NCBI GenBank assembly: GCA_000209465.1
Contig: GL890597.1
Coordinates: 1-64,000, forward strand
Direction: 5' to 3'
Origin: Lachnospiraceae oral taxon 107 str. F0167
Lineage (GTDB): Bacteria > Bacillota > Clostridia > Lachnospirales > Lachnospiraceae
Length of the DNA: 64,000 bases
Both the position numbers and the translations under genes were made by a program. How positions within the stretch are numbered: position 1 is the stretch's first letter; every line of letters begins with the position of its first letter. This document shows positions 1-64,000 of this stretch, piece after piece. Under the pieces are notes generated by a model that saw only the letters and a program-made list of their open reading frames with translations, searched no databases and was not told the origin of the DNA.

Positions 1-346
1 TATTGTCATCTAATTCTTTGGTCTTATGCACATGGTGCGGATTTACCATCACAAACTTTATGTTCTTTTCACCCATGAACTGCCCAAGATCAAACCAGTA
101 GTGACCGGTTGGCTCTATTCCTACCAGTGCCTCTTTAAGTTCATTTTTCTGCATCAGTTCCACAACCGAATTGTAAAAGCTGTTGAATCCCTCCATAGAG
201 TTTGAAAACGCTACAGGCTTTCCGGTAAGTTCGATGCCTCTCCAGCTAAAAGCTCTGAAATAATGCTTTTCACTGCCAACATCAATGCCGACAATCATTG
301 TTGTTTCTTTTACTTGTTCAATCTTCTTATTTTGTGTAGAATTCAT
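1..346 (-). CDS. IS110-family transposase, N-terminal part (cut by window edge)
   Basis: The minus frame opens with ATG at 346 and stays open to position 1, giving 115 residues. The product is the N-terminal RuvC-like DEDD domain of an IS110-type recombinase. MIVGIDVGSEKHYF carries the first catalytic Asp, and the family signature EPTGHYW follows around residue 80. Such enzymes move the element without terminal inverted repeats, guided by an element-encoded RNA. The Tnp20 domain with its catalytic Ser lies beyond the left edge, so whether the gene is intact cannot be judged. The element interrupts nrdD, which reads in the same direction. Confidence 0.9.
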   Translation of the reverse strand, partial: MNSTQNKKIEQVKETTMIVGIDVGSEKHYFRAFSWRGIELTGKPVAFSNSMEGFNSFYNSVVELMQKNELKEALVGIEPTGHYWFDLGQFMGEKNIKFVMVNPHHVHKTKELDDN

Positions 347-462
347 TTGTAGATACCTTCCTTATTCTGCTCATTTGCTAACTGGCCGGTCAGCAATGAC
401 AGTTTAACTTAGGTATCTATTTTTGTAAAATCATTTACTTTCTACACTTTGAATTATACAGG
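347..462 (-). ncRNA. Candidate IS110 leader (bridge-type) RNA region
   Basis: This non-coding leader lies between the element end and the transposase start. It contains a perfect 9-bp inverted repeat (TAGATACCT at 350-358, AGGTATCTA at 411-419) that encloses a second stem (AACTG 380-384, CAGTT 400-404). In IS110-group elements the guide (bridge) RNA is encoded in this leader. The structure and position fit, but the region is short and no guide loops were matched to the flanks, so this is an inference. Confidence 0.35.
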
Positions 463-1962
463 AAGCTATTCAGATATCCGCCATATAATCCTCCTTGCAT
501 AAATGCCAGCGGATTTGTATAGGCTTTCTTTTCTGCCAAAAATTTATATGTACTCTTGTGAATCTCTCTTATCTGCTCCAGATAGTAATCAAGTACTTTA
601 TAAAAGCCATCATTATTTTCTCTGCTTTTTGATAGAATCATCGGAAGATTCAGTGATACAACACCTATGTTAAATCTACCTATAAATACCGGTGTATCGT
701 AATCATCTGCAGGACTTTCACCTCCCCTTTCAAACCACTTAGTTAAAAAGGCTCTACAACATATAGGACTTATCACTTTTTTATATTTTTTATATACTTC
801 AGAAACAATTCCTTTCTCTCCGGTTAAACTAAGGTACTCAGGGTACATCACTTTACTTGAACATTCTATTGCAGCTTGATACAGATGGTATAATTCCTTC
901 CCTCTTCCATGAAGATTTTTATCATTAAAAAAAAACTAATTTAGGAAATAATACAGACTTTTTGAATCCTTCCTTTCCATGACCTTCTTTTCTAACCTTC
1001 AACGCAGCCATTGTTGCCATTTGTGAATACTTATCCCTGCCGATTCCAAAGGATATTGTGATAAACGGATAATCACCCCTTGGTGAAATCAATGAATTAA
1101 ACTTTGCCTCTAATGAGAAAAATCCCTTTTCAAATTCTTTTTCCAGCTTATTATTTGCAATACTATCCGCCCTTTCGCTGTCTATTCCCAATTCTATAAG
1201 CTCTTTAATATAATGCTCATAACTTTTCTTTGCATATTTTGACAGTATTTCATCTATTTGTGCAACTGTAAATCCACCGTAAATCTGTGCAACGGCATTC
1301 ATTGATACGCTTGCAATTACATCAAATGCTTCTTGCAAAGTTGCCGGCTCATCATACCACATTTCACCCATCTCAAAGCCACCATCCAGTACCTTTGCCA
1401 TATCAAATAAACAGCAATTGATGGTATCTCTTCTAAAGCCCATATCATGAATATAGATATATCCGTCTTTTAATGCATCTCTTTGCTCTTTTGTAAGATG
1501 ATAATTACTATATGTGATTTTTTCTACCGCATCTACTATAAGTGCACGCTTACTTGATACCAGACTACTATCCATACTGCCATTGCTTCTGTCACCATCA
1601 TATGTTATTTTACTCATCTGAGTACAAATCTGTTCATATATACTCGCATTTATCTCTTTGGTAGCAAAAAGAAATACATCTGCTATTTCCGGATATTCTG
1701 ACAAAGCAATCTTTATACAATTATGCCATTCCCTACTTTCAAATCTCTGTCTTCCAAGCTTCTTGCTTAACAAACGCAATTCTTTGTAAAAATCATTATT
1801 TATTTTCTCTACTGCCTCTTCATCAATATGTGCTAATGCCATCGCCGCATCTATTTTTATCAATTCTTTTATCCAAACAGATGAGCTGTCATATTCCAGT
1901 TCTTTTCCGTCTCGCCTTAGCAATATAAATTTATCTTCCATAATCAGCTCTCTATCCACCAT
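435..1962 (-). pseudogene. nrdD: Anaerobic ribonucleoside-triphosphate reductase, frameshifted and truncated
   Basis: Class III ribonucleotide reductase makes dNTPs from NTPs without oxygen, using a glycyl radical. The first frame (1962 to 925, 345 codons) shows family blocks such as YIHD, RRDTINCCLFD and AQIYGGFT. It ends at TAA just after a run of nine T (minus strand, 927-935). With eight T the reading continues as FNDKNLHGRGKEL into the second frame, which carries ISPICCRAFL and ADDYDTPVF. That frame loses similarity near 463 where the IS110 element begins. The C-terminal third with the glycyl-radical site is absent. A typical NrdD is about 700 residues, so this copy is dead here. The start is ATG at 1962 or 1941. 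It begins 59 bases after cas2 in the same direction. Confidence 0.85.
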
Positions 1963-2021
1963 CCTTACATAAGCTTGTATTCTTACTAAATATGTTTTAT
2001 ATACATATATACCACAATAAA

Positions 2022-2333
2022 CTATATTATTATAAATTCATCAAATAAAATCTCATCCTCTTTACCATAAGTTATCACTTCACTATCTTCATATAGTTTA
2101 TATACTCTTATACTGTCTTCCCTACCTACATATCTGTCAAGCTCCGATACAAGCTTATCATATTGTTTTTTATTAAGACACGCCTCAAAAGCAGATTTTT
2201 GTACTCTTATACCATAAGATGATAAAAGTTTAGACAGCTTAACTCTCGGCTTATCCTCTGTTATATCATATATTATAAGCACTCTGTACTTCATTTGTGT
2301 GCTTATTTCTTCCCTTTTCTTTTCCATACTCAT
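2022..2333 (-). CDS. cas2: CRISPR-associated endonuclease Cas2
   Basis: Cas2 forms the dimeric core of the Cas1-Cas2 integrase that inserts new spacers at the leader end of an array. The ferredoxin-like fold is recognisable from VLIIYDITEDKPR with the conserved Asp at residue 23, and from SYGIRVQKSAFEACL. From the first ATG the protein is 103 aa. Starting at the internal Met14 (MKYRVLII) gives 90 aa, closer to the family norm, and I cannot decide between them. It is the last gene of the csm operon, seven bases behind cas1. Confidence 0.93.
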   Translation of the reverse strand: MSMEKKREEISTQMKYRVLIIYDITEDKPRVKLSKLLSSYGIRVQKSAFEACLNKKQYDKLVSELDRYVGREDSIRVYKLYEDSEVITYGKEDEILFDEFIII

Positions 2334-2340
2334 AAGCTAA

Positions 2341-3345
2341 TTACTTTATTTTTAAAGGATAATATTTTTCAAAGCTTCCATTGTCAATACATCCTGCCAA
2401 TGATTTTATCTGCCACCATATCGCACGCCTGAAGCTGACCGGTGAATCCAAATACTCAAGATAATTCATCTCTTTTCGCATTTTCTCTTCAATTTTCCTT
2501 ACACAGATTTTTATAGCATTATCAGACAAATATACCGCCCCTGTTTCTTCATCATGACTGAACTCATATATACTTATTTCATTTCCTTGAATCAAACTAA
2601 GTATAGTGGAATCTACAAGCAATGCCCTCCATTCCTCAAGCATATCACTTACAAGTGTGGGATGATTTCTCTTTATCTTATGTATAAATCCGATATACGG
2701 ACTTAAATCCCTGCTTTCAACTTCTGCAAATATTTCATAAAATACTATGGTATACCCGAAACTTATCATGGAATTGAAAGCATCAAGGGGCGGCTGCCTG
2801 CTTCTTCCATCAAAGGCAAACTCTTCTCTTATTATTTTAGATAATGCCTTAAAATACTCTCTGGCAGCCATTCCCTCATAACCCAGTACTTCATCTACAG
2901 ATTTACATTGGGATATTTCATTCTCATATATACTTATTCTATCAAGTTCTTCCTTAATATCTTTATCGGAATGCTTTTCATATCTTTTTAAGATAATACG
3001 CTGATTATGTATCTTAGCTGCCTGTATTTTCTTTGCAAATTCCAGGCAATCACTGTTTGAATCGCTAAGATATACCTGTTTTTTTAGCCTCTCGGCATAA
3101 AAATGTGATGTACTTGCCAATCTTCCAAAATACTTTCCCTTTGTAGAGAGAAATGTCACCTTTATACCCTTTTCAAGGCAAAACTTCTTTACAGGAACTG
3201 TCATGGAACTATTACCGAAAATCATAATAGACTCAAGTGTCTCCTTAGGAAAACTCTTCTTAGTTCCATCTCTGCATTCTATAATTATTTTACCGGCTGA
3301 TGTGGTAATCTTTGAGCCTTGTTCTGTGATATAAAGGCATGCCAT
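2341..3345 (-). CDS. cas1: CRISPR-associated integrase/endonuclease Cas1
   Basis: This metal-dependent DNA integrase captures spacers together with Cas2. The 334 residues match the family length. The likely metal ligands are present: Glu157 in GYEGMAA, His222 in GFIHKIKR and Glu237/238 in MLEEWR. QPPLDAFNSMISFGYTI is the usual block before the His motif. With both adaptation genes intact and two arrays in the window, the system can probably acquire spacers. No reverse transcriptase fusion is present. It lies between csm5 and cas2, nine bases after csm5. Confidence 0.95.
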   Translation of the reverse strand: MACLYITEQGSKITTSAGKIIIECRDGTKKSFPKETLESIMIFGNSSMTVPVKKFCLEKGIKVTFLSTKGKYFGRLASTSHFYAERLKKQVYLSDSNSDCLEFAKKIQAAKIHNQRIILKRYEKHSDKDIKEELDRISIYENEISQCKSVDEVLGYEGMAAREYFKALSKIIREEFAFDGRSRQPPLDAFNSMISFGYTIVFYEIFAEVESRDLSPYIGFIHKIKRNHPTLVSDMLEEWRALLVDSTILSLIQGNEISIYEFSHDEETGAVYLSDNAIKICVRKIEEKMRKEMNYLEYLDSPVSFRRAIWWQIKSLAGCIDNGSFEKYYPLKIK

Positions 3346-3354
3346 ACTTCCCTC

Positions 3355-4503
3355 CTAGGATAAATCTATCGGTTCTTCTTCAAATTTTCTTAGACTGCAA
3401 GCTCCAAACAGATGTTTTGTATGTTCAAACTTCGTACAGTTTATTACTCTCGGTGATACTTCCATATCTTTATCATGTTTAGCATTGGGAAACATTACAC
3501 TAAGGATATTTGATGTAAAGTCTACTGCTTTGGTCCTTTCAAAACTTGAATATATTATAGTTTTACTTTCAAATCCTGCACCACCACCTAAAAAGCAAGT
3601 GTATCTGTCTTTACTAATAGGTGCCTTTTTAAATTGTTTTGAAACCTTATTCCAATAATTTTCATAGAAGCTTCCTATAGACTCTATAATATCCGGTTTT
3701 GTATAATCACAAAAACTGCTGTCAATAGTAATGCTGAATCTTATGGTTGTATCAGGCTTTATACACTCCCTATAAAGAGGCAGCGCAATTTCTGTCCCAT
3801 CCGTACTTATATCAACCTTTTGGCATACACACATATCTTCATCAGATATGTATTCACTGTCCGATACCATAAAACCCCTTAATGTATCATTTATTTTATT
3901 ATCCAATTTATTTTTTCCATCCGAATTCGGAAATAAATCTTTATGGAATATATTTACATCAATATCTGTCAAAGTGTTTTTGTACGCTTTTTCAAATTCT
4001 TTTCTTCTTGGATTCTTCCCAAGCTCCCAGGCTGTTTCGTCAAGCTTTCCCTTTATCCCACAATTTGAATTCTGTATAATATACTCACCTGCCAGTATGG
4101 TTCTTAGCATTCCCTTTAGGCTGCTTCCGGGTACATATACCCTTCCATTGCCATCTCTCACAAATCTTACTATACCTCTACCCTTTACATCCCCATCACC
4201 TGTACTCTTAGTATCACCAAGGCTAAGCTCTTTGATATTCCAAGTCTTATAGATTTTTTCATCTATATTATTGTCTTTAAAAAATACTGCCAAATCCTTG
4301 CTTGTATCAAGCATATATTCTTGATATTGCTTTAGCAAATTTCTTTTTAGAAAATATTCAAACATAAGCTTAGTGTCTATAATTACCACTTTATCTTTTT
4401 TAAATAAAGCTTCTTTTTTATTTATGGTTTCACCACTGCCAATAAATACCGGTCCGACAGTTTTTAGCTCTATATTATATTTTTTAAGAAAATCTCCCAT
4501 CAC
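3355..4503 (-). CDS. csm5: Type III-A effector subunit Csm5 (RAMP)
   Basis: Csm5 caps the crRNA 3' side of the Csm complex and helps crRNA maturation. RAMP features are visible: the N-terminal beta strand and glycine segment (ELKTVGPVFIGSGE) and the RNA-binding loop VPGSSLKGMLRTIL near residue 125. At 382 aa it is within the Csm5 range. The start overlaps the end of csm4 by 4 bases, so translation is probably coupled. Divergence outside the RAMP motifs is normal for this subunit. Confidence 0.88.
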   Translation of the reverse strand: MMGDFLKKYNIELKTVGPVFIGSGETINKKEALFKKDKVVIIDTKLMFEYFLKRNLLKQYQEYMLDTSKDLAVFFKDNNIDEKIYKTWNIKELSLGDTKSTGDGDVKGRGIVRFVRDGNGRVYVPGSSLKGMLRTILAGEYIIQNSNCGIKGKLDETAWELGKNPRRKEFEKAYKNTLTDIDVNIFHKDLFPNSDGKNKLDNKINDTLRGFMVSDSEYISDEDMCVCQKVDISTDGTEIALPLYRECIKPDTTIRFSITIDSSFCDYTKPDIIESIGSFYENYWNKVSKQFKKAPISKDRYTCFLGGGAGFESKTIIYSSFERTKAVDFTSNILSVMFPNAKHDKDMEVSPRVINCTKFEHTKHLFGACSLRKFEEEPIDLS

Positions 4504-5441
4504 CTTACCCCCATAAAGAATGGTTTTCCATATCTATATACAGGATGTGTACCGTTATTTTTATCTGACACATCATAAATATCCCCTTCAAAGGCATTCT
4601 TATATACCGAACCCGCCTCAATCATATACAGGTCTTTCTTTTTTCTAAATGTATCGGCATATTTTGATGAAGCTATAAACCCGCTTCTTTTCACAACAGT
4701 ATATGATGCACCTTCAAGGCTTTGTTCCAACTCATCCTCATTTGGCAGGCATAATGATAGAGACATAATATCCTTATAGTTATCTATATCTTCAAATTTT
4801 TTTACTATCTCTTTGACCGGAATATCGACACTTAACTTAAATTTCCCATATCCTGATGATACTTTTCCTCCAATACCTGTATAGGAAATACTCTCCATCA
4901 ACTTACTTATCATTTCAAAGTCTTCATCAGCTCCATATCCCACAAAAAAATATAGTCCGCTATCCTTTTTATATTTAAAAATCTCTACAGCATATAAATT
5001 ATTTACTTCATCTTCACTTGCTGTTTCCATAGATACTTTTTCCATCAAAACAGACTCTCCGAGATTTTCACCGAATAAATCTGCTTCCGCTTTTATATCA
5101 AGCTTCCCATTTATAAAGTCATCAAATCTTGATACCGGTATGTATCTTAGCTTCTTTAAAGCCTTTTTTATTATGGAATCACCGTCAGCATCATTGTTCA
5201 ATCGGATTATAGGCTTTGGCAGATAATAATCACATCCTATATATGGAAATGCATTTGATATTTTCAGCTTACAATTTTTACAAAGTTCCAGTAATCTGTC
5301 CGACTTACCATACTTTAATGCCTCTATAAATAAAGCTGAAAATATTGTATCTGCATTTAGTACATTTTGACCTTTTTCAAGTCCGCCACTGCCAAAATGC
5401 ACTGCTGTAGTAAAATCCAACTTTAATATTTTATAGTTCAT
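4500..5441 (-). CDS. csm4: Type III-A effector subunit Csm4 (RAMP)
   Basis: Csm4 binds the 5' tag of the crRNA and holds Cas10 in the complex. The N-terminus (LDFTTAVHFGSGGLEKGQNVLNADTIFSAL, split here only for description) follows the Csm4/Cas5-like RAMP pattern. A glycine-rich C-terminal strand (YTGIGGKVSSGYGKF) forms the second RAMP loop. The 313 residues agree with the family. It lies between csm3 (one base apart) and csm5 (4-base overlap). Confidence 0.9.
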   Translation of the reverse strand: MNYKILKLDFTTAVHFGSGGLEKGQNVLNADTIFSALFIEALKYGKSDRLLELCKNCKLKISNAFPYIGCDYYLPKPIIRLNNDADGDSIIKKALKKLRYIPVSRFDDFINGKLDIKAEADLFGENLGESVLMEKVSMETASEDEVNNLYAVEIFKYKKDSGLYFFVGYGADEDFEMISKLMESISYTGIGGKVSSGYGKFKLSVDIPVKEIVKKFEDIDNYKDIMSLSLCLPNEDELEQSLEGASYTVVKRSGFIASSKYADTFRKKKDLYMIEAGSVYKNAFEGDIYDVSDKNNGTHPVYRYGKPFFMGVR

Positions 5442-5442
5442 A

Positions 5443-6117
5443 CTACACTTCCTTTAATATACTTTTGCATCTTTCCACGATCTCATCTACTTTTTCATCA
5501 TCATTTGTTATAAGTACCTTTACATCGAGATCCTTTATATCAACTCTACCATAGCCTCTTGAGCCTGCTGCACCAAGATAATCATATTTTAAAAGCTTAA
5601 ATACCGTCTTCAAAGTCTTGAAGTCTTCTTCTATCTCACTTTCATCCTCGAGATTATAAATTAAGCTTATACGATATTGTATACCCTTAATAGCTCTTTC
5701 TATCTGTCTTGGATTAGCCACTCCGGTAAGTCTTGATATTGTATTTTCAAACTTTACCTCTGTCGCATCTATATCCTCAGAGTCCAGCCTCTTCTTGCTT
5801 TCCTCACTCATAAAGATATCAGAAAAATAAATTCTGCCTGTCTTCGGATCTTTCTTATCTGCATGTCCAAAAAGTCTTCTCACCAATTCAGGATCACTAT
5901 TATGTTCCTTAGGCAATTCACCATTACTAAGTTGCTTTGATAAAAGAGACCTTAGTTTCCCCTTTAAACTGCTGCCGGGTATCATGGGTAAATCATCATC
6001 TATATCCTTTACAACAACAGAATCCACTGCACCGATTGCTGCAAACTGTGATCCTCCGCCTATATGCAATCCTGTTAATGACTCAATAATTCCACTAATT
6101 TCAAGTTTTCCAAACAT
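5443..6117 (-). CDS. csm3: Type III-A backbone subunit Csm3, target RNA cleavage
   Basis: Csm3 polymerises along the crRNA and cleaves the bound target RNA at 6-nt intervals. The catalytic Asp is present as Asp32 in AAIGAVDSVVVKD, aligned with Asp33 of the well-studied Csm3 proteins. The RNA-binding loop MIPGSSLKGKLRSLL and the C-terminal GAAGSRGYG strand are intact. The 224 aa length is typical. Target RNA cleavage is therefore expected to work even though the Cas10 HD nuclease looks dead. Confidence 0.95.
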   Translation of the reverse strand: MFGKLEISGIIESLTGLHIGGGSQFAAIGAVDSVVVKDIDDDLPMIPGSSLKGKLRSLLSKQLSNGELPKEHNSDPELVRRLFGHADKKDPKTGRIYFSDIFMSEESKKRLDSEDIDATEVKFENTISRLTGVANPRQIERAIKGIQYRISLIYNLEDESEIEEDFKTLKTVFKLLKYDYLGAAGSRGYGRVDIKDLDVKVLITNDDEKVDEIVERCKSILKEV

Positions 6118-6129
6118 ATCTATCCCCTC

Positions 6130-6570
6130 CTATTCATCCTTTCCACCAAGATATTTTCTATATGCTACTAAAGCCTCCATATACAGACAGAATAAAATCA
6201 ATTTATCTTTATCTGCTTTTATCTTATCTATCTGTTCAATAATCTGTGCTTCTTCTACAAACTTCTTTACAGACGGTTCTCTTCCCGCTTCATAAATAGT
6301 ATGCATCTTAAAATATTGTATTTTAGAAACCCAATCAGAGCTTAATGTATTACTCTTTAGTCTCTTTGCTTTTGTATACATATCACTTACCATTGCCAAC
6401 AGCTTTCTGATTTTTGATGTTGTCAGTATCTTGCTTTTCCCGGCTATAAGATTATTTATCACATCTTCTGCCTTCTTTACATAATTTTCATTAGTAAGTT
6501 CTATCGAACTCCTCTTTTTTTCTGTATCACTTCTCTCCCTATTATAGCCAAAATTATTATAACTACCCAT
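6130..6570 (-). CDS. csm2: Type III-A small subunit Csm2
   Basis: Csm2 is the small alpha-helical subunit that forms the inner filament contacting crRNA and target RNA. The sequence is predicted helical and lysine-rich. It contains the family-like block LTTSKIRKLLAMVSDMY followed by KIQYFKMHTIYEAGREPSVKKFVEEA. At 146 aa it is of ordinary length. It begins directly behind csm1 with no gap and ends 12 bases before csm3. Confidence 0.88.
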   Translation of the reverse strand: MGSYNNFGYNRERSDTEKKRSSIELTNENYVKKAEDVINNLIAGKSKILTTSKIRKLLAMVSDMYTKAKRLKSNTLSSDWVSKIQYFKMHTIYEAGREPSVKKFVEEAQIIEQIDKIKADKDKLILFCLYMEALVAYRKYLGGKDE

Positions 6571-8778
6571 CTATCTGCCCTCCTCTTTTCTTATCAAATA
6601 GCTATAGATATAGATTGCTGTTATTGCCTGTTTAGTATCATTATCATTAAGCATCCAATCATACAGTTTTTCTTTAAAGTTTTGATATATTTCTTTTTCT
6701 TCTTCACTTACATTACCCTTTGGTTCCATTCTGGCGAGTGTATATGCCATTCTTGCCAGATTAATCTTCTTATCCCTATTCCTAAAAAGCTCCAAAAGGC
6801 TATACAAAAGGCTCTTTCCCTTATCTTCCGACTTAGAAAAGAATTCGCTGATAATAGTAAATTTCTCTCCCATTACCTCTTCAATAAATTCATCCCAGTG
6901 ATACGAATTATCCTTATCAAACAATGTAATCGCATTCTTATCCTCAAGTTTCTTTGAACAATCCTCAAGTTCACCTGTCTTTTCCGCCATATATGATATA
7001 GGATATTTTGGCATATACATTCCAAGACCTGCTGAAATAGTAAGTCTTCCTTGTGTATATTCCTTTAAGTTATTATATAAATCAATGCTGAACTCCAAAA
7101 TGTCCTTCCATGCCCCCACTACAAAGACATCATCTCCGCCTGAATATATAACAGCTATTTTTCTATTTTCACTTTCATTACCTTTGCTGTCAAAATACGG
7201 TATTTTGTATTCAGCATTTTTCAATATATTATTAATATCATATTTGAAAAACTGGGTAAGCTTTCTTGAGAATGCAGCTGACTTTGACAGAGTCTGCTTT
7301 TCACTGTCAAATCCACCTACAAAAGCCTTTCCAAGATTGTCAATATCACCTCTTAATACTCCAAGCCTTTTAATGCCTATACTGTCCTTTACCAGGTCTT
7401 CTAAAGTATCGGCATCATGATAGTCTCCGGCATATATTGTTTTTATATAGTTATTTCCCTTATATAAGCTATTCTTTGAGTAGGCACGAATCAGAATATT
7501 TTTATTTGTCCTAAGGTATTCTTCACCATCTCTCCTGCTTACATTTTCCGCACTCAAATATCCGCCTTTATATATAGGCAATATACCCTTCTTTACATCA
7601 TTTACTACAGTAAATATTTCTCTCTTTAATATATTTCCCGACAATTTTGCAAAGCCTTCACAGATACTGCATACACCGTCACTGTTTAGATTGTAAGAGC
7701 TGTAGCAAATCCTGCACTCCCTCTCTCCATCAGCCTTTTTCCCCTTATTCAATATTTTTATCTGACTTGCACTATATCTTCTCAGTTTATTTTCAGATAC
7801 TGCTGCAGAGGCTTCTCTGAAACAATTAATATATGCTCCTTCAGGCTGATTCTCCAAATCATTACAAGAACACTGTGCATATCCGGTTCCCACATATAAA
7901 TCAATTCCAAATGTATCCTGCATCCAATTCTTTACATCAGCATCAAAATCTTTGATTAAAGTTTTTGTTTTTTCTGTATTTGCCAATATAAAATAAGCAT
8001 GTCCACCACCTGCATACAATAGATTCGCTCCGGATAACTCAAGCTTATTCAAAAGTTCATCTATTATATTTTCCATCAGTATTTCCAAATAAAAAGACCT
8101 TGCTCTAAGATTCTTTAACACATCTTCCTTACCGTATTGACCGTATATAAATGATTGAATACCTGAGAAATCCATACTGTAAAGCAACATACTCTTTTCA
8201 CTGTAAAATCCCTTAGGATTACTGCATATCTGCTCCTGTTCTTCAAACTTGCCGTTTTCTGTGAGATATTCAAATATGACACTTCCAATCGCTATACTTT
8301 GTTTGATATGTTCATATACTGATATGTCCGTATTTTCTTCCTTTGATACCGGCATATATGATGTAGTCTGTTCCAATAATTCAAGAAAAGAATTTATAAA
8401 GTCCATATCTTCACTTGATGCCTCAAGCTTTTTTGACAGTTTTTCCTTTATAGTTTTATAAAATTCTTCATTCGGTTTAGCTGCAATGTCTTTTGGAACA
8501 TTAACTTTTTCATTTTCATATAGAATACTTGCATCATACTTTTTTGATTCATTATTCTTATTTAGTATGTTGAATATACTATATAGATTCTCTCCCTCTA
8601 AAAAAGCAAATTCCAAATCATGAGTATTTCTCCTGTCGAAGTTTGCTGATATCTTATCTGCCAATTTCCTTATATATATGTTAGCAGTATTTATATCTTC
8701 ACTTTTATTGAAAACTATTTTGTTTGCATAATATAAAAGGCTATCATATATAAATTTGGTTTTTATATCATTATTCAA
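6571..8778 (-). CDS. csm1: Type III-A Cas10/Csm1 with intact cyclase motif and degenerate HD domain
   Basis: Cas10 is the signature subunit. On target RNA binding its palm domain makes cyclic oligoadenylate. The catalytic GGDD is present at residues 547-550 (IAVIYSGGDDVFVVGAW). A zinc ribbon CRIC...CSIC lies near 355-376, and FSGIQSFIY and the GGGHA block of the first palm domain are clear. The N-terminal HD nuclease motif, normally LLHDIGK, reads LLYYANK at residues 14-20, so both the His and the Asp are Tyr. The next conserved His position also looks lost. HD at residues 53-54 is out of register. Expected outcome: signalling to Csm6 without ssDNA cleavage. At 735 aa it is slightly short. 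It overlaps cas6 by 8 bases. Confidence 0.95.
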   Translation of the reverse strand: MNNDIKTKFIYDSLLYYANKIVFNKSEDINTANIYIRKLADKISANFDRRNTHDLEFAFLEGENLYSIFNILNKNNESKKYDASILYENEKVNVPKDIAAKPNEEFYKTIKEKLSKKLEASSEDMDFINSFLELLEQTTSYMPVSKEENTDISVYEHIKQSIAIGSVIFEYLTENGKFEEQEQICSNPKGFYSEKSMLLYSMDFSGIQSFIYGQYGKEDVLKNLRARSFYLEILMENIIDELLNKLELSGANLLYAGGGHAYFILANTEKTKTLIKDFDADVKNWMQDTFGIDLYVGTGYAQCSCNDLENQPEGAYINCFREASAAVSENKLRRYSASQIKILNKGKKADGERECRICYSSYNLNSDGVCSICEGFAKLSGNILKREIFTVVNDVKKGILPIYKGGYLSAENVSRRDGEEYLRTNKNILIRAYSKNSLYKGNNYIKTIYAGDYHDADTLEDLVKDSIGIKRLGVLRGDIDNLGKAFVGGFDSEKQTLSKSAAFSRKLTQFFKYDINNILKNAEYKIPYFDSKGNESENRKIAVIYSGGDDVFVVGAWKDILEFSIDLYNNLKEYTQGRLTISAGLGMYMPKYPISYMAEKTGELEDCSKKLEDKNAITLFDKDNSYHWDEFIEEVMGEKFTIISEFFSKSEDKGKSLLYSLLELFRNRDKKINLARMAYTLARMEPKGNVSEEEKEIYQNFKEKLYDWMLNDNDTKQAITAIYIYSYLIRKEEGR

Positions 8779-9502
8779 ATGCTATTCCCCCCATTCCTAT
8801 TCCTGTTTTTATTCCGACACCTGAATATGTTCCGAAAGTAAGGAGCATATTGGCGAGATTTACAAGTTGAACCGGACCTTTAACCACTATCGTTATATCA
8901 CCTATAAATGCCGGTACTTTTGTGCCATCCAAATGGAATGATGTGCTTCTTAACTTATACATACTTATTTCTACATGCTTTTCAAAAGTTTCAAGTATGT
9001 CTTTGCCAAAAACTTCCATCTGAGTAGATGCTTTATCAAATTTCATCATCAAACTCTGAAAAATCAGCCTTACACTTGGAAAAATCGCATATTTCCCATC
9101 TTGTTTAAATGATGTGGGAGTTAAGAAAGTTATCTTTAGTCTCCTCTGACCATCTTTTAAATAACACTCTTTCACCAAGTCCTTATAGCTGATATTTTTC
9201 TCTGTAACAGAACTCACCTTATATTCTCTATCTTTATGCTTGATATCAATAATCTTCTTGTTTTTAAGTATATCCGCTATCTTCTCCTTGGCTTCCGCAT
9301 TTAGTGTATTCAATGTCCAAATCAATTTATTGTTATTTAAAGTTATATATTGACTATATGGATGCAAGGTACTGACATGCAATTCCTCCACATATTCAAC
9401 ATCTATATTTTCCATTATAAACCCTTGAAATAGTGAGCCAAGTAAGTCATTCCTACTTTTATCAAATTCTCCTTCAAGCTCTATTCTAAGTGAACTTAAC
9501 AT
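8771..9502 (-). CDS. cas6: CRISPR RNA endoribonuclease Cas6
   Basis: Cas6 cuts the array transcript inside each repeat, leaving the 8-nt 5' tag (here ACGGAAAC). The tandem ferredoxin-like RAMP fold ends in the glycine-rich loop GVGIKTGIGMGG. His residues in ELHVSTLHPYSQY near residue 45 are candidates for catalysis. Length is 243 aa. It overlaps csm6 by 7 and csm1 by 8 bases. A single Cas6 must process both arrays. Their repeats share the hairpin and 3' half but differ in the first ten bases. Confidence 0.9.
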   Translation of the reverse strand: MLSSLRIELEGEFDKSRNDLLGSLFQGFIMENIDVEYVEELHVSTLHPYSQYITLNNNKLIWTLNTLNAEAKEKIADILKNKKIIDIKHKDREYKVSSVTEKNISYKDLVKECYLKDGQRRLKITFLTPTSFKQDGKYAIFPSVRLIFQSLMMKFDKASTQMEVFGKDILETFEKHVEISMYKLRSTSFHLDGTKVPAFIGDITIVVKGPVQLVNLANMLLTFGTYSGVGIKTGIGMGGIAFE

Positions 9503-10884
9503 GAAGTAGTTTCCTCTCTATGCTCACTGATTCTTCTCTTCAACTCTTTATTCATATCATCATATGAATCCCAGTATTCCGGTTTAATTCCAAAGTTCGT
9601 ATAATTAAATAATTTCTTTATCTTATCCATTATCTGAACCGGAGTAAATCCTGTCCTATTTTTTATATCATTACTATCCAAAGCAACAATATCATGCGCA
9701 GCAAGATTTCTTACCTTTTCCTCTACGGTTCTAATGTTAGATGCTATATCAAAAAGGACCTCATCATCTATCAAATTCTTTATTAAGTATAGTAATGCCT
9801 CAGAATATATCATTCCAAATCTAAACTCTTCAACTTTATCTTTATCGCTATGTTTGATTTTGTACTCTTTATTTACTATATCCTTAATATTTGTATCTTT
9901 ACCCGGTATGTTTTTTGCTATTTTTCCAGTATCCCATACCCTTACTTTATATCCGTTGAGTGTACAATATTTGTTTATGTCAAGTTTTCCTCTTCCCTTT
10001 AGCACCACTTCAAATAATTCGACCACTATAGGAGTTATTCCTCTGACAAAGTCTATATACTCTTCTCTTTTTACTTTGATGTTCAGCCAAAGCGCATATT
10101 CAAAAAGTTTTCTTGCATCCCCCGCCTTAACCGGTGTAATATCAAATCCTTCTTTTTTATATTCATTATCAACCTTTTTCATATTAAGGTTATAGCGATT
10201 TACTGCACTTAATAACTCATCTATATAATTTTTTGTGCTGTTTTTTTCCATATCTCCGGCTACTGATAATGCGGCTCTGTAGTCATATTCATCAATATGT
10301 TTTTTTATTATTTCTTCTTTTCTAAGCCTTGATAGGGATGGGCATTTGCTCTCAACGCACCTGTTATTGCCTTCCTTTTCCAATTCCATGTTCATTTCCC
10401 ACATCAGTTCCAACTCAAGAACTTTTCCATGTGTATGCTCATTCATCTTTTTTATAGGCGTACTGACCTGAATAAATTTACAATTATACTCATTCAAATC
10501 CTGTAAGATGACCAAGGCGTTTTTCATGGCAGGTGTACCTGAAGAAATATTAATAAAGAAATTATCATCATCATTTAACTCGTTAATAATATTATTTATT
10601 TCTTCCTCGAATTTAAATAAAAACGGATCATATTCTTGCACATTATCACGTTCTTTATCTGCAATTATCACAGACTCGATTTCCTTATTCTTTTGTTCTG
10701 CAAGTTTATTTATGAAAAACCTATATCTATCATCTTTTTCATGTTTTTCATAAATTTCCTTTGTCATATATAAATAGACTTTATCAATATCATAATGTCT
10801 ACATATATGTAACATAGACCCGTCATAGAAATTATTTTCCGATATCGGATCCGTTCCTCCAAGTGGTGAAAAAAGTATATTCAT
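9496..10884 (-). CDS. csm6: Csm6, CARF-HEPN cyclic-oligoadenylate-activated RNase
   Basis: Csm6 is a ring-nucleotide-activated, non-specific RNase that acts in trans after Cas10 signalling. The N-terminal CARF domain is shown by MNILFSPLGGTDPISE and the ligand loop NISSGTPAMKNAL (residues 112-124). The C-terminal HEPN active site is RNLAAH, with Arg392 and His397 in the R-x4-H motif. At 462 aa it is of usual size. It is the first gene of the operon, with GGAGGG before the ATG. With the Cas10 HD motif lost, Csm6 and Csm3 are the likely effector nucleases. Confidence 0.93.
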   Translation of the reverse strand: MNILFSPLGGTDPISENNFYDGSMLHICRHYDIDKVYLYMTKEIYEKHEKDDRYRFFINKLAEQKNKEIESVIIADKERDNVQEYDPFLFKFEEEINNIINELNDDDNFFINISSGTPAMKNALVILQDLNEYNCKFIQVSTPIKKMNEHTHGKVLELELMWEMNMELEKEGNNRCVESKCPSLSRLRKEEIIKKHIDEYDYRAALSVAGDMEKNSTKNYIDELLSAVNRYNLNMKKVDNEYKKEGFDITPVKAGDARKLFEYALWLNIKVKREEYIDFVRGITPIVVELFEVVLKGRGKLDINKYCTLNGYKVRVWDTGKIAKNIPGKDTNIKDIVNKEYKIKHSDKDKVEEFRFGMIYSEALLYLIKNLIDDEVLFDIASNIRTVEEKVRNLAAHDIVALDSNDIKNRTGFTPVQIMDKIKKLFNYTNFGIKPEYWDSYDDMNKELKRRISEHREETTSC

Positions 10885-10926
10885 CTTTGCCCTCCAAATG
10901 ATTTATAAATATATTCTTTTATGTTA

Positions 10927-10955
10927 AATATAATGTATTTATACTATTTATTCAA
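10927..10955 (-). promoter_or_regulatory. Putative promoter of the csm operon
   Basis: On the minus strand TTGAAT (10950-10955) and TATATT (10927-10932) are separated by 17 bases. They lie about 45 bases before the csm6 start codon. No second promoter is obvious inside the tightly packed operon. Confidence 0.55.
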
Positions 10956-11042
10956 CATTATATTAAATTATTTTAAACTTTTTATTAAGCTGTTTTCTAT
11001 TTTATGTACTTATTCTGTTATAAATTCACTTCTATTCTCATA

Positions 11043-11675
11043 TCAACTTTCAAAGAAGAATTCATATGCTCTATTTGCTATTGCTCTTGTTTCAAGAAAA
11101 TCTACAGCACCACCTACACCTGCTCCCACAAAAGGTACAGCCTTACCCAGGTTGATTACTCCTTTTGATCCGAACTTTGTTACAAATCTGAATCCTATAA
11201 GTTGATTTATTTTTGTAAGAAACTTTCCGGGAATAGTTTTGATAATATTGGTTGCTACCTTTGTTCCTACTTTTATCCCCGCCTGCTTTGCCAGCTGTGT
11301 AAGCGGCATACCTACAAGACAAGCCAGCACAAGAGTCTCTGTTTGATCGCTACTTGGCTCATATCCTGCCATATATGCAGCACAGGCAATCATTCTCATT
11401 TGCATATAGAGTACAGTGCTTACATTTACAGGCAATGTAAACGGAAGCGTTGCAATACCTCCTATACCTGTAATAATACCACTTGAAGTGCACTTTAAAA
11501 CCTGATTATTCAGCATGGCCTTACAGGCTGCTTCCTTACTTGGAAACTTAGTTATATAATCCTGTGCCATACTAACCACACTTGTATTGCCGATTCCAAT
11601 ACCTCTTATTGCCTGTTTGTACACTGTATCCAACCACTTTGCTCCCTGCTCCTGTTTTACAATCTGATTATCCAT
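11043..11675 (-). CDS. EcsC-family protein
   Basis: EcsC-family proteins are membrane-associated and of poorly defined biochemical role. The name comes from the Bacillus ecs locus. Here the family pattern is a glycine/hydrophobic hairpin (GIITGIGGIATLPFTLPVNV), the helix MQMRMIACAAYMAGYE, and a C-terminal glycine-rich helix (KAVPFVGAGVGGAVDF) ending in Phe-rich residues. The 210 aa are complete, with AGGGAG before the ATG and a TATAAT at 11703-11708. No ecsAB genes are near. It sits directly behind peptide cassette A, in the same direction and about 145 bases after its last peptide gene. It could be cotranscribed with that cassette. Confidence 0.8.
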   Translation of the reverse strand: MDNQIVKQEQGAKWLDTVYKQAIRGIGIGNTSVVSMAQDYITKFPSKEAACKAMLNNQVLKCTSSGIITGIGGIATLPFTLPVNVSTVLYMQMRMIACAAYMAGYEPSSDQTETLVLACLVGMPLTQLAKQAGIKVGTKVATNIIKTIPGKFLTKINQLIGFRFVTKFGSKGVINLGKAVPFVGAGVGGAVDFLETRAIANRAYEFFFES

Positions 11676-11821
11676 TTAAATCTCCCTTACTATTCTTCCT
11701 ATATTATACACATCATAAAGTCCAATAAAAACGGCACCATATTATAAAAGAGGTCACTCCTCCTTTTTCTTGGTTGATACTATCCTCTATAAGATACTTA
11801 TTATATGGTCCCCGGGCATAC

Positions 11822-11905
11822 CTATTTGGTAATTGCCTTTATGACCATCCTGACTGCCGGGTTTATCAGGAACTTTTTCACTGCCACTATGATAATACTT
11901 TCCAT
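11822..11905 (-). CDS. Small peptide P2, copy A (27 aa)
   Basis: The gene encodes a 27-residue cationic peptide starting MESIIIVAVKKF, without Cys and with no leader. The P2 family is predicted as an amphipathic helix with net charge about +4 (K10, K11, R19, K23, K27 against E2). GGGGGA lies 9 bases before the ATG. It shares length and the K10-K11, L13 and K23 positions with P1, so the two families are probably paralogous. This copy differs from the others by A9V and V12F. The P3 gene that normally follows is missing: homology stops just after its ribosome binding site near 11762. I know of no named family. Phenol-soluble-modulin-like or bacteriocin-like peptides are only analogies. Confidence 0.65.
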   Translation of the reverse strand: MESIIIVAVKKFLINPAVRMVIKAITK

Positions 11906-11997
11906 AATGAAATCCCCCATATCAAATATAGTGCTACAAGTTTTACTTTGTGTTGTGCTGCTTTATAGGTCTCCTTGACCTTGGTGTCTGTCGCTCC

Positions 11998-12081
11998 TCA
12001 GGCAGTCAGCGTCTTGACTGCTATCTCCAGAAGCATGCTCTCCAGAGCCTTCTTTGCAGCTGCAATAACGATTTTTTTCAT
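11998..12081 (-). CDS. Small peptide P1, copy A (27 aa)
   Basis: The gene encodes a 27-residue peptide that begins MKKIVIAAAKKALESM and ends in KTLTA. It is Ala/Leu/Ile-rich with five Lys and two Glu, so it is probably an amphipathic cationic helix. TATAGGAGGATTACACT precedes the ATG and holds a perfect AGGAGG. Against copies C and D, three of the four changed codons are synonymous. The only variable residue is 14 (Glu, Val or Leu). It is the first gene of its cassette and P2 follows after about 92 bases. Function unknown. Confidence 0.7.
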   Translation of the reverse strand: MKKIVIAAAKKALESMLLEIAVKTLTA

Positions 12082-12160
12082 AGTGTAATCCTCCTATATA
12101 CTCATACATTTTTGTTTCCTTTTACTCTAAGCTTTTGCCTTAGCTCTTTGCTATATTTAT

Positions 12161-12283
12161 ATTATAGCTCTAATGGTTTTTGTTTGACATTAGTAGTTTT
12201 TATCCATGTCGCAACTACTTTTATTTGCCTGTTACAAGCTATACTCTTGTTTTTATTGTAATTTTGCAACCACATTTTATTAT
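12161..12283 (-). promoter_or_regulatory. Cassette A promoter with paired 55-bp-spaced motifs
   Basis: A minus-strand TATAAT lies at 12161-12166 with no good -35 box, which suggests activator dependence. Upstream are two motifs (plus-strand GCAACTACTTTTATT at 12211 and GCAACCACATTTTATT at 12266) whose cores are 55 bases apart. The nearer core starts 53 bases beyond the -10 box, as in cassettes B, C and E. The 5' leader can form the stem CTAAG/CTTAG. Confidence 0.65.
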
Positions 12284-12336
12284 CACTTTAGCTTCCCCCC
12301 TTTGCTTTTCTTAATTATATAAAGTGGCTTTCGCCA

Positions 12337-12504
12337 CTACAGCTGCTGCTGCTTCGCCGCCTCGGCCTCAGTGACCAACTTGGCGAGTTCCAGGAGCGCA
12401 AGCCCCAAGTGTGCAGCCACCTTCGGCCAGCCCTCCAGCCCGTCCCTCCTTGCCAGTTCGTTCAGGGTCTTCTTGCTTGTTTCCATCACTATATTCTTTT
12501 CCAT
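12337..12504 (-). CDS. Small protein P3, copy B (55 aa)
   Basis: The 55-residue product starts MEKNIVMETSKKTL. It has a central GLEGWPKVAAHLG and a helical Leu/Ala/Glu stretch, and ends in AKQQQL. AAAGGAG stands 7 bases before the ATG. The coding DNA is much richer in G+C (GGG, CTG, CTC, GCG codons) than the genes around it, which points to transfer or special constraint. Across four copies most changes are silent (ACC/ACA, CCG/CCA, CTT/CTG, GAG/GAA) or conservative (R/K, E/D). The TAG stop overlaps a GAAA-tetraloop hairpin (12323-12338) that may stabilise or end the transcript. No cysteine, signal peptide or known domain is seen. Confidence 0.75.
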   Translation of the reverse strand: MEKNIVMETSKKTLNELARRDGLEGWPKVAAHLGLALLELAKLVTEAEAAKQQQL

Positions 12505-12572
12505 AGTTTTTCTCCTTTTTCTTGGTTGATACTATCCTCTATAGGATACTTATTATATGGTCCCGGGCATAC

Positions 12573-12656
12573 CTATTTGGTAATTGCCTTTATGACCATC
12601 CTGACTGCCGGGTTTATCAGGACCTTTTTCGCTGCCACTATGATAATGCTTTCCAT
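12573..12656 (-). CDS. Small peptide P2, copy B (27 aa)
   Basis: The sequence begins MESIIIVAAKKVLINP, the consensus form of the family, identical in protein to copy D. GGGGAGGA precedes the ATG. In this cassette P2 is the first gene, because no P1 lies between the promoter and P2. P3 copy B follows after 68 bases that contain the conserved TATCCT/AGGATA hairpin. Confidence 0.72.
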   Translation of the reverse strand: MESIIIVAAKKVLINPAVRMVIKAITK

Positions 12657-12742
12657 AATGAAATCCTCCCCTATACTAAAACTATTTGGCTAACCGTTTC
12701 ACTTTACTTTTCAGTTTTTCTTCAGCTCTTTGTTATGTACCC

Positions 12743-12864
12743 ATTATATCTCTAATAGTTTTTATTTGTAATTAGTAGTATCTTTGTGTCGCGCGACCAC
12801 TTTTAATGTCTCAACTACAGGCATACAGATGTTTTAGTTTTGAAACTATAACCACATTTTATTG
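12743..12864 (-). promoter_or_regulatory. Cassette B promoter with paired 55-bp-spaced motifs
   Basis: TATAAT lies at 12743-12748 on the minus strand. The two upstream motif cores (ACCAC, plus strand) are at 12796 and 12851, exactly 55 bases apart. The surroundings (about 12665-12945) are closely similar to those of cassette E (17045-17320), so this promoter was duplicated together with the nearby array flank. Confidence 0.68.
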
Positions 12865-12995
12865 TCAAAGTGAAATTATATTGAAAGATCCGGTAAATCT
12901 TAGTTTTATCTTTTATCCGGAATATTTTATAAAATGGTAGACTTGTACTTATAATCATAGGAACATACGAGGAAGATAAAAATCTGTGCTCCAGC

Positions 12996-13027
12996 AAAAA
13001 TAGGAGGTATTATCCTCCTATTTTTTT
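12996..13027 (-). terminator. Bidirectional hairpin after CRISPR array 1
   Basis: Stem AATAGGAGG (12999-13007) pairs with CCTCCTATT (13014-13022) and is followed by T-runs on either strand. On the minus strand it would end the array 1 transcript before cassette B. The related hairpin after array 2 is weaker. Confidence 0.7.
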
Positions 13028-13082
13028 GACTTGGTTTTTTTGCTTATCTTTATGATTTTATTTTAGATATGATATTAAATTA

Positions 13083-13342
13083 TATGCTGTCCCCTTGTCG
13101 GGGTTATCTTATGTAAACTCCAATAAATGGGACCTTCCAGATATCGATCCAGATGTTGTTTCCGTCCCCTTGTCGGGGTTATCTTATGTAAACTGTAGTT
13201 GCTGTTGGTCAAGATAGTAATGGAAATATTTTGAGTTTCCGTCCCCTTGTCGGGGTTATCTTATGTAAACGGATCCGACAAGGTGACATACAAGGCTATA
13301 CAGTCAGTTTCCGTCCCCTTGTCGGGGTTATCTTATGTAAAC
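13083..13342 (-). CRISPR. CRISPR array 1: 4 repeats, 3 spacers
   Basis: Repeats of 36 bp start at 13083, 13158, 13235 and 13307. Spacers are 39, 41 and 36 bp. On the minus strand the repeat begins GTTTACATAAGATAACCCC and ends AAGGGGACGGAAAC, with a CCCC/GGGG hairpin and the type III 5' tag ACGGAAAC. The leftmost repeat is degenerate in its last six bases (positions 13083-13088). With the tag sequence, this puts the leader at the right end and transcription leftward, as for the cas operon. Protospacers could not be searched. Confidence 0.95.
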
Positions 13343-13490
13343 CTACCCCCTCTCAGCCCTTATAACACAAGGCTTTCAAGTGGCTTTAGCGTGCCTAAAA
13401 TTTAACAAGCTATTTTTCTTTAAATTTTAGTGACATTTGTTACTGCAAGTGCTACAAACCCTTTATTTATAAGGGCCGTCTCAAAATCAC
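13343..13490 (-). promoter_or_regulatory. Leader of CRISPR array 1
   Basis: This stretch shares long blocks with the flank of array 2 (TGGCTTTAGCGTGCCTAAAA, plus strand, and AAGGGCCGTCTCAAAA). Conservation right next to the non-degenerate end of both arrays marks it as the leader that promotes transcription and guides Cas1-Cas2. Minus-strand TTGAAA (13374-13379) could be a -35 box but no clean -10 is seen. The stretch 13491-13624 shows nothing further. Confidence 0.7.
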
Positions 13491-13624
13491 TTTTTTTAAT
13501 AAAAAATATTCTTAAGTTTAAATATCACACACTAAAATTGCCAAAATATTACATCTTATGTAAATAAGACTTTTTTTATTCTATCACATATTTTACTACA
13601 ATACTACTGATATGAATATAAAAC

Positions 13625-13657
13625 TAAAAAAGCTACAACACTATTCAGGTGCTGTAA
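13625..13657 (-). terminator. Terminator of cassette C
   Basis: On the minus strand TACAGCAC and GTGTTGTA form a stem around CTGAATA, followed by GCTTTTTT. The same element occurs after cassette E at 16587-16619 with base changes that keep pairing through wobbles. It lies about 100 bases after the P3 stop. Confidence 0.75.
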
Positions 13658-13753
13658 CTAAATTTACTTCGTTTTCTTTACCTTATTCCATTGTTGCATT
13701 TCTAACTTGTCTGCCCCTTTGCTTTTCTTAATTATATAAAGTGGCTTTCGCCA

Positions 13754-13921
13754 CTACAGCTGCTGCTTCTTCGCCGCTTCGGCCTCAGTGACCAGCTTGG
13801 CGAGTTCCAGGAGCGCAAGCCCCAAGTGTGCAGCCACTTTTGGCCAGCCCTCCAGCCCGTCCCTCCTTGCCAGTTCGTTCAGTGTCTTCTTGCTTGTTTC
13901 CATCACTATATTCTTTTCCAT
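13754..13921 (-). CDS. Small protein P3, copy C (55 aa)
   Basis: Same start and AAAGGAG site as copy B. Relative to B the protein differs only near the end (AKKQQL instead of AKQQQL), although several codons differ silently, for example in Thr13, Pro27, Lys28, Leu43 and Glu48. The stop overlaps a GAAA-tetraloop hairpin at 13740-13755. It is the last gene of a complete P1-P2-P3 cassette. Confidence 0.75.
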   Translation of the reverse strand: MEKNIVMETSKKTLNELARRDGLEGWPKVAAHLGLALLELAKLVTEAEAAKKQQL

Positions 13922-13989
13922 AGTTTTTCTCCTTTTTCTTGGTTGATACTATCCCCTATAGGATACTTATTATATGGTCCCCTGCGTAT

Positions 13990-14073
13990 CTATTTGGTAA
14001 TCGCCTTTATGACCATCCTGACTGCCAAGTTTATCAGGACCTTTTTCGCTGCCATTATGATAATACTTTCCAT
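13990..14073 (-). CDS. Small peptide P2, copy C (27 aa)
   Basis: Differs from the consensus by V7M and P16L. The loss of Pro16 leaves an uninterrupted helix in this copy. TGGAGGATTTAATT precedes the ATG. The intergenic hairpin before P3 is kept by a wobble pair (TATCCT/GGGATA). Confidence 0.7.
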   Translation of the reverse strand: MESIIIMAAKKVLINLAVRMVIKAITK

Positions 14074-14165
14074 AATTAAATCCTCCATATCAAATATAGT
14101 GCTACATGTTTTACTTTATGTTGTGCTGCTTTATAGGTTACCTTGACCTTGGTGTCTGTCGCTCC

Positions 14166-14249
14166 TCAGGCAGTCAGCGTCTTGACTGCTATCTCTAGAA
14201 GCATGCTCACCAGAGCCTTTTTTGCAGCTGCAATAACGATTTTTTTCAT
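14166..14249 (-). CDS. Small peptide P1, copy C (27 aa)
   Basis: Identical to copy A except Glu14 to Val. Codon changes at Lys11 and Leu18 are silent. AGGAGG lies before the ATG. The P1 stop TGA overlaps GGAG. The 92-base gap to P2 contains no reading frame of note. Confidence 0.7.
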   Translation of the reverse strand: MKKIVIAAAKKALVSMLLEIAVKTLTA

Positions 14250-14315
14250 ATTGTAATCCTCCTATATACTCATACATTTTTGTTTCCTTTTGCCTTAGCT
14301 CTTTGCTATGTTTAT

Positions 14316-14439
14316 ATTATAGCTCTAATAGTTTTTGTTTGACATTAGTAGTTTTTATCTATGTTGCAACCACTTTTATTTTCCTGTTACAAGCTATACT
14401 CTTGTTTTTATTGTAATTTTGCAACCATATTTTATTATC
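14316..14439 (-). promoter_or_regulatory. Cassette C promoter with paired 55-bp-spaced motifs
   Basis: TATAAT lies at 14316-14321 (minus). The motif cores are at 14369 (GCAACCACTTTTATT) and 14424 (GCAACCATATTTTATT), again 55 bases apart and 53 bases from the -10 box. It lies between the end of cassette D and the first gene of cassette C. Confidence 0.68.
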
Positions 14440-14490
14440 GCTTTAGCTTCCCCCTTTGCTTTTCTTAATTATATAAAGTGGCTTTCACCA

Positions 14491-14655
14491 CTACAGCTGC
14501 TTCTTCGCCGCTTCGGCCTCAGTGACCAGCTTGGCGAGTTCCAGGAGCGCAAGCCCCAAGTGTGCAGCCACTTTTGGCCAGCCCTCCAGCCCGTCCCTCC
14601 TTGCCAGTTCGTTCAGTGTCTTCTTGCTTGTTTCCATCACTATATTCTTTTCCAT
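14491..14655 (-). CDS. Small protein P3, copy D (54 aa)
   Basis: One residue shorter than the other copies at the C-terminus (AAKKQL), through loss of one CAG codon. Otherwise it follows copy C. The stop-overlapping hairpin (14477-14492) has a C to T change that turns a C-G pair into T.G, so pairing is preserved. Confidence 0.74.
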   Translation of the reverse strand: MEKNIVMETSKKTLNELARRDGLEGWPKVAAHLGLALLELAKLVTEAEAAKKQL

Positions 14656-14723
14656 AGTTTTTCTCCTTTTTCTTGGTTGATACTATCCTCTATAGGATAC
14701 TTATTATATGGTCCCGGGCATAC

Positions 14724-14807
14724 CTATTTGGTAATCGCCTTTATGACCATCCTGACTGCCGGGTTTATCAGGACCTTTTTCGCTGCCACTATTATAATAC
14801 TTTCCAT
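14724..14807 (-). CDS. Small peptide P2, copy D (27 aa)
   Basis: The protein is identical to copy B while the DNA differs at silent positions (ATC/ATA for Ile5, GCA/GCG for Ala24). TGGAGGATTTTATT precedes the ATG. It is the middle gene of a complete cassette. Confidence 0.72.
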   Translation of the reverse strand: MESIIIVAAKKVLINPAVRMVIKAITK

Positions 14808-14899
14808 AATAAAATCCTCCATATCAAATATAATGCTACATGTTTTACTTTGTGTTGTGCTGCTTTATAGGTTACCTTGACCTTGGTGTCTGTCGCTCC

Positions 14900-14983
14900 T
14901 CAGGCAGTCAGCGTCTTGACTGCTATCTCCAGAAGCATACTCAACAGAGCCTTTTTTGCAGCTGCAATAACGATTTTTTTCAT
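14900..14983 (-). CDS. Small peptide P1, copy D (27 aa)
   Basis: Residue 14 is Leu here. Ser15 is encoded by AGT instead of AGC, a silent change. AGGAGGATTACAAT lies before the ATG. It is the first gene of the cassette nearest the WYL regulator gene and transcribed away from it. Confidence 0.7.
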   Translation of the reverse strand: MKKIVIAAAKKALLSMLLEIAVKTLTA

Positions 14984-15062
14984 ATTGTAATCCTCCTATA
15001 TACTCGTACATTTTTGTTTCCTTTTGCTCTAAGCTTTTGTCTTAGCTCTTTGCTATGTTTAT

Positions 15063-15180
15063 ATTATAGCTCTAATGAATATTATTAAAATTAGTAATGT
15101 ATTTCTATACTGCACCCACTTTTGTCGGTTTATTATAAGTGATATAATAGTTTAAACTATAGTTTTACGACCACTTTTTA
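15063..15180. promoter_or_regulatory. Divergent control region between cassette D and the WYL gene
   Basis: For cassette D (minus), TATAAT lies at 15063-15068 with motif cores at 15115 and 15170, 55 bases apart. For the WYL gene (plus), TATAAT lies at 15143-15148, so the motif at 15170 falls just downstream of its likely start point. One protein bound here could activate the cassette and repress its own gene. That last point is inference. Confidence 0.65.
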
Positions 15181-15199
15181 TTATTAAGGAGAAAAACAT

Positions 15200-16270
15200 A
15201 TGGGTGAATCAAGAAAAGTCGATATTTATCTTCCACCGGAAATAATTCAAATGATCTATAATGACATAGAGCTTTTTGAACTGTTTAAACCGGACAAAGG
15301 CGATAGTATAATGGTAAATAATAAGAACGCCTTTATGAATCAACTGCTCAGCGGTTATTTTGATAACTACAAAAATGAGATAAATGCTTATGCATCAGAT
15401 ATTTCTAATATATTAGGTCAATATAATATAAAGAATGATACTATCCGAGATATAGTTTCCTCTTTTTTTAATGATATAGTATTCTCACAAAAAGAAGATA
15501 TCTATAAAAGTAAAAAAGAAATTAAAACCTCTAATGAGAAATTTCCATTTAGAACCACTGATAAAAATGGAACTATCGTAATATTAGATGAAATTGAATC
15601 AGAACTTCAAAATATTGACACCAGCCTATCAGGATATATATGCAAAATGTTAATATCTTATTTTAAAAAACCTCTATACGAACGTGAGCAGATTATATTT
15701 AGTTCAAATTATAAAAACATATTACAATGTTGCCAAAAAAACGGGATAAAATTTCTCTATTCATCAGATAACAAATGGTACACGGTAATACCGTATAAGA
15801 TCTTCCGTGGTAAAGAACAGATGTTTAACTATATATTCTGTTATGGATTAGATGAAAATCAAAATACAAAAACTTACTCATTTAGGCTAAATCGAATAAC
15901 CAATTTAAAGGTATCAAATATTCTTATTAATATACCTGAAGATATTGAAAAAAATTTCCTGGCAACACAAAGACTTGGTGCTTCGTATGCTATAAATAGT
16001 GATTTGGAAGAAAGCTGTGTTATTCTAAACACTAAAGGTCTATCTTCTTTTAAGCATATTTATTTTGGTAGACCACAAGTAGATAGTAAGGAACAAACTC
16101 CGGAGGGTAATTTTAAATATTATTTCAAATGCTCAACCGAACAACTATATAGATACTTTAGAAGGTTTAACTCGGGAGAAGCTATCGTAGAATATCCTAT
16201 TGAGCTTCGTAACAAGATAATAAGCTTCCACCAGAAATCTCTGGAAGTATATCAAGATGGTAAATTATAA
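15200..16270 (+). CDS. Ribbon-helix-helix / WYL-domain regulator
   Basis: The 356-residue protein is probably a DNA-binding regulator. The N-terminus (RKVDIYLPPEIIQMI, then NKNAFMNQLLSGYF to residue 56) fits a ribbon-helix-helix fold. Residues about 165-250 form a WYL domain: NILQCCQKNGIKFLYSS, TVIPYKIFRGKEQMFNYIFC, then YSFRLNRITNLKV. WYL domains often bind nucleic-acid or nucleotide ligands and occur in CRISPR loci. The accessory protein RspWYL1 of type VI-D systems has the same RHH-WYL layout. Here there is no Cas13, only the Csm operon. AAGGAG lies 8 bases before the ATG. It is the only plus-strand gene of the island, flanked by the peptide cassettes whose promoters carry the motif pair also found in front of it. 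Confidence 0.85.
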   Translation: MGESRKVDIYLPPEIIQMIYNDIELFELFKPDKGDSIMVNNKNAFMNQLLSGYFDNYKNEINAYASDISNILGQYNIKNDTIRDIVSSFFNDIVFSQKEDIYKSKKEIKTSNEKFPFRTTDKNGTIVILDEIESELQNIDTSLSGYICKMLISYFKKPLYEREQIIFSSNYKNILQCCQKNGIKFLYSSDNKWYTVIPYKIFRGKEQMFNYIFCYGLDENQNTKTYSFRLNRITNLKVSNILINIPEDIEKNFLATQRLGASYAINSDLEESCVILNTKGLSSFKHIYFGRPQVDSKEQTPEGNFKYYFKCSTEQLYRYFRRFNSGEAIVEYPIELRNKIISFHQKSLEVYQDGKL

Positions 16271-16334
16271 AATATCCAAGTGGGACCATCGGAAAACAAA
16301 TAATTTTAAATTCTACATCATAAAATAGGTTACT

Positions 16335-16387
16335 ATCCTGACAAATCAGAGCGTTTTGGCTTTATGACTTTGTCAGGATGTTTTTTC
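16335..16387 (+). terminator. Terminator of the WYL gene
   Basis: Stem ATCCTGACAAA (16335-16345) pairs perfectly with TTTGTCAGGAT (16369-16379) and is followed by GTTTTTT. It lies 64 bases after the stop codon. The stretch 16388-16586 shows no other feature. Confidence 0.85.
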
Positions 16388-16586
16388 TTTAATTGATAAA
16401 CTAAAGTTGAATTTTTATGATCTATTTTAAAAAAGTCATTAAAACAAATTAACTGTAATCATAGTTAAATTATAATATGGCTCTTTGTCAAATGTTGGGA
16501 TGGGTTGAACAACCCACTTTTTCAAATAAACCTTTTACATTCTATCACATATTTGTGTACTTTACTGATTATATCCCGCTAACACA

Positions 16587-16619
16587 GAAAAAAGCTACAA
16601 CACAATTCAAGTGCCATAA
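16587..16619 (-). terminator. Terminator of cassette E
   Basis: Minus-strand stem TATGGCAC/GTGTTGTA around TTGAATT, followed by GCTTTTTT. It is homologous to 13625-13657, with wobble-preserving differences. Confidence 0.7.
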
Positions 16620-16716
16620 CTAAATTTACTTTGTTTTTATTACCCCATTATGTTGTTTAATTTCTAATTCTCTTTCTTTATTTACATTTTTTAATTATAT
16701 AAAGTGGCTTTCGCCA

Positions 16717-16884
16717 CTACAGCTGCTGCTTCTTCGCTGCATCGGTCTCAATGACCAACTTGGCGAGTTCCAGGAGCGCCAGCCCCAAGTGCACAGCCAC
16801 CTTTGGCCAGCCCTCCAGCCCGTCCCTTTTTGCCAGTTCGTTCAGTGTCTTCTTGCTTGTTTCCATCACTATATTCTTTTCCAT
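16717..16884 (-). CDS. Small protein P3, copy E (55 aa)
   Basis: The most diverged P3: R19K, A31V, T45I, A47T, E48D and K52, but the frame, the length and the GLEGWPK core are kept. AAAGGAG precedes the ATG. The stop-overlapping hairpin lies at 16703-16718. Divergence that is mainly silent or conservative in this frame supports real translation. Confidence 0.75.
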   Translation of the reverse strand: MEKNIVMETSKKTLNELAKRDGLEGWPKVAVHLGLALLELAKLVIETDAAKKQQL

Positions 16885-16952
16885 GGTTTTTCTCCTTTTT
16901 CTTGGTTGATATTATCCTTTATAGGATACTTATTATATGGTCCTCGGCGTAC

Positions 16953-17036
16953 CTATTTGGTAATCGCCTTTATGACCATCCTGACTGCCATGTTTATCAG
17001 GACCTTTTTCGCTGCCGCTATAATGATAACTTCCAT
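16953..17036 (-). CDS. Small peptide P2, copy E (27 aa)
   Basis: The N-terminus reads MEVIIIAAAKKV and residue 16 is Met instead of Pro. TAGGAGGATTTTATT precedes the ATG. As in cassette B, no P1 gene precedes it, so cassettes B and E have the P2-P3 form and C and D the P1-P2-P3 form. Confidence 0.7.
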   Translation of the reverse strand: MEVIIIAAAKKVLINMAVRMVIKAITK

Positions 17037-17123
17037 AATAAAATCCTCCTATATACTAAAACTATTTGGCTAAACCGGTTCACTTTACTTCTCAGTTTTT
17101 CTCCGGCTCTTTGTTATGTGCCT

Positions 17124-17245
17124 ATTATATATCTGATAGTTTTTATTTGTAATTAGTAGTATCTTTGTATCACGCGACCACTTTTAATGGCTTAATTACA
17201 GCTATACAGATGTTTTAGTTTTAGAATTATAACCACATTTTATTG
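17124..17245 (-). promoter_or_regulatory. Cassette E promoter with paired 55-bp-spaced motifs
   Basis: TATAAT lies at 17124-17129 (minus). The motif cores are at 17177 (GCGACCACTTTTAATG) and 17232 (ATAACCACATTTTATTG), 55 bases apart. Almost every base of the motif pair agrees with cassette B. Confidence 0.68.
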
Positions 17246-17373
17246 TCAAAGTGAAATTATATGGAAAGATCCGGTAAATCTTAGTTTTATCTTTTATCAG
17301 GAATATTTTATAGAATTGTAGACTTAGAGAGAATCATAATAATGTCTGTGGAATAAAAACTGTACCCCGACAA

Positions 17374-17398
17374 AGATAGGCGATATTATCCTCCTATT
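17374..17398 (-). terminator. Weak hairpin after CRISPR array 2
   Basis: ATAGG (17376-17380) pairs with CCTAT (17393-17397), and a further G-C pair follows a mismatch. It is in the position equivalent to 12996-13027 but less stable. The stretch 17246-17373 repeats the flank of cassette B. Confidence 0.4.
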
Positions 17399-17524
17399 TT
17401 GTAGACTTGAATTTTTTTATTAGTTTATCGTTATAGTTTTATTTTAGAGATGATATTAAATCATCTGAACTTAAGATGTTTTTGTTCATTTACAATTGTT
17501 GCAATATCAGAATAATAAAAATAA

Positions 17525-18012
17525 TATGCCGTCCCCTTATCGAGGGGTGTCAGCTTTCAACAAAGTTGAGCTAGCAAGTGTAAAAGAGATTAGTGTCACA
17601 GAAGTTTCCGTCCCCTTATCGGGGTTATCATCTTTCAACTGTAAATGTTAAAATGTCTAAAAATTTTCTGCTTTTGTTTCCGTCCCCTTATCGGGGTTAT
17701 CATCTTTCAACCAGAGGTTATCAAGAATAAGATGTGCTGAAATTATACCGTTTCCGTCCCCTTATCGGGGTTATCATCTTTCAACCAGTTTCTTATTGAT
17801 GTTATAAACAATAGTTGTTATGTTTCCGTCCCCTTATCGGGGTTATCATCTTTCAACCTAAATATATGCTTAGTTTAATAAAAACCGATCAATATAAGTT
17901 TCCGTCCCCTTATCGGGGTTATCATCTTTCAACTTCGTGGAATAAAAGGTTATTTCACAGAAACAAAAATTGGCAAGTTTCCGTCCCCTTATCGGGGTTA
18001 TCATCTTTCAAC
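17525..18012 (-). CRISPR. CRISPR array 2: 7 repeats, 6 spacers
   Basis: Full 36-bp repeats start at 17604, 17676, 17750, 17822, 17898 and 17977. A degenerate one covers about 17525-17561. Spacers are 42, 36, 38, 36, 40 and 43 bp from left to right. On the minus strand the repeat begins GTTGAAAGATGATAACCCC and ends AAGGGGACGGAAAC, typical of type III-A. The decayed repeat at the left and the conserved flank at the right give leftward transcription, with the newest spacer at the right. Confidence 0.96.
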
Positions 18013-18165
18013 CCTACCCCCTTTTAGCCCTTATTTTATAAGGCTTTCAAGGGGCTTTAGCGTGCCTAAAATTTAACAATCGATTTTCCCTTAAAATCTC
18101 GTAACATATATTACTTGAAGTGCTTCAAAGCCTTTATTTACAAGGGCCGTCTCAAAATTGTAAAT
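18013..18165 (-). promoter_or_regulatory. Leader of CRISPR array 2
   Basis: Homologous to the array 1 leader, including GGGCTTTAGCGTGCCTAAAA (plus strand) and AAGGGCCGTCTCAAAA. The short inverted repeat CCTT...AAGG at its right end is kept in both. No -10/-35 pair can be fixed with confidence. Confidence 0.7.
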
Positions 18166-18568
18166 TTTAGAATATATATGCACATTTAAAACTAAATGAA
18201 TGCATAATTAATCACATAACCAATATTAAGCTTTAAGACTATTTTATTCTACCACATACTTCTCTTTTATCCAAGTCTATAAAATTACCATTTATTTTCT
18301 TACCTTTGCAAATAAAATAAATTCTTTATACACCTTCAGTATTGTATCTGTACAAACATTTAGACTTGTATTCGCATCCACTGCGGTTTGAACATACATA
18401 TCCCTCAAATTTCTGAGTATAACCATCCTGTTCTTTATTTTATGTTTTTTATATGATATCTAAAGTAAGTTTCTTGCCTTTACTTTTATAAAAAGTATAT
18501 CTTTTAGACTCTTTCCACGTGTAAGCCTGATAAAAGCAAGATTCCTTTAACATAAGTCTACAATGTAA
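18166..18568. other. Non-coding stretch between array 2 leader and the Rpn pseudogene
   Basis: AT-rich DNA without a supported gene. A minus frame of 44 codons (18292-18426) starts with ATG but has no ribosome binding site and no recognisable family. It may be a gene remnant. Confidence 0.4.
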
Positions 18569-19456
18569 TCAATTTATATACTTCTTAAAATCTGCAACGC
18601 TTAAGTTTGCTCTTGCCGCTGCTTCATCAATACTTAATATTTTATCACTTACCAAAGAAACGAGTATATCTATAGCACCTTCTTTTCTACCTTTTTCAAT
18701 TCCTTTTTCCATACCTTTTATTATACCCTTTTCTATTCCTTTGGCTTCAATTCTATCCAGTACTTCACACATAGTCACTTGCTCCTTTCCTTTCAAATCA
18801 CTTATTGTTTGCTCAAATCTGTTATCTCCTGTCATTGCAGACATAAGTGATAACAATTCTTCCACATGACAAATAGCAGTTTTATCAGCAATGTAATCTC
18901 TATTTATTCTCATCTGATAAAGATAATCTGCTAATATTCTAAAATCACTTTTAAATAAAGATATCTTCTCTCTTTCTAAATATGCTATCTCGTAAAGATT
19001 TATCTTAAAGTCATTCACATATGGCTTTATTCTCTCATCTATATTCAGACATTCAAAAAGTGTTTTAGGGCAATTCCATCTTGTTTCATATCCAAGGTAT
19101 AGCACCAAAGTAATAACCGGATACTTTATTTCATTCCTATTCTCTCTTCTACTCTGCTTAACATACTCAGATCCATCATATCCAAAAACTCTAAAAGGCA
19201 TCAGCTTATCCGGTTGTGTTTGATTTTCCATACCGAACAATGCTATATTTATTTTGCTGTTCTACCAATATTTTGCAACATCTCTATCCTGTGACCTGAT
19301 TCTATTGTCTATCTTCAGCATACTTGATGTAGGCGTATCCAAAAGGCTCCTTTCATCAACCACTTCTATTCCTTCAAATAAAAGTACATTTAGAATATCT
19401 GCAAATACATCATTATATTTTTCTAGCATCTTTTGAGTAATATCTTTTGGCTTCAT
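18569..19456 (-). pseudogene. Rpn-family PD-(D/E)XK nuclease, amber-interrupted
   Basis: Rpn proteins (recombination-promoting nucleases, formerly listed as putative transposases) are DNases of the PD-(D/E)XK fold. The frame opens at 19456 with MKPKDITQKMLEKYNDVFAD and reaches DVAKYW. It then meets a TAG at 19262-19260 and continues in the same frame as NSKINIALFGMENQTQ to 18569, for 295 codons in total. A single CAG to TAG change explains it. The C-terminal part ends in KGIEKG-type repeats (residues about 235-265), typical of this family. A restart at the GTG or ATG near 19235 might give a fragment without the N-terminal catalytic part. Confidence 0.75.
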
Positions 19457-19677
19457 ATCTCCCCCTTATTATAGCAAAAATACTTTTTACAATCTATTAT
19501 CTATGGAATAAAACATTTGATTCAATTAGAACTAAAAGAATTTTCAGAAAACAAAAATAATATAATATACAAATAATACTATATAAATATCTTTAATACA
19601 ATGGTTAATATAACAACTTTTTTTATATAATTTGCCTTGTAACATCAATATATCGGTAAATCATCTATATGAAAACT

Positions 19678-19715
19678 TAAAAAGGCCACCCGCTAAACGC
19701 AAGGCGACCTTTTTA
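19678..19715 (-). terminator. Terminator of rpoBC
   Basis: On the minus strand AAAAAGGTCGCC pairs with GGGTGGCCTTTTT, two wobbles included, 20 bases after the rpoC stop. The T-run follows directly. The stretch 19457-19677 shows nothing else. Confidence 0.85.
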
Positions 19716-19735
19716 ACTTTTATCATATATTTACT

Positions 19736-22700
19736 TTATTCTTCATCTGTTTGAGCATCTGCATCTTTGGCTTCAACATTCTCTTCGTCTTCTAAAACTT
19801 CCTCTGTTTCTTCAGCAGTTTCCATCTCAAAAGCCTTATCTTTAGACTCCAGAGCCTCCTTTGCATCAGCTATAAGCTCTTCCTTGATATCTAAAAGAGC
19901 CGGATCGTCCTCGCTTAAGATAATTTCATCTGTATCTTCGACAATCTCATCCGTATTCAAAGTTACACTTCTGTATCTCTTCATACCTGTACCTGCCGGT
20001 ATCAGCTTACCGATAAGTACATTTTCCTTAAGTCCGATAAGATGATCCACCTTACCGTTGATAGCAGCTTCTGTAAGTACCTTTGTGGTCTCCTGGAATG
20101 ATGCCGCTGAAAGGAATGAATCCGTTGCAAGTGATGCCTTTGTAATACCGAGCATTACCTGCTTGCCCTCTGCAGGAGTCTTGCCCTCTGCAACAAGCTT
20201 TTCATTCATATCATTATACTCCAGAACGTCCATAGAATTTCCCGGAAGTACATCTGCATCATTGTTCTCTTCTATTCTGACCTTCTTAAGCATCTGACGA
20301 ACTATAACCTCGATATGCTTATCATTGATCTCAACACCTTGAAGTCTGTATACTCTTTGAACCTCACGAAGCATATAGTCCTGAACGGCACGAACTCCCT
20401 TTATCTTTAAGATATCATGAGGATTTACACTACCCTCTGTAAGTTCATCACCTGCCTCAAGTACATCACCGTTTGATACCTTTATTCTTGAACCGTAAGG
20501 TATCAAGTATGTCTTTGACTCGCCGGTTTCATTGTTTGTAACAATAATCTCACGCTTTTTCTTGGTATCCTTAAGCTCTACAACACCGCCAAACTCTGTG
20601 ATGATTGCAAGACCTTTAGGCTTTCTTGCCTCGAAAAGCTCCTCGACTCTTGGAAGACCTTGTGTGATATCTCCACCCGCAACACCTCCGGTATGGAATG
20701 TACGCATGGTAAGCTGTGTTCCGGGCTCACCGATAGACTGTGCGGCAATGATACCTACCGCTTCACCTACCTGTACCGCCTGTCCTGTAGCCATGTTTGC
20801 ACCATAGCATTTTGCACATATACCGGTATATGATTTACATGAAAGTATTGTTCTTATCTTTACGCTGTCTCTTCCGAGCTTGTCAAGCACCTTCATTACA
20901 GCTGCCGCTCTCTTTGGAGTACACATATGGTTTGCCTTTACCACAACTTCGCCTGTATCCGGATCTGTTATAGTCTCCGCAATATATCTTCCTGTGATTC
21001 TCTCCTCAAGACTCTCTATAACTTCCTTTCCGTCTGAGAAAGCTTTGATTTCCATATATGGAATCTCTTTGCCCTCACAGCAGTCTGTTTCACGAACGAT
21101 CAAGTCCTGTGAAACATCTACAAGTCTTCTTGTAAGATATCCTGAATCGGCTGTACGAAGAGCTGTATCTGAAAGTCCCTTTCTCGCACCGTGAGCTGAG
21201 ATAAAGTACTCCAAAACATCCAGACCTTCTCTAAAGTTTGACTTGATAGGAAGCTCGATAGTATGTCCTGTTGTATCCGCCATAAGACCACGCATACCTG
21301 CAAGCTGCTTTATCTGCTTATCCGAACCTCTCGCTCCGGAGTCAGCCATCATAAAGATATTGTTATAGGCATCAAGTCCGTCAAGCAGGTCTTTTGTAAG
21401 CTGCTTATCTGTAGTATCCCAAGTCTTTATAACTTCCTTATATCTTTCCTCTTCGGTGATAAATCCACGGGCAAAGTTTTTAGCTATTCTGTCTACTGTA
21501 GCCTGAGCATTCTTTATAAGCTCAGGTTTGCTCTCAGGTACTGTCATATCTGAAATGGAAACGGTCATTGATGCAATAGTGGAATACTTATATCCTATAG
21601 CCTTTATATCATCCAGCACTTCCGCTGTTCTTGAAAGTCCATGTACATTTATAACCTTCTCTAAGATCTGCTTACACTGCTTTTTCTTTACAAGAAAATC
21701 TATCTCAGGTTTTAACTCATTTCCCGGGATGCTTCTGTCTACAAATCCGAGGTCCTGAGGTATTATCTCATTGAATAAAAGTCTTCCAACCGTAGATTCA
21801 ACTGTTTCCGATAATACTTCACCATTCTCAAGTTTTTTGCTTATTCTTACCTTTATCTTTGAATGTAATGTAACAATCTTGTTATCATATGCAAGTATCG
21901 CCTCATTTACACTCTTAAAGAACTTACCTTCTCCCTTTGCTCCCGGTCTCTCCTGTGTAAGATAATAAATTCCAAGTACCATATCCTGTGAAGGTACTGC
22001 AACAGGACCACCGTCTGAAGGTTTTAACAGGTTATTTGGTGAAAGTAAGAGGAATCTGCACTCCGCCTGCGCTTCTACTGAAAGCGGCAAATGCACAGCC
22101 ATCTGATCACCGTCAAAGTCCGCATTAAAAGCCGTACATACAAGCGGATGAAGCTTGATTGCCTTACCCTCTACAAGTACCGGCTCAAATGCCTGAATAC
22201 CCAATCTGTGAAGTGTCGGCGCTCTGTTAAGCATTACAGGATGTTCTTTAATAACTTCCTCTAAGATATCCCACACTTCCGTCTGCATTCTTTCCACCAT
22301 CTTCTTGGCGGATTTTATATTATGAGCTGTACCCTTTTCTACCAATTCCTTCATTACAAAAGGTTTAAAAAGCTCTATAGCCATCTCCTTTGGCAGACCG
22401 CATTGATAGATTTTAAGCTCAGGTCCTACTACGATAACCGATCTTCCCGAATAGTCAACACGCTTTCCAAGCAGGTTTTGACGGAAACGTCCCTGCTTAC
22501 CCTTTAGCATATCTGAAAGTGACTTTAAGGCTCTGTTTCCCGGACCTGTTACAGGTCTTCCTCTTCTACCGTTATCAATAAGAGCGTCCACAGCCTCCTG
22601 CAACATTCTCTTTTCATTTCTGATAATGATATCCGGCGCTCCAAGCTCCAAAAGTCTTGCCAAACGGTTATTTCTGTTTATTATTCTTCTGTAAAGATCA

Positions 22701-23485
22701 TTCAAATCACTGGTAGCAAATCTACCACCGTCAAGCTGTACCATAGGTCTGATATCAGGCGGTATAACAGGTACATTGGTGAGTATCATCCACTCCGGCT
22801 TGTTTCCCGAATTTCTGAATGCCTCTACCACATCTAGCCTTTTTATTATCTTTGCTCTCTTTTGTCCTGTAGCATCTACCAATGCTTCTTTTAATTCTAC
22901 CGACTCTTTTTCAAGGTCGATATTGCTTAATATTTCTAAAATGCTCTCTGCTCCCATTCCGGCTCTAAATGAACCGTAGCCATAGGTTTCGATTGCATCT
23001 CTATACTCTCTTTCTGAAAGCACCTGCTTATAGTTGAGGGCTGTTTCGCCTCCGTCCAATACTATATATGATGCAAAGTATAATACTTTCTCCAAGATAC
23101 GGGGCGCTATATCCATGATAAGTCCCATTCTTGAAGGAATTCCCTTAAAGTACCAGATATGAGATACCGGAGCTGCAAGCTTTATATGCCCCATACGCTC
23201 TCTACGCACACTGGACTTGGTTACTTCTACGCCACATCTGTCACAAACTGTACCTTTATAGCGTATTTTTTTATATTTTCCACAGTGACATTCCCAGTCC
23301 TTGCTAGGTCCGAATATTCTTTCACAGAACAGACCGTCTCTCTCAGGCTTTAATGTCCTATAGTTTATAGTCTCAGGCTTTGTAACCTCACCATGAGACC
23401 ATTGCAGTATTTTTTCAGGAGAAGCCAAACCAATCTTAATTGCATCAAAAGAAATTGGCTGATAAGCATCATTGTTTTCAGGCAT
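19736..23485 (-). CDS. rpoC: DNA-directed RNA polymerase subunit beta'
   Basis: Largest core subunit of RNA polymerase, which carries the active-site magnesium. The absolutely conserved NADFDGD is present, as are the N-terminal zinc site ([23 protein letters not shown], given by its key Cys residues), the bridge-helix and trigger-loop blocks ([20 protein letters not shown]), and the second zinc site ([13 protein letters not shown]). At 1249 aa it is a normal clostridial beta' with an acidic C-terminal tail (Glu/Asp-rich, last 35 residues). It follows rpoB after about 100 bases and shares its transcript. Confidence 0.99.
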
Positions 23486-23586
23486 AAAATTTGCTCCCTT
23501 CTATATAAAACGATAAATCGACTTCATTGATTTTATAGCAGATACATTCAAGTATCTGCTATAAAAGTATTCACTTTATTTTCAGA

Positions 23587-26500
23587 TTATTCATCAAAAC
23601 TATCTGTATCATCAAATGAATCTTCGCTATAGGAGGAATCCTCCCCCGAATCTATATCTCCATCATAGTCAGCATCTTCTTGAGGCTCGTCAGGGTATTC
23701 GGAAACCGATACAAACTCCCCGTCCTTTACTTCCTGCTCACTATATCCGGCTGATTTGAACTCTTCTTTTCCATGATGTCTGCTCTCACCCTCTATAATA
23801 GAGTGTATGCTAAGGTCTGAATATTCTGTATTTTCTTTGAGTTCTACTTCTCTTCCGTCTTCACCCAGTACACTTATATCAAGTCCAAGTGATTGAAGCT
23901 CTTTTAAAAGCACCTTAAATGACTCCGGAATACCTGCATCAGGTATATTCTCACCCTTAATAACAGCCTCATAAGTCTTTACACGACCTGTTACATCATC
24001 CGATTTCACTGTCAGGATCTCCTGAAGTGTATATGAAGCACCATATGCCTCAAGCGCCCAAACCTCCATCTCTCCGAATCTCTGACCACCAAACTGTGCT
24101 TTACCACCGAGAGGCTGCTGAGTAACGAGTGAGTACGGACCTGTTGATCTTGCATGTATCTTATCATCTACCATGTGGTGAAGTTTCAAATAATGCATGT
24201 GACCTATGGTAACGGGACTGTCAAAGTATTCTCCGGTTCTACCGTCACGAAGTCTTACTTTACCGTCTCTTGAAAGCGGAACACCTTCCCAAAGCTTTCT
24301 GTTTTCCGGATGTGAACCCAGATATTCTATAACTCCCGGATCAAGCACATCTTTATATTTGTTCTCGAAATCGCTCCATTCACTATTTACATAGTCATTT
24401 GCAACCTCGAGCATATCCATAATATCATTCTCGTTTGCACCATCAAATACAGGAGTAGCCACATTAAATCCAAGTGCCTTTGCTGCAAGTGAAAGGTGAA
24501 TCTCAAGTACCTGTCCGATATTCATACGGGAAGGCACACCCAATGGGTTAAGCACGATATCAAGCGGTCTTCCGTTTGGAAGGAAAGGCATATCCTCTAC
24601 CGGCAATACTCTGGAAACAACACCCTTGTTACCATGTCGTCCAGCCATCTTATCACCTACCGAGATTTTTCTCTTTTGTGCTATATAAATTCTTACATTC
24701 TGTGTAACACCGGGAGCCAATTCATCTCCCGCTTCTCTTGTAAATACCTTGGCATCCACTACCACACCGTAAGCACCATGAGGCACCTTAAGCGAAGTAT
24801 CTCTTACCTCTCTTGCCTTTTCTCCAAAGATTGCACGAAGAAGTCTCTCTTCCGCTGTAAGCTCCGTTTCTCCCTTTGGAGTAACCTTTCCTACAAGTAT
24901 ATCACCGGCTCTCACCTCCGCACCGATTCTTATAATACCTCTCTCATCCAGGTCTTTAAGTGCATCATCGCCCACTCCCGGAACATCTCTTGTGATTTCT
25001 TCCGGTCCGAGCTTAGTTTCTCTTGCGGCACATTCATATTCCTCGATATGAATAGATGTATATACATCATATTCTACAAGTCTTTCACTAAGAAGCACGG
25101 CATCCTCGTAGTTGTATCCCTCCCATGTCATAAATCCGATAAGCGGATTCTTACCGAGAGCGATTTCTCCATTGTATGTAGAGGCACCGTCTGCAATAAC
25201 CTCACCGGCATTTACATGATTGCCCTTAAATACTATAGGCTTTTGATTATATGAGTTTGACTGGTTACTTCTGGCAAACTTGATAAGCTTGTAAGTATCA
25301 AGCACCGCATCATCATCTCTTTTAATAACTATTTTATCTGATGAACACTCCATTACAGTTCCCGAGTTTTTTGCCACCACGCATACACCTGAATCTACCG
25401 CAGCCTTTGTCTCCATACCTGTACCTACAACCGGTGCATCGGTAATCATAAGCGGTACAGCCTGTCTTTGCATGTTTGAACCCATAAGCGCACGGTTCGC
25501 ATCATCATTCTCAAGGAAAGGAATCATACTTGTAGCCACAGAGAATACCATTCTCGGAGATACATCCATCAAATCTATATTTTTCTTTTTAAACTCTGAA
25601 GTCTCATCACGGTAACGTCCCGAAACATTATTGTTTACAAAATGTCCTTCGGCATCAAGCGGTTCATTAGCCTGTGCTACCGTAAAATTATCCTCTTCAT
25701 CAGCGGTAAGATATACTACTTCCTCTGTAACCCTTGGATTTTCAGGATCTTGCGACTTATCTACCACACGATAAGGCGCCTCTACAAATCCATACTCATT
25801 TACTCTTGCAAAGCTTGCAAGTGAGTTTATAAGTCCGATATTCGGTCCTTCAGGAGTCTCTATAGGGCACATTCTTCCATAGTGAGTATAGTGAACATCT
25901 CGAACCTCAAATCCGGCTCTCTCTCTTGAAAGACCGCCCGGTCCCAAAGCTGAGAGTCTTCTCTTATGTGTAAGTTCTGAAAGAGGATTGTTTTGATCCA
26001 TAAACTGGCTCAGCTGTGAACTTCCGAAGAATTCCTTAACTGCCGCTGTTACGGGTTTTATATTTATAAGGGATTGAGGTGTAATTGAATCAATATCCTG
26101 AGTAGTCATTCTCTCTCTTACAACTCTTTCCATTCTTGTAAGACCGATACGATACTGATTCTGTAACAGCTCTCCTACCGCTCTTATTCTTCTGTTTCCT
26201 AAATGGTCGATATCATCTCTGTTTCCGATATGCTCTTCTATATGCATATTGTAGTTTACCGTGGCAAAGATATCTTCCTTGGTGATATGCTTTGGAATAA
26301 GCTCATTGATATTTTTTTCAATAGCCTTTATAAGCTCTTCACCCTCATTTTCCTCCATAAGCTGCTGAAGCTTCGGGTAGTACACCTGCTCCGTAACACC
26401 TATGGACTTCGGATCTGTGAGCTCAGGCACATAACTTTCAATGTCCACCATCATATTTGAAAGGACTTTTACTTCACGCTCCACTCCCTTTATCCATACT

Positions 26501-27486
26501 GCCGGAATTGCGGCATTTTGAATAGTAGTAGCAATCTGCGCATCAACTACTGTATCAGCCTGCGCCAATACCTCGCCTGTATTCTCATCCACTACATCTC
26601 TTGCAAGAGTATGTCCCTTTATTCTGTTTTTGAAATGGAGTTTCTTATTGAATTTGTATCTTCCTACCTTTGCCAGGTCATATCTTCTGGCATCAAAGAA
26701 CATAGCCCTCAGTAAGCTCTCGGCACTGTCTACCGAAAGAGGCTCACCCGGTCTTATCTTCTTATATAATTCAAGCAAACCGTCCTGATAATTTTCAGAT
26801 GGATCCTTGGCAAAACTCGCCATTATCTTTGGCTCTTCGCCAAACATATCTATGATTTGAGTATTTGTTCCAAGACCGAAAGCACGCAAAAGCACTGTGA
26901 TAGGAACTTTTCTGGTTCTATCCACTCTTGCATAAAAGATATCATTAGAATCTGTTTCATATTCAAGCCATGCACCTCTGTTAGGTATGACCTGAGACAT
27001 AAATAACTCTTTACCTATTTTGTCATGATCTATTGTATAGTAAATACCCGGGGAACGAACCAACTGGCTGACTATAACTCTCTCCGCACCGTTTATTACG
27101 AATGAGCCGGTATCTGTCATCAGTGGTAAATCTCCTAAAAAGATTTCGTGCTCGTTTATTTCGTCCTTATCCTTGTTTACAAGTCTTATTTTCACCTTTA
27201 ACGGAGCTGCGTATGTTGTATCTCTATCCTTACACTCTTCTATGGAATATTTAACTTCATCTCTTGCCAACTTGAAATTGACAAAATCCAGGCTAAAATG
27301 TCCTGCAAAATCTTCTATCGGAAATATATCTCTAAAAACTTCTTTTAAACCTGCATCTAGAAACCATTGATAAGAATCTTTTTGAATTTCTATCAAATTA
27401 GGCATTTCTAGAACTTCTTTTTGTGTTTGGAAGCTCATTCTCATGTTCTTCCCAGAAGTTACCGGATGCATCTTGCTTCTATCCAT
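23587..27486 (-). CDS. rpoB: DNA-directed RNA polymerase subunit beta
   Basis: Catalytic core subunit and target of rifampicin. The rifampicin pocket block ([20 protein letters not shown], residues about 470-490) has the wild-type residues. [10 protein letters not shown] and the C-terminal [20 protein letters not shown] are intact. The last 55 residues form an acidic Ser/Asp/Glu-rich tail, an extension often seen in this group. At 1299 aa it is complete. rplJL is not upstream here. A cation transporter gene lies there instead. Confidence 0.99.
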
Positions 27487-27652
27487 TGACGTTTCACCCC
27501 TGTATAATTTTATTGTATGAATTTGGATTTTTCTATGTTATAATCAGAATAATCCATTCATTTAGTTTAGCCTTTTGGCAAGTTACATTAGACATTTTCA
27601 CATCTAAACAGCTATAAAAGGGCACAAAATCCCCTATAATAGTGCAACTTTC

Positions 27653-27681
27653 ATCTTACAAAAACAAAGTCAATATGTCAA
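27653..27681 (-). promoter_or_regulatory. Promoter of rpoBC
   Basis: Minus-strand TTGACA (27676-27681), 17-base spacer, TAAGAT (27653-27658). This leaves a leader of about 160 bases before the rpoB ATG. Within the leader no clear attenuator was seen. Confidence 0.65.
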
Positions 27682-27742
27682 TCCCAAACATTTGTTCACT
27701 TTCTTTGTAAAACTTCTATCGCTTTATTTGTATTCAATGTAT

Positions 27743-28888
27743 TTATTCACCCGAAAATTCAGTATCTATGTTTACATGTATATTGTACTCCGGGAATTCT
27801 TCTTTCAATATTCTATTCACATTTTCTATAACAGTTTCCGAAGTTATATCAAAGTCCCTTGTGATATCGCAGTAAATGGTCTTATCCTTTTCATCAATCA
27901 CTATTCCATGATAATTGATAATATGCCTTTCATTCTCCTTATAGTTTTTAAGCAAGGACTTTATTTTTATATATCTCTCATCATCTACATCCACAGAATA
28001 AAATCCGAATACCAAAAACACATTATATTTATTATAAATCTTTGTCTGTGCCTCATGTAATATGGGATACATTTCTCCGATGCTTCTGTCATCCTCTATC
28101 TCCACATTTATAGAACCTGTGTAAAAGTCGGGACCGTAGTCATTTAGTATTAGATCAAAGCAGTTTATAACTCCCTCGGTATTTCTTACTATATCCTTTA
28201 TTCCTCTTACCATTTCTCCATCGACTCTCTCACCCAGGAGCTTTTTTATCGTATCTGATAATACTTCATAGGCGGTCTTTAGTATAAATACGGAAATAAT
28301 CACACCTGCAATACCGTCAACAGAAATTTTTGCAAACATATATAATATGCTGGAAATCAATGTTACCACAGATACCACCGCATCATTTTTGGCATCCGCA
28401 CCTGATGCTATAAGCGCTGTTGAATTAAGCTTTTTGCCGCTGTTTTCTGTGAATGTACCAAGCAGGATTTTAGCCGCAATTGTTGCTATTATTATTATTA
28501 CCGTTGTAATATCGGTATTTATATCTTCTTTGTTAAATACAGCCTTTACAGAACTTATAAGAGACTGAAATCCCGTAAGAAATACTATGCCGCCGATCAA
28601 AAGACTTGTAAGATACTCCGTTCTTCCATGTCCGAAAGGATGTTGTTTATCCGGAGCTTTTGCGGCAAGCTTCGTTCCCACTATAGTTATCAGTGATGAT
28701 GATGAATCCGTTATATTATTCAAGGCATCACTTATAAGGGCAATAGATCCTGAAAGCAGTCCAAGCACCGCCTTTAATACTCCCAGTAAGAGATTTGCCA
28801 CAATTCCTATAATGGAAACCCCTATTATCTTTTTCCTTCTTTCATTTGCATCCATTTTAAAATTGGATGAATTTATATTTTCGCCCAT
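27743..28888 (-). CDS. Cation diffusion facilitator family transporter
   Basis: CDF proteins exchange divalent metal ions for protons at the membrane. Six hydrophobic segments lie between residues 20 and 210. Metal-binding segments are DALNNITDSSSS, the HPFGHGRTEY loop and GADAKNDAVVS. A cytoplasmic C-terminal domain extends to residue 381. This is somewhat longer than the 300-residue norm because the C-terminal domain seems doubled in length. The substrate (Zn, Mn or Fe) cannot be told from the sequence. It is a single gene between rpoB and an APH-type kinase. Confidence 0.9.
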   Translation of the reverse strand: MGENINSSNFKMDANERRKKIIGVSIIGIVANLLLGVLKAVLGLLSGSIALISDALNNITDSSSSLITIVGTKLAAKAPDKQHPFGHGRTEYLTSLLIGGIVFLTGFQSLISSVKAVFNKEDINTDITTVIIIIATIAAKILLGTFTENSGKKLNSTALIASGADAKNDAVVSVVTLISSILYMFAKISVDGIAGVIISVFILKTAYEVLSDTIKKLLGERVDGEMVRGIKDIVRNTEGVINCFDLILNDYGPDFYTGSINVEIEDDRSIGEMYPILHEAQTKIYNKYNVFLVFGFYSVDVDDERYIKIKSLLKNYKENERHIINYHGIVIDEKDKTIYCDITRDFDITSETVIENVNRILKEEFPEYNIHVNIDTEFSGE

Positions 28889-28974
28889 TTTTACAATACC
28901 TCATTTCTGATTTCATATTTGAGAGCCCACAATATAGACAATTCGCCACCACAGTCATGAAAAGCATTATACAT

Positions 28975-29015
28975 CAAAAAAAGATTGTGTGCAATTTTAA
29001 AATTGCATACAATCT
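28975..29015 (-). terminator. Terminator behind the APH-family gene
   Basis: AGATTGTATGCAATTTT and AAAATTGCACACAATCT form a long hairpin followed by seven T on the minus strand, about 40 bases after the stop codon at 29053. Confidence 0.88.
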
Positions 29016-29052
29016 CTTTTCTTAATATGTTTTAGAATATCCTATGTTCCGT

Positions 29053-29808
29053 CTAAACATAATCCACAACATCAATATATTTCATCAAGAATTCTTTTTC
29101 AGACTCCACATTCTTTGACAATCTCTGTGCCGCAACTATTGACAGCCATCTTTGTACATACTGTCTTGCGGTATCTGACTTTTTGCAGTAGATATCCATA
29201 TACATATCAGCCAGTTCTTTGTCTTCAAGTGCAAAGAGAAGATAGGTATTTGCAGCATCTCCGGCAGCATTTCCCTGAGTAGCATGAGACCAGTCTATTA
29301 TGGATATCTCTCCATCCTCTCCTATAAGCACATTGCTGGGGTTAAAATCTCCATGGCAAATTTTTGTATGCTTTTTCATTCCGTCAAGTCTGGTGAGAAG
29401 CTCGTATCTGATAGTTGCATTAAGCTCCTTTAACTCATTTATCTGTCTGCCAAACTTCAGATTCATTCTGTTAAGAAGAGGTGATGACTTGGAATGTATA
29501 TCAAGCTGTATATCAACAAACATATCCATATACTTTCTTATATTTTCCTTGTCGGACTCCATAATCTCTTTTAAAGTTTTGCCGTTTTTCTTTAACATTA
29601 TGATAGCCCATCCGCCATCCATCTCTTCCACGGCAAGCACCTTTGGAACATTCAGACCTGTTTCCTCTATCCTTGCCTGATTAAGTGCCTCATTAAATAC
29701 ATCAGACTTTGGATGTTCCTTACTAAATGCCTTTATTATGCAATCATTGCTTTCATATACCTTCTTATGTTTTCTCTCTAAAATAAGCTTTTTATTTGTC
29801 AAATCCAT
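29053..29808 (-). CDS. Aminoglycoside phosphotransferase/choline kinase-fold protein
   Basis: A small-molecule kinase of the APH superfamily. The catalytic loop ICHGDFNPSNVLIG (residues about 150-163) and the metal-binding IIDWSHA are present, and an N-terminal lobe with EMDGGWAIIMLKKNGKTL precedes them. Length is 251 aa, complete. The real substrate is unknown. The name should not be read as antibiotic resistance. A 15-bp perfect palindrome (29818-29832) just upstream of the start may be an operator or a leader hairpin. Confidence 0.85.
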   Translation of the reverse strand: MDLTNKKLILERKHKKVYESNDCIIKAFSKEHPKSDVFNEALNQARIEETGLNVPKVLAVEEMDGGWAIIMLKKNGKTLKEIMESDKENIRKYMDMFVDIQLDIHSKSSPLLNRMNLKFGRQINELKELNATIRYELLTRLDGMKKHTKICHGDFNPSNVLIGEDGEISIIDWSHATQGNAAGDAANTYLLFALEDKELADMYMDIYCKKSDTARQYVQRWLSIVAAQRLSKNVESEKEFLMKYIDVVDYV

Positions 29809-29878
29809 AATTTATTAGATGTATGATACATCCGTCTCCTTTCTAAATTAAAATCCCCTGTACTTCAAAAGCGGTATA

Positions 29879-32479
29879 TTATCTGCCGTAATAAGCATCC
29901 AAATACAGCTCTTTAATCTCACTTATCAGCGGATATCTCGGATTTGCCGGAGTACATTGGTCATTAAATGCCTGCTCGCTCATCTCATCCAATGTATCCA
30001 GGAAATACTTCTCTTCCACTCCATAGAGAGCTATAGTCTCTTTTACTCCGATCAATCTCTTTAAATCTTCTATTTTATTTATAAAGTTTTCAAATATCTC
30101 ATCATCATTTTTTCCTGTTACACCACAGTATCTTGCCGCCTCGACATATCTTGCCTTTGCTTTCGGATAGTCATACTGTGGGAATGTTCCCATCTTTGTA
30201 GGTACATCTACAGCATTATATCTCATTACTCTTGTAAGTATAATCGCATTTGCAAGACCATGTGCTATATGATGGAATGCACCAAGCTTATGTGCCATTG
30301 AGTGGTTTATACCAAGGAAGGCATTTGCAAAAGCCATACCTGCAAGGCATGAAGCATCCGCCATCTTCTCTCTTGCAATAGGATCCGCACTTCCGTTCTC
30401 ATATGCTGAAGGAAGATACTCAAACACAAGCTTCATTGCTCTTAGAGCAAGTCCGTCTGTATAATCTGTAGCCATTATTGATACATAGGCTTCAAGTGCA
30501 TGTGTAAGTACATCAATTCCTGAAGCTGCTGTAAGTCCCTTTGGCTGATCCATCATATTGTCTACATCCACTATTGCCATATTCGGCAGGATCTCATAGT
30601 CTGCTATAGGCCATTTTATTCCTGTATCCGCATCTGTAATAATTGCAAAAGGTGTGACCTCACTACCTGTACCTGATGATGTAGGTACAGCTACAAAGTA
30701 TGCCTTTTGTCCCATCTTAGGGAAGGTATATACTCTCTTTCTGATGTCCATAAAGTCCATCGCCATATCTTCAAAGTTTACCTCAGGATGCTCATACATT
30801 ACCCACATTATCTTTGCTGCATCCATAGCTGAACCGCCGCCCAAAGCAATGATAACATCAGGCTCAAATGATGTCATTGCCTTTACACCCTCTCTTGCAC
30901 ATTGGAGTGTAGGATCCGGTGTTACATCATAGAAGCAGGCATGTCTTATTCCCATCTCATCAAGCTTATTTGTGATAACCTCTGTATAGCCGTTCTTGTA
31001 AAGGAATGTATCTGTTACAATAAATGCCCTCTTCTTATGCATTATATTTCCAAGCTCATCAAGTGCTACCGGCAGACAGCCTCTCTTAAAGTAAACCTTT
31101 TCAGGAGTTCTAAGCCACAACATGTTCTCTCTCCTTTGTGCTACAGTTTTTATATTTATCAAATGCTTTACACCTACATTCTCAGAAACCGAGTTACCGC
31201 CCCATGAGCCGCAGCCAAGGGTAAGTGAAGGTGCAAGCTTAAAGTTATATAAATCACCGATACCTCCATGAGCTGCCGGAGTATTTACAAGGATTCTACA
31301 TGTCTTCATGGCTTTTTCATGTATAGCAAGCTTTTCTTTTTGATTGACATCTATATAGATAGCTGATGTATGTCCGTAACCTCCGTCCGCTACAAGTCTT
31401 TCCGCCTTGGCTATTGCCTCATCAAAGGTCTTTGCCTTATACATTGCAAGTACCGGAGAGAGCTTCTCATGGGCAAATTCCTCACTTATATCAACCGATT
31501 CCACCTCACCGATAAGTATTTTGGTACTTTCAGGTACTTTAACACCTGCCATCTCGGCAATCTTAAATGCTGACTGACCTACTATCTTTGCATTTAAAGA
31601 ACCGCCCACGATAATGGTCTTTCTTACCTTATCTATCTCATCTTTCTTTAGGAAATAACATCCTCTGTATGCAAATTCTTTTTTTACTTCATTATATATG
31701 CTGTCCATTACGGTAACCGACTGCTCGGAAGCACATATCATACCGTTATCAAAAGTCTTTGAGTGGATTATTGAATTTACAGCCATCTTGATATCAGCGG
31801 TATCATCAATAATTACCGGAGTATTACCGGCACCTACACCTATTGCAGGCTTTCCTGATGAATAAGCCGATTTAACCATTCCCGGTCCGCCTGTCGCAAG
31901 TATTATATCAGCCTCATGCATTACCTCATTTGTAAGTTCAAGTGAAGGTACATCTATCCATCCTATTATTCCCTTTGGTGCACCTGCTTCAACTGCCTTT
32001 TCCAAAAGCATTTTTGCAGTATAGTTTGTACAATCCTTTGCTCTTGGGTGTGGGCTTATTATAATGGCATTTCTGGTTTTAAGTGCCAAAAGTATTTTAA
32101 ATATAGCTGTGGATGTCGGATTGGTTGTTGGGATAACCGCAGCTATAACACCTATAGGCTCTGCAATTTTCTTTATTCCGAATATCTTGTCCTCTTCAAT
32201 CACTCCACAGGTCTTGGTATCCTTATAAGCATTATAAATATACTCAGCCGCATAATGATTTTTGATAACCTTATCCTCTAAAACTCCCATTCCGGTCTCT
32301 TCCACCGCCATCTTTGCAAGTGAGAATCTTGCTTTATTGGCTGCCATAGATACCTCATAAAATATTTTATCTACCTGCTCCTGGCTGTAGCTCGCAAATT
32401 CTCTCTGCGCCTCTCTCAGCTCTTTCATCTTGATAGTTAAATTGTCGATATTATCCACAATAAAATTCTTATCTGCCAT
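29879..32479 (-). CDS. adhE: Bifunctional acetaldehyde-CoA/alcohol dehydrogenase
   Basis: Converts acetyl-CoA to acetaldehyde and ethanol with two NADH, the main electron sink of ethanol-forming fermenters. The N-terminal half is an aldehyde dehydrogenase (GAGNTPVIID, catalytic Cys in NGMICASEQ). The C-terminal half is an iron-dependent alcohol dehydrogenase (GGGSAMDAAKIMW, metal-binding HSMAHKLGAFHHIAHG). I place the start at 32479 (MADKNF), because GGAGG precedes it at correct distance. The frame extends upstream to 32503 without a site. That gives 866 aa. It is a single transcription unit with a Rex-type operator. Confidence 0.97.
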   Translation of the reverse strand: MADKNFIVDNIDNLTIKMKELREAQREFASYSQEQVDKIFYEVSMAANKARFSLAKMAVEETGMGVLEDKVIKNHYAAEYIYNAYKDTKTCGVIEEDKIFGIKKIAEPIGVIAAVIPTTNPTSTAIFKILLALKTRNAIIISPHPRAKDCTNYTAKMLLEKAVEAGAPKGIIGWIDVPSLELTNEVMHEADIILATGGPGMVKSAYSSGKPAIGVGAGNTPVIIDDTADIKMAVNSIIHSKTFDNGMICASEQSVTVMDSIYNEVKKEFAYRGCYFLKKDEIDKVRKTIIVGGSLNAKIVGQSAFKIAEMAGVKVPESTKILIGEVESVDISEEFAHEKLSPVLAMYKAKTFDEAIAKAERLVADGGYGHTSAIYIDVNQKEKLAIHEKAMKTCRILVNTPAAHGGIGDLYNFKLAPSLTLGCGSWGGNSVSENVGVKHLINIKTVAQRRENMLWLRTPEKVYFKRGCLPVALDELGNIMHKKRAFIVTDTFLYKNGYTEVITNKLDEMGIRHACFYDVTPDPTLQCAREGVKAMTSFEPDVIIALGGGSAMDAAKIMWVMYEHPEVNFEDMAMDFMDIRKRVYTFPKMGQKAYFVAVPTSSGTGSEVTPFAIITDADTGIKWPIADYEILPNMAIVDVDNMMDQPKGLTAASGIDVLTHALEAYVSIMATDYTDGLALRAMKLVFEYLPSAYENGSADPIAREKMADASCLAGMAFANAFLGINHSMAHKLGAFHHIAHGLANAIILTRVMRYNAVDVPTKMGTFPQYDYPKAKARYVEAARYCGVTGKNDDEIFENFINKIEDLKRLIGVKETIALYGVEEKYFLDTLDEMSEQAFNDQCTPANPRYPLISEIKELYLDAYYGR

Positions 32480-32509
32480 ATTTCCTCCGACATCATAAAA
32501 CAAATATTT

Positions 32510-32561
32510 TGTTATTTTTTTAACACATTTGTATAATACAATATTGTTATTTTTTTGTCAA
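32510..32561 (-). promoter_or_regulatory. adhE promoter with Rex-type operator
   Basis: TTGACA (32556-32561), 17-base spacer and TATTAT (32533-32538) on the minus strand. Directly downstream TGTTAAAAAAATAACA (32510-32525) matches the Rex consensus TGTTAANNNNTTAACA in 15 of 16 positions. It would cover the transcription start and allow repression at low NADH. Confidence 0.7.
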
Positions 32562-32642
32562 TACTATATTTAAACTTTGCCTCTCTTCTTATATATACTT
32601 TTATATTTCGTATTACTAAGAGATAATAAAAATGTTTAATTC

Positions 32643-32679
32643 AAAAGAAGCTGTCTGATATTCCTGACAACTTCTTTTT
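32643..32679 (-). terminator. Terminator behind the siderophore transporter operon
   Basis: AAGAAG-TGTC pairs with TGACA-CTTCTT around a short loop, with T-runs on both strands. It lies 113 bases beyond the last gene of the operon. Confidence 0.65.
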
Positions 32680-32738
32680 CCATAACTTTATTTTATTGTT
32701 ATAAAATTTTCGTATACTTTACATTCCATTAATAAAAA

Positions 32739-32753
32739 TTAGCAAAACCTAAC
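32739..32753. promoter_or_regulatory. DtxR-like palindrome, copy near operon end
   Basis: TTAGCAAAACCTAAC (plus strand) differs by one base from the corresponding 15 bases in front of the same operon at 36803-36817. It lies 40 bases behind the operon's last gene. Confidence 0.4.
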
Positions 32754-32791
32754 TATATGCTAAAAAAATTAGCCTTTTTATTAGGATGAAT

Positions 32792-33601
32792 TCATGCATA
32801 TTCTACTACCTTATTATATTTTCCTATAGGTACTACCATAGGCTTATTTGAAGTAGGATCAGCTATAACTTTACATTCCAAACCGTATACATCCTTTATC
32901 AGCTTTTCAGTTATTACTTTTTCAGGATCACCTTCGGCATAGAGATTGCCTGACTTCAAGGCGAATATATGGTCTGCATAACGTACTGAAAGATTTATAT
33001 CATGAAGAACCATAACTATCGTTGTCTTTTTACTCCTGTTAAGCTCTCCCAACAAATCAAGTATATCAACCTGATAAGATATATCAAGGAAAGTTGTCGG
33101 TTCATCCAGGAAAAGTATATCTGTTTGTTGTGCTAAGGCAAGAGCTATCCAAACTCTTTGTCTTTGTCCACCCGAAAGTTCATCTACCGCCCTATCTCGA
33201 AGTTCGATTATACCCATAGTTTCCATCGCTTCATCTATTGCCTTAAAATCATTGGTATCCATACCCTTAAACCACTTACGGTATGGGAAACGTCCGCGAC
33301 TTATAAGATCATAAACTGTAATACCTTCAGGTACAAGCGGAGACTGCGGCATTAGACCTATTATCTTTGATACTTCTTTGGAATCATACTCTGAAAGAGG
33401 TTTATTGTCCAAGTAAATATTCCCCGACATTACTTTATTCAGTCTGCAAAATGTTTTGAGAAGAGTTGATTTACCACATCCGTTTGATCCTATAATTACA
33501 GATATTTTCCCTTCCGGTATAGTCAGATCAAGCTCTTTTATAATTGCATTTCCGTCGTAGCCTGCAACCAAATTTCTGGCTTCCAATATATGTTTTCCCA
33601 T
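32792..33601 (-). CDS. Siderophore/iron ABC transporter, ATP-binding protein
   Basis: Energises import of an iron chelate or related compound. Walker A is GSNGCGKST (residues about 38-46), the signature LSGGQRQR, and Walker B ILFLDEPTTFLD followed by the H-loop VLHD. The 269 aa length and overall pattern fit the FecE/FepC group. Its start overlaps the end of the adjoining permease by one base. The last gene of a four-gene operon (binding protein, two permeases, ATPase). Confidence 0.92.
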   Translation of the reverse strand: MGKHILEARNLVAGYDGNAIIKELDLTIPEGKISVIIGSNGCGKSTLLKTFCRLNKVMSGNIYLDNKPLSEYDSKEVSKIIGLMPQSPLVPEGITVYDLISRGRFPYRKWFKGMDTNDFKAIDEAMETMGIIELRDRAVDELSGGQRQRVWIALALAQQTDILFLDEPTTFLDISYQVDILDLLGELNRSKKTTIVMVLHDINLSVRYADHIFALKSGNLYAEGDPEKVITEKLIKDVYGLECKVIADPTSNKPMVVPIGKYNKVVEYA

Positions 33602-34620
33602 TAATTAATACCCCTTCTATTCATTCTTATCAGCAAATAAAGCATATATGGTGCTCCTAAAAGTCCTGTAACCACACCCACAGGATAATGCACCGGAAAT
33701 GCATGAAATGCTACCAGATCAGCTCCTAAAGTAAGTACCGTTCCCACAAGACCGGCGGGTATTAGACTTGACTTTCCCTTTCCTGCAAGACTTGAGGCTA
33801 TAGGACCTGAAAGAAACGCTACTGACGCTATAGGTCCCGTAACTGAAGTTGCAAAGGAGATAAGAATGACTGCAACCACTATCATAATAGAATAAATAAT
33901 CCTTGTATTTATTCCCAAAGTTATAGCAAAATCATCTCCAAGCGGTATAATTTCCATATGTCTTGTAAAAGATATCAGAACGAAAGTCAATACTACCACG
34001 ACTACAATAAGAGCAGGTACATCTTCCATCTGCACTCCATTCAAGCTTCCACTTAACCACTGCATAGTGGAGCCCACATCATATTCTGCCGCTTTTGCCA
34101 ACAGATAGGAAGTAATCGCCCTTAAAAGTGCTGACACAGCTATACCTACAAGTATCATTCTTCCATATGTAAAATGCCCTTTTATAATTGACAATCTATA
34201 TATCGCCATTGCCGTAACAATACCGAAAACCATAGCTACTAATGAAACTACACCTCCTCTGATATTCAAAACTAAAATTAAAAATACAGCTGCTGTGCTT
34301 GTACCGGCTGATATACCTATTACATCAGGTGAAGCCAAAGGATTATGTAAAAGATTTTGGAAAACATAACCTGCTATACCGAATGCAAAGCCTGAAAACA
34401 CCGCTCCAATCATTCTCGGTAATCTAACATTATTAACTGCATATGACACACCGTCCATATTTTCTCCCAGTAAAACTCTTATAATATCTTTTACAGGATA
34501 GTATACACTTCCAAAACAAAGTTCACAGGCAATAAGTATCAGTGACATTATAAATAAAGCCAGTACAACTACTTTCCATCTGAGAGCCCTCTTCTTAAAT
34601 CCATAGTTTAAATCTGTCAT
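33601..34620 (-). CDS. Iron-chelate ABC transporter permease (FecCD family)
   Basis: Integral membrane subunit with about nine to ten hydrophobic segments over 339 aa. RLPRMIGAVFSGFAFGIAG and NPLASPDVIGISAG are hallmark FecCD blocks, and GPIASVAFLSGPIA lies near the coupling helix. It overlaps the first permease by 4 bases. Two unequal permeases indicate a heterodimeric channel. Confidence 0.92.
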   Translation of the reverse strand: MTDLNYGFKKRALRWKVVVLALFIMSLILIACELCFGSVYYPVKDIIRVLLGENMDGVSYAVNNVRLPRMIGAVFSGFAFGIAGYVFQNLLHNPLASPDVIGISAGTSTAAVFLILVLNIRGGVVSLVAMVFGIVTAMAIYRLSIIKGHFTYGRMILVGIAVSALLRAITSYLLAKAAEYDVGSTMQWLSGSLNGVQMEDVPALIVVVVVLTFVLISFTRHMEIIPLGDDFAITLGINTRIIYSIMIVVAVILISFATSVTGPIASVAFLSGPIASSLAGKGKSSLIPAGLVGTVLTLGADLVAFHAFPVHYPVGVVTGLLGAPYMLYLLIRMNRRGIN

Positions 34621-35615
34621 AGACTTTTTACCCTGCCCTTCCTGATTGCAAATATAAAGACAGGTGCTCCGAATACAGCCGTAATAATTCCAACCTCTGT
34701 TTCTCCGGGGGAGCCTATAATTCTTCCAATCACATCAGATAGTAGTAGCAGGATACCTGAACCCAAAAAAGATAGAGGTAATATTTTCCCCATTTCACTT
34801 CCATATATAAGCCTTACCAAATGAGGAATTATAAGACCTACGAATCCTATAGGTCCTGCAAGTGCCGTAGTTGCTCCGCATAACAACACAGATGCCAAAG
34901 CGCCGACAGACCTTGTAATAACTACATTTGTTCCCAAAGCCGTAGCGGCTTCATCACCTAATGCAAGATTATTCAAATACCCTGAAATAAACATTGATAT
35001 TATAAAACCCATTATCAAAAACGGGCTGATAAGTGAAATATTATCCCAAGTGGCACTTCCTATACTTCCAACCTGCCAAAATCTGAAGGCTTGAAGTACT
35101 CTGTTATCCGGTAACATTATGGTACTTACAAGAGAACCCAAAACAATACTCACAGCCGCTCCTGAAAGTGCCAGTTTTAAAGGTGTAGCCCCATCCTTTC
35201 CAATACTTGCAACCGAATACACAAAAAATGCCGTAATTCCTGCCCCGATTATGGCTAGCCAGATATACTGATATGCTGCGGTAATATTAAGAAATGCTAT
35301 ACCTGCAACTACAAAAAGTGATGCTCCAGTATTTACACCAAGAATACTCGGATCTGCTATAGGATTTCTGGTTATACTTTGCATAAGTGCCCCTGATATA
35401 CCGAGAGCCCCGCCTGCCAATATCCCAAATACAGTTCTTGGAACTCTTTGCAGTATAATAGTTGCTTCAATGCTGTCTGAATCCTTACCTAAAAGAACCT
35501 CTATGACCTTTGAAAAGGCTATCTGCTTTGCTCCGAATGATATAGAAAAAATTGCAAATATAAAAAGTAAAGCTAAGCATACAACCATAGAAAACACAAA
35601 ATTTTTCTTTTTCAT
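34617..35615 (-). CDS. Iron-chelate ABC transporter permease (FecCD family)
   Basis: Partner of the following permease. 332 aa, multi-spanning, with QRVPRTVFGILAGGALGISGA, NPIADPSILGVNTGAS and GPIGFVGLIIPHLVR (the coupling helix block). It begins 17 bases after the binding-protein gene. Confidence 0.92.
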   Translation of the reverse strand: MKKKNFVFSMVVCLALLFIFAIFSISFGAKQIAFSKVIEVLLGKDSDSIEATIILQRVPRTVFGILAGGALGISGALMQSITRNPIADPSILGVNTGASLFVVAGIAFLNITAAYQYIWLAIIGAGITAFFVYSVASIGKDGATPLKLALSGAAVSIVLGSLVSTIMLPDNRVLQAFRFWQVGSIGSATWDNISLISPFLIMGFIISMFISGYLNNLALGDEAATALGTNVVITRSVGALASVLLCGATTALAGPIGFVGLIIPHLVRLIYGSEMGKILPLSFLGSGILLLLSDVIGRIIGSPGETEVGIITAVFGAPVFIFAIRKGRVKSL

Positions 35616-35632
35616 TTAGTATATTCCTTTAT

Positions 35633-36703
35633 CTATTTTACTACCGCATTAATGGCATCCAAATAATTTACAAGCTCCGCTTTTATTGACAGCACTGACG
35701 GATTACAAGCTGCTGAAAGATCTCCACTATTGTCAAGCACAACTACTCTACCCTCTTTAACGGCAGGTATTTTTGAAAATATAGCATCATTTTTTATGGC
35801 ATCCAGTGTTTTATCATCTCCATAGGTGATAATAATATCAAGATCACTTAATGTTTCAACTGCAAGTTCCGATGAAATCTGTACATAAAATGAATCTTTA
35901 TCATTTGCCTGTGCCTCCACCTTTTCAGGAAAAGCAAATCCCATATCCACAAGATAGCCTGCTCTTGGATCTATAGTTCTGTATACGGAAAAATTACTAA
36001 GATCTGCTGCATTTATATAGCATAGAGCTGCACTCTTTCCTGAAAGATTAGGGTACTTTGCTACATTATCTTTTATAAAATTTTCTGTTTCTTCTACCAG
36101 TTTTTCTCCCTCATCCTTCATTCCGACAGCCTCCGATGCCTCCAATAACTGTTCTCTCCATGTTGTCTTCCATGCAACATCCTTGAATGGAACAGTAGGT
36201 GCGATCTCTGATAAACGCTCGTACTCTTTTTCATCCATTCCCGAATAAGGCGCAACTATAATATCCGGGGCTGCCGCTGCAATAGCCTCATAGTCATATC
36301 CGTCCAGATCGTTAAATACATTAGGATCATCTACGCCCAATTCTTTAAATTTTGCCTCTGTCCATGGAAGAAGGCCTTTAGCTGTAACCGGGCCCCAATT
36401 CATCTTAGATGTGCCTACAGGTACAAGTCCCAGTGCCAAAATAGAATCTGCATTATTCCAATTTAGCGTAACTATTTTCTCCGGCTTTTCTTTTATATTT
36501 GTTTCGCCATAGGCATGCTTCATTGTTACAGGAAATCCGGTATTGTCTTTAGCCTCTGAAGATTCTCCTGTCGAAATGCTGTTTGTAACATCTTCACTAC
36601 TATTTAAACTTTCGGTAATCCCTTTTTTATCACCACAGCCTGTAATAACAGAAAATGCAATTATTGTTGAAAACATCATACTTATAAAATACTTATTTTT
36701 CAT
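35633..36703 (-). CDS. Iron-chelate ABC transporter substrate-binding lipoprotein
   Basis: An extracellular binding protein anchored by lipid. The signal peptide ends in the lipobox VITGC with Cys23, followed by a Ser/Thr/Glu-rich linker to residue 60. The helical-backbone fold of class III binding proteins shows in EKIVTLNWNNADSILALGLVPVG, PDIIVAPY and DIIITYGDD. AAAGGGA precedes the ATG. Length is 356 aa. First gene of the operon. The ligand is unknown but a siderophore or heme is likely from the permease family. Confidence 0.92.
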   Translation of the reverse strand: MKNKYFISMMFSTIIAFSVITGCGDKKGITESLNSSEDVTNSISTGESSEAKDNTGFPVTMKHAYGETNIKEKPEKIVTLNWNNADSILALGLVPVGTSKMNWGPVTAKGLLPWTEAKFKELGVDDPNVFNDLDGYDYEAIAAAAPDIIVAPYSGMDEKEYERLSEIAPTVPFKDVAWKTTWREQLLEASEAVGMKDEGEKLVEETENFIKDNVAKYPNLSGKSAALCYINAADLSNFSVYRTIDPRAGYLVDMGFAFPEKVEAQANDKDSFYVQISSELAVETLSDLDIIITYGDDKTLDAIKNDAIFSKIPAVKEGRVVVLDNSGDLSAACNPSVLSIKAELVNYLDAINAVVK

Positions 36704-36801
36704 AAAGTCCCTTTCATTGTTTCTATAAATTATTGGTAATATCGACTGTAATATATCACTTTTTTTATAAAATAATCAATATTACTAATATATAAATTCT
36801 C

Positions 36802-36817
36802 GTTAGTAAAACCTAAC
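36802..36817 (-). promoter_or_regulatory. DtxR/IdeR-like operator before the siderophore operon
   Basis: Minus strand TTAGGTTTTACTAAC matches about 13 of 19 positions of the DtxR consensus TTAGGTTAGSCTAACCTAA. It lies about 100 bases upstream of the binding-protein gene. The remaining stretch 36704-37013 is AT-rich, with a GATGTAT/ATACATC hairpin at 36922-36945 and nothing else seen. Confidence 0.5.
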
Positions 36818-37013
36818 TTTTGGTTAATTTTACTTTCATTTATTATTTATTTTATATTATTTACAATTCCCTGCAAATTACTATGATATAATTATAAAAT
36901 CTGACATCATAAAGTCTTAAAGATGTATATTTGATATCATACATCGAAATATTTACACGCTGAAATTAAATATAATTCACCTGTGTTTTATTACAAGATA
37001 TAATAATTGTTAT

Positions 37014-37042
37014 AAAAAGGGAGCCGACATCTTGCCGACTCC
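37014..37042 (-). terminator. Terminator behind kdgK
   Basis: GGAGTCGGC pairs with GTCGGCTCC (two wobbles) on the minus strand and is followed by CTTTTT. It lies 30 bases after the stop codon. Confidence 0.85.
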
Positions 37043-37072
37043 TTATAATTTTGGAAAATACATATATTATTT

Positions 37073-38104
37073 TTATCTCTGCACCCTGCCCGAGCCGTCA
37101 CCGCATGCAAGACCTTCTACATCTTCTCTTGTTACAAGGTTAAAGTCTCCCGGTATTGTATGCTTAAGTGCCGAAGCGGCTACCGCAAACTCAAGTGCAG
37201 ACTTAAAATCCTTCTTATCGCAAAGCCCGCAGATAAGTCCTGCTGCAAATGAATCACCGCCTCCGACTCTGTCCACGATTGGGGTTACATGGTATTTCTT
37301 TGAGTGATAAAACTCTCTTGTAGCTCCGTCCATAATGCAGGCTGACCAGTTATTGTTTGAAGCCGAGAAGCTCTCACGAAGCGAACTGATTACATATTTA
37401 AATTTAAACTGATCACACATCTGATTGAAGATATCCACATAGCCGTTAAGCTCAAGTTCTCCTGCTGTAACATCTGTGTTACCCGGCTTGAATCCGAGAA
37501 CCTTCTCGGCATCCTCTTCATTACCGATGCATACATCTACATACTGCATAAGATTTGTCATTATTCTTTTTGCCTTCTCTGATGACCAGAGTTTTTTTCT
37601 GAAATTAAGGTCTACGGATACTGTTACTCCCGCCTTCTTTGCTGCCTTAAGTGCAGCCTCTGTAAGCTCGGCTGCAGAATCTGAAACCGCCGGAGTAATG
37701 CCTGTAAAATGGAACCAGTCCGCATCCTTAAAGATTGCATCAAAATCAAACTCATCTGCCTTAGCTGTGGAGATAGAAGAATGTGCTCTGTCATATACCA
37801 CATTTGAAGCTCTCATTGCCGAACCTGTTTCAAGGAAGTAAATGCCTACTCTCTCACCGCTTCTTGAAATATGCTTTGTTCCAACATTGTACTTGCGAAG
37901 CGTTGCAATGGCTGCATCACCTATAGGATTCTTTGGTAATGCACTTACAAACTCCGCATCATGGCCATAGTTTGCAAGTGAAACCGCAACATTTGCCTCA
38001 CCTCCGCCATAGTTGATATCAAACTCATCCGCCTGAATAAACTTCTCATTATTTGGAGTTGATAATCTAAGCATTATCTCTCCCATTGTAACTATCTTTG
38101 CCAT
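37073..38104 (-). CDS. kdgK: 2-keto-3-deoxygluconate kinase (PfkB family)
   Basis: Phosphorylates 2-keto-3-deoxygluconate to KDPG. PfkB signatures: N-terminal MGEIMLRLSTPN and YGGGEANVAVSLANYG, and the catalytic C-terminal RVGGGDSFAAGLICG with the base Asp. The 343 aa length is normal. It follows eda by 15 bases and the two form an operon for the last steps of uronate degradation. Assignment among PfkB kinases rests on this context. Confidence 0.9.
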   Translation of the reverse strand: MAKIVTMGEIMLRLSTPNNEKFIQADEFDINYGGGEANVAVSLANYGHDAEFVSALPKNPIGDAAIATLRKYNVGTKHISRSGERVGIYFLETGSAMRASNVVYDRAHSSISTAKADEFDFDAIFKDADWFHFTGITPAVSDSAAELTEAALKAAKKAGVTVSVDLNFRKKLWSSEKAKRIMTNLMQYVDVCIGNEEDAEKVLGFKPGNTDVTAGELELNGYVDIFNQMCDQFKFKYVISSLRESFSASNNNWSACIMDGATREFYHSKKYHVTPIVDRVGGGDSFAAGLICGLCDKKDFKSALEFAVAASALKHTIPGDFNLVTREDVEGLACGDGSGRVQR

Positions 38105-38119
38105 ATTTTCTCCATTCCG

Positions 38120-38782
38120 CTATTTTCTTGCAGCCGCTACCGCTTCTACAAATTCCTTTGCCTTTGCAGTTATTGCCGCAAAATCTCCTGTTGCCGCACC
38201 CTTTGTGAGTGATGAGCCTGTACCTACTGCACATGCTCCGGCCTTTAACCATTTATCCACATTGTCAACATCTACACCACCGCTTGGCATAAAATCCCCC
38301 TGTGGAAGAGGTCCTTTAAATGAGCTGATTGCTCCCGGTCCAACTACATTTCCGGGGAATACTTTTATAATATCACATCCTGATTCGAGTGCTGTGATAG
38401 CCTCTGTAGGTGACATTACACCCGGAAGCATAGGTATTCTATATCTGTTGCAAAGCTTAATAGTATCCACATTAAGCCCTGGGCTTACCACATAGTTTGC
38501 ACCTGCAAGAATAACCGCTCTGGCTGTCTCGGGATCAAGCACCGTGCCTGCACCGATAACCACTTTTTCATTGCTTCTGTACTTTTCCGACATAAACTGT
38601 ATAAACTCTACAGGATTTCCCTCATCCATGGTCATGGTAATCTCGATAAAGTTTATTCCACCTGCAATGATGGCATCTATTACCTTCTCGCCCTGCTCCT
38701 TATTTTTTGCACGAACAACAGCAACCAGACAATCCTCTTTCATTCTTGTAATGACCTGTTCTTTTCTCATTTTAACCTCCAA
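38120..38782 (-). CDS. eda: KDPG/KHG aldolase
   Basis: Splits 2-keto-3-deoxy-6-phosphogluconate to pyruvate and glyceraldehyde-3-phosphate through a Schiff base. The Lys is in CDIIKVFPGN, the catalytic Glu in NFIEITM. VIGAGTVLDPETA, VSPGLN and MPSGGV complete the class I TIM-barrel pattern. At 220 aa it is complete. First gene of the eda-kdgK pair. Confidence 0.95.
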   Translation of the reverse strand: MEVKMRKEQVITRMKEDCLVAVVRAKNKEQGEKVIDAIIAGGINFIEITMTMDEGNPVEFIQFMSEKYRSNEKVVIGAGTVLDPETARAVILAGANYVVSPGLNVDTIKLCNRYRIPMLPGVMSPTEAITALESGCDIIKVFPGNVVGPGAISSFKGPLPQGDFMPSGGVDVDNVDKWLKAGACAVGTGSSLTKGAATGDFAAITAKAKEFVEAVAAARK

Positions 38783-38892
38783 AATAATAAAAACATATAC
38801 AATCAGCGATGTAATTTTTAGATTATATTCGTATATACGAATTACTATTCATATTTGCGATATTTTGATTTTAATTAACTTTTTTACCAATG

Positions 38893-39648
38893 TCAAGGCA
38901 TAAAGCCTAAAGATTTTGATATTTCTAAGCCCCTATTTTTTAAGATCTCACCAAGCGCCATATAATCCTCATCCTTCCTATAAAGGCTTGATGCTGATAT
39001 CGCCCCGATACATTCTTTTTTTTCATCAAATATCGGCACTCCCACACATTCCATATGTTCCTCAAGTTCCCTCTCATCCAGCGCAAAACCTCGCACTCTT
39101 ACCAATTCGATATTTTTAATTAACTCTTCCCTATCTGTGATGGTAAATCTTGTCGCCTGTTTCAATTCTATACTGGAAAGTATATCCTTTATTTCCTCAT
39201 CACTCATAGAGCTAAGGATTGCCTTGCCTAAAGATGTATTATATATCGGGTTTTTGGTTCCTATAGTAGCTGTTGTTATTATAGGATTTTCCGGCTCAAA
39301 CTTTGATATATATACAATTTTGCCGCCCTCAAGCACTCCAAAAAAACAGGTTTTTTGTAATTCCTTTGAAAGTTCCTTTAATGCCGGAGCTATAATCTCT
39401 GAAATATTCCTGTTATTCATATAGCTCATACCTATTCTGTAGGCATTTAATCCTATCTTATAGCTTCTTTTTACTCCGGTATTTACCTCAAGCATTCCCA
39501 AATGTACCAGTGTGACCAGGATATCATAGCAACTGGTTCGGGGTATTGATAATCTCTCACATATTTCATCCATTTCCAGCCCCTCATTTGACTTTGCTAT
39601 AATTTGCAATATCTGTACACTTCTTTCTGTTGTACGATTTATTTTCAT
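38893..39648 (-). CDS. IclR-family transcriptional regulator (KdgR-like)
   Basis: A winged-helix N-terminus (residues 5-65, RSVQILQIIAKSNEGLEMDEIC then IPRTSCYDILVTLVHLG) is followed by the IclR effector-binding domain (GTKNPIYNTSLGKAIL, RGFALDERELEEHMECVGVPIFD). The position directly upstream of eda-kdgK and beside uxaA suggests control of uronate genes by a keto-deoxy sugar, as for KdgR. Length 251 aa. Confidence 0.9.
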   Translation of the reverse strand: MKINRTTERSVQILQIIAKSNEGLEMDEICERLSIPRTSCYDILVTLVHLGMLEVNTGVKRSYKIGLNAYRIGMSYMNNRNISEIIAPALKELSKELQKTCFFGVLEGGKIVYISKFEPENPIITTATIGTKNPIYNTSLGKAILSSMSDEEIKDILSSIELKQATRFTITDREELIKNIELVRVRGFALDERELEEHMECVGVPIFDEKKECIGAISASSLYRKDEDYMALGEILKNRGLEISKSLGFMP

Positions 39649-39717
39649 TAAAGCTTACTCCCTGTTTAAAAATCTTATATAATAAATTAAACGGGAGTAC
39701 AGTAAAGCTTGTTTTCT

Positions 39718-41196
39718 TTAAAGAGTTACCCCCTGTTTAAAAATTGCAAAATCATGGAATCCCGCTATTTCAGACTTCACTTTCTTACCGCTTGCCACCT
39801 CAAGCACCAAATCAAAAAGTTCGTTTGCAAGCTCACTCCTTGTCTTATCCTCCACCATTCTTCCTGCATTAAAATCTATCCAATTGCCCTTTGCTTTTGC
39901 AAGCCTTGAATTTGTAGATATTTTTAATGTCGGTACAGGTGATGCAAAAGGTGTTCCTCTTCCTGTGGTAAACAGTATTATATGTGCACCGCTCATAGCC
40001 AGTGCCGTAGCTGCAACCAAATCGTTTCCGGGTGATGAGAGCAGATTAAGCCCTTTTAGTTTTACTCTATCTCCATAATCAAGCACATCTACCACTTTAG
40101 CACTTCCCGACTTCTGTGTACAGCCCAGAGATTTATCCTCAAGTGTGGATATACCGCCTGCCTTATTTCCAGGTGAAGGATTTTCATATATTGTCTGATT
40201 ATGATTTTTAAAATACATCTTAAAATCATTTATTAAAGCAACCGTCTTTTCAAAAGTCTCTCTATCCTTGCATCTTTCCATCAAAAGAGTCTCAGCACCG
40301 AACATCTCTGGCACCTCTGTAAGTATCGTGCTTCCTCCCTTTGAAATAAGAATATCCGAAAACTCACCCACTACCGGATTTGCCGTAATACCTGAAAGCC
40401 CGTCAGAGCCACCACATTTCATTCCTATGATAAGCTCACTCGCATCAATCTCTTCCCTGCTCTCATCCGCAATATTTTCTATCAGCTCCTCTATTAAAGA
40501 AATCCCTTTTTCTATCTCATCATCCACTTCCTGTGATATTAAAAACTTAACCCTTTTTTCATCCGTATCACCCAGATAATCCTTTAACACGGTGATATTT
40601 GAGTTCTCACATCCAAGCCCCAGCACCAACACTCCTCCGGCATTTGGATGATTTATCATATCCGCAAGTATCTTTCTGGTGTTTTCCTGGTCATCTCCCA
40701 TCTGAGAACAGCCGTATGGATGTACAAATGCTATTACATCCTCCACACTTCCCCTTATAAGAGACTTTGCCCTTCTTTCAATAGCCTGTGCGACATTATT
40801 TACACAGCCTACTGTAGGAATAATCCATATTTCATTTCTGACTCCTACCTTACCGTTTTTTCTCTTAAAGCCAAGGAAGGTTTTATGCTCCGTTTCTTTG
40901 ATTTCCTTTACTTTCGGCATATATTTATACTCCAGTAAATCTCCAAGAGCTGTCTTTATATTATGAGTATGTATCCAATTCCCTGCCTTTATATCCTCCT
41001 TCGCAATGCCGATTCTGTTTCCATATTTAATAATATCCTCACCTGCTTTTATATCTTTTAATGCCACCTTATGTCCGGCAGGAATTTCACTGTTTGTAAA
41101 TGTCACATCACTTCCAAATACGATTTTTTCTCCCTTTGGCAATATATTTAATGCCACACATACATTGTCCAAATCATTTATTTTTATATAATCCAT
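39718..41196 (-). CDS. uxaA: Altronate dehydratase
   Basis: Dehydrates D-altronate to 2-keto-3-deoxygluconate with an iron cofactor. The N-terminal SAF domain covers residues 1-95. The catalytic part starts with FLGFKRKNGKVGVRNEIWIIPTVGCVN and contains HPYGCSQMGDD, LGLGCEN, GMKCGGSDG and STLEDKSLGCTQK with the conserved Cys residues. Complete at 492 aa. It supplies the substrate of KdgK. The matching tagaturonate reductase (uxaB) is not in the window. Confidence 0.95.
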   Translation of the reverse strand: MDYIKINDLDNVCVALNILPKGEKIVFGSDVTFTNSEIPAGHKVALKDIKAGEDIIKYGNRIGIAKEDIKAGNWIHTHNIKTALGDLLEYKYMPKVKEIKETEHKTFLGFKRKNGKVGVRNEIWIIPTVGCVNNVAQAIERRAKSLIRGSVEDVIAFVHPYGCSQMGDDQENTRKILADMINHPNAGGVLVLGLGCENSNITVLKDYLGDTDEKRVKFLISQEVDDEIEKGISLIEELIENIADESREEIDASELIIGMKCGGSDGLSGITANPVVGEFSDILISKGGSTILTEVPEMFGAETLLMERCKDRETFEKTVALINDFKMYFKNHNQTIYENPSPGNKAGGISTLEDKSLGCTQKSGSAKVVDVLDYGDRVKLKGLNLLSSPGNDLVAATALAMSGAHIILFTTGRGTPFASPVPTLKISTNSRLAKAKGNWIDFNAGRMVEDKTRSELANELFDLVLEVASGKKVKSEIAGFHDFAIFKQGVTL

Positions 41197-41392
41197 TTCC
41201 TCAAAAGATACCCTGATGCATTGTTAAATTTTGCAGTAATAAAAGCTCAACGCAATCTGCAATATCAGTTTAGGTATGTCAAATGTCCCAAGACTTTCAT
41301 CATTGATATTGTAAATAAAACATACACTTTTAATTTAACAAAGTTTTGGCATCATCCTCCTTGCCAAATTTTAATAATCAGCTTATAATAAA

Positions 41393-41406
41393 TGTAAGCG
41401 TTTACA
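41393..41406. promoter_or_regulatory. Catabolite-responsive or LacI-type operator
   Basis: TGTAAGCGTTTACA is a near-perfect palindrome and fits the CcpA cre pattern TGNAANCGNNNNCA. It lies in the 512-base gap between uxaA and the divergent LacI gene and could serve either. It could also be the site of that LacI-family protein. Confidence 0.65.
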
Positions 41407-41532
41407 ATCGCATTATACATGGCTGTTTTATAGCTTGTCAAGATGGATAAAGATTGTAAATATGCATATTTTTATAAAGGATTTATGGCTACTTATTTTA
41501 AATAATCCTATCTCAGGTATGTCAAATACCAA

Positions 41533-41654
41533 GGCTTTTATCACTTGGTAAAAAATGTCATACATTATGATGTGTTTACAGAGGTCTTGTTTCCGGGACT
41601 TTTATGATTTGATAAAAAAATCATACATTATGATATGGATACAGAGGTCTTGTT
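41533..41654. repeat. Tandem ~59-bp direct repeat upstream of the LacI gene
   Basis: Copy 1 (41533-41591) and copy 2 (41596-41654) share TCATACATTATGAT and ACAGAGGTCTTGTT. A weaker third relative begins near 41273 (GGTATGTCAAAT, then AAACATACA). The copies end 55 bases before the LacI start codon. Confidence 0.7.
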
Positions 41655-41708
41655 GTTAGGAAAATAAGCATATAAAGTTTTAATTACCATAAACCTTCAC
41701 GGAGAATT

Positions 41709-42716
41709 ATGAATATATATGATATTGCAAACAGAGCAAATGTCTCTATTGCTACAGTATCCAGAGTAATAAATAACAGCCCAAAGGTCAGTGAAAAAAC
41801 CAGGAAAAAAGTTCATGATATTATGGACGAGCTGGGGTTTACTCCAAATGTATTTGCAAGGGGGCTGGGACTTAATACTATGAAGACCATAGGAATACTA
41901 TGTTCCGATCCTTCAGATATCTATGTTGCAAGGGCATTATCCTATTTTGAGAAAATGCTTAGAGAAAACGGATATGACTCTTTATTATGCTGTAGCGGAT
42001 ATGACACGGAAAATTTAAAAAAGTATATAAATATACTTATTTCTAAAAGTGTGGATGCCATTATTATGATCGGTTCAAAGTATATATCATCAAGAGATAA
42101 TAAAAATCTGATAAAAAACAGTGCCAAATCATTGCCGATTTTTTTGATAAACGGATTTTTGAAAGCAGACAATGTATATTGTTCTTATTATGATGATTTT
42201 AATGCTACAAAAAAAATTGTAGATATGTTATATAATAATGGCAAAAGGAAATTGCTCTTCCTCTATAATTCCACATCTCAGTCTGCCAAAAGAAAGCTTG
42301 ACGGATTTTTAAAGGGATGTAAGAATCTGAAAGAACCCACAGATAAATTTGATACTCTTTTATGCGAGGAAAATGATATTGACAGTATTATCTCTTTACT
42401 GGGAGATTTTTTTGAAAAGGAATTTTTCCCCGAAGGTATAGTCGCTTCTGATGATTTTTTGGCAATGATTGTTTTAAAATTTGCAAAACAAAATAATATT
42501 GAAATTCCCGGAGAGCTTTCGGTGATAGGATATGATAATTCAATATTTTCAAAGCTGTCATATCCTGAGCTTACCACTATAGACTCGGGGCTTTTTTCTC
42601 TATGTAAGCATAGTGTAAATACTCTTTTAAAAGTATTTGACGGAGATTCGCCTGAAAATATCTGTTTATTAAAGCCTGATATTATTGAAAAGGATACTTT
42701 TCGATCAAAGACTTGA
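41709..42716 (+). CDS. LacI-family transcriptional regulator
   Basis: The DNA-binding helix-turn-helix and hinge are at residues 1-55 (MNIYDIANRANVSIATVSRV, then NNSPKVSEKTRKKV). A periplasmic-binding-protein-like sensor domain follows, with ending GELSVIGYDNS and LTTI. The 335 aa are complete, with GGAG before the ATG. It lies between uxaA and uxaC and likely responds to a hexuronate or an intermediate, in addition to the IclR regulator. Confidence 0.92.
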   Translation: MNIYDIANRANVSIATVSRVINNSPKVSEKTRKKVHDIMDELGFTPNVFARGLGLNTMKTIGILCSDPSDIYVARALSYFEKMLRENGYDSLLCCSGYDTENLKKYINILISKSVDAIIMIGSKYISSRDNKNLIKNSAKSLPIFLINGFLKADNVYCSYYDDFNATKKIVDMLYNNGKRKLLFLYNSTSQSAKRKLDGFLKGCKNLKEPTDKFDTLLCEENDIDSIISLLGDFFEKEFFPEGIVASDDFLAMIVLKFAKQNNIEIPGELSVIGYDNSIFSKLSYPELTTIDSGLFSLCKHSVNTLLKVFDGDSPENICLLKPDIIEKDTFRSKT

Positions 42717-42802
42717 TAACTTGTGATTCAAAAAGTGATAGGCTTTACTACAGCATGTAACTACTTGTTTTGTAGTTATCTATAATTTTAATTTAAAAGT
42801 CA

Positions 42803-42878
42803 ACCGCATGTGGCGGTCTGTTTTCAGGGTTTATAAACCGGACATTTATTGTTTGTAATGTACCTAAAACCGGTACAT
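42803..42878. promoter_or_regulatory. Three palindromes upstream of uxaC
   Basis: ACCGC/GCGGT (42803-42817), the perfect GGTTTATAAACC (42828-42839) and ATGTACC/GGTACAT (42858-42878) stand in a row 40 to 115 bases before the uxaC start. They are possible operators or leader hairpins. Their sequences differ from each other. Confidence 0.45.
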
Positions 42879-42919
42879 ACAAGTTTACTTTATACAGCCA
42901 TTTGGCTAAGGAGGTTGAA

Positions 42920-44320
42920 ATGAAGAATTTTATGGATCAGGATTTTTTACTTGATACCGAAACAGCAAAGCGTCTTTACCATGATTATGCGAAAAAGATG
43001 CCTATAGTTGACTATCACTGTCATATAAATCCGCAAGAGATATATGAAGATAAAAAATTTAAAAATATAACTCAAGTCTGGCTTGGCGGAGACCATTATA
43101 AATGGCGTCAGATCAGATCTAACGGCGTGGACGAAAAACTTATAACAGGGGATTCTACCGATAGAGAAAAATTTGATGCCTGGGCGGCTACAATGCCAAA
43201 GCTTATAGGAAATCCGCTTTATCATTGGTCACATCTTGAGCTTCAAAGATATTTCGGCTTTAAAGGTCATTTAAGTCCTGACAGTGCTGATGAAGTTTGG
43301 AATCTTACCAAGGAGAAACTTGCTACAGATGAATTAAGTGTCAGAAATATTATCAGAAACTCAAATGTTGAAGTTATTTGTACTACAGATGATCCTATAG
43401 ATTCTCTTGGATGGCATATAAAACTTAGAGAAATCAAGGACTTGGGCTTTAAAGTTCTCCCTGCCTGGAGACCTGATAAGGCTACAAATATTGAAAAGCC
43501 TGATTTTACAGAATATATATCAAAGCTCTCCGAGGTAAGCGGTGTAGCTGTTAAAGACTTTGACACTCTAAAGAAGGCATTATTAAAAAGACTTGAGTTT
43601 TTTAATGAAAACGGATGCTCGGCATCAGACCATGGTGTTGACTTTGTATATTATTATCCGGCTGATGATGCTACAGTTAATGCTGTTTTACAGAAAAGAC
43701 TTGCAGGAGAAGATATAAGCCTTACAGAGCAATATCAATATAAGACCGCACTCCTACTTGCTCTTGGCAAGGAATACCACAGATTAAACTGGGTAATGCA
43801 GCTTCATTTTGGCTGTAAGAGAAATAATAACACTGCAATGTTTAATAAGCTTGGTCCTGATTCAGGATTTGATGCTATCAGCGGCTACGCCCCTGCCGAT
43901 CAGCTTGCCGACTTCCTTGATGCTTTGAATATAAGCAATGAGCTCCCAAAGACCATACTTTATTCTTTAAATCCGAACGATGATGCCGCAATCGGTACAA
44001 TTATCGGATGCTTCCAGGATTTTAGTATAGCCGGAAAGGTTCAGCAGGGTTCTGCCTGGTGGTTTAACGACCATTATGAAGGTATGAGAGCACAGATGAA
44101 GTCTTTAGCCGCTCTTGGATGCCTTGGCAATTTTAACGGTATGCTTACAGACTCACGCTCATTCCTTTCATATACCAGACATGAGTATTTTAGAAGAATA
44201 CTTTGTGGACTTATAGGGGAATGGGTTGAAAGCGGACAGTATCCTAATGATGAAAAGGTATTAAAAGAACTTATCGAAAACATCTCCTACAATAATGTAA
44301 TGAGGTATTTCGGTTTTTAA
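42920..44320 (+). CDS. uxaC: Glucuronate isomerase
   Basis: Isomerises D-glucuronate to fructuronate and galacturonate to tagaturonate, the entry step of the pathway. Family blocks include PIVDYHCHINPQEI (metal-binding His pair), VICTTDDPIDSLGWH, LPAWRPDKA, MQLHFGCKRNNN and RHEYFRRILCGLIGEWVESG. I start at the ATG at 42920 because AAGGAGG ends 6 bases before it. An upstream TTG at 42902 would swallow that site. This gives 466 aa, the family length. Confidence 0.96.
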   Translation: MKNFMDQDFLLDTETAKRLYHDYAKKMPIVDYHCHINPQEIYEDKKFKNITQVWLGGDHYKWRQIRSNGVDEKLITGDSTDREKFDAWAATMPKLIGNPLYHWSHLELQRYFGFKGHLSPDSADEVWNLTKEKLATDELSVRNIIRNSNVEVICTTDDPIDSLGWHIKLREIKDLGFKVLPAWRPDKATNIEKPDFTEYISKLSEVSGVAVKDFDTLKKALLKRLEFFNENGCSASDHGVDFVYYYPADDATVNAVLQKRLAGEDISLTEQYQYKTALLLALGKEYHRLNWVMQLHFGCKRNNNTAMFNKLGPDSGFDAISGYAPADQLADFLDALNISNELPKTILYSLNPNDDAAIGTIIGCFQDFSIAGKVQQGSAWWFNDHYEGMRAQMKSLAALGCLGNFNGMLTDSRSFLSYTRHEYFRRILCGLIGEWVESGQYPNDEKVLKELIENISYNNVMRYFGF

Positions 44321-44389
44321 CTGTTAAGGATATAAAAAATTTTATTTATTATAGCTTTCCCTTTTAAAATTTTAGTAATAAAAAACAGT

Positions 44390-44446
44390 AAAAATCTCTG
44401 ATATATTCCGAACTTTTTGGTACATATCAGAGATTTACTTTTTTTC
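44390..44446. terminator. Bidirectional terminator between uxaC and the carboxylesterase gene
   Basis: AAATCTCTGATAT (44392-44404) pairs perfectly with ATATCAGAGATTT (44424-44436). A T-run follows on the plus strand and a shorter one on the minus strand, serving two convergent genes. Confidence 0.88.
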
Positions 44447-44476
44447 ATTATATTTATTGCTTTTATAATGTTTAAA

Positions 44477-45973
44477 CTAGCTGCGGTTATTTATGTATTC
44501 TTTCCTTAATCTATCACCTATACCGCTGCTTTGAACCTTATGAATAAGTTTTGCATGTGGAAACGGTATGGCTCTAATCTCTTTATCATACTCTATAATT
44601 TCTCCCTTTTCATTAAACAGCGGACGCCCGTCTATTTTGCCTGATCTTACAAATTCCAGCCAATCTTTTTGTATTAAAACAGTTGCTCTTTTGTTTTCAT
44701 CAGTTATATCTATATTCATTTTGTCTATAGTTCCAAAGAAAAAAGCGAGTTCCGCACCATGGTATGAGCCACGAAGTCCGTTATATAAATTTGGTATATA
44801 GTTCATCCTGTATCCGTATACAGGCGATTTCTTTCCGATCGTTTCCATAAGAAATAATGCACTCGAATGAAATACAAGAAGTTCCATAATTTGAATCTGC
44901 AAATCTACAATGCCCTCCGCTTCCACTTTAAGTTCAGTTTCAAGATTTTTCGCAAATTCTCCATATCTTTTCAAAAGATTTTCCTTTAAATCTTTCTTTT
45001 TCTTCGTGATTCCAAGAGCTTTATAGTACATCGGTAATTCTATCATAGAAAACTCATCTTTATTTGAGCCTATCAATACAGGCATACAAGGAAACTCGCC
45101 TTGTTCAAGTGTTTTCATTGGATGTTTTGTAAAAAACTTTCCGTCAACAATGTCATTTTGCCCACCTTTCATCTTTATCATTTCCTTAATTGAAAGTTTT
45201 TTCAAATCTTCAAGTCCGCTCAAATGATTTTTTGACAGCAGATTTTTGTACGCATTTTTTGCATAATCAAGTTCTGACAGCATAGGAACATTACCGGCAC
45301 ACAAAATCAATTTATGAAATAATTTATTACTTACAGGATTCAGGTAATGGTAAAGAGCTGCAACAGCACCGCCACAATGTCCCATAAGTGTAATGTTGGT
45401 ATTATCTCCGCCAAATGAACCTATATTATCATAAATCCAACTTAAGGCTGTTTGCTGGTCAAGATATGCAAGAGAAGCTCTTGTTTCTTCACTGTCAAAA
45501 ACAGGCATATATCCGAAATTCCCTACCCTATAGGTAATTGTAACTGCTACAACCTCTTTTTCACCGATATGTTCCATTGTGTATATGGGAACGGTTCCTG
45601 AACCTTCTCCTCCACCATGTAAAAAAACAATTACCGGTTTCTTTTTGTCAAAATCATCAGTTGCCCATATATTCACTACAAATGCACTTTCACTCTGAAC
45701 ATCTTTTGTCGGCTGAAACTCAGGTCGTAACATATGATGTTTCATAAAAACATTTAAAAATAGAGGGTATTTTCTCTGCGGAAAGCATAATGTTTCTTCT
45801 CTGTTAATAACTTTTTCTGATGAGTATTCATCTTGGCCAATAATTTTTGCGTACTCAAATCGTTCCCCTCGTGCATAAGGTACGCTCGGTATAGCATATA
45901 CCGCTCTACTATCTTCAGTCTTCCCCACTACCCTTGCATATACTTTCCCAATGTCTGTCTGCAATATCTCCAT
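44477..45973 (-). CDS. Type B carboxylesterase-like alpha/beta hydrolase with Cys nucleophile
   Basis: The protein follows the carboxylesterase family over its 498 residues. The oxyanion loop is VFLHGGGEGSG, the block before the elbow is ALSWIYDNIGSFGGD, the acid is in IGSNKDEFS and the base in SYHGAELAFFFG. The nucleophile elbow, normally GESAGG, reads GHCGG with Cys200 in place of Ser. Cys-Glu-His triads exist in other alpha/beta hydrolases, so the enzyme may be active on unusual substrates, or may be a non-classical member. No signal peptide. It starts one base after the S51 peptidase gene. Confidence 0.85.
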   Translation of the reverse strand: MEILQTDIGKVYARVVGKTEDSRAVYAIPSVPYARGERFEYAKIIGQDEYSSEKVINREETLCFPQRKYPLFLNVFMKHHMLRPEFQPTKDVQSESAFVVNIWATDDFDKKKPVIVFLHGGGEGSGTVPIYTMEHIGEKEVVAVTITYRVGNFGYMPVFDSEETRASLAYLDQQTALSWIYDNIGSFGGDNTNITLMGHCGGAVAALYHYLNPVSNKLFHKLILCAGNVPMLSELDYAKNAYKNLLSKNHLSGLEDLKKLSIKEMIKMKGGQNDIVDGKFFTKHPMKTLEQGEFPCMPVLIGSNKDEFSMIELPMYYKALGITKKKKDLKENLLKRYGEFAKNLETELKVEAEGIVDLQIQIMELLVFHSSALFLMETIGKKSPVYGYRMNYIPNLYNGLRGSYHGAELAFFFGTIDKMNIDITDENKRATVLIQKDWLEFVRSGKIDGRPLFNEKGEIIEYDKEIRAIPFPHAKLIHKVQSSGIGDRLRKEYINNRS

Positions 45974-46573
45974 TTATATCTCTACAATCCTCTTAGAGCT
46001 ACCCTCTACAATAACAGCCTGTGAATTATTGATAGGGCATATATCCAAGTCGTTAAATTGTTCTAAAATTTTTTCGGTTATTTTCTTAAACGGTGCAGTA
46101 AGATAATGCGGTAAAACATAGAAATTTATTAAACTCAATCCTCCATCATCTGTAAGTGAATAATCACCCGGCTTTTCATCCATAATTTCAATATATTTTA
46201 TATCCGGGGCACATACTATAGCTCCGGCAGATTCTCCGATAAATAACTTACCCTTATTCAACTCTTCTTTCAGCAGTTTATCCACTCCTTTTTTCCTAAG
46301 TTGCTCTAAAAGGAAAAATGAATTTCCACCTGTAAAGTAAATAATATCAGCATTATTAAATGCCGCTTCTATATTTTCATACTCTTCTTTTGAAATATCC
46401 ATTTCTGTGAGTACTGCTCCAAATTTTTTAAAAAGCTTTCTTGCTGAGCCTACATACCCCTTATATTCTTCATATATTGAAGCTGTAGGTATAAATAATA
46501 CCTTCTTCATATTGATTTCTTCTTTTATCAAACTTCCAACGCTTGAAAAATGTGAACATAAAAACAACCTCAT
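45974..46573 (-). CDS. Peptidase S51 family (dipeptidase E-like)
   Basis: S51 enzymes use a Ser nucleophile in a class I glutamine-amidotransferase-like fold. Ser115 is in FIGESAGAIV, and YFTGGNSFFLLEQL and LPHYL match the family. At 199 aa it is short but complete, as usual for the single-domain dipeptidase E group. AGGAGG precedes the ATG. It is probably cotranscribed with the carboxylesterase. Confidence 0.87.
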   Translation of the reverse strand: MRLFLCSHFSSVGSLIKEEINMKKVLFIPTASIYEEYKGYVGSARKLFKKFGAVLTEMDISKEEYENIEAAFNNADIIYFTGGNSFFLLEQLRKKGVDKLLKEELNKGKLFIGESAGAIVCAPDIKYIEIMDEKPGDYSLTDDGGLSLINFYVLPHYLTAPFKKITEKILEQFNDLDICPINNSQAVIVEGSSKRIVEI

Positions 46574-46693
46574 AAATTTACCTCCTGTTTTATAAATTTA
46601 TAGTCAAATAAGATAGATTTTCCCTTAGTCAAAATTTTTAAAAATGACATCTTTCAAATCGGATCACACCTAACTTATCCATGCTCTGTGATA

Positions 46694-46722
46694 CAAAAAA
46701 AGCCTGACCACTGTCAGACTTT
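46694..46722 (-). terminator. Terminator behind the tRNA pair
   Basis: AGTCTGAC pairs with GTCAGGCT around AGTG, followed by seven T on the minus strand, a few bases after the tRNA-Met 3' end. Confidence 0.85.
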
Positions 46723-46727
46723 AAAAA

Positions 46728-46801
46728 TAGCGACGGGGAGATTCGAACTCTCGACACTACGGGTATGAACCGTATGCTCTAGCCAACTGAGCTACATCGC
46801 C
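46728..46801 (-). tRNA. tRNA-Met (CAT)
   Basis: 74 bases fold as a cloverleaf on the minus strand: acceptor GGCGATG with CGTCGCT, D-arm with AGCTCAGTTGG, anticodon loop with CAT, and TTCGAAT T-loop. No CCA is encoded. G1.T72 pairing is as in elongator tRNA-Met of related genomes. Confidence 0.93.
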
Positions 46802-46828
46802 ATATATAATCATGCTTTGCATGAAAAA

Positions 46829-46901
46829 TGGGACCTACAGGGCTCGAACCTGTGACCCTCTGCTTGTAAGGCAGATGCTCTCCCAGCTGAGCTAAGATCC
46901 C
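46829..46901 (-). tRNA. tRNA-Val (TAC)
   Basis: 73 bases on the minus strand with acceptor GGGATCT/AGGTCCC, D-arm AGCTCAGCTGGGAGAGC, anticodon TAC in CCTTACAAG and T-loop TTCGAGC. No CCA is encoded. It is transcribed ahead of tRNA-Met. Confidence 0.95.
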
Positions 46902-47013
46902 GTTGCGTTCAACGCTATGTAAGTATATAAAATAATGTCTTTATTGTCAAGTACTATTTAAAATTTTCCCAAAAAATCATACAGAACTCTTGTTGCGGTT
47001 CAAGTACTACATA

Positions 47014-47215
47014 TCTTGAGACTTTTAATTTTACAATCCTTGTAGCTTTTAACTCTTTAGTAAAAACAATACAGGATCACGCAGCCTGTGACTTATTTGA
47101 GTGCAGTTCGCTGCTCCCCAAGCAAGCAAATGAGTTTTTGTGGACTGCGTAAAATCCTGCGAAGTTTTAAGAAGGAGTTGTTATTAGGATTGTAAAGCAA
47201 AAGTTCTAAAGGTGA
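47014..47215. repeat. Imperfect inverted-repeat element or structured RNA, ~200 bp
   Basis: This gap between the tRNAs and an ABC transporter gene (46902-47260) folds as one long nested hairpin. Stems: TTTACAATCCT (47030-47040)/AGGATTGTAAA (47186-47196), CAGGAT (47072)/ATCCTG (47154), ACGCAG (47079)/CTGCGT (47145), ATTTG (47095)/CAAAT (47127) and a GCAG-TTCG-CTGC tip (47103-47114). No reading frame of note. It could be a MITE-like element or an RNA gene. The strand is undecided. Confidence 0.6.
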
Positions 47216-47260
47216 TACCTGAAAAACTCTAATTAAAATCTTTACTTTTAAGTGTTTATT

Positions 47261-48997
47261 TTATAATTTCCAGTTTGCAGCACGTTCTCTTGCCTTTATA
47301 AATGCAGAATAAATTCCCTCCTGATTTATCAATTCATCATGCTTTCCTTCTTGAACCAGTCTACCGTCATCAATCACCAAAATCTGATCCGCTTTTCTTA
47401 CGGTCGAAAGCCTATGTGCTATTGAAATCACCGTATGCCCTTTGGATAATTCTTCAATTGCAGCCAAGATCTCATATTCATTTTCAGGATCAACGGAGCT
47501 GGTAGCCTCATCTAAAAGAATAATCGGCGCATTTTTAAGTAATGCTCTGGCAATGGAAATTCTTTGCTTTTCTCCACCGGAGAGAGAACTGCCTCCTTCA
47601 CCTACCATAGTGTTATAGCCATCCGGAAGTTCCATAATAAAATTATGGCAATGCGCTCTTTTGGCGGCTTCCACCACTTCTTCATGGCTTGCCTTGGGAT
47701 TTGCGAAGCGAATATTGTTCTCTATAGTATCACGGAAAAGATATACCTGCTGGAAAACAAGTGAAAGATTTTTAAGTAAAGTTTCAACTTTATAATTCCG
47801 TATATCATTATTTCCCAGTTTTATTTTACCGCTTTCAATATCATAAAAACGAGATAGCAAATTAATAATTGTAGTTTTTCCGGAGCCTGACGCCCCTACA
47901 ATAGCTGTCTTTGAACCTTGTGCAATAGTAAATGAAAGATCCTTTAACACAGGATTTCTTTTGTCATAACTAAAGCTTACTTTATCAAAGACAATATCCT
48001 GATTTTCCATAACTTCCAAATTTCCGTCACTTATCTCAGGGATATCTAAGACATCATCCAAATACTTCATATTTGCAGGATTTTTAACCATCAAAATGGA
48101 CGCATTTTCAAGTTGCTTTAATCCTCCAAAAATCATAAAACCGGCTGCTGAAACAGTGAGTGCCTGTGGTAATAAAACCTCACCCTTTGTATAAAGATAA
48201 CAGGAATACAGTGTAACAAGCAAACTTGAAAGATTGATAACCGTAGAAAAAATTCTGCTGTAAATAACAAACACAACTTCAAAATGCAATTGCGAAAGTC
48301 TAAGTTCCTCAGAAGCATTTTTTAATTTAGCATGTATTTCTTCCACAACGCCCTCATCTGCAAGAGGGAAGCTTCTAAGCACTGAAACTCCGCTGATACT
48401 GTCAACAAGGGCATCTCCCAATTTGGTAATAGCGGCATGTTCACGCACAATCTCTTTTTTTGCTTGATTTACCATCAGAAATACAAAAAGCCAAATAATA
48501 ATCAAGCAAACTACTGTTAGTATCCCGATTTTAGTATTTACACCAAACATTCCGATTAATAGGAAAAATGATATTGAAATACCCGAAAAAGTAAAGTCTA
48601 TGCTCATTGTAGAGTAGTTTTCAAGACTCTTCATAACATTGGTAAATGCCGCCATAATTCTTGACAAACTTTGTTCCGCAAAATATCCCATAGGGGCTTT
48701 TTTAAGCTTTTCTCCAACCGCAAGTCTGTAATCCTTAAAAATACCGAAGAAAACTCCGTCGCTAAGCCCGCTTTTTGCCCATCCTGTCAAAAAATAGAAA
48801 AGAAAGGAAGCAAAAAGCACTCCAAAAATCGCAAGAATATGCTTACCGTTAGTTTCATTCATCCATCCGAATGCCAGAAAGAGGGCAAAAAATCCGAATA
48901 ACATTGAAGCATTTTGTAAAAAAACAAGTAATATTCCCACTTTTAGGCGATTTTTATATCTGCCTGCCAGTTTGAACGATAATTTTATAAACTCCAT
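47261..48997 (-). CDS. ABC transporter, fused permease/ATP-binding half (second of pair)
   Basis: One half of a heterodimeric exporter-fold ABC transporter: six hydrophobic segments in residues 10-300, then Walker A GASGSGKTT, signature LSGGEKQR and Walker B IILLDEATSSVD. I start at the ATG at 48997 (MEFIKLSF) because AGGAG lies 6 bases before it. The frame also runs upstream to 49027, inside the previous gene. That gives 578 aa. The start lies 3 bases after the stop codon of the partner gene. The substrate is unknown. Confidence 0.92.
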   Translation of the reverse strand: MEFIKLSFKLAGRYKNRLKVGILLVFLQNASMLFGFFALFLAFGWMNETNGKHILAIFGVLFASFLFYFLTGWAKSGLSDGVFFGIFKDYRLAVGEKLKKAPMGYFAEQSLSRIMAAFTNVMKSLENYSTMSIDFTFSGISISFFLLIGMFGVNTKIGILTVVCLIIIWLFVFLMVNQAKKEIVREHAAITKLGDALVDSISGVSVLRSFPLADEGVVEEIHAKLKNASEELRLSQLHFEVVFVIYSRIFSTVINLSSLLVTLYSCYLYTKGEVLLPQALTVSAAGFMIFGGLKQLENASILMVKNPANMKYLDDVLDIPEISDGNLEVMENQDIVFDKVSFSYDKRNPVLKDLSFTIAQGSKTAIVGASGSGKTTIINLLSRFYDIESGKIKLGNNDIRNYKVETLLKNLSLVFQQVYLFRDTIENNIRFANPKASHEEVVEAAKRAHCHNFIMELPDGYNTMVGEGGSSLSGGEKQRISIARALLKNAPIILLDEATSSVDPENEYEILAAIEELSKGHTVISIAHRLSTVRKADQILVIDDGRLVQEGKHDELINQEGIYSAFIKARERAANWKL

Positions 48998-48999
48998 AC

Positions 49000-50916
49000 C
49001 TACTCCTCTCCCAGATATTGTTTCCAAAGACTTGCATATAGCGGTTCTTTCATCAACTCTTCATGTTTGCCCTTGGCTATAATTTTACCCTTATCAATTA
49101 GAATAATTTGATGTGCCTGCTTGATTGTATTTAATCTATGAGCAACTATCACAAGATTTTTACCCTTTACGAGATTAGATATTGCTTCTTGGATAAGCGC
49201 TTCGTTTTCCGGATCTGCGTAGGCAGTTGCCTCATCCAAAATAATTGTTGATGCCGGTTTTAGAATCGCTCTGGCAAGAGTTATCCTCTGCCTTTCACCT
49301 CCCGACATTGCACCTCCTGCTTCACCCGCTTTAGTATTATACCCATCCGGCAGCTTACTTATAAACTCATGGCAATGTGCAGCTTTTGCCGCCGAAATAA
49401 TTTCATCTTCGGTAGCATCGGGCTTTCCGATACGAATATTATCCCTGATACTCACATCAAATAAGAAATTATCTTGTGAAACGAAAGAAATCTCCTCAGC
49501 AAGCTGCTTGAAAGAAATATTCTTTGTATCCACACCGCCTATAGAAATTCTACCTGATGACTGATCCCAAAATCCCGCCAAAAGTTTTGCTATTGTGGAT
49601 TTGCCACCACCTGAGGGACCGACAATTGCAGTCACCTCTCCCGGTTTTGTTTTAAAAGAAATACTATGTAATACCTCTGTTCCGTCATGATAAGAAAAAC
49701 TTATATTATCAAATTCTATTCCCTTACTATTGTCTATAACAGCTTTGTTTTTTTCATCAGGTCGCTTTTGTACAGGCATATCAAGCAATTCCTGTATTGA
49801 TACCCATGTATTTGAAGCCATTTGGAAAAGTTCAAAACTCATTATCATTCCAAAAGCCTGTGGAAGAATGGCAATCGGCAAAATAAGAGCCAAAAGCAAA
49901 GTTTCAATACTTATTTGATTTCTGCCGTAAAGATAAAAAGCTAAAGGCATACTCGCTATCTGCGGAGTCATCATTGCCGCATTCATTAGTGCTTTGCCAA
50001 ACCAGCTTTGCTTCCACCATTTCATTGTTGAGAAATGATAAAATTTTACTGCATCTGCAAATTTACCATATGATGCCTTATCCTGTGCAAAAGCTTTAAT
50101 TACCGGAATTCCGCGAACATATTCCGCACTTCTGTCGGCAACATTGGCATAACTTGATAACCACACAGCCATCCTGCTGCGATATTTATACATCATCGTA
50201 ATCATACCGATAAGAGCAATAGGCACAGGTACAAATATTGATAAACCTATACGCCAATCCATGAAAAATAAAATAATCACACAAAGTATTGGATGCAACA
50301 TTCTGCTTGGCAACTCCGGCATAAGATGCGCCACCCAGTCTTCCATATCCGCAACCCTATCCATTATAATAACCTTGATTTTACCTACAGGATTATCCAC
50401 CAAATATCCCATAGGAATTACCTTTAACTTCTCAAATAAAGTTTGCCTCAACTTTGCGAGTATATAAAATGATGTTTTATGTGAGATAGTTGTGCTGAAT
50501 CCTGTGAAAATAAAGTAAAGAAACAATGAACCTATTGCCAAAAAAGCATATTTCATTAATGTATCAAAGCCTACCACATTGCCTCCGGCATTTTTTATCA
50601 GCCACCCGGCAGCAAAAGCACTGAAAAAATAAGTAGAAAAACTAAATAGCTCTCCTATGCAGGCAAAAATAACAGAAAGCTGCATCCTACCCTTATACTC
50701 GGGAGCTATAGCCATAAGCGCCTTGTTTAGACCGCCCATGCTGATTTTAGGTTGTTTTTCACTTTTCTCAACATCACTTTCAATGCGCTGCATTATTTCA
50801 TCAGGAACATCAAGGTTTAGACTCTCCACCTCTTTTATTAAATCTTCATTTTGCTTAATCTTCTTGCTGTCTAAGTCAGAATCATGCACTTCATCATCAT
50901 ATCTTTTTTGTTTCAT
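49000..50916 (-). CDS. ABC transporter, fused permease/ATP-binding half (first of pair)
   Basis: Partner half, 638 aa, with an extra charged N-terminal extension of about 70 residues (QKRYDDEVHDSDLDSKKI) before the first membrane segment. Walker A is GPSGGGKST, signature MSGGERQR, Walker B IILDEATAYADPENE. The ATAYADPENE form is frequent in pairs related to YbtP/YbtQ and IrtA/IrtB, some of which handle siderophores. Exporter of another compound is equally possible. Two 16-bp palindromes lie upstream, one overlapping the region just before the start codon. Confidence 0.92.
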   Translation of the reverse strand: MKQKRYDDEVHDSDLDSKKIKQNEDLIKEVESLNLDVPDEIMQRIESDVEKSEKQPKISMGGLNKALMAIAPEYKGRMQLSVIFACIGELFSFSTYFFSAFAAGWLIKNAGGNVVGFDTLMKYAFLAIGSLFLYFIFTGFSTTISHKTSFYILAKLRQTLFEKLKVIPMGYLVDNPVGKIKVIIMDRVADMEDWVAHLMPELPSRMLHPILCVIILFFMDWRIGLSIFVPVPIALIGMITMMYKYRSRMAVWLSSYANVADRSAEYVRGIPVIKAFAQDKASYGKFADAVKFYHFSTMKWWKQSWFGKALMNAAMMTPQIASMPLAFYLYGRNQISIETLLLALILPIAILPQAFGMIMSFELFQMASNTWVSIQELLDMPVQKRPDEKNKAVIDNSKGIEFDNISFSYHDGTEVLHSISFKTKPGEVTAIVGPSGGGKSTIAKLLAGFWDQSSGRISIGGVDTKNISFKQLAEEISFVSQDNFLFDVSIRDNIRIGKPDATEDEIISAAKAAHCHEFISKLPDGYNTKAGEAGGAMSGGERQRITLARAILKPASTIILDEATAYADPENEALIQEAISNLVKGKNLVIVAHRLNTIKQAHQIILIDKGKIIAKGKHEELMKEPLYASLWKQYLGEE

Positions 50917-50932
50917 TAATTTATCCCTTCCG

Positions 50933-51092
50933 GTTAGTGTATACTAACTCTTGATTAGAAATCTATTTTATTATATATTCACAGTCACCTTTCTTTGCAC
51001 CATCAAACTCCTCAGAAATATACTCAATGCACAAAAGTTTCCAAAACTATTCGTATTTATTGTAACTCTATTTTTAGTTAGCGTCAACTAAC
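50933..51092. promoter_or_regulatory. Two GTTAG...CTAAC operator-like palindromes before the ABC pair
   Basis: GTTAGTGTATACTAAC (50933-50948) and GTTAGCGTCAACTAAC (51077-51092) agree in 13 of 16 positions and lie 144 bases apart. The first is 17 bases before the start codon of the first ABC gene and would block its ribosome binding site or promoter region. A TetR/MarR or DtxR-type regulator is likely, none is encoded next to it. The rest of 50949-51166 shows no gene. Confidence 0.6.
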
Positions 51093-51166
51093 TCTTTGTG
51101 ACAAACTTCATTCTCTAACTCTTTTATAACATTTTTTTCTATTACAAATCTTATATCTTTACATAG

Positions 51167-51204
51167 CAAAAGGCAGGCTATACCTTCTGTTATAACCCGC
51201 CTTT
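51167..51204 (-). terminator. Terminator behind the glycosyltransferase gene
   Basis: AAAGGCGGGTTATA pairs with TATAGCCTGCCTTT on the minus strand (one mismatch) and runs into TTTT, 25 bases after the stop. Confidence 0.8.
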
Positions 51205-51228
51205 ATATTAAAAATATTCCAATAAAAA

Positions 51229-52248
51229 TCAATTAAACCCATACAGCTTATTTGCAATCTTATATCCCGCTACAGCAATTCCTCTGCCCACTTTGCCCGG
51301 CAGATTCATAGTCTGTCCGAGAACACCATATCGTATTCTCTTATAAAGTCTTGGATGACGGTCCTTTAGATAATCCCATAATTCCTTTTTCTTTTGCATA
51401 TTTTCTTCACTCTTTGAGCGTATTGCAAGTATGGAGGAAATAACCATCATTATCTCAAGATAGCTTATAAGATATTTTCTCAACTTTTTATTTGCCACAT
51501 CATAAGGATCAAAAGAGTTAAGCATAATCTTGGTCACCCTTATCTGCTGGTCAATTCTTCCAATCATTATCTGCTCGTTTACCGACTGATCCTCTCTTCC
51601 GATATAATATCTGTAAAGGTTTACATCCATATAATAAATATCCTTTACAGCCTTTAGCGGCTGATACACAAAGATATTGTCCACATAGAATGTATGCTTT
51701 GGCAAATCCAGTCCGTTTTCTATCAGCAGCTCTCTTTTGTATATTACAGAATGCATCAATATATACTGACCTGTATGGAAAGGTTTTATATCATCCCACT
51801 CAAACTTTTTATTTACAGGAAGATTTCTCTTATATGTCATTACTTTTTTCTTCTTTACCCCAACTTTGTCATAAACAAAATTGCAAAGAAGCATATCAAT
51901 ATTTTCCTTATTTCTGATAAACTCTTTTAATTTGTTTAAAACCTCTAAAAATGACTTTTCATCCAGATAGTCATCAGAATCCACCACCTTGAAAAACTCA
52001 CCTGTAGCAGCTCTTAATCCAAACATTACAGCGTCACCATGACCGCCGTTTTCCTTATGTATAGCCTTACATATAGTAGGATATTTTTTCTCATATTCAT
52101 CCGCTATCTCTGCCGTATTATCCTTATTAGAACCGTCATTTACTATCAATATCTCAACATCTTCCTTACCCACAAGTAGGGAATCGATACATTTTCTCAT
52201 ATATGCCGCAGAATTAAAGCATGGCACCGCTATACTCAAAATCTTCAT
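51229..52248 (-). CDS. Glycosyltransferase family 2
   Basis: A GT-A fold enzyme that moves a sugar from a nucleotide donor to a surface glycan. MKILSIAVPCFNSAAYMRKC and EILIVNDGSNKDNT are the N-terminal nucleotide-binding blocks. The metal-binding motif is VVDSDDYLDE, near residue 95. 339 aa with no membrane segment. Start and CPBP stop overlap in TAATG, so the two genes are translationally coupled. Donor and acceptor are unknown. Confidence 0.9.
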   Translation of the reverse strand: MKILSIAVPCFNSAAYMRKCIDSLLVGKEDVEILIVNDGSNKDNTAEIADEYEKKYPTICKAIHKENGGHGDAVMFGLRAATGEFFKVVDSDDYLDEKSFLEVLNKLKEFIRNKENIDMLLCNFVYDKVGVKKKKVMTYKRNLPVNKKFEWDDIKPFHTGQYILMHSVIYKRELLIENGLDLPKHTFYVDNIFVYQPLKAVKDIYYMDVNLYRYYIGREDQSVNEQIMIGRIDQQIRVTKIMLNSFDPYDVANKKLRKYLISYLEIMMVISSILAIRSKSEENMQKKKELWDYLKDRHPRLYKRIRYGVLGQTMNLPGKVGRGIAVAGYKIANKLYGFN

Positions 52249-53048
52249 TATTCAACCTTTCTTTTTATAAAATATACTATACCTATTATTGCAAATATCA
52301 AAGTGACAAGCACCATTATACCGACTGTCAAAGCACTGTCATCATTTTCCACCAGACTGCTCAAACCTAATACAGATGTATTTGCGCTTATATGTATGAA
52401 AATAGGTATTAAAATATTTTTGGTTTTATTATAGGTATATGCCAAACATACTCCAAGCATGGTTGCATAAATACCTTGTATTATATTGCCATGGTATATA
52501 CCGAAAACTACAGAGGATATCAACATGGCGGCGGTCAAATTATACTGAAATTTGATTCTGTTAAAAATCAGACCTCTAAATATAATCTCCTCAACTATGG
52601 GTATTATAATTCCTGCACATATTATTGTAATAACTATAGGTGTGCTTTTAATAGCCTCACTTATTTCCTGAAATGTATTGTCGATACCTGAAATACCGGT
52701 CAAACCTATCAATATATTAAGTATAATTGCAATTCCGGCGCCTCCTATAATCGCCATTACAAAATCCGTTGCATTGCTACTCTTCTTTTTTTCAATTCTC
52801 CCCTTTTGACCGTCCAGGTAAAAAAACAAAATAAGAAAAACAGATGCAAAAACCGCACCGGCTGCAGTAATCGGTAAAACATTTCTACTAATAAATGACT
52901 CCACAGCACCCAATGACGCTACAGCACCCGGATATCTACCAAGAATTATTACAAAAAAGCTTACTATTATTGCCAATAAAAATTGTATGGCTGTATAAAT
53001 AATCAATGGATAAGCACTTATCCATAATGTATAAAAAAATTTCTTCAT
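52248..53048 (-). CDS. CPBP-family intramembrane metalloprotease
   Basis: A multi-spanning membrane protease of the Abi/CAAX type. The metal-binding motifs are EEIIFRGLIF (residues about 155-165), FGIYHGNIIQG and FIHISANT, with seven to eight hydrophobic segments over 266 aa. Such proteins process or confer immunity to peptides in some bacteriocin loci and have other roles elsewhere. The target is not known here. It is the first gene of a two-gene unit with the glycosyltransferase. Confidence 0.88.
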   Translation of the reverse strand: MKKFFYTLWISAYPLIIYTAIQFLLAIIVSFFVIILGRYPGAVASLGAVESFISRNVLPITAAGAVFASVFLILFFYLDGQKGRIEKKKSSNATDFVMAIIGGAGIAIILNILIGLTGISGIDNTFQEISEAIKSTPIVITIICAGIIIPIVEEIIFRGLIFNRIKFQYNLTAAMLISSVVFGIYHGNIIQGIYATMLGVCLAYTYNKTKNILIPIFIHISANTSVLGLSSLVENDDSALTVGIMVLVTLIFAIIGIVYFIKRKVE

Positions 53049-53184
53049 GTAAACAGTATATCCTATATCAATAAATAAGCCAATAAAAATTGTATTAAAA
53101 TTAATTTGTCAGTTTTATAAAATAAAAGGGATGGATTAATAACCCACCCCGATATCTAAAATAAAACTTATAAAGATTTATCAT

Positions 53185-54363
53185 CTATTCACTTCTAAGC
53201 GCATCTATAGGATTCAGACTTGCCGCTCTCATTGCCGGCATATATCCGAATATAAGACCTATTGCTACAGATACACTGAATGAAATCATTACGGCATTAA
53301 AGTTTGCCGGCGCCTCAATATTCATAAAACTTCCTATCGTAGGGCTTGCAATACAGCCCAGTACAATCCCAAGTAAACCTCCTATTGTACTTGTAACCAA
53401 TGCCTCTATAACAAATTGCTGGAGTATAACACTCTTTCTGGCACCAAGTGCCTTTCTTATACCTATCTCTCTTGTTCTTTCAGTTACCGATACAAGCATG
53501 ATATTCATTACACCAACACCTGCAACAATAAGTGAAATACCTGCAATTGCTCCTATTATTGTACTCATAATAGCCAGCTGTGTATTGATTTCCCCAAGCA
53601 TCTGACTCATGGATTCAACAAAATATGTCTCCTTTTGAGTATAAATTGTCTTTAGAAAATCCTTTAAAATATTTACAGCCTCTTTACTTATTTCAGTATT
53701 TACAGTGGCAAAAACATAGTAATCCGGTACAGAAGTTCCATTTAACTGACCTGCTGTAGAATATGGCATAAAGGCGAAATCATCACTGCCTCTGGCTGAT
53801 AATTGATCCTTATTCTGCCTTTGAACAACACCGACCACTGTAAATGCCGAACCGTTTATCTTTACAGTTTCTCCTATTGCCGCCTTTGGCGAACCGAAAA
53901 GCTTACTTGCCACATAGTAACCTATTACAACCACCTTTTGTCTGGATACCATATCCGCATAAGATAAAAATCTGCCTTTTTCCAATTTATAATTCTTTAG
54001 TTTACCATAGTACTCACTTACACCTGTAACTGTGGTGGTGGTAGTTTTTTCACTTCCCACCTTTATAGTTCCGCTAACGCTGACCTGCGGAGTCATTTCC
54101 GAAAATACATCCCTATGCTCATTGAAAAAATCATACATCTGATCTACGGATGCCTGTCTTGAAGGCATATTTACCAAATTCACAGTGATAGTATTTGCTC
54201 CCATATCCATAAAGGATTTAATCATATTATTCATATATCCCATCATTACACTGACAAGTATAACAACTGCCGATACACCGATAATAAGTCCCAGCATTGT
54301 AAGGAACGATCTCATTTTATTTGCAATAATACTTTTTATTGCCAGTTTAAACGATTGCAGCAT
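53185..54363 (-). CDS. MacB-type ABC transporter permease
   Basis: Has the FtsX/MacB topology: one N-terminal membrane segment (LTMLGLIIGVSAVVILVS), a large extracytoplasmic domain to residue 270, and three C-terminal segments. Conserved IMLVSVTERTREIGIRKALGAR and a C-terminal MRAASLNPIDALRSE are typical. I prefer ATG at 54363 (MLQSFKL, GAGGAG just before it). Starts up to 54384 are possible. It overlaps the ATPase gene by 17 bases. Works with the ATPase and the adaptor in mechanotransmission-type export. Confidence 0.9.
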   Translation of the reverse strand: MLQSFKLAIKSIIANKMRSFLTMLGLIIGVSAVVILVSVMMGYMNNMIKSFMDMGANTITVNLVNMPSRQASVDQMYDFFNEHRDVFSEMTPQVSVSGTIKVGSEKTTTTTVTGVSEYYGKLKNYKLEKGRFLSYADMVSRQKVVVIGYYVASKLFGSPKAAIGETVKINGSAFTVVGVVQRQNKDQLSARGSDDFAFMPYSTAGQLNGTSVPDYYVFATVNTEISKEAVNILKDFLKTIYTQKETYFVESMSQMLGEINTQLAIMSTIIGAIAGISLIVAGVGVMNIMLVSVTERTREIGIRKALGARKSVILQQFVIEALVTSTIGGLLGIVLGCIASPTIGSFMNIEAPANFNAVMISFSVSVAIGLIFGYMPAMRAASLNPIDALRSE

Positions 54364-55051
54364 ACTCCTCACTACTTCCATCAAAATTTATTTTGCCATC
54401 AGCTATTCTGATAACTCTCTTCGCCTCCAGCGCAATGGCATTATCATGGGTAATCATAATAACGGTATTTCCCTCTTCATGAATCTTTTTAAAAAAGTCC
54501 AATACCTGTCGGCTGGTCTTTGAATCCAGCGCTCCGGTAGGCTCATCCGCCAAAATCAGTGACGGATTTGCGGCAAGAGCCCTTGCAATACTTACTCTTT
54601 GCTGCTGTCCACCCGAGAGCTGGTTTGGCATCTGCTTTGCCTTTTCACTAAGACCTACCTTTTCCAAAGCTTCCATTGCTCTTTTTTCTCTTTCCCTGCT
54701 TGAAACATGGGCATATAGTAGAGGTAATTCCACATTTTCCAAAATATTCATTCTGGGCAAAAGATTATATTGCTGGAACACAAAACCGATCATTTCATTT
54801 CTGATATCTGCCAACTGGTTATCGCTTAATTTTCCAACATCTTTTCCACCCAGAAAATATTTACCCGAAGTGGGTACATCCAATGCACCGATGATATTCA
54901 TAAGAGTTGATTTTCCGGAACCTGATTTGCCTACAATAGCCACCAGCTCCCCTTTGTAAATATCCAGAGTGACACCGTCATTGGCATATACCGTCTCATC
55001 ACCCATCTTATACTCTTTTCGAATATCTATCATTTGGATAAGTTTTTCCAT
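54347..55051 (-). CDS. MacB/LolD-type ABC transporter ATP-binding protein
   Basis: Walker A GKSGSGKST, signature LSGGQQQR, Walker B LILADEPTGALD and the family block GFVFQQYNLLPRMN are all intact in 234 aa. It shares its first base with the last base of the adaptor gene, so it is translated with it. Together with the permease it powers export of a peptide, lipid or drug. Confidence 0.95.
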   Translation of the reverse strand: MEKLIQMIDIRKEYKMGDETVYANDGVTLDIYKGELVAIVGKSGSGKSTLMNIIGALDVPTSGKYFLGGKDVGKLSDNQLADIRNEMIGFVFQQYNLLPRMNILENVELPLLYAHVSSREREKRAMEALEKVGLSEKAKQMPNQLSGGQQQRVSIARALAANPSLILADEPTGALDSKTSRQVLDFFKKIHEEGNTVIMITHDNAIALEAKRVIRIADGKINFDGSSEEYAAIV

Positions 55052-56778
55052 TATTCTCCTCCGGCTCCGGCATCACCTGAATCTGCGCCGCCTGCATCCG
55101 AACCTGCACCGCCTGCACCCGCACCGCCTTGTGCCGGCTCTCCGCCCGCACTGTTCATTCCGTCCATTCCGGCTGCCGCATCCATGCTCGCACTTTCATC
55201 CACATAGACCTCATCACCCTCGTTAAGTCCTGAGGTGATTTGTACAAAGTCGGCATTTATAACACCTGTGGTTACGGTAACCTCTCTAAATCCTGCAGGA
55301 ATCAATCCGTCACCGCCGCCTGCACTCTCACCTGCATCAGCCTTTTGCTCTGTTGCTGTAGTATCTTTTACATATACCTTATTACCTCTCATAAGAGCTC
55401 CGGACGGTATAGTCAATGCATCCTTTGCAGACTCCAGTGTAATATATCCGTCCACATTCATTCCCGGTAATAAATTATATGTTTCATCCAAAGTAATGGT
55501 AACAGGATATGTGGATACACCGTTTTGGCTTGTACTCTCAAGACTGACATTAGTAACCGTACCCGAATAATCCTGATCCGGGAATGCATCCGATTTGATC
55601 CTTACCTTTTGACCGCTTTGAACCTTTGTAATATCCTTCTCATCCACACTCATTTTAAATGTATATGAACTCATATCATAGATTACAGCCATGGTGGTAG
55701 CCTTATTACTTCCGCTTGAACCTACCTTATCTCCCACCTTATAGTTTTTGGAAATAACCTTTCCTGCAATAGGAGATTTTATTGTGTATTCATCGTAGGT
55801 TTTCTTGGCTGTATCCACACCTTTTTTTGCCGCATCCACATTTCCCTGCGCTGTGTCAACAGCATCTCTGTAGGTCTTTAAAAGCTTATCGGCTGATTCT
55901 GATGTCATCTTAAAAATAGGTGTTCCTACTTCTATAAAATCACCCACATTCACCAAAACCTTTTCTATCTCCACACCTTCCGCCAAATCAGCACTCATAT
56001 CAACATTTGTTGAAGCCTCAAATGTACCGTCACCTGTAGAGGTCATCTCGCCTACTGTCGCATTGGCAGTGGTCTTATCTGTAAGCCCTCCGGGATTAGT
56101 CACCTCAAATGTGACATTTCTTACCAGTCTTCCACCGTCCAAGGTCTGATCCATACTTGATACCGATAAAACTCTACCCTCTATTTGCTCACCTGTTTCA
56201 GTCAAGGTCAAAGTACCGGTCATGCCTGCTGTAATATTCTGAGCTTCCGGGCTTAAAAAAGGAATTCTTATATTCATCACATTGTCATTATATATTGTAG
56301 CAAGCTTTGTACCGCCGCTTATTTTATCTCCTGACTGAATACTTAATTCCTTAATATATCCTCTTCTTGTAGAACGATAAAGATTTCCTGAAAACTCCGA
56401 CTTTGCCTTTTCATAATCCTTAGTTGCCGAAGCATATCCGGTATTTGCCTTACTCAAGGAATTATTTGAAGAATTTATATCTGATTCAATACTTGATTTA
56501 TCTATCTGATAAAGTACCTGATCCTTACTTACAGTATCTCCGATATTAAAATCCGCAGCTATAATATCTCCGGATATAAGTGCGGTAATATTGTAAGTAT
56601 CCTTAGGTGTAATAGTACCTGAAGAGGATATCTCGGAAGAGATATCCTGTTTTGTAACTATTGCTGTAGGTACATATGTATTTAAATCCGTATTTGCAGA
56701 TTGCCTTGATTTAATAAAGAAAAACCCGCCTATTCCAAGGGCAATAATTGCAGGTATAATAATAAATTTCTTCTTCAT
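55051..56778 (-). CDS. Efflux transporter adaptor (HlyD/MacA-like)
   Basis: Membrane-anchored periplasmic-type adaptor adapted to a Gram-positive wall. It has one N-terminal membrane segment, then biotinyl-lipoyl-like halves flanking a helical hairpin (residues about 100-140 and 280-340), then beta-barrel domains (SGQKVRIKSDAFPDQDYSG). The last 40 residues are Gly/Ala/Ser/Asp-rich low complexity with GG repeats. GAGGAG 4 bases before the ATG at 56778 (MKKKFIII) fixes the start. The frame opens earlier, inside the SLH gene. 575 aa. Confidence 0.9.
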   Translation of the reverse strand: MKKKFIIIPAIIALGIGGFFFIKSRQSANTDLNTYVPTAIVTKQDISSEISSSGTITPKDTYNITALISGDIIAADFNIGDTVSKDQVLYQIDKSSIESDINSSNNSLSKANTGYASATKDYEKAKSEFSGNLYRSTRRGYIKELSIQSGDKISGGTKLATIYNDNVMNIRIPFLSPEAQNITAGMTGTLTLTETGEQIEGRVLSVSSMDQTLDGGRLVRNVTFEVTNPGGLTDKTTANATVGEMTSTGDGTFEASTNVDMSADLAEGVEIEKVLVNVGDFIEVGTPIFKMTSESADKLLKTYRDAVDTAQGNVDAAKKGVDTAKKTYDEYTIKSPIAGKVISKNYKVGDKVGSSGSNKATTMAVIYDMSSYTFKMSVDEKDITKVQSGQKVRIKSDAFPDQDYSGTVTNVSLESTSQNGVSTYPVTITLDETYNLLPGMNVDGYITLESAKDALTIPSGALMRGNKVYVKDTTATEQKADAGESAGGGDGLIPAGFREVTVTTGVINADFVQITSGLNEGDEVYVDESASMDAAAGMDGMNSAGGEPAQGGAGAGGAGSDAGGADSGDAGAGGE

Positions 56779-56788
56779 TTTCTCCTCA

Positions 56789-57895
56789 CTAATCTGCAAT
56801 ATAGTCAACTACTGTATAGCTTGCAGATCCATCTTCAGAATTATTGATATCTACGACAAGTGTAACATCATCATTTACATTTATACTTCCGTAGATAGAG
56901 AATGCAAATTGCATATCACTGCTTGTAATCTTATATGTCTCTCCGTTTACAACAACCGATGTAGGTGTAAGAGTGGATGTTGACTCATAGTATATGCTTT
57001 CTACAGTTCCGTGAACAGCCTTTTTTCCACTTGTGGCATCCGTATTTTCATCATATCCCCAAATAGTCTTTGCCGCAACGGAATAATAAATTACAAGTCC
57101 TACTTCTGATGAGAGCATCAGACTCTTAAAATAATCCGCACCTACGCTTCTTCCGTCAACAAAGAGATTTGCATCCTTATAATCAAAAGGTATTGCCTGT
57201 GCCAGCTGATTTACGGATTTTACTACCTTTGGTCCCTTTAGTGAATTATCAGCAAGCTTTAGAGGATTTACCTCCTTATCACTGTTTAGCTCACCGCCAA
57301 ATACACTTGCCACATATGCTCCGCCATCCTTCATATTGGTTTTCAGCATATTGTAGAAAAGGTTTATACAATCTCTGACTGTAAGATTGGATGCGGCTGT
57401 AATTGATGAAAGATTTTCGTTCAACTCAAGGAAGGCATATTTTGCCATTCTCTTATTATTTGCATCTCCGGCAAAATCGCTTGCCTGATATCCGAGCAAT
57501 GTCAGTACACCTCTTATAGCATCATTTAATGTAACATTCTCATTCGGCTTAAAATTACCGCCCAGATATCCTGTCATATATCCCTGCTCCACTGCAATTC
57601 TTATAGCAGCTGCATTTTCATTATCCTTTGGAACATCGTTAAATACGGCAACATTACTGGTTTTTGTAAGCACCGAGCGATATGATGAAGCCTGTACCAA
57701 CATCTTTGCAAACTCACCTCTGGTAACAAACTTATCTATATTTCCTCCTACAAATGTTATACCTGTAAGACCGATTACCTTTTTTCTTAAATCAAAATTT
57801 GAACTCTGTGCAAAAGCCGTACCTGCACCGACACTCTCAAAAGCTAATATAGAAGCCAATCCCAATGCTCCTATTCTCATTATTTTACTTCTCAT
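56789..57895 (-). CDS. S-layer-homology-domain protein
   Basis: A secreted, wall-bound protein. The signal peptide ends near VGAGTAFAQS. SLH repeats cover residues about 45-190 (KFVTRGEFAKML, FNDVPKDNENAAAIRIAVEQ, GYLGGNFKPNENVTLNDAIRG). SLH domains bind pyruvylated wall polymers. The C-terminal half has no recognised domain. 368 aa. It stops 10 bases before the adaptor gene, so it belongs to the efflux operon as a likely wall anchor or chaperone of the assembly. Confidence 0.88.
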   Translation of the reverse strand: MRSKIMRIGALGLASILAFESVGAGTAFAQSSNFDLRKKVIGLTGITFVGGNIDKFVTRGEFAKMLVQASSYRSVLTKTSNVAVFNDVPKDNENAAAIRIAVEQGYMTGYLGGNFKPNENVTLNDAIRGVLTLLGYQASDFAGDANNKRMAKYAFLELNENLSSITAASNLTVRDCINLFYNMLKTNMKDGGAYVASVFGGELNSDKEVNPLKLADNSLKGPKVVKSVNQLAQAIPFDYKDANLFVDGRSVGADYFKSLMLSSEVGLVIYYSVAAKTIWGYDENTDATSGKKAVHGTVESIYYESTSTLTPTSVVVNGETYKITSSDMQFAFSIYGSINVNDDVTLVVDINNSEDGSASYTVVDYIAD

Positions 57896-58025
57896 ATAAC
57901 CTCCGTTATCTGCGTATTAAAGCATTTAGTACTATATCGCCATTATATCTCCATACGGGAATAATAACGAAATATTTCTATTTTTTGTTATTTATCAAAC
58001 CTATTGTGTCAGCTTAATAATACAC

Positions 58026-58054
58026 ATAATACGCCATTTGTTTTTTAATGTCAA
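58026..58054 (-). promoter_or_regulatory. Promoter of the SLH-efflux operon
   Basis: TTGACA (58049-58054), 17-base spacer, TATTAT (58026-58031) on the minus strand, near consensus. The leader would be about 125 bases. No structure was recognised in it, and the rest of 57896-58146 shows nothing. Confidence 0.75.
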
Positions 58055-58146
58055 TTAACGCTATATGAATTATCTTTGTATATTATTTACGGATTATTTA
58101 ATATGTGAAGGATGGGTATTCAAAGATTTTCCATAAATAATTTATT

Positions 58147-58196
58147 TAAAAAGGTGTGATTAAGTGAATTTAAATTTTCAACTAATCACACCTTAT
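58147..58196 (-). terminator. Terminator behind gpmI
   Basis: AAGGTGTGATTAGTTGAA pairs with TTCACTTAATCACACCTT (one mismatch) on the minus strand, and TTTTT follows. It lies 7 bases after the stop codon. Confidence 0.88.
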
Positions 58197-58202
58197 AATT
58201 CA

Positions 58203-59738
58203 CTATTTTTCAATCAATAAGCTCTTTCCTGTCATTGACTCAGGCTTTTTAAGTCCCATAAGTTCAATCAGTGTAGGCACTATATCACATAGTCTTCCAC
58301 CCTCGGCAAGAGTATACTTAGGATCTGCATTAACCAGAATAAAAGGTACAGGGTTTGTGGTATGTGCTGTATGCGGCTCGCCTGTCACCTCATCCACCAT
58401 AGTCTCACAGTTTCCATGGTCTGCACAGATAAACATTACACCGTTTACTTCCTTTATAGCCTCCACAGTCTTTCCTATACACTCATCCACAGTCTCCACA
58501 GCCTTGATAGCGGCATTCTCCACAGCAGTATGACCTACCATATCAGGATTTGCAAAATTAATAATCACAACATCATACTTTCCGCTCTTTATAGCTCCCA
58601 CAAGTTTGTCACAAACCTCATAAGCACTCATCTGCGGCTTTAAATCATAGGTAGCCACATCCTTTGGAGAATTTACAAGTATTCTGTCTTCTCCCTCATT
58701 CGGTTCTTCCTTACCTCCGTTAAAGAAGAAAGTAACATGTGCATATTTCTCAGTCTCTGCAATTCTTACCTGCTTCATACCATGTGCAGCTATAAACTCA
58801 CCGAATGTATCCTTTATCTCTTCCTTTTCAAAAGCCACAAGCTTATTGCCTATGCTCTCATCATAGTCTGTAAAGCATACAAATGTGGTATCAAGTCTTT
58901 TTCCTCTCTCAAAACCGTCAAAATCATCCACACAGAAGACTCTGGTCATCTCTCTGGCTCTGTCCGGTCTGAAATTAAAGAATATAACGGAGTCCTTATC
59001 CTTTATAGTCTTTGCCCCATTATGGTCTACTGAGAAAGGCACCACGAACTCATCATTCTTACCATCATCATATGACTCCTGTATACCCTCTGTAGCACTC
59101 TTTTTTAAATTTCCGCCCTTAGTCATTATAGAATATGCAGCTTCCACTCTATCCCATCTGTTATCTCTGTCCATCGCATAGAAACGCCCCATAACGGATG
59201 CCACCTGACCTACGCCGATTTTAGCCATCTGCTCTTCAAGTTCCGCCACAAACTCCTTGCCTGATGTAGGAGGTGTATCTCTACCGTCCAAAAAGGCATG
59301 CACATAAACTTCCTTTATTCCGTTTCTCTTTGCAAGCTCTAAAAGTCCGTAGATATGAGTATTGTGACTATGAACACCACCGCTTGAAACAAGTCCCATC
59401 ATATGTATGGCGCTGTTATTTTTCTTTGCATTTTCTACAGCTGCAAGGAGAGCCTTATTCTCAAAGAAATCTCCATCCTCTATAGCCTTTGATATTCTGG
59501 TAAGCTCCTGATAGATAATTCTTCCGGCACCCATATTCATATGTCCTACTTCCGAATTACCCATCTGTCCGTCAGGCAGACCTACAAAAAGTCCGCTTGC
59601 CTGACCTTCTACAAAAGGATACTCCTTCATTAATTTACAAAGGTTGGGTGTATTAGCTTCAAACACAGCATTATGCTCATGCTCTTTTCTAAGTCCCAAG
59701 CCATCCATTATACATAATACTACCGGTCTCTTTTCCAT
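58203..59738 (-). CDS. gpmI: 2,3-bisphosphoglycerate-independent phosphoglycerate mutase
   Basis: Interconverts 3- and 2-phosphoglycerate in glycolysis with two manganese ions. MDGLGLR holds Asp12, and GNSEVGHMNMGAGR holds the phosphoserine nucleophile Ser62. The downstream metal ligands are in FICADHGNCETM. I start at 59738 (MEKRPVVLCIMDG), giving 511 aa, the family length. An upstream ATG at 59807 would add 23 residues not found in the family. Confidence 0.97.
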   Translation of the reverse strand: MEKRPVVLCIMDGLGLRKEHEHNAVFEANTPNLCKLMKEYPFVEGQASGLFVGLPDGQMGNSEVGHMNMGAGRIIYQELTRISKAIEDGDFFENKALLAAVENAKKNNSAIHMMGLVSSGGVHSHNTHIYGLLELAKRNGIKEVYVHAFLDGRDTPPTSGKEFVAELEEQMAKIGVGQVASVMGRFYAMDRDNRWDRVEAAYSIMTKGGNLKKSATEGIQESYDDGKNDEFVVPFSVDHNGAKTIKDKDSVIFFNFRPDRAREMTRVFCVDDFDGFERGKRLDTTFVCFTDYDESIGNKLVAFEKEEIKDTFGEFIAAHGMKQVRIAETEKYAHVTFFFNGGKEEPNEGEDRILVNSPKDVATYDLKPQMSAYEVCDKLVGAIKSGKYDVVIINFANPDMVGHTAVENAAIKAVETVDECIGKTVEAIKEVNGVMFICADHGNCETMVDEVTGEPHTAHTTNPVPFILVNADPKYTLAEGGRLCDIVPTLIELMGLKKPESMTGKSLLIEK

Positions 59739-59894
59739 ATATACCTCTTTTTCTACCAAATGAGATCTTCTCACTTTGGAATAAATGCTATCAATCAACG
59801 GCTTCATTTTATAAAAGTCGCATCATATTTTCAAATTTGCTTTGATTTTACATTAATTCCAAAACATTATCAAGATAAAAAAATAACAAAGCTC

Positions 59895-59953
59895 CTAAAA
59901 AAACAATATCTGTGCTATTAGTTTAAGCTTTTCTCAAACTACAGCACAGATTT
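59895..59953 (-). terminator. Terminator of the zinc-uptake operon
   Basis: AATCTGTGCTGTAGTTTGAG pairs with CTTAAACTAATAGCACAGATATT through most of its length and is followed by GTTTTTTT on the minus strand, 4 bases after the znuB stop. Confidence 0.85.
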
Positions 59954-59955
59954 AA

Positions 59956-60786
59956 TTAACGCCCTATTCTACCTAAACAATAGAATATAAAAAATGCCAA
60001 TATATCGATACAAACAATAGTAGCGCCTACAGGGGAGCCTCCCACTATAGAAATGAAAAGCCCAAGGCTTGTGCATACTACCGAAAATATGGCTGATGAA
60101 ACGGTTACCGAAAGAAAACTTTTAAACACACACATGGATGCCAGTGCAGGGAATACCACAAGTGCCGATATAAGTAATGATCCTACCAGATTCATCGCCA
60201 AAACCACAATTATTGCTATTATTATTGCTATTAAAAGATTGTATTTCTTTGTATTTATACCTGTAGCCACGGCAAAATTCTCATCAAATGTTACCGCAAA
60301 TATTTTATTATAGAAAAGTATAAATGTTGCTATTACAAATATTGAAAGTACAACACAAAGAATAACTTTTTCCTTAGTCAAAGTAAGTATTGAAGTGGAG
60401 CCGAATAATGTAGTACATACATCACCTGCCAGATTGGTTCCGCTTGAAAACACATTCATTACAAGGTAACCGAAAGCCATGGCACCAACAGACATCATGG
60501 TTATTGATGCATCGCCCTTTATTTTACTGTTTGCTCCGCCTTTTAAAAGCAATATTGCGGCAATTATCGTTACCGGCAATACAAGCACCATATTGTCGGT
60601 AAGATTAAATACCGTAGATACGGCTACCGCACCGAATGCCACATGAGAAAGCCCGTCTCCGATAAAGGAAAATCGCTTCAATACCAGGATAACACCAAGG
60701 AGAGAAGAACAAAGAGCTATAAGCACACCTACAATTATTGCATATCTGACAAAGGGATAACTTAAATATACACTTATATCTTTCAT
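59956..60786 (-). CDS. znuB: Zinc ABC transporter permease
   Basis: ABC-3 family membrane subunit with eight to nine hydrophobic segments in 276 aa. RFSFIGDGLSHVAFGAVA is the family's N-terminal block with the metal-path His, and GINTKKYNLL and ALVVFPALASMCV follow. It overlaps the ATPase gene by 4 bases. Zinc rather than manganese is inferred from the His-rich binding protein and the Zur-like regulator in the operon. Confidence 0.93.
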   Translation of the reverse strand: MKDISVYLSYPFVRYAIIVGVLIALCSSLLGVILVLKRFSFIGDGLSHVAFGAVAVSTVFNLTDNMVLVLPVTIIAAILLLKGGANSKIKGDASITMMSVGAMAFGYLVMNVFSSGTNLAGDVCTTLFGSTSILTLTKEKVILCVVLSIFVIATFILFYNKIFAVTFDENFAVATGINTKKYNLLIAIIIAIIVVLAMNLVGSLLISALVVFPALASMCVFKSFLSVTVSSAIFSVVCTSLGLFISIVGGSPVGATIVCIDILAFFIFYCLGRIGR

Positions 60787-61454
60787 GCTATCCCCCTGCT
60801 CTTTTTATATTCAAGAGTGGTTCCATAAAATATATTTTGACCTATATACAGCACCTTTGTCGCATAATCAAGTGCCACTTCTATATCATGGGAAATCATA
60901 ACAATGGTCATATTTGATTTATTCAACTCATTGATAATTTCATACATTTTACGGCTCGCCTCCGGATCAAGACCTGTAACCGGCTCATCCAGTATCATAA
61001 GCCTTTGCCCTGCCATCAATGCTCTTGCCAAGAGTACTCTTTGCTGCTGACCGCCTGAGAGTTCACTGAAACTTCTGGTCATCAAATCCAAAAGCCCCAG
61101 TTTTTCTATCTTTTCTTTAGCGGTTTGCTTTTCCTCTCTTTTATAAAATGGTCTAATTCCCACCTTGGATTGACAGCCCGACAGTACAATTTCAAAAACT
61201 GATGCAGGAAAATCCTTTAATAATTGCTGTTGCTGTGATAAATATCCTATCTCGGTCGGCAACAGATTTTCATTGTATACAACCTCTCCTGAAATCGGTT
61301 TTATAAGTTTTAAAAGCGTCTTTATAAGTGTAGACTTTCCCACACCGTTTTCCCCAAGTACACATAGATAATCTCCATTTTGTATTTCAAAATTTAAATT
61401 ATCTACAATTGCCTTTCCGTCATATCCAAGTGATAATTTTTCACATTTTATCAT
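60783..61454 (-). CDS. znuC: Zinc ABC transporter ATP-binding protein
   Basis: Walker A GENGVGKST (residues about 36-44), signature LSGGQQQR, Walker B LMILDEPVTGLD and H-loop MISHD. 223 aa, normal for metal-type ATPases. It lies 12 bases after znuA and overlaps znuB. Confidence 0.93.
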   Translation of the reverse strand: MIKCEKLSLGYDGKAIVDNLNFEIQNGDYLCVLGENGVGKSTLIKTLLKLIKPISGEVVYNENLLPTEIGYLSQQQQLLKDFPASVFEIVLSGCQSKVGIRPFYKREEKQTAKEKIEKLGLLDLMTRSFSELSGGQQQRVLLARALMAGQRLMILDEPVTGLDPEASRKMYEIINELNKSNMTIVMISHDIEVALDYATKVLYIGQNIFYGTTLEYKKSRGIA

Positions 61455-61466
61455 AAAAACTCCGGT

Positions 61467-62576
61467 CTATAATGCTTCCTTTAATACTTCAAGATTCTTC
61501 CTCATAATATCTATGTAGTTTGCATTATCACTGCTCTTTGTTGACTGCATGGAATCAAGCATCAAAACTGTAGCATTCTTATCTTTGGTATTATCAACTA
61601 TAGTTTTTGCCAAATCACCCTTTGAACCGTCAATTATAAATATCTTTGACATATTAAGCTCATCCATTTTATTTGCTAAAAATTTTACGGTTTCAAAGGA
61701 AGCCTCACTGCCTGCGTCACAACCTAAAAATGCAGCATAGTAATTTATTCCATATTCATTTACAAGATATCTGAATGGGAATCTGTCCCCGACTAATATA
61801 GTCTTGTTTTCGATGCTTGATAGAGTATCCTTATACTCCTTATCAAGTTCATCAAGCTTTGCAATATAATCATTTGCATTCTTCTCATAGCTTGCTTTGT
61901 TGTCGGCATCTATCTCAGATAATTGATGCTCAATAGCAGCTACTACAGTCTTAGCATTCTTGATTGAAAGCCATACATGCTCATCTATAGCTTCCTCACC
62001 GTCATGCTCATGGGCGTGCTCTTCATTTGCATGTTCTTCACCTTCATGCGCATGTTCTTCGCCTTCGTGTGCATGTTCTTCGCCTTCGTGTGCATGCTCT
62101 TCACCCTCGTGTGCATGCTCGTGCTCTTCCTCCTGCATACCCTCTACAAGTTCCTCCGCTAATGCAGCTTCACCTATACTGTCTACCATACTGATATATT
62201 TTAAATTAGGATTTTCTTTGATAATATCCTCAGCCCATTCATCAGACTCACCGCCTACATATACAAACAGGTCGCTGTCCGTGATTTTTGCAATGTCCTC
62301 TGCAGATGCCTGATAACTATGTAAATCCACTCCCTTATCTATCAGGAATGTAATCTCTACATTTTTATTATCACCTACCACCTGCTTTACCCAGTCATAG
62401 GCAGGAAAAATAGTAGTAACAACGCTTATCTTCTTAGTTTCTGCGCTGCTGCTTTCAACTGCGGTACTGCTGCTCTCAGCTTCACTGACGCTGCCACCGC
62501 TTTCCTTTTTTGCACAACCTAAAACCATCATCATTACCATAAGGATACCAAGTCCTATTCCAATATACTTCTTCAT
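61467..62576 (-). CDS. znuA: Zinc ABC transporter binding lipoprotein with His-rich loop
   Basis: A cluster 9 binding protein that captures zinc outside the cell. The lipobox ends in VLGC with Cys21. The fold is shown by VVTTIFPAYDWVKQVVGD, LIDKGVDLHSYQAS, DEHVWLSIKNAKTV and the final acid ligand loop. Residues about 150-195 form a His/Glu-rich segment built from tandem EEHAHEG units, the usual zinc-gathering loop of ZnuA, here unusually regular. 369 aa, GAGGGAG before the ATG. Confidence 0.95.
   Translation of the reverse strand: MKKYIGIGLGILMVMMMVLGCAKKESGGSVSEAESSSTAVESSSAETKKISVVTTIFPAYDWVKQVVGDNKNVEITFLIDKGVDLHSYQASAEDIAKITDSDLFVYVGGESDEWAEDIIKENPNLKYISMVDSIGEAALAEELVEGMQEEEHEHAHEGEEHAHEGEEHAHEGEEHAHEGEEHANEEHAHEHDGEEAIDEHVWLSIKNAKTVVAAIEHQLSEIDADNKASYEKNANDYIAKLDELDKEYKDTLSSIENKTILVGDRFPFRYLVNEYGINYYAAFLGCDAGSEASFETVKFLANKMDELNMSKIFIIDGSKGDLAKTIVDNTKDKNATVLMLDSMQSTKSSDNANYIDIMRKNLEVLKEAL
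62031..62114 (-). repeat. 21-bp tandem repeat in znuA (4 units)
   Basis: Four units of 21 bases, starting at 62031, 62052, 62073 and 62094, encode the seven-residue EEHAHEG repeat. The two middle units are identical. The regular array could expand and contract by slippage and so tune the number of His residues. Confidence 0.9.
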
Positions 62577-62585
62577 AGTCTCCCT

Positions 62586-62993
62586 CTATTCTCTACATTC
62601 ATTGCAAGTTCCATAAAAAACTGTTCTGGCATGATCTATATCAAAGCCGTGTTCATCTCTCAGATGCTCTCCAATCAAAGACAATTCACTGCATTTAAGA
62701 TGGATAAGCTTCCCACATTTTTCACATTTACAGTGGAAACATACCTGATGAGTATCTTCACTCTCAACATATTCAAAACAGGCACTGTCTCCCGTTTCCA
62801 ACATATATTTATGTACAATACCATCACTTACCATTCTTTCCAAATGCCTGTAAATAGTAGCTTTCCCGATATTCTTGCCCTGCTCTTTGAAAAAGAGAAT
62901 AATATCATTTACAGTAACATGCTTATTCTCATTATTTTTCAGGAAATCTTCTATTTCAAACAACTGTCTGGTTTTGTATTGAGCTTTCTTCAA
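62586..62993 (-). CDS. zur: Fur-family regulator, probably Zur
   Basis: A winged-helix repressor of metal uptake. The DNA-binding part has VNDIILFFKEQGKNIGKATIYRHLERM. The structural zinc site is CEKC with CNEC, and HQVCFHCKCEKC and HLKCSELSLIGEHLRDEHGFDIDH carry the sensor ligands. The start codon is TTG at 62993, with GGAGG 7 bases before it and no ATG near. 135 aa. As first gene of zur-znuACB it is autoregulated if the motifs upstream are its sites. Zur rather than Fur is inferred from the operon. Confidence 0.9.
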   Translation of the reverse strand: MKKAQYKTRQLFEIEDFLKNNENKHVTVNDIILFFKEQGKNIGKATIYRHLERMVSDGIVHKYMLETGDSACFEYVESEDTHQVCFHCKCEKCGKLIHLKCSELSLIGEHLRDEHGFDIDHARTVFYGTCNECRE

Positions 62994-63004
62994 ACCACAC
63001 CTCC

Positions 63005-63097
63005 AATTTGATCACCGAGTTTTAACTCAATTTGAAACTCGCTATCATATTACAACTTTTTTTTTCATTTTTCAAGCAAATTTGATAACCGGTTTTA
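63005..63097. promoter_or_regulatory. Zur operator region: repeated motif and palindrome
   Basis: AATTTGATCACCGAGTTTTA (63005-63024) and AATTTGATAACCGGTTTTA (63079-63097) are a near-exact direct repeat 74 bases apart. The first overlaps a perfect palindrome CGAGTTT/AAACTCG (63016-63041). A TATGAT (63044-63049, minus) could be the -10 box. The site positions fit repression of the operon. Confidence 0.6.
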
Positions 63098-63214
63098 TTT
63101 TTGTGCAATTTTTAGATTTACTCAAATATTATGCCGTTTGATTTTGTCATCACTTGGCAAAATCCGGAGTATATAAACACTGCTGATTAAACACTTGGCT
63201 TAATATTTTTATAC

Positions 63215-63258
63215 AAAAAACACATCAACAAACTAAAAATGTCTGTTGATGTGCCTTT
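63215..63258 (-). terminator. Terminator behind the iron alcohol dehydrogenase gene
   Basis: CACATCAACA (63244-63253 on minus) pairs perfectly with TGTTGATGTG (63221-63230) and is followed by TTTTTT. It lies 15 bases after the stop codon. Confidence 0.88.
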
Positions 63259-63272
63259 TATACTTAAAAATT

Positions 63273-64000
63273 TTAGAAATCTACTTCTGTATCATAGTAA
63301 CAACATTTCAAAAGCTTTTCCATCTCCTCAACACTTGGCTGTCTTGGGTTTGAACCTGTACAGGCATCAGCAATAGCATTCACCGCTATATCATGAAGTC
63401 TCTCTAAGAATACTTCCTCAGGTACAAAACCGTTCTCTGTAGGATATGAATCCGCACCATAATTCTTTATACAATGTGGAATATTAAGAGCATCATTCAT
63501 ACCTCTAAGATAATTGATAAGCTCCCCTACCTTCTCTTCCTCGGTATTTCCCGAAAGACCGAGTACATCTGCTATCTTTGCATATCTTCTTGCAGCTTCC
63601 TTATCCTTTGCATTAAATGCGATAACCTTTGGAAGATACATTGCATTTGCAGCACCGTGAATAATATGAGCGCCGTAATCTCCGAATACCGCACCTGTCT
63701 TATGTGCCATAGAATGTACTATTCCGAGTAAAGCATTTGAGAATGCCATACCTGCAAGACATTGTGCATTATGCATTGCATCTCTTGCCTCATTATCATC
63801 ATTGTAAGACTTTACAAGATTCTTTTGAATCATTTCGATAGAATGAAGAGCTAAAGGATCTGTAAAATCACAATTTGCTGTAGATACATATGCTTCAACC
63901 GCATGTGTCATAGCATCCATACCTGTATGTGCCACAAGCTTCTTCGGCATTGTCTGTGCAAGTGCAGGATCTACAATTGCCACATCAGGTGTAATCTCAA
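63273..64000 (-). CDS. Iron-containing alcohol dehydrogenase, C-terminal part (cut by window edge)
   Basis: The frame is open to the right edge (EITPDVAIVDPALAQTM at the edge), so about 242 C-terminal residues of a normally 380-residue enzyme are seen. The metal-binding His residues are in HSMAHKTGAVFGDYGAHIIHGAANA. GMDAMTHAVEAYVS is the family's active-site helix. Such enzymes reduce aldehydes such as butyraldehyde or lactaldehyde with NAD(P)H. The substrate cannot be given. The end is complete (CYYDTEVDF). Confidence 0.93.
   Translation of the reverse strand, partial: EITPDVAIVDPALAQTMPKKLVAHTGMDAMTHAVEAYVSTANCDFTDPLALHSIEMIQKNLVKSYNDDNEARDAMHNAQCLAGMAFSNALLGIVHSMAHKTGAVFGDYGAHIIHGAANAMYLPKVIAFNAKDKEAARRYAKIADVLGLSGNTEEEKVGELINYLRGMNDALNIPHCIKNYGADSYPTENGFVPEEVFLERLHDIAVNAIADACTGSNPRQPSVEEMEKLLKCCYYDTEVDF

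What the first reader, a model, noticed from the sequence alone, without database searches (positions are those of the whole stretch)
11762..17036. Five-copy cassettes of three leaderless small peptides (P1, P2, P3) interleaved with type III CRISPR arrays
Twelve very short genes form five minus-strand cassettes: A (P1-P2), B (P2-P3), C and D (P1-P2-P3) and E (P2-P3). Each has a good AGGAG-type site. P1 and P2 (27 aa) share length and key positions (K10-K11, L13, K23), so they look like a duplicated pair of cationic amphipathic helices. P3 (54-55 aa) carries GLEGWPK and an acidic helical tail. None matches a family I know. Two CRISPR arrays and an RHH-WYL gene sit between the cassettes, which suggests a defence, abortive-infection or peptide-signalling role. 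This function is inference.
Basis: partly seen in the sequence, partly recalled or inferred. Interest (0 to 1): 0.88.

Follow-up and report, generated by a model that had tools for sequence, protein, structure and literature searches.

The report
WYL-controlled tiny-peptide cassettes in CRISPR locus
A bacterium carries five duplicated sets of very small peptide genes inside its CRISPR immune locus, and all five sets share a promoter design that marks them as likely targets of the one regulator gene sitting among them, so they look like a switchable extra arm of immunity rather than random repeats.

Summary
In detail: 12 tiny minus-strand genes (P1 x3, P2 x5, P3 x4) form five cassettes in a csm1-6/cas6/cas1 type III-A locus. 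P1 and P3 copies vary mostly at silent sites; P2 is not decisive. New result: every cassette carries two direct operator-like sites 55 nt apart and a -10 box 51-52 nt after the second. The same promoter occurs beside RHH-WYL genes in other genera. A matrix built only from other loci, without the nearest relative, ranks the cassettes 1, 2, 4, 6 and 13 of 383,574 paired positions in the window. So RHH-WYL (15200-16270), a WYL1/PafBC/DriD-like protein, very probably controls all five and perhaps, through cassette A, EcsC and Csm6. In G205 WYL, one small LGGW peptide, EcsC and Csm6 stand together. Six other WYL loci have a divergent ~60-aa LxGWPA peptide, which P3 resembles weakly. Most likely the peptides are a WYL-switched, membrane-acting arm of type III immunity; that last step is untested. 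P1-P3 had no convincing relative in the collections searched. Strong amphipathicity was not confirmed.

The parts
11998..12081 (-). P1, cassette A (27 aa)
   Evidence: ORF with AGGAGG site; 300-nt repeat D2
11822..11905 (-). P2, cassette A (27 aa); site GGGGG
12573..12656 (-). P2, cassette B
12337..12504 (-). P3, cassette B (55 aa)
14166..14249 (-). P1, cassette C
13990..14073 (-). P2, cassette C
13754..13921 (-). P3, cassette C
14900..14983 (-). P1, cassette D
14724..14807 (-). P2, cassette D
14491..14655 (-). P3, cassette D (54 aa; one residue shorter, in frame)
16953..17036 (-). P2, cassette E
16717..16884 (-). P3, cassette E
12206..12277 (-). paired operator-like sites, cassette A (55 nt apart)
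   Evidence: rank 1 of 383,574 with the 18-site matrix without L060; -10 box 52 nt after site-2 core
12788..12859 (-). paired operator-like sites, cassette B (weakest)
   Evidence: rank 13 (18 sites) and 42 (10 sites); 55 is its best spacing of 35-75; shuffles 21 of 1000 (12 sites)
14361..14432 (-). paired operator-like sites, cassette C
   Evidence: rank 2
15107..15178 (-). paired operator-like sites between RHH-WYL and cassette D
   Evidence: rank 1 with the 12-site matrix, 4 with the 18-site matrix
17169..17240 (-). paired operator-like sites, cassette E
   Evidence: rank 6
15200..16270 (+). RHH-WYL regulator, 356 aa
   Evidence: profile hit to 6oaw WYL1 E 3.1e-16; AlphaFold2 secondary structure fits two RHH units, a beta-barrel and a C-terminal domain (my reading); Foldseek 6oaw E 1.7e-13
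11043..11675 (-). EcsC-family protein, 210 aa, downstream of cassette A
   Evidence: Pfam EcsC E 2.1e-9; PADLOC PDC-S29 E 4e-65; 71% identical in G205
9496..10884 (-). Csm6
   Evidence: TIGR02672 E 7.4e-137
2341..9502 (-). cas1, csm5, csm4, csm3, csm2, csm1, cas6
   Evidence: NCBIfam models above cut-off
13083..13342 (-). CRISPR array 1 (4 repeat units, the leftmost degenerate), read as minus-strand
   Evidence: family D4; 3' end GGGGACGGAAAC as in the G205 array; orientation is inference
17525..18012 (-). CRISPR array 2 (7 repeat units, the leftmost degenerate)
   Evidence: families D4, D11

Best explanation
The five cassettes are one regulon. The RHH-WYL protein binds a paired direct-repeat operator upstream of each cassette and just before its own gene. 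From the fixed position of the second site (about 64 nt before the inferred transcription start) it more likely switches the cassettes on than blocks them, while limiting its own synthesis through the site next to its start codon; a WYL ligand such as single-stranded nucleic acid from infection would be the trigger. Induction yields many copies of three tiny peptides and, through cassette A, perhaps EcsC and Csm6. I propose that the cationic, hydrophobic P1 and P2, with P3, act on the cell's own membrane, alone or with the mostly helical EcsC, to stop growth of an infected cell while Csm6 cuts RNA. Shown by computation: the genes, silent-site bias in P1 and P3, the shared promoter design, the WYL fold. 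Inferred: binding, direction of regulation, ligand, co-transcription of EcsC and Csm6, membrane action, cell arrest.
For: Paired operator: a matrix from 12 sites of 6 outside WYL loci found, in loci L064, L065, L066 and L067 that had not gone into it, its best pair 12-22 nt before the WYL start, with spacing 55, 55, 55, 56. Window ranks A1 C2 D4 E6 B13 of 383,574 with 18 outside sites and no L060; 55 is the best of all spacings 35-75 in 5 of 5 cassettes. The -10 box is 51-52 nt after site 2 in 5 of 5 cassettes and 50-52 in 5 of 6 outside promoters; L063 has none of the six hexamers tried. Sigma-70-like promoters with 10 of 12 matches at A, B, C, E (none listed at D). G205 keeps WYL, a small peptide, EcsC and Csm6 together, while its csm1 gene lies in another place of the genome. 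Six WYL loci have a divergent ~60-aa LxGWPA gene (L061 and L062 are near copies). A second III-A locus in G205 carries three tiny ORFs between cas2 and cas6. EcsC was named among the predicted targets of a CRISPR-controlled sigma factor (PMC10028731, passages read).
Against: No expression, binding or toxicity data. The G205 operator is not significant when left out of the matrix (197 of 1000 shuffles reach the score). Cassette B is weak (rank 42 with the 10-site matrix; 21 of 1000 shuffles with 12 sites). A pair inside rpoC scores like the cassette operators (19.0 with 18 sites) and ranks first with the 10-site matrix (20.3). Helical moments of P1 and P2 are ordinary. The LxGWPA profile did not recover P3 at E <= 1 in its own genome, and P3 has K where the group has A. 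EcsC has no fold match at E <= 0.001, from a model of mean pLDDT 69.8. The cassettes are duplicates, so their sites are not independent. L068 gives only a chance-level pair and L069 none.
Confidence: 0.5

Rival explanations
1. Repressed toxin model: RHH-WYL is a CapW/BrxR-like repressor of host-directed toxic peptides and lets go during infection. Same parts, opposite sign.
For: WYL repressors of defence operons are known (CapW, PMC9122588, passages read). Divergent regulator-peptide layout in 7 of 13 outside WYL loci examined.
Against: Site 2 lies upstream of the -35 hexamer in the four cassettes with a listed promoter (A, B, C, E) and keeps the same distance to the -10 box in D, the usual place for activators. 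Closest folds after WYL1 are PafBC and DriD, titled as activators.
Confidence: 0.25
2. Secreted leaderless bacteriocin or PSM-like peptides with EcsC as immunity or export partner; closeness to CRISPR is accidental.
For: Short, leaderless, cationic P1 and P2, several related peptides per operon, multi-copy.
Against: No Pfam or NCBIfam match; among ORFs of 110 aa or more between 9.5 and 19.2 kb none looks like an ABC transporter (four of them scanned); WYL and the EcsC-Csm6 link recur in another genus.
Confidence: 0.12
3. The peptides are non-toxic helpers: they modulate Csm6, EcsC, the Csm complex or the regulator.
For: Tiny ORFs occur inside a second III-A operon; low pN/pS of P3.
Against: Helpers would hardly need five promoters and twelve copies (inference); P1-P3 were not found outside this genome.
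Confidence: 0.1
4. Decaying repeats without function.
For: Cassette A has no P3; P2 pN/pS is only 0.45; found in one genome only; few changes to count.
Against: pN/pS 0.17-0.22 for P3 and P1 in the gene frame; conserved operators and -10 geometry; the P3 length change is in frame.
Confidence: 0.03

Closest known systems
RspWYL1, accessory protein of type VI-D CRISPR (6oaw; PMC6547453, passages read)
   Same: Two RHH units, WYL barrel and C-terminal domain in one chain; sequence E 3.1e-16, fold E 1.7e-13
   Different: RspWYL1 is reported to favour ssRNA over dsDNA and to boost Cas13d; here a conserved DNA operator argues for promoter control
CapW and BrxR (WYL regulators of CBASS and BREX)
   Same: WYL protein controlling a defence operon
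   Different: CapW has a winged helix and is reported to bind a palindrome (PMC9122588, passages; BrxR from recall); here RHH and two direct sites 55 nt apart; weaker fold match (E 2.7e-3 and 7.3e-3)
CASP-sigma regulon of type III-E (PMC10028731, passages read)
   Same: A CRISPR-linked transcription factor with predicted targets in its own locus, one of them an EcsC homologue
   Different: Sigma factor freed by Csx30 cleavage, no tiny peptides in the passages read; here type III-A with an RHH-WYL protein
Type I toxins and tiny membrane toxins (Ldr, Ibs, Fst recalled; TimP seen in a search listing only)
   Same: Very short hydrophobic genes, often in several copies
   Different: Usually held by antisense RNA; Rfam finds none in 9000-19500 and a protein regulator is present
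Leaderless bacteriocins and phenol-soluble modulins (recalled)
   Same: Size, charge, no leader
   Different: No ABC-transporter-like ORF nearby; CRISPR setting

Membership tests
Type III-A CRISPR-Cas | Cas10/Csm1 with Csm2-5, Cas6 and Csm6 | tested here: met
   NCBIfam models above their cut-offs for csm1-6, cas6 and cas1; two arrays
RHH-WYL (WYL1-like) regulators | N-terminal RHH units, WYL barrel, C-terminal domain | tested here: met
   Pfam WYL alone is below its cut-off (13.8 against 21.8 bits)
RHH-WYL (WYL1-like) regulators | binds RNA and stimulates a Cas nuclease | not testable with these tools
   needs purified protein
WYL-controlled defence operon (CapW/BrxR kind) | regulator site in the promoter of the controlled genes | tested here: inconclusive
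   paired sites with conserved spacing in 5 of 5 cassettes, B weak; binding itself untested
LxGWPA small proteins (group defined here) | LxGWPA followed by a hydrophobic segment | tested here: inconclusive
   P3 has LEGWPK; 7.3 bits, reached by 1 of 2000 shuffles; of 947 mechanical ORFs the two group members and one chance ORF score higher; missed at E <= 1
cOA-gated type III ancillary effector | CARF or SAVED sensor domain | tested here: not met
   P1-P3 are 27-55 aa with no Pfam or NCBIfam match (P3 also none in PADLOC); Csm6 itself has a CARF domain
Leaderless bacteriocin | dedicated transporter or immunity gene nearby, family match | tested here: not met
   EcsC as immunity cannot be excluded
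Type I toxin-antitoxin | antisense RNA antitoxin | tested here: inconclusive
   no Rfam match; promoter-like sites on both strands 30 against 22.6 (sd 4.0) in shuffles, several of them on the plus strand

The most novel reading that the evidence does not exclude
A new kind of type III CRISPR effector arm: multi-copy tiny membrane-acting peptides with no second-messenger sensor of their own, switched by an RHH-WYL protein through a fixed-geometry promoter (site, 55, site, 52, -10) that is shared with LxGWPA peptide modules, one of them seen beside serine recombinases (L077). The CRISPR system would thus have borrowed a free-standing WYL-peptide defence module and amplified it fivefold beside its arrays.
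Probability: 0.35. Interest if true: 0.9.

Novelty: new variant of a known kind. Interest (0 to 1): 0.74.

Why it matters
Type III effectors are catalogued by their sensor domains and by annotated genes, so genes of 27-55 codons are easily missed (inference); the census in PMC11229360 (passages read) also set WYL factors aside. If these peptides are effectors, a layer of CRISPR immunity made of tiny genes may have been overlooked. The operator-plus-geometry rule gives a search key that does not depend on peptide similarity, and makes the question what WYL proteins sense during infection testable in a simple reporter.

Tried and rejected
P3 relatives: none convincing beyond its own genome in 40 relatives, including the 5 congeners offered (hits at E 0.24-0.67 rejected), 396 other family genomes, IMG/VR, plasmids and phages, GTDB contigs (only N-terminal patterns were used, so this miss is weak). 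P1/P2: nothing convincing in 396 other genomes (98 of them have some match at E <= 1, best 0.009 inside an 854-codon frame). RHH-WYL: not in plasmids or phages; one IMG/VR contig; of five GTDB-contig hits three (L074-L076) are records already seen as L061-L063. LxGWPA proteins: L061 and L110 forms not in plasmids; one IMG/VR contig, that of L077.

Homology of P1/P2 with the tiny ORFs of L069: not supported (hhalign P 0.0013 over 12 columns, and 0.03). P3 with LxGWPA: hhalign P 0.0024, probability 12%, kept as suggestive only. L060's 71-aa peptide with the group: P 0.0006, 11 of 2000 shuffles. EcsC as the constant partner of tiny peptides: rejected as a general rule; of 6 family genomes with a close EcsC (358 searched at E <= 1e-25) only our own and G205 have WYL and Csm6 beside it; in the other four stretches fetched (11-19 kb, one cut by its contig end) none of the window's cas, WYL or other reference proteins but EcsC was found. 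Strong amphipathicity of P1/P2: rejected. Rfam: nothing. EcsC fold: no match at E <= 0.001.

Operator work: sites of L060 were placed by eye and fail the leave-one-out test, so the main ranking is given without them. L062 was dropped as a near copy of L061. The other five training loci pass leave-one-out (0 of 1000 shuffles each). One search used L064-L068 among its null loci before I saw that they hold WYL genes; that null is void.

Literature: searches showed me no report of tiny peptide cassettes in a type III locus or of this operator in the held open-access library; I read listings and passages, no whole paper, and most subscription papers are not in it.


Full report
What is there. Blocks of 300 nt are 93-96% identical to their reference copies. 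P1 and P3 change mostly at silent sites: pooled pN/pS 0.22 and 0.17-0.20, the lowest of six frames for each. For P3 an opposite-strand frame without stops comes second with 0.27, and for P1 only five columns vary, so this is support and not proof; P2, at 0.45, is not decisive. The length change in P3 of cassette D is one residue, in frame. P1 and P2 are paralogues: 10 of 27 identical, reached by 148 of 100,000 shuffles. Eleven of twelve genes have a GGAG-type ribosome site on reading; P2 of cassette A has GGGGG, and cassette A has no P3.

Setting. The locus is a type III-A system with csm1-6, cas6 and cas1, all above NCBIfam cut-offs. Array 1 lies between cassettes B and C, array 2 outside E. 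From the repeat end GGGGACGGAAAC, shared with the G205 array, both arrays read on the minus strand like the cassettes (inference). Cassettes B and E thus lie at the far end of arrays 1 and 2, and flanking blocks (D6, D10, D12; 91, 85 and 71% identical) show that array and cassette were duplicated together. Downstream of cassette A come an EcsC protein, which PADLOC lists as phage-defence candidate PDC-S29 (E 4e-65), and Csm6.

The regulator. The plus-strand gene 15200-16270 falls below the Pfam WYL cut-off, but a four-sequence profile finds 6oaw, the Cas13d accessory WYL1, at E 3.1e-16. The AlphaFold2 model (mean pLDDT 77.5) has, on my reading of its secondary structure, two RHH units, a beta-barrel and a C-terminal domain. 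Foldseek returns 6oaw at E 1.7e-13, then PafBC and DriD, with CapW and BrxR weaker.

The regulon. In the 397 family genomes drawn, 10, ours included, have this protein at E <= 1e-8; scans of GTDB contigs and IMG/VR added L072, L073 and L077. I examined 13 outside loci. Seven have a small divergent gene carrying LxGW: L060 (71 aa, LGGW) and L061, L062, L063, L072, L073, L077 (about 57-63 aa, LxGWPA; L061 and L062 are near copies). L064-L068 have no such gene; in L064, the one tested, the divergent gene is a DUF2828/DUF7788 protein. L069 has cas1 there. Aligning the promoters showed two direct repeats, core GGGGTCGT or GTGGTCGT, 54-57 nt apart in the outside loci and 55 nt apart in every window cassette (the second site of A and the first of C were read by eye because the search word missed them; searches confirm them).

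Tests of the operator. A matrix of 12 sites from six outside loci, used on WYL loci that had not gone into it, put its best pair 12-22 nt before the WYL start in L064, L065, L066 and L067, with spacing 55, 55, 55 and 56; L068 gave a chance-level pair and L069 none. With 20 outside sites the cassettes rank 1 (A), 2 (C), 3 (D), 5 (E) and 9 (B) among about 384,000 paired positions of the window. Without the nearest relative L060, whose sites I had placed by eye and which fail when left out (197 of 1000 shuffles reach the score; the other five loci 0 of 1000), the ranks are 1, 2, 4, 6 and 13 of 383,574 with 18 sites, and 4, 5, 3, 9 and 42 with 10 sites, in the order A, C, D, E, B. Among the other high scorers are a pair inside rpoC, first of all with 10 sites, and the CRISPR repeats. 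Of all spacings from 35 to 75, 55 is best in five of five cassettes. A -10 box stands 51-52 nt after the second core in five of five cassettes and 50-52 nt after it in five of six outside promoters; L063 has none of the hexamers tried. The cassettes are duplicates, so their sites are not independent, but those of D and of B/E differ clearly from those of A and C.

The module elsewhere. G205, another genus of the family, has WYL, the 71-aa peptide, EcsC (71% identical) and Csm6 (74.5%) side by side, followed by an NrdD gene and an array of at least 51 repeats, while its csm1 gene lies about 0.5 Mb away. The stretch fetched around that csm1 shows no csm6, but it is cut within csm4. It also holds three tiny ORFs of 38, 38 and 49 aa which, with two larger genes, lie between cas2 and cas6. 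They resemble P1/P2 in size and start, but homology is not supported.

P3. Its LEGWP motif and its place in a WYL-linked locus suggest kinship with the LxGWPA group: 1 of 2000 shuffles reaches its score, and of 947 mechanical ORFs only the two group members and one chance ORF score higher; hhalign P is 0.0024. Against this, P3 has K after GWP, and the group profile did not find P3 in its own genome at E <= 1. I call this suggestive. LxGWPA genes also occur without WYL, after a 159-160-aa gene: in this genome (L109), in G049 a little before IetA/IetS defence genes (L110), and in G063 (L111).

How it may work. The second site sits about 64 nt before the inferred start of transcription, and the -35 hexamer follows it in A, B, C and E, which suits an activator; the first site of D sits just before the WYL start codon, which suits autorepression. 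The trigger is unknown; PafBC and DriD are reported to bind ssDNA (PMC10693628, passages read; DriD-ssDNA structures). I propose that the peptides act on the host membrane with EcsC as a second arm to Csm6. The precedent for a CRISPR-linked transcription factor with an EcsC gene among its predicted targets is CASP-sigma (PMC10028731, passages read). Against a simple amphipathic-helix story, the helical moments of P1 and P2 are ordinary; they are cationic and hydrophobic.

Verdict. Very probably real genes and a real regulon; function inferred. The peptides match no family in the libraries used beyond a PHROGs hit of P3 at E 0.018 (P1 and P2 were not run against PADLOC), and I found no description of the five-fold, WYL-switched layout in the papers searched.

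Noticed in passing
L109:7823-8005 (+) (own genome, G000:C1 54000-70000): The same genome holds an LxGWPA 60-aa gene after a YaaC-like gene and a 160-aa gene of unknown family; similar pairs in L110 (near IetA/IetS defence genes) and L111. Possibly a separate defence module with a tiny membrane protein.
   Followed up: partly
window 13083-13342 and 17525-18012: The CRISPR repeat end (AAGGGGACGGAAAC) resembles the operator half-site: 43 and 13 of 2000 shuffles score as high for the repeats of arrays 1 and 2, 34 of 2000 for the G205 repeat. Chance, or a hint that the RHH-WYL protein also meets repeat RNA.
   Followed up: partly
L061, L072, L073, L077 WYL upstream regions: The operator site next to the WYL start is part of a palindrome CCCC-N5-GGGG, so a hairpin in the WYL mRNA is possible.
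   Followed up: no
L064-L068: RHH-WYL relatives stand divergent from a DUF2828/DUF7788 gene (Pfam tested in L064 only; the others look alike by eye); in L064-L067 the paired operator is present. A wider RHH-WYL regulon class.
   Followed up: partly
L069:6017-6475 (-): Three tiny ORFs (49, 38, 38 aa) between cas2 and cas6 in a second type III-A locus; no RHH-WYL operator found.
   Followed up: partly
L061:13660-15396, L063:11045-12757, L073:2688-4382: A 564-578-aa protein follows RHH-WYL; L061 and L063 forms have no PADLOC family and no Pfam family above cut-off. It may be the main effector of the LxGWPA module.
   Followed up: no
window 435-1962 (-): An NrdD-like reductase gene that looks split into shorter frames (925-1962 scanned; 435-851 not), near the cas genes; a full-length relative follows csm6 in G205.
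   Followed up: no
window 23902-23974 (-): A pair of operator-like sites inside rpoC scores as high as the cassette operators; probably chance.
   Followed up: no
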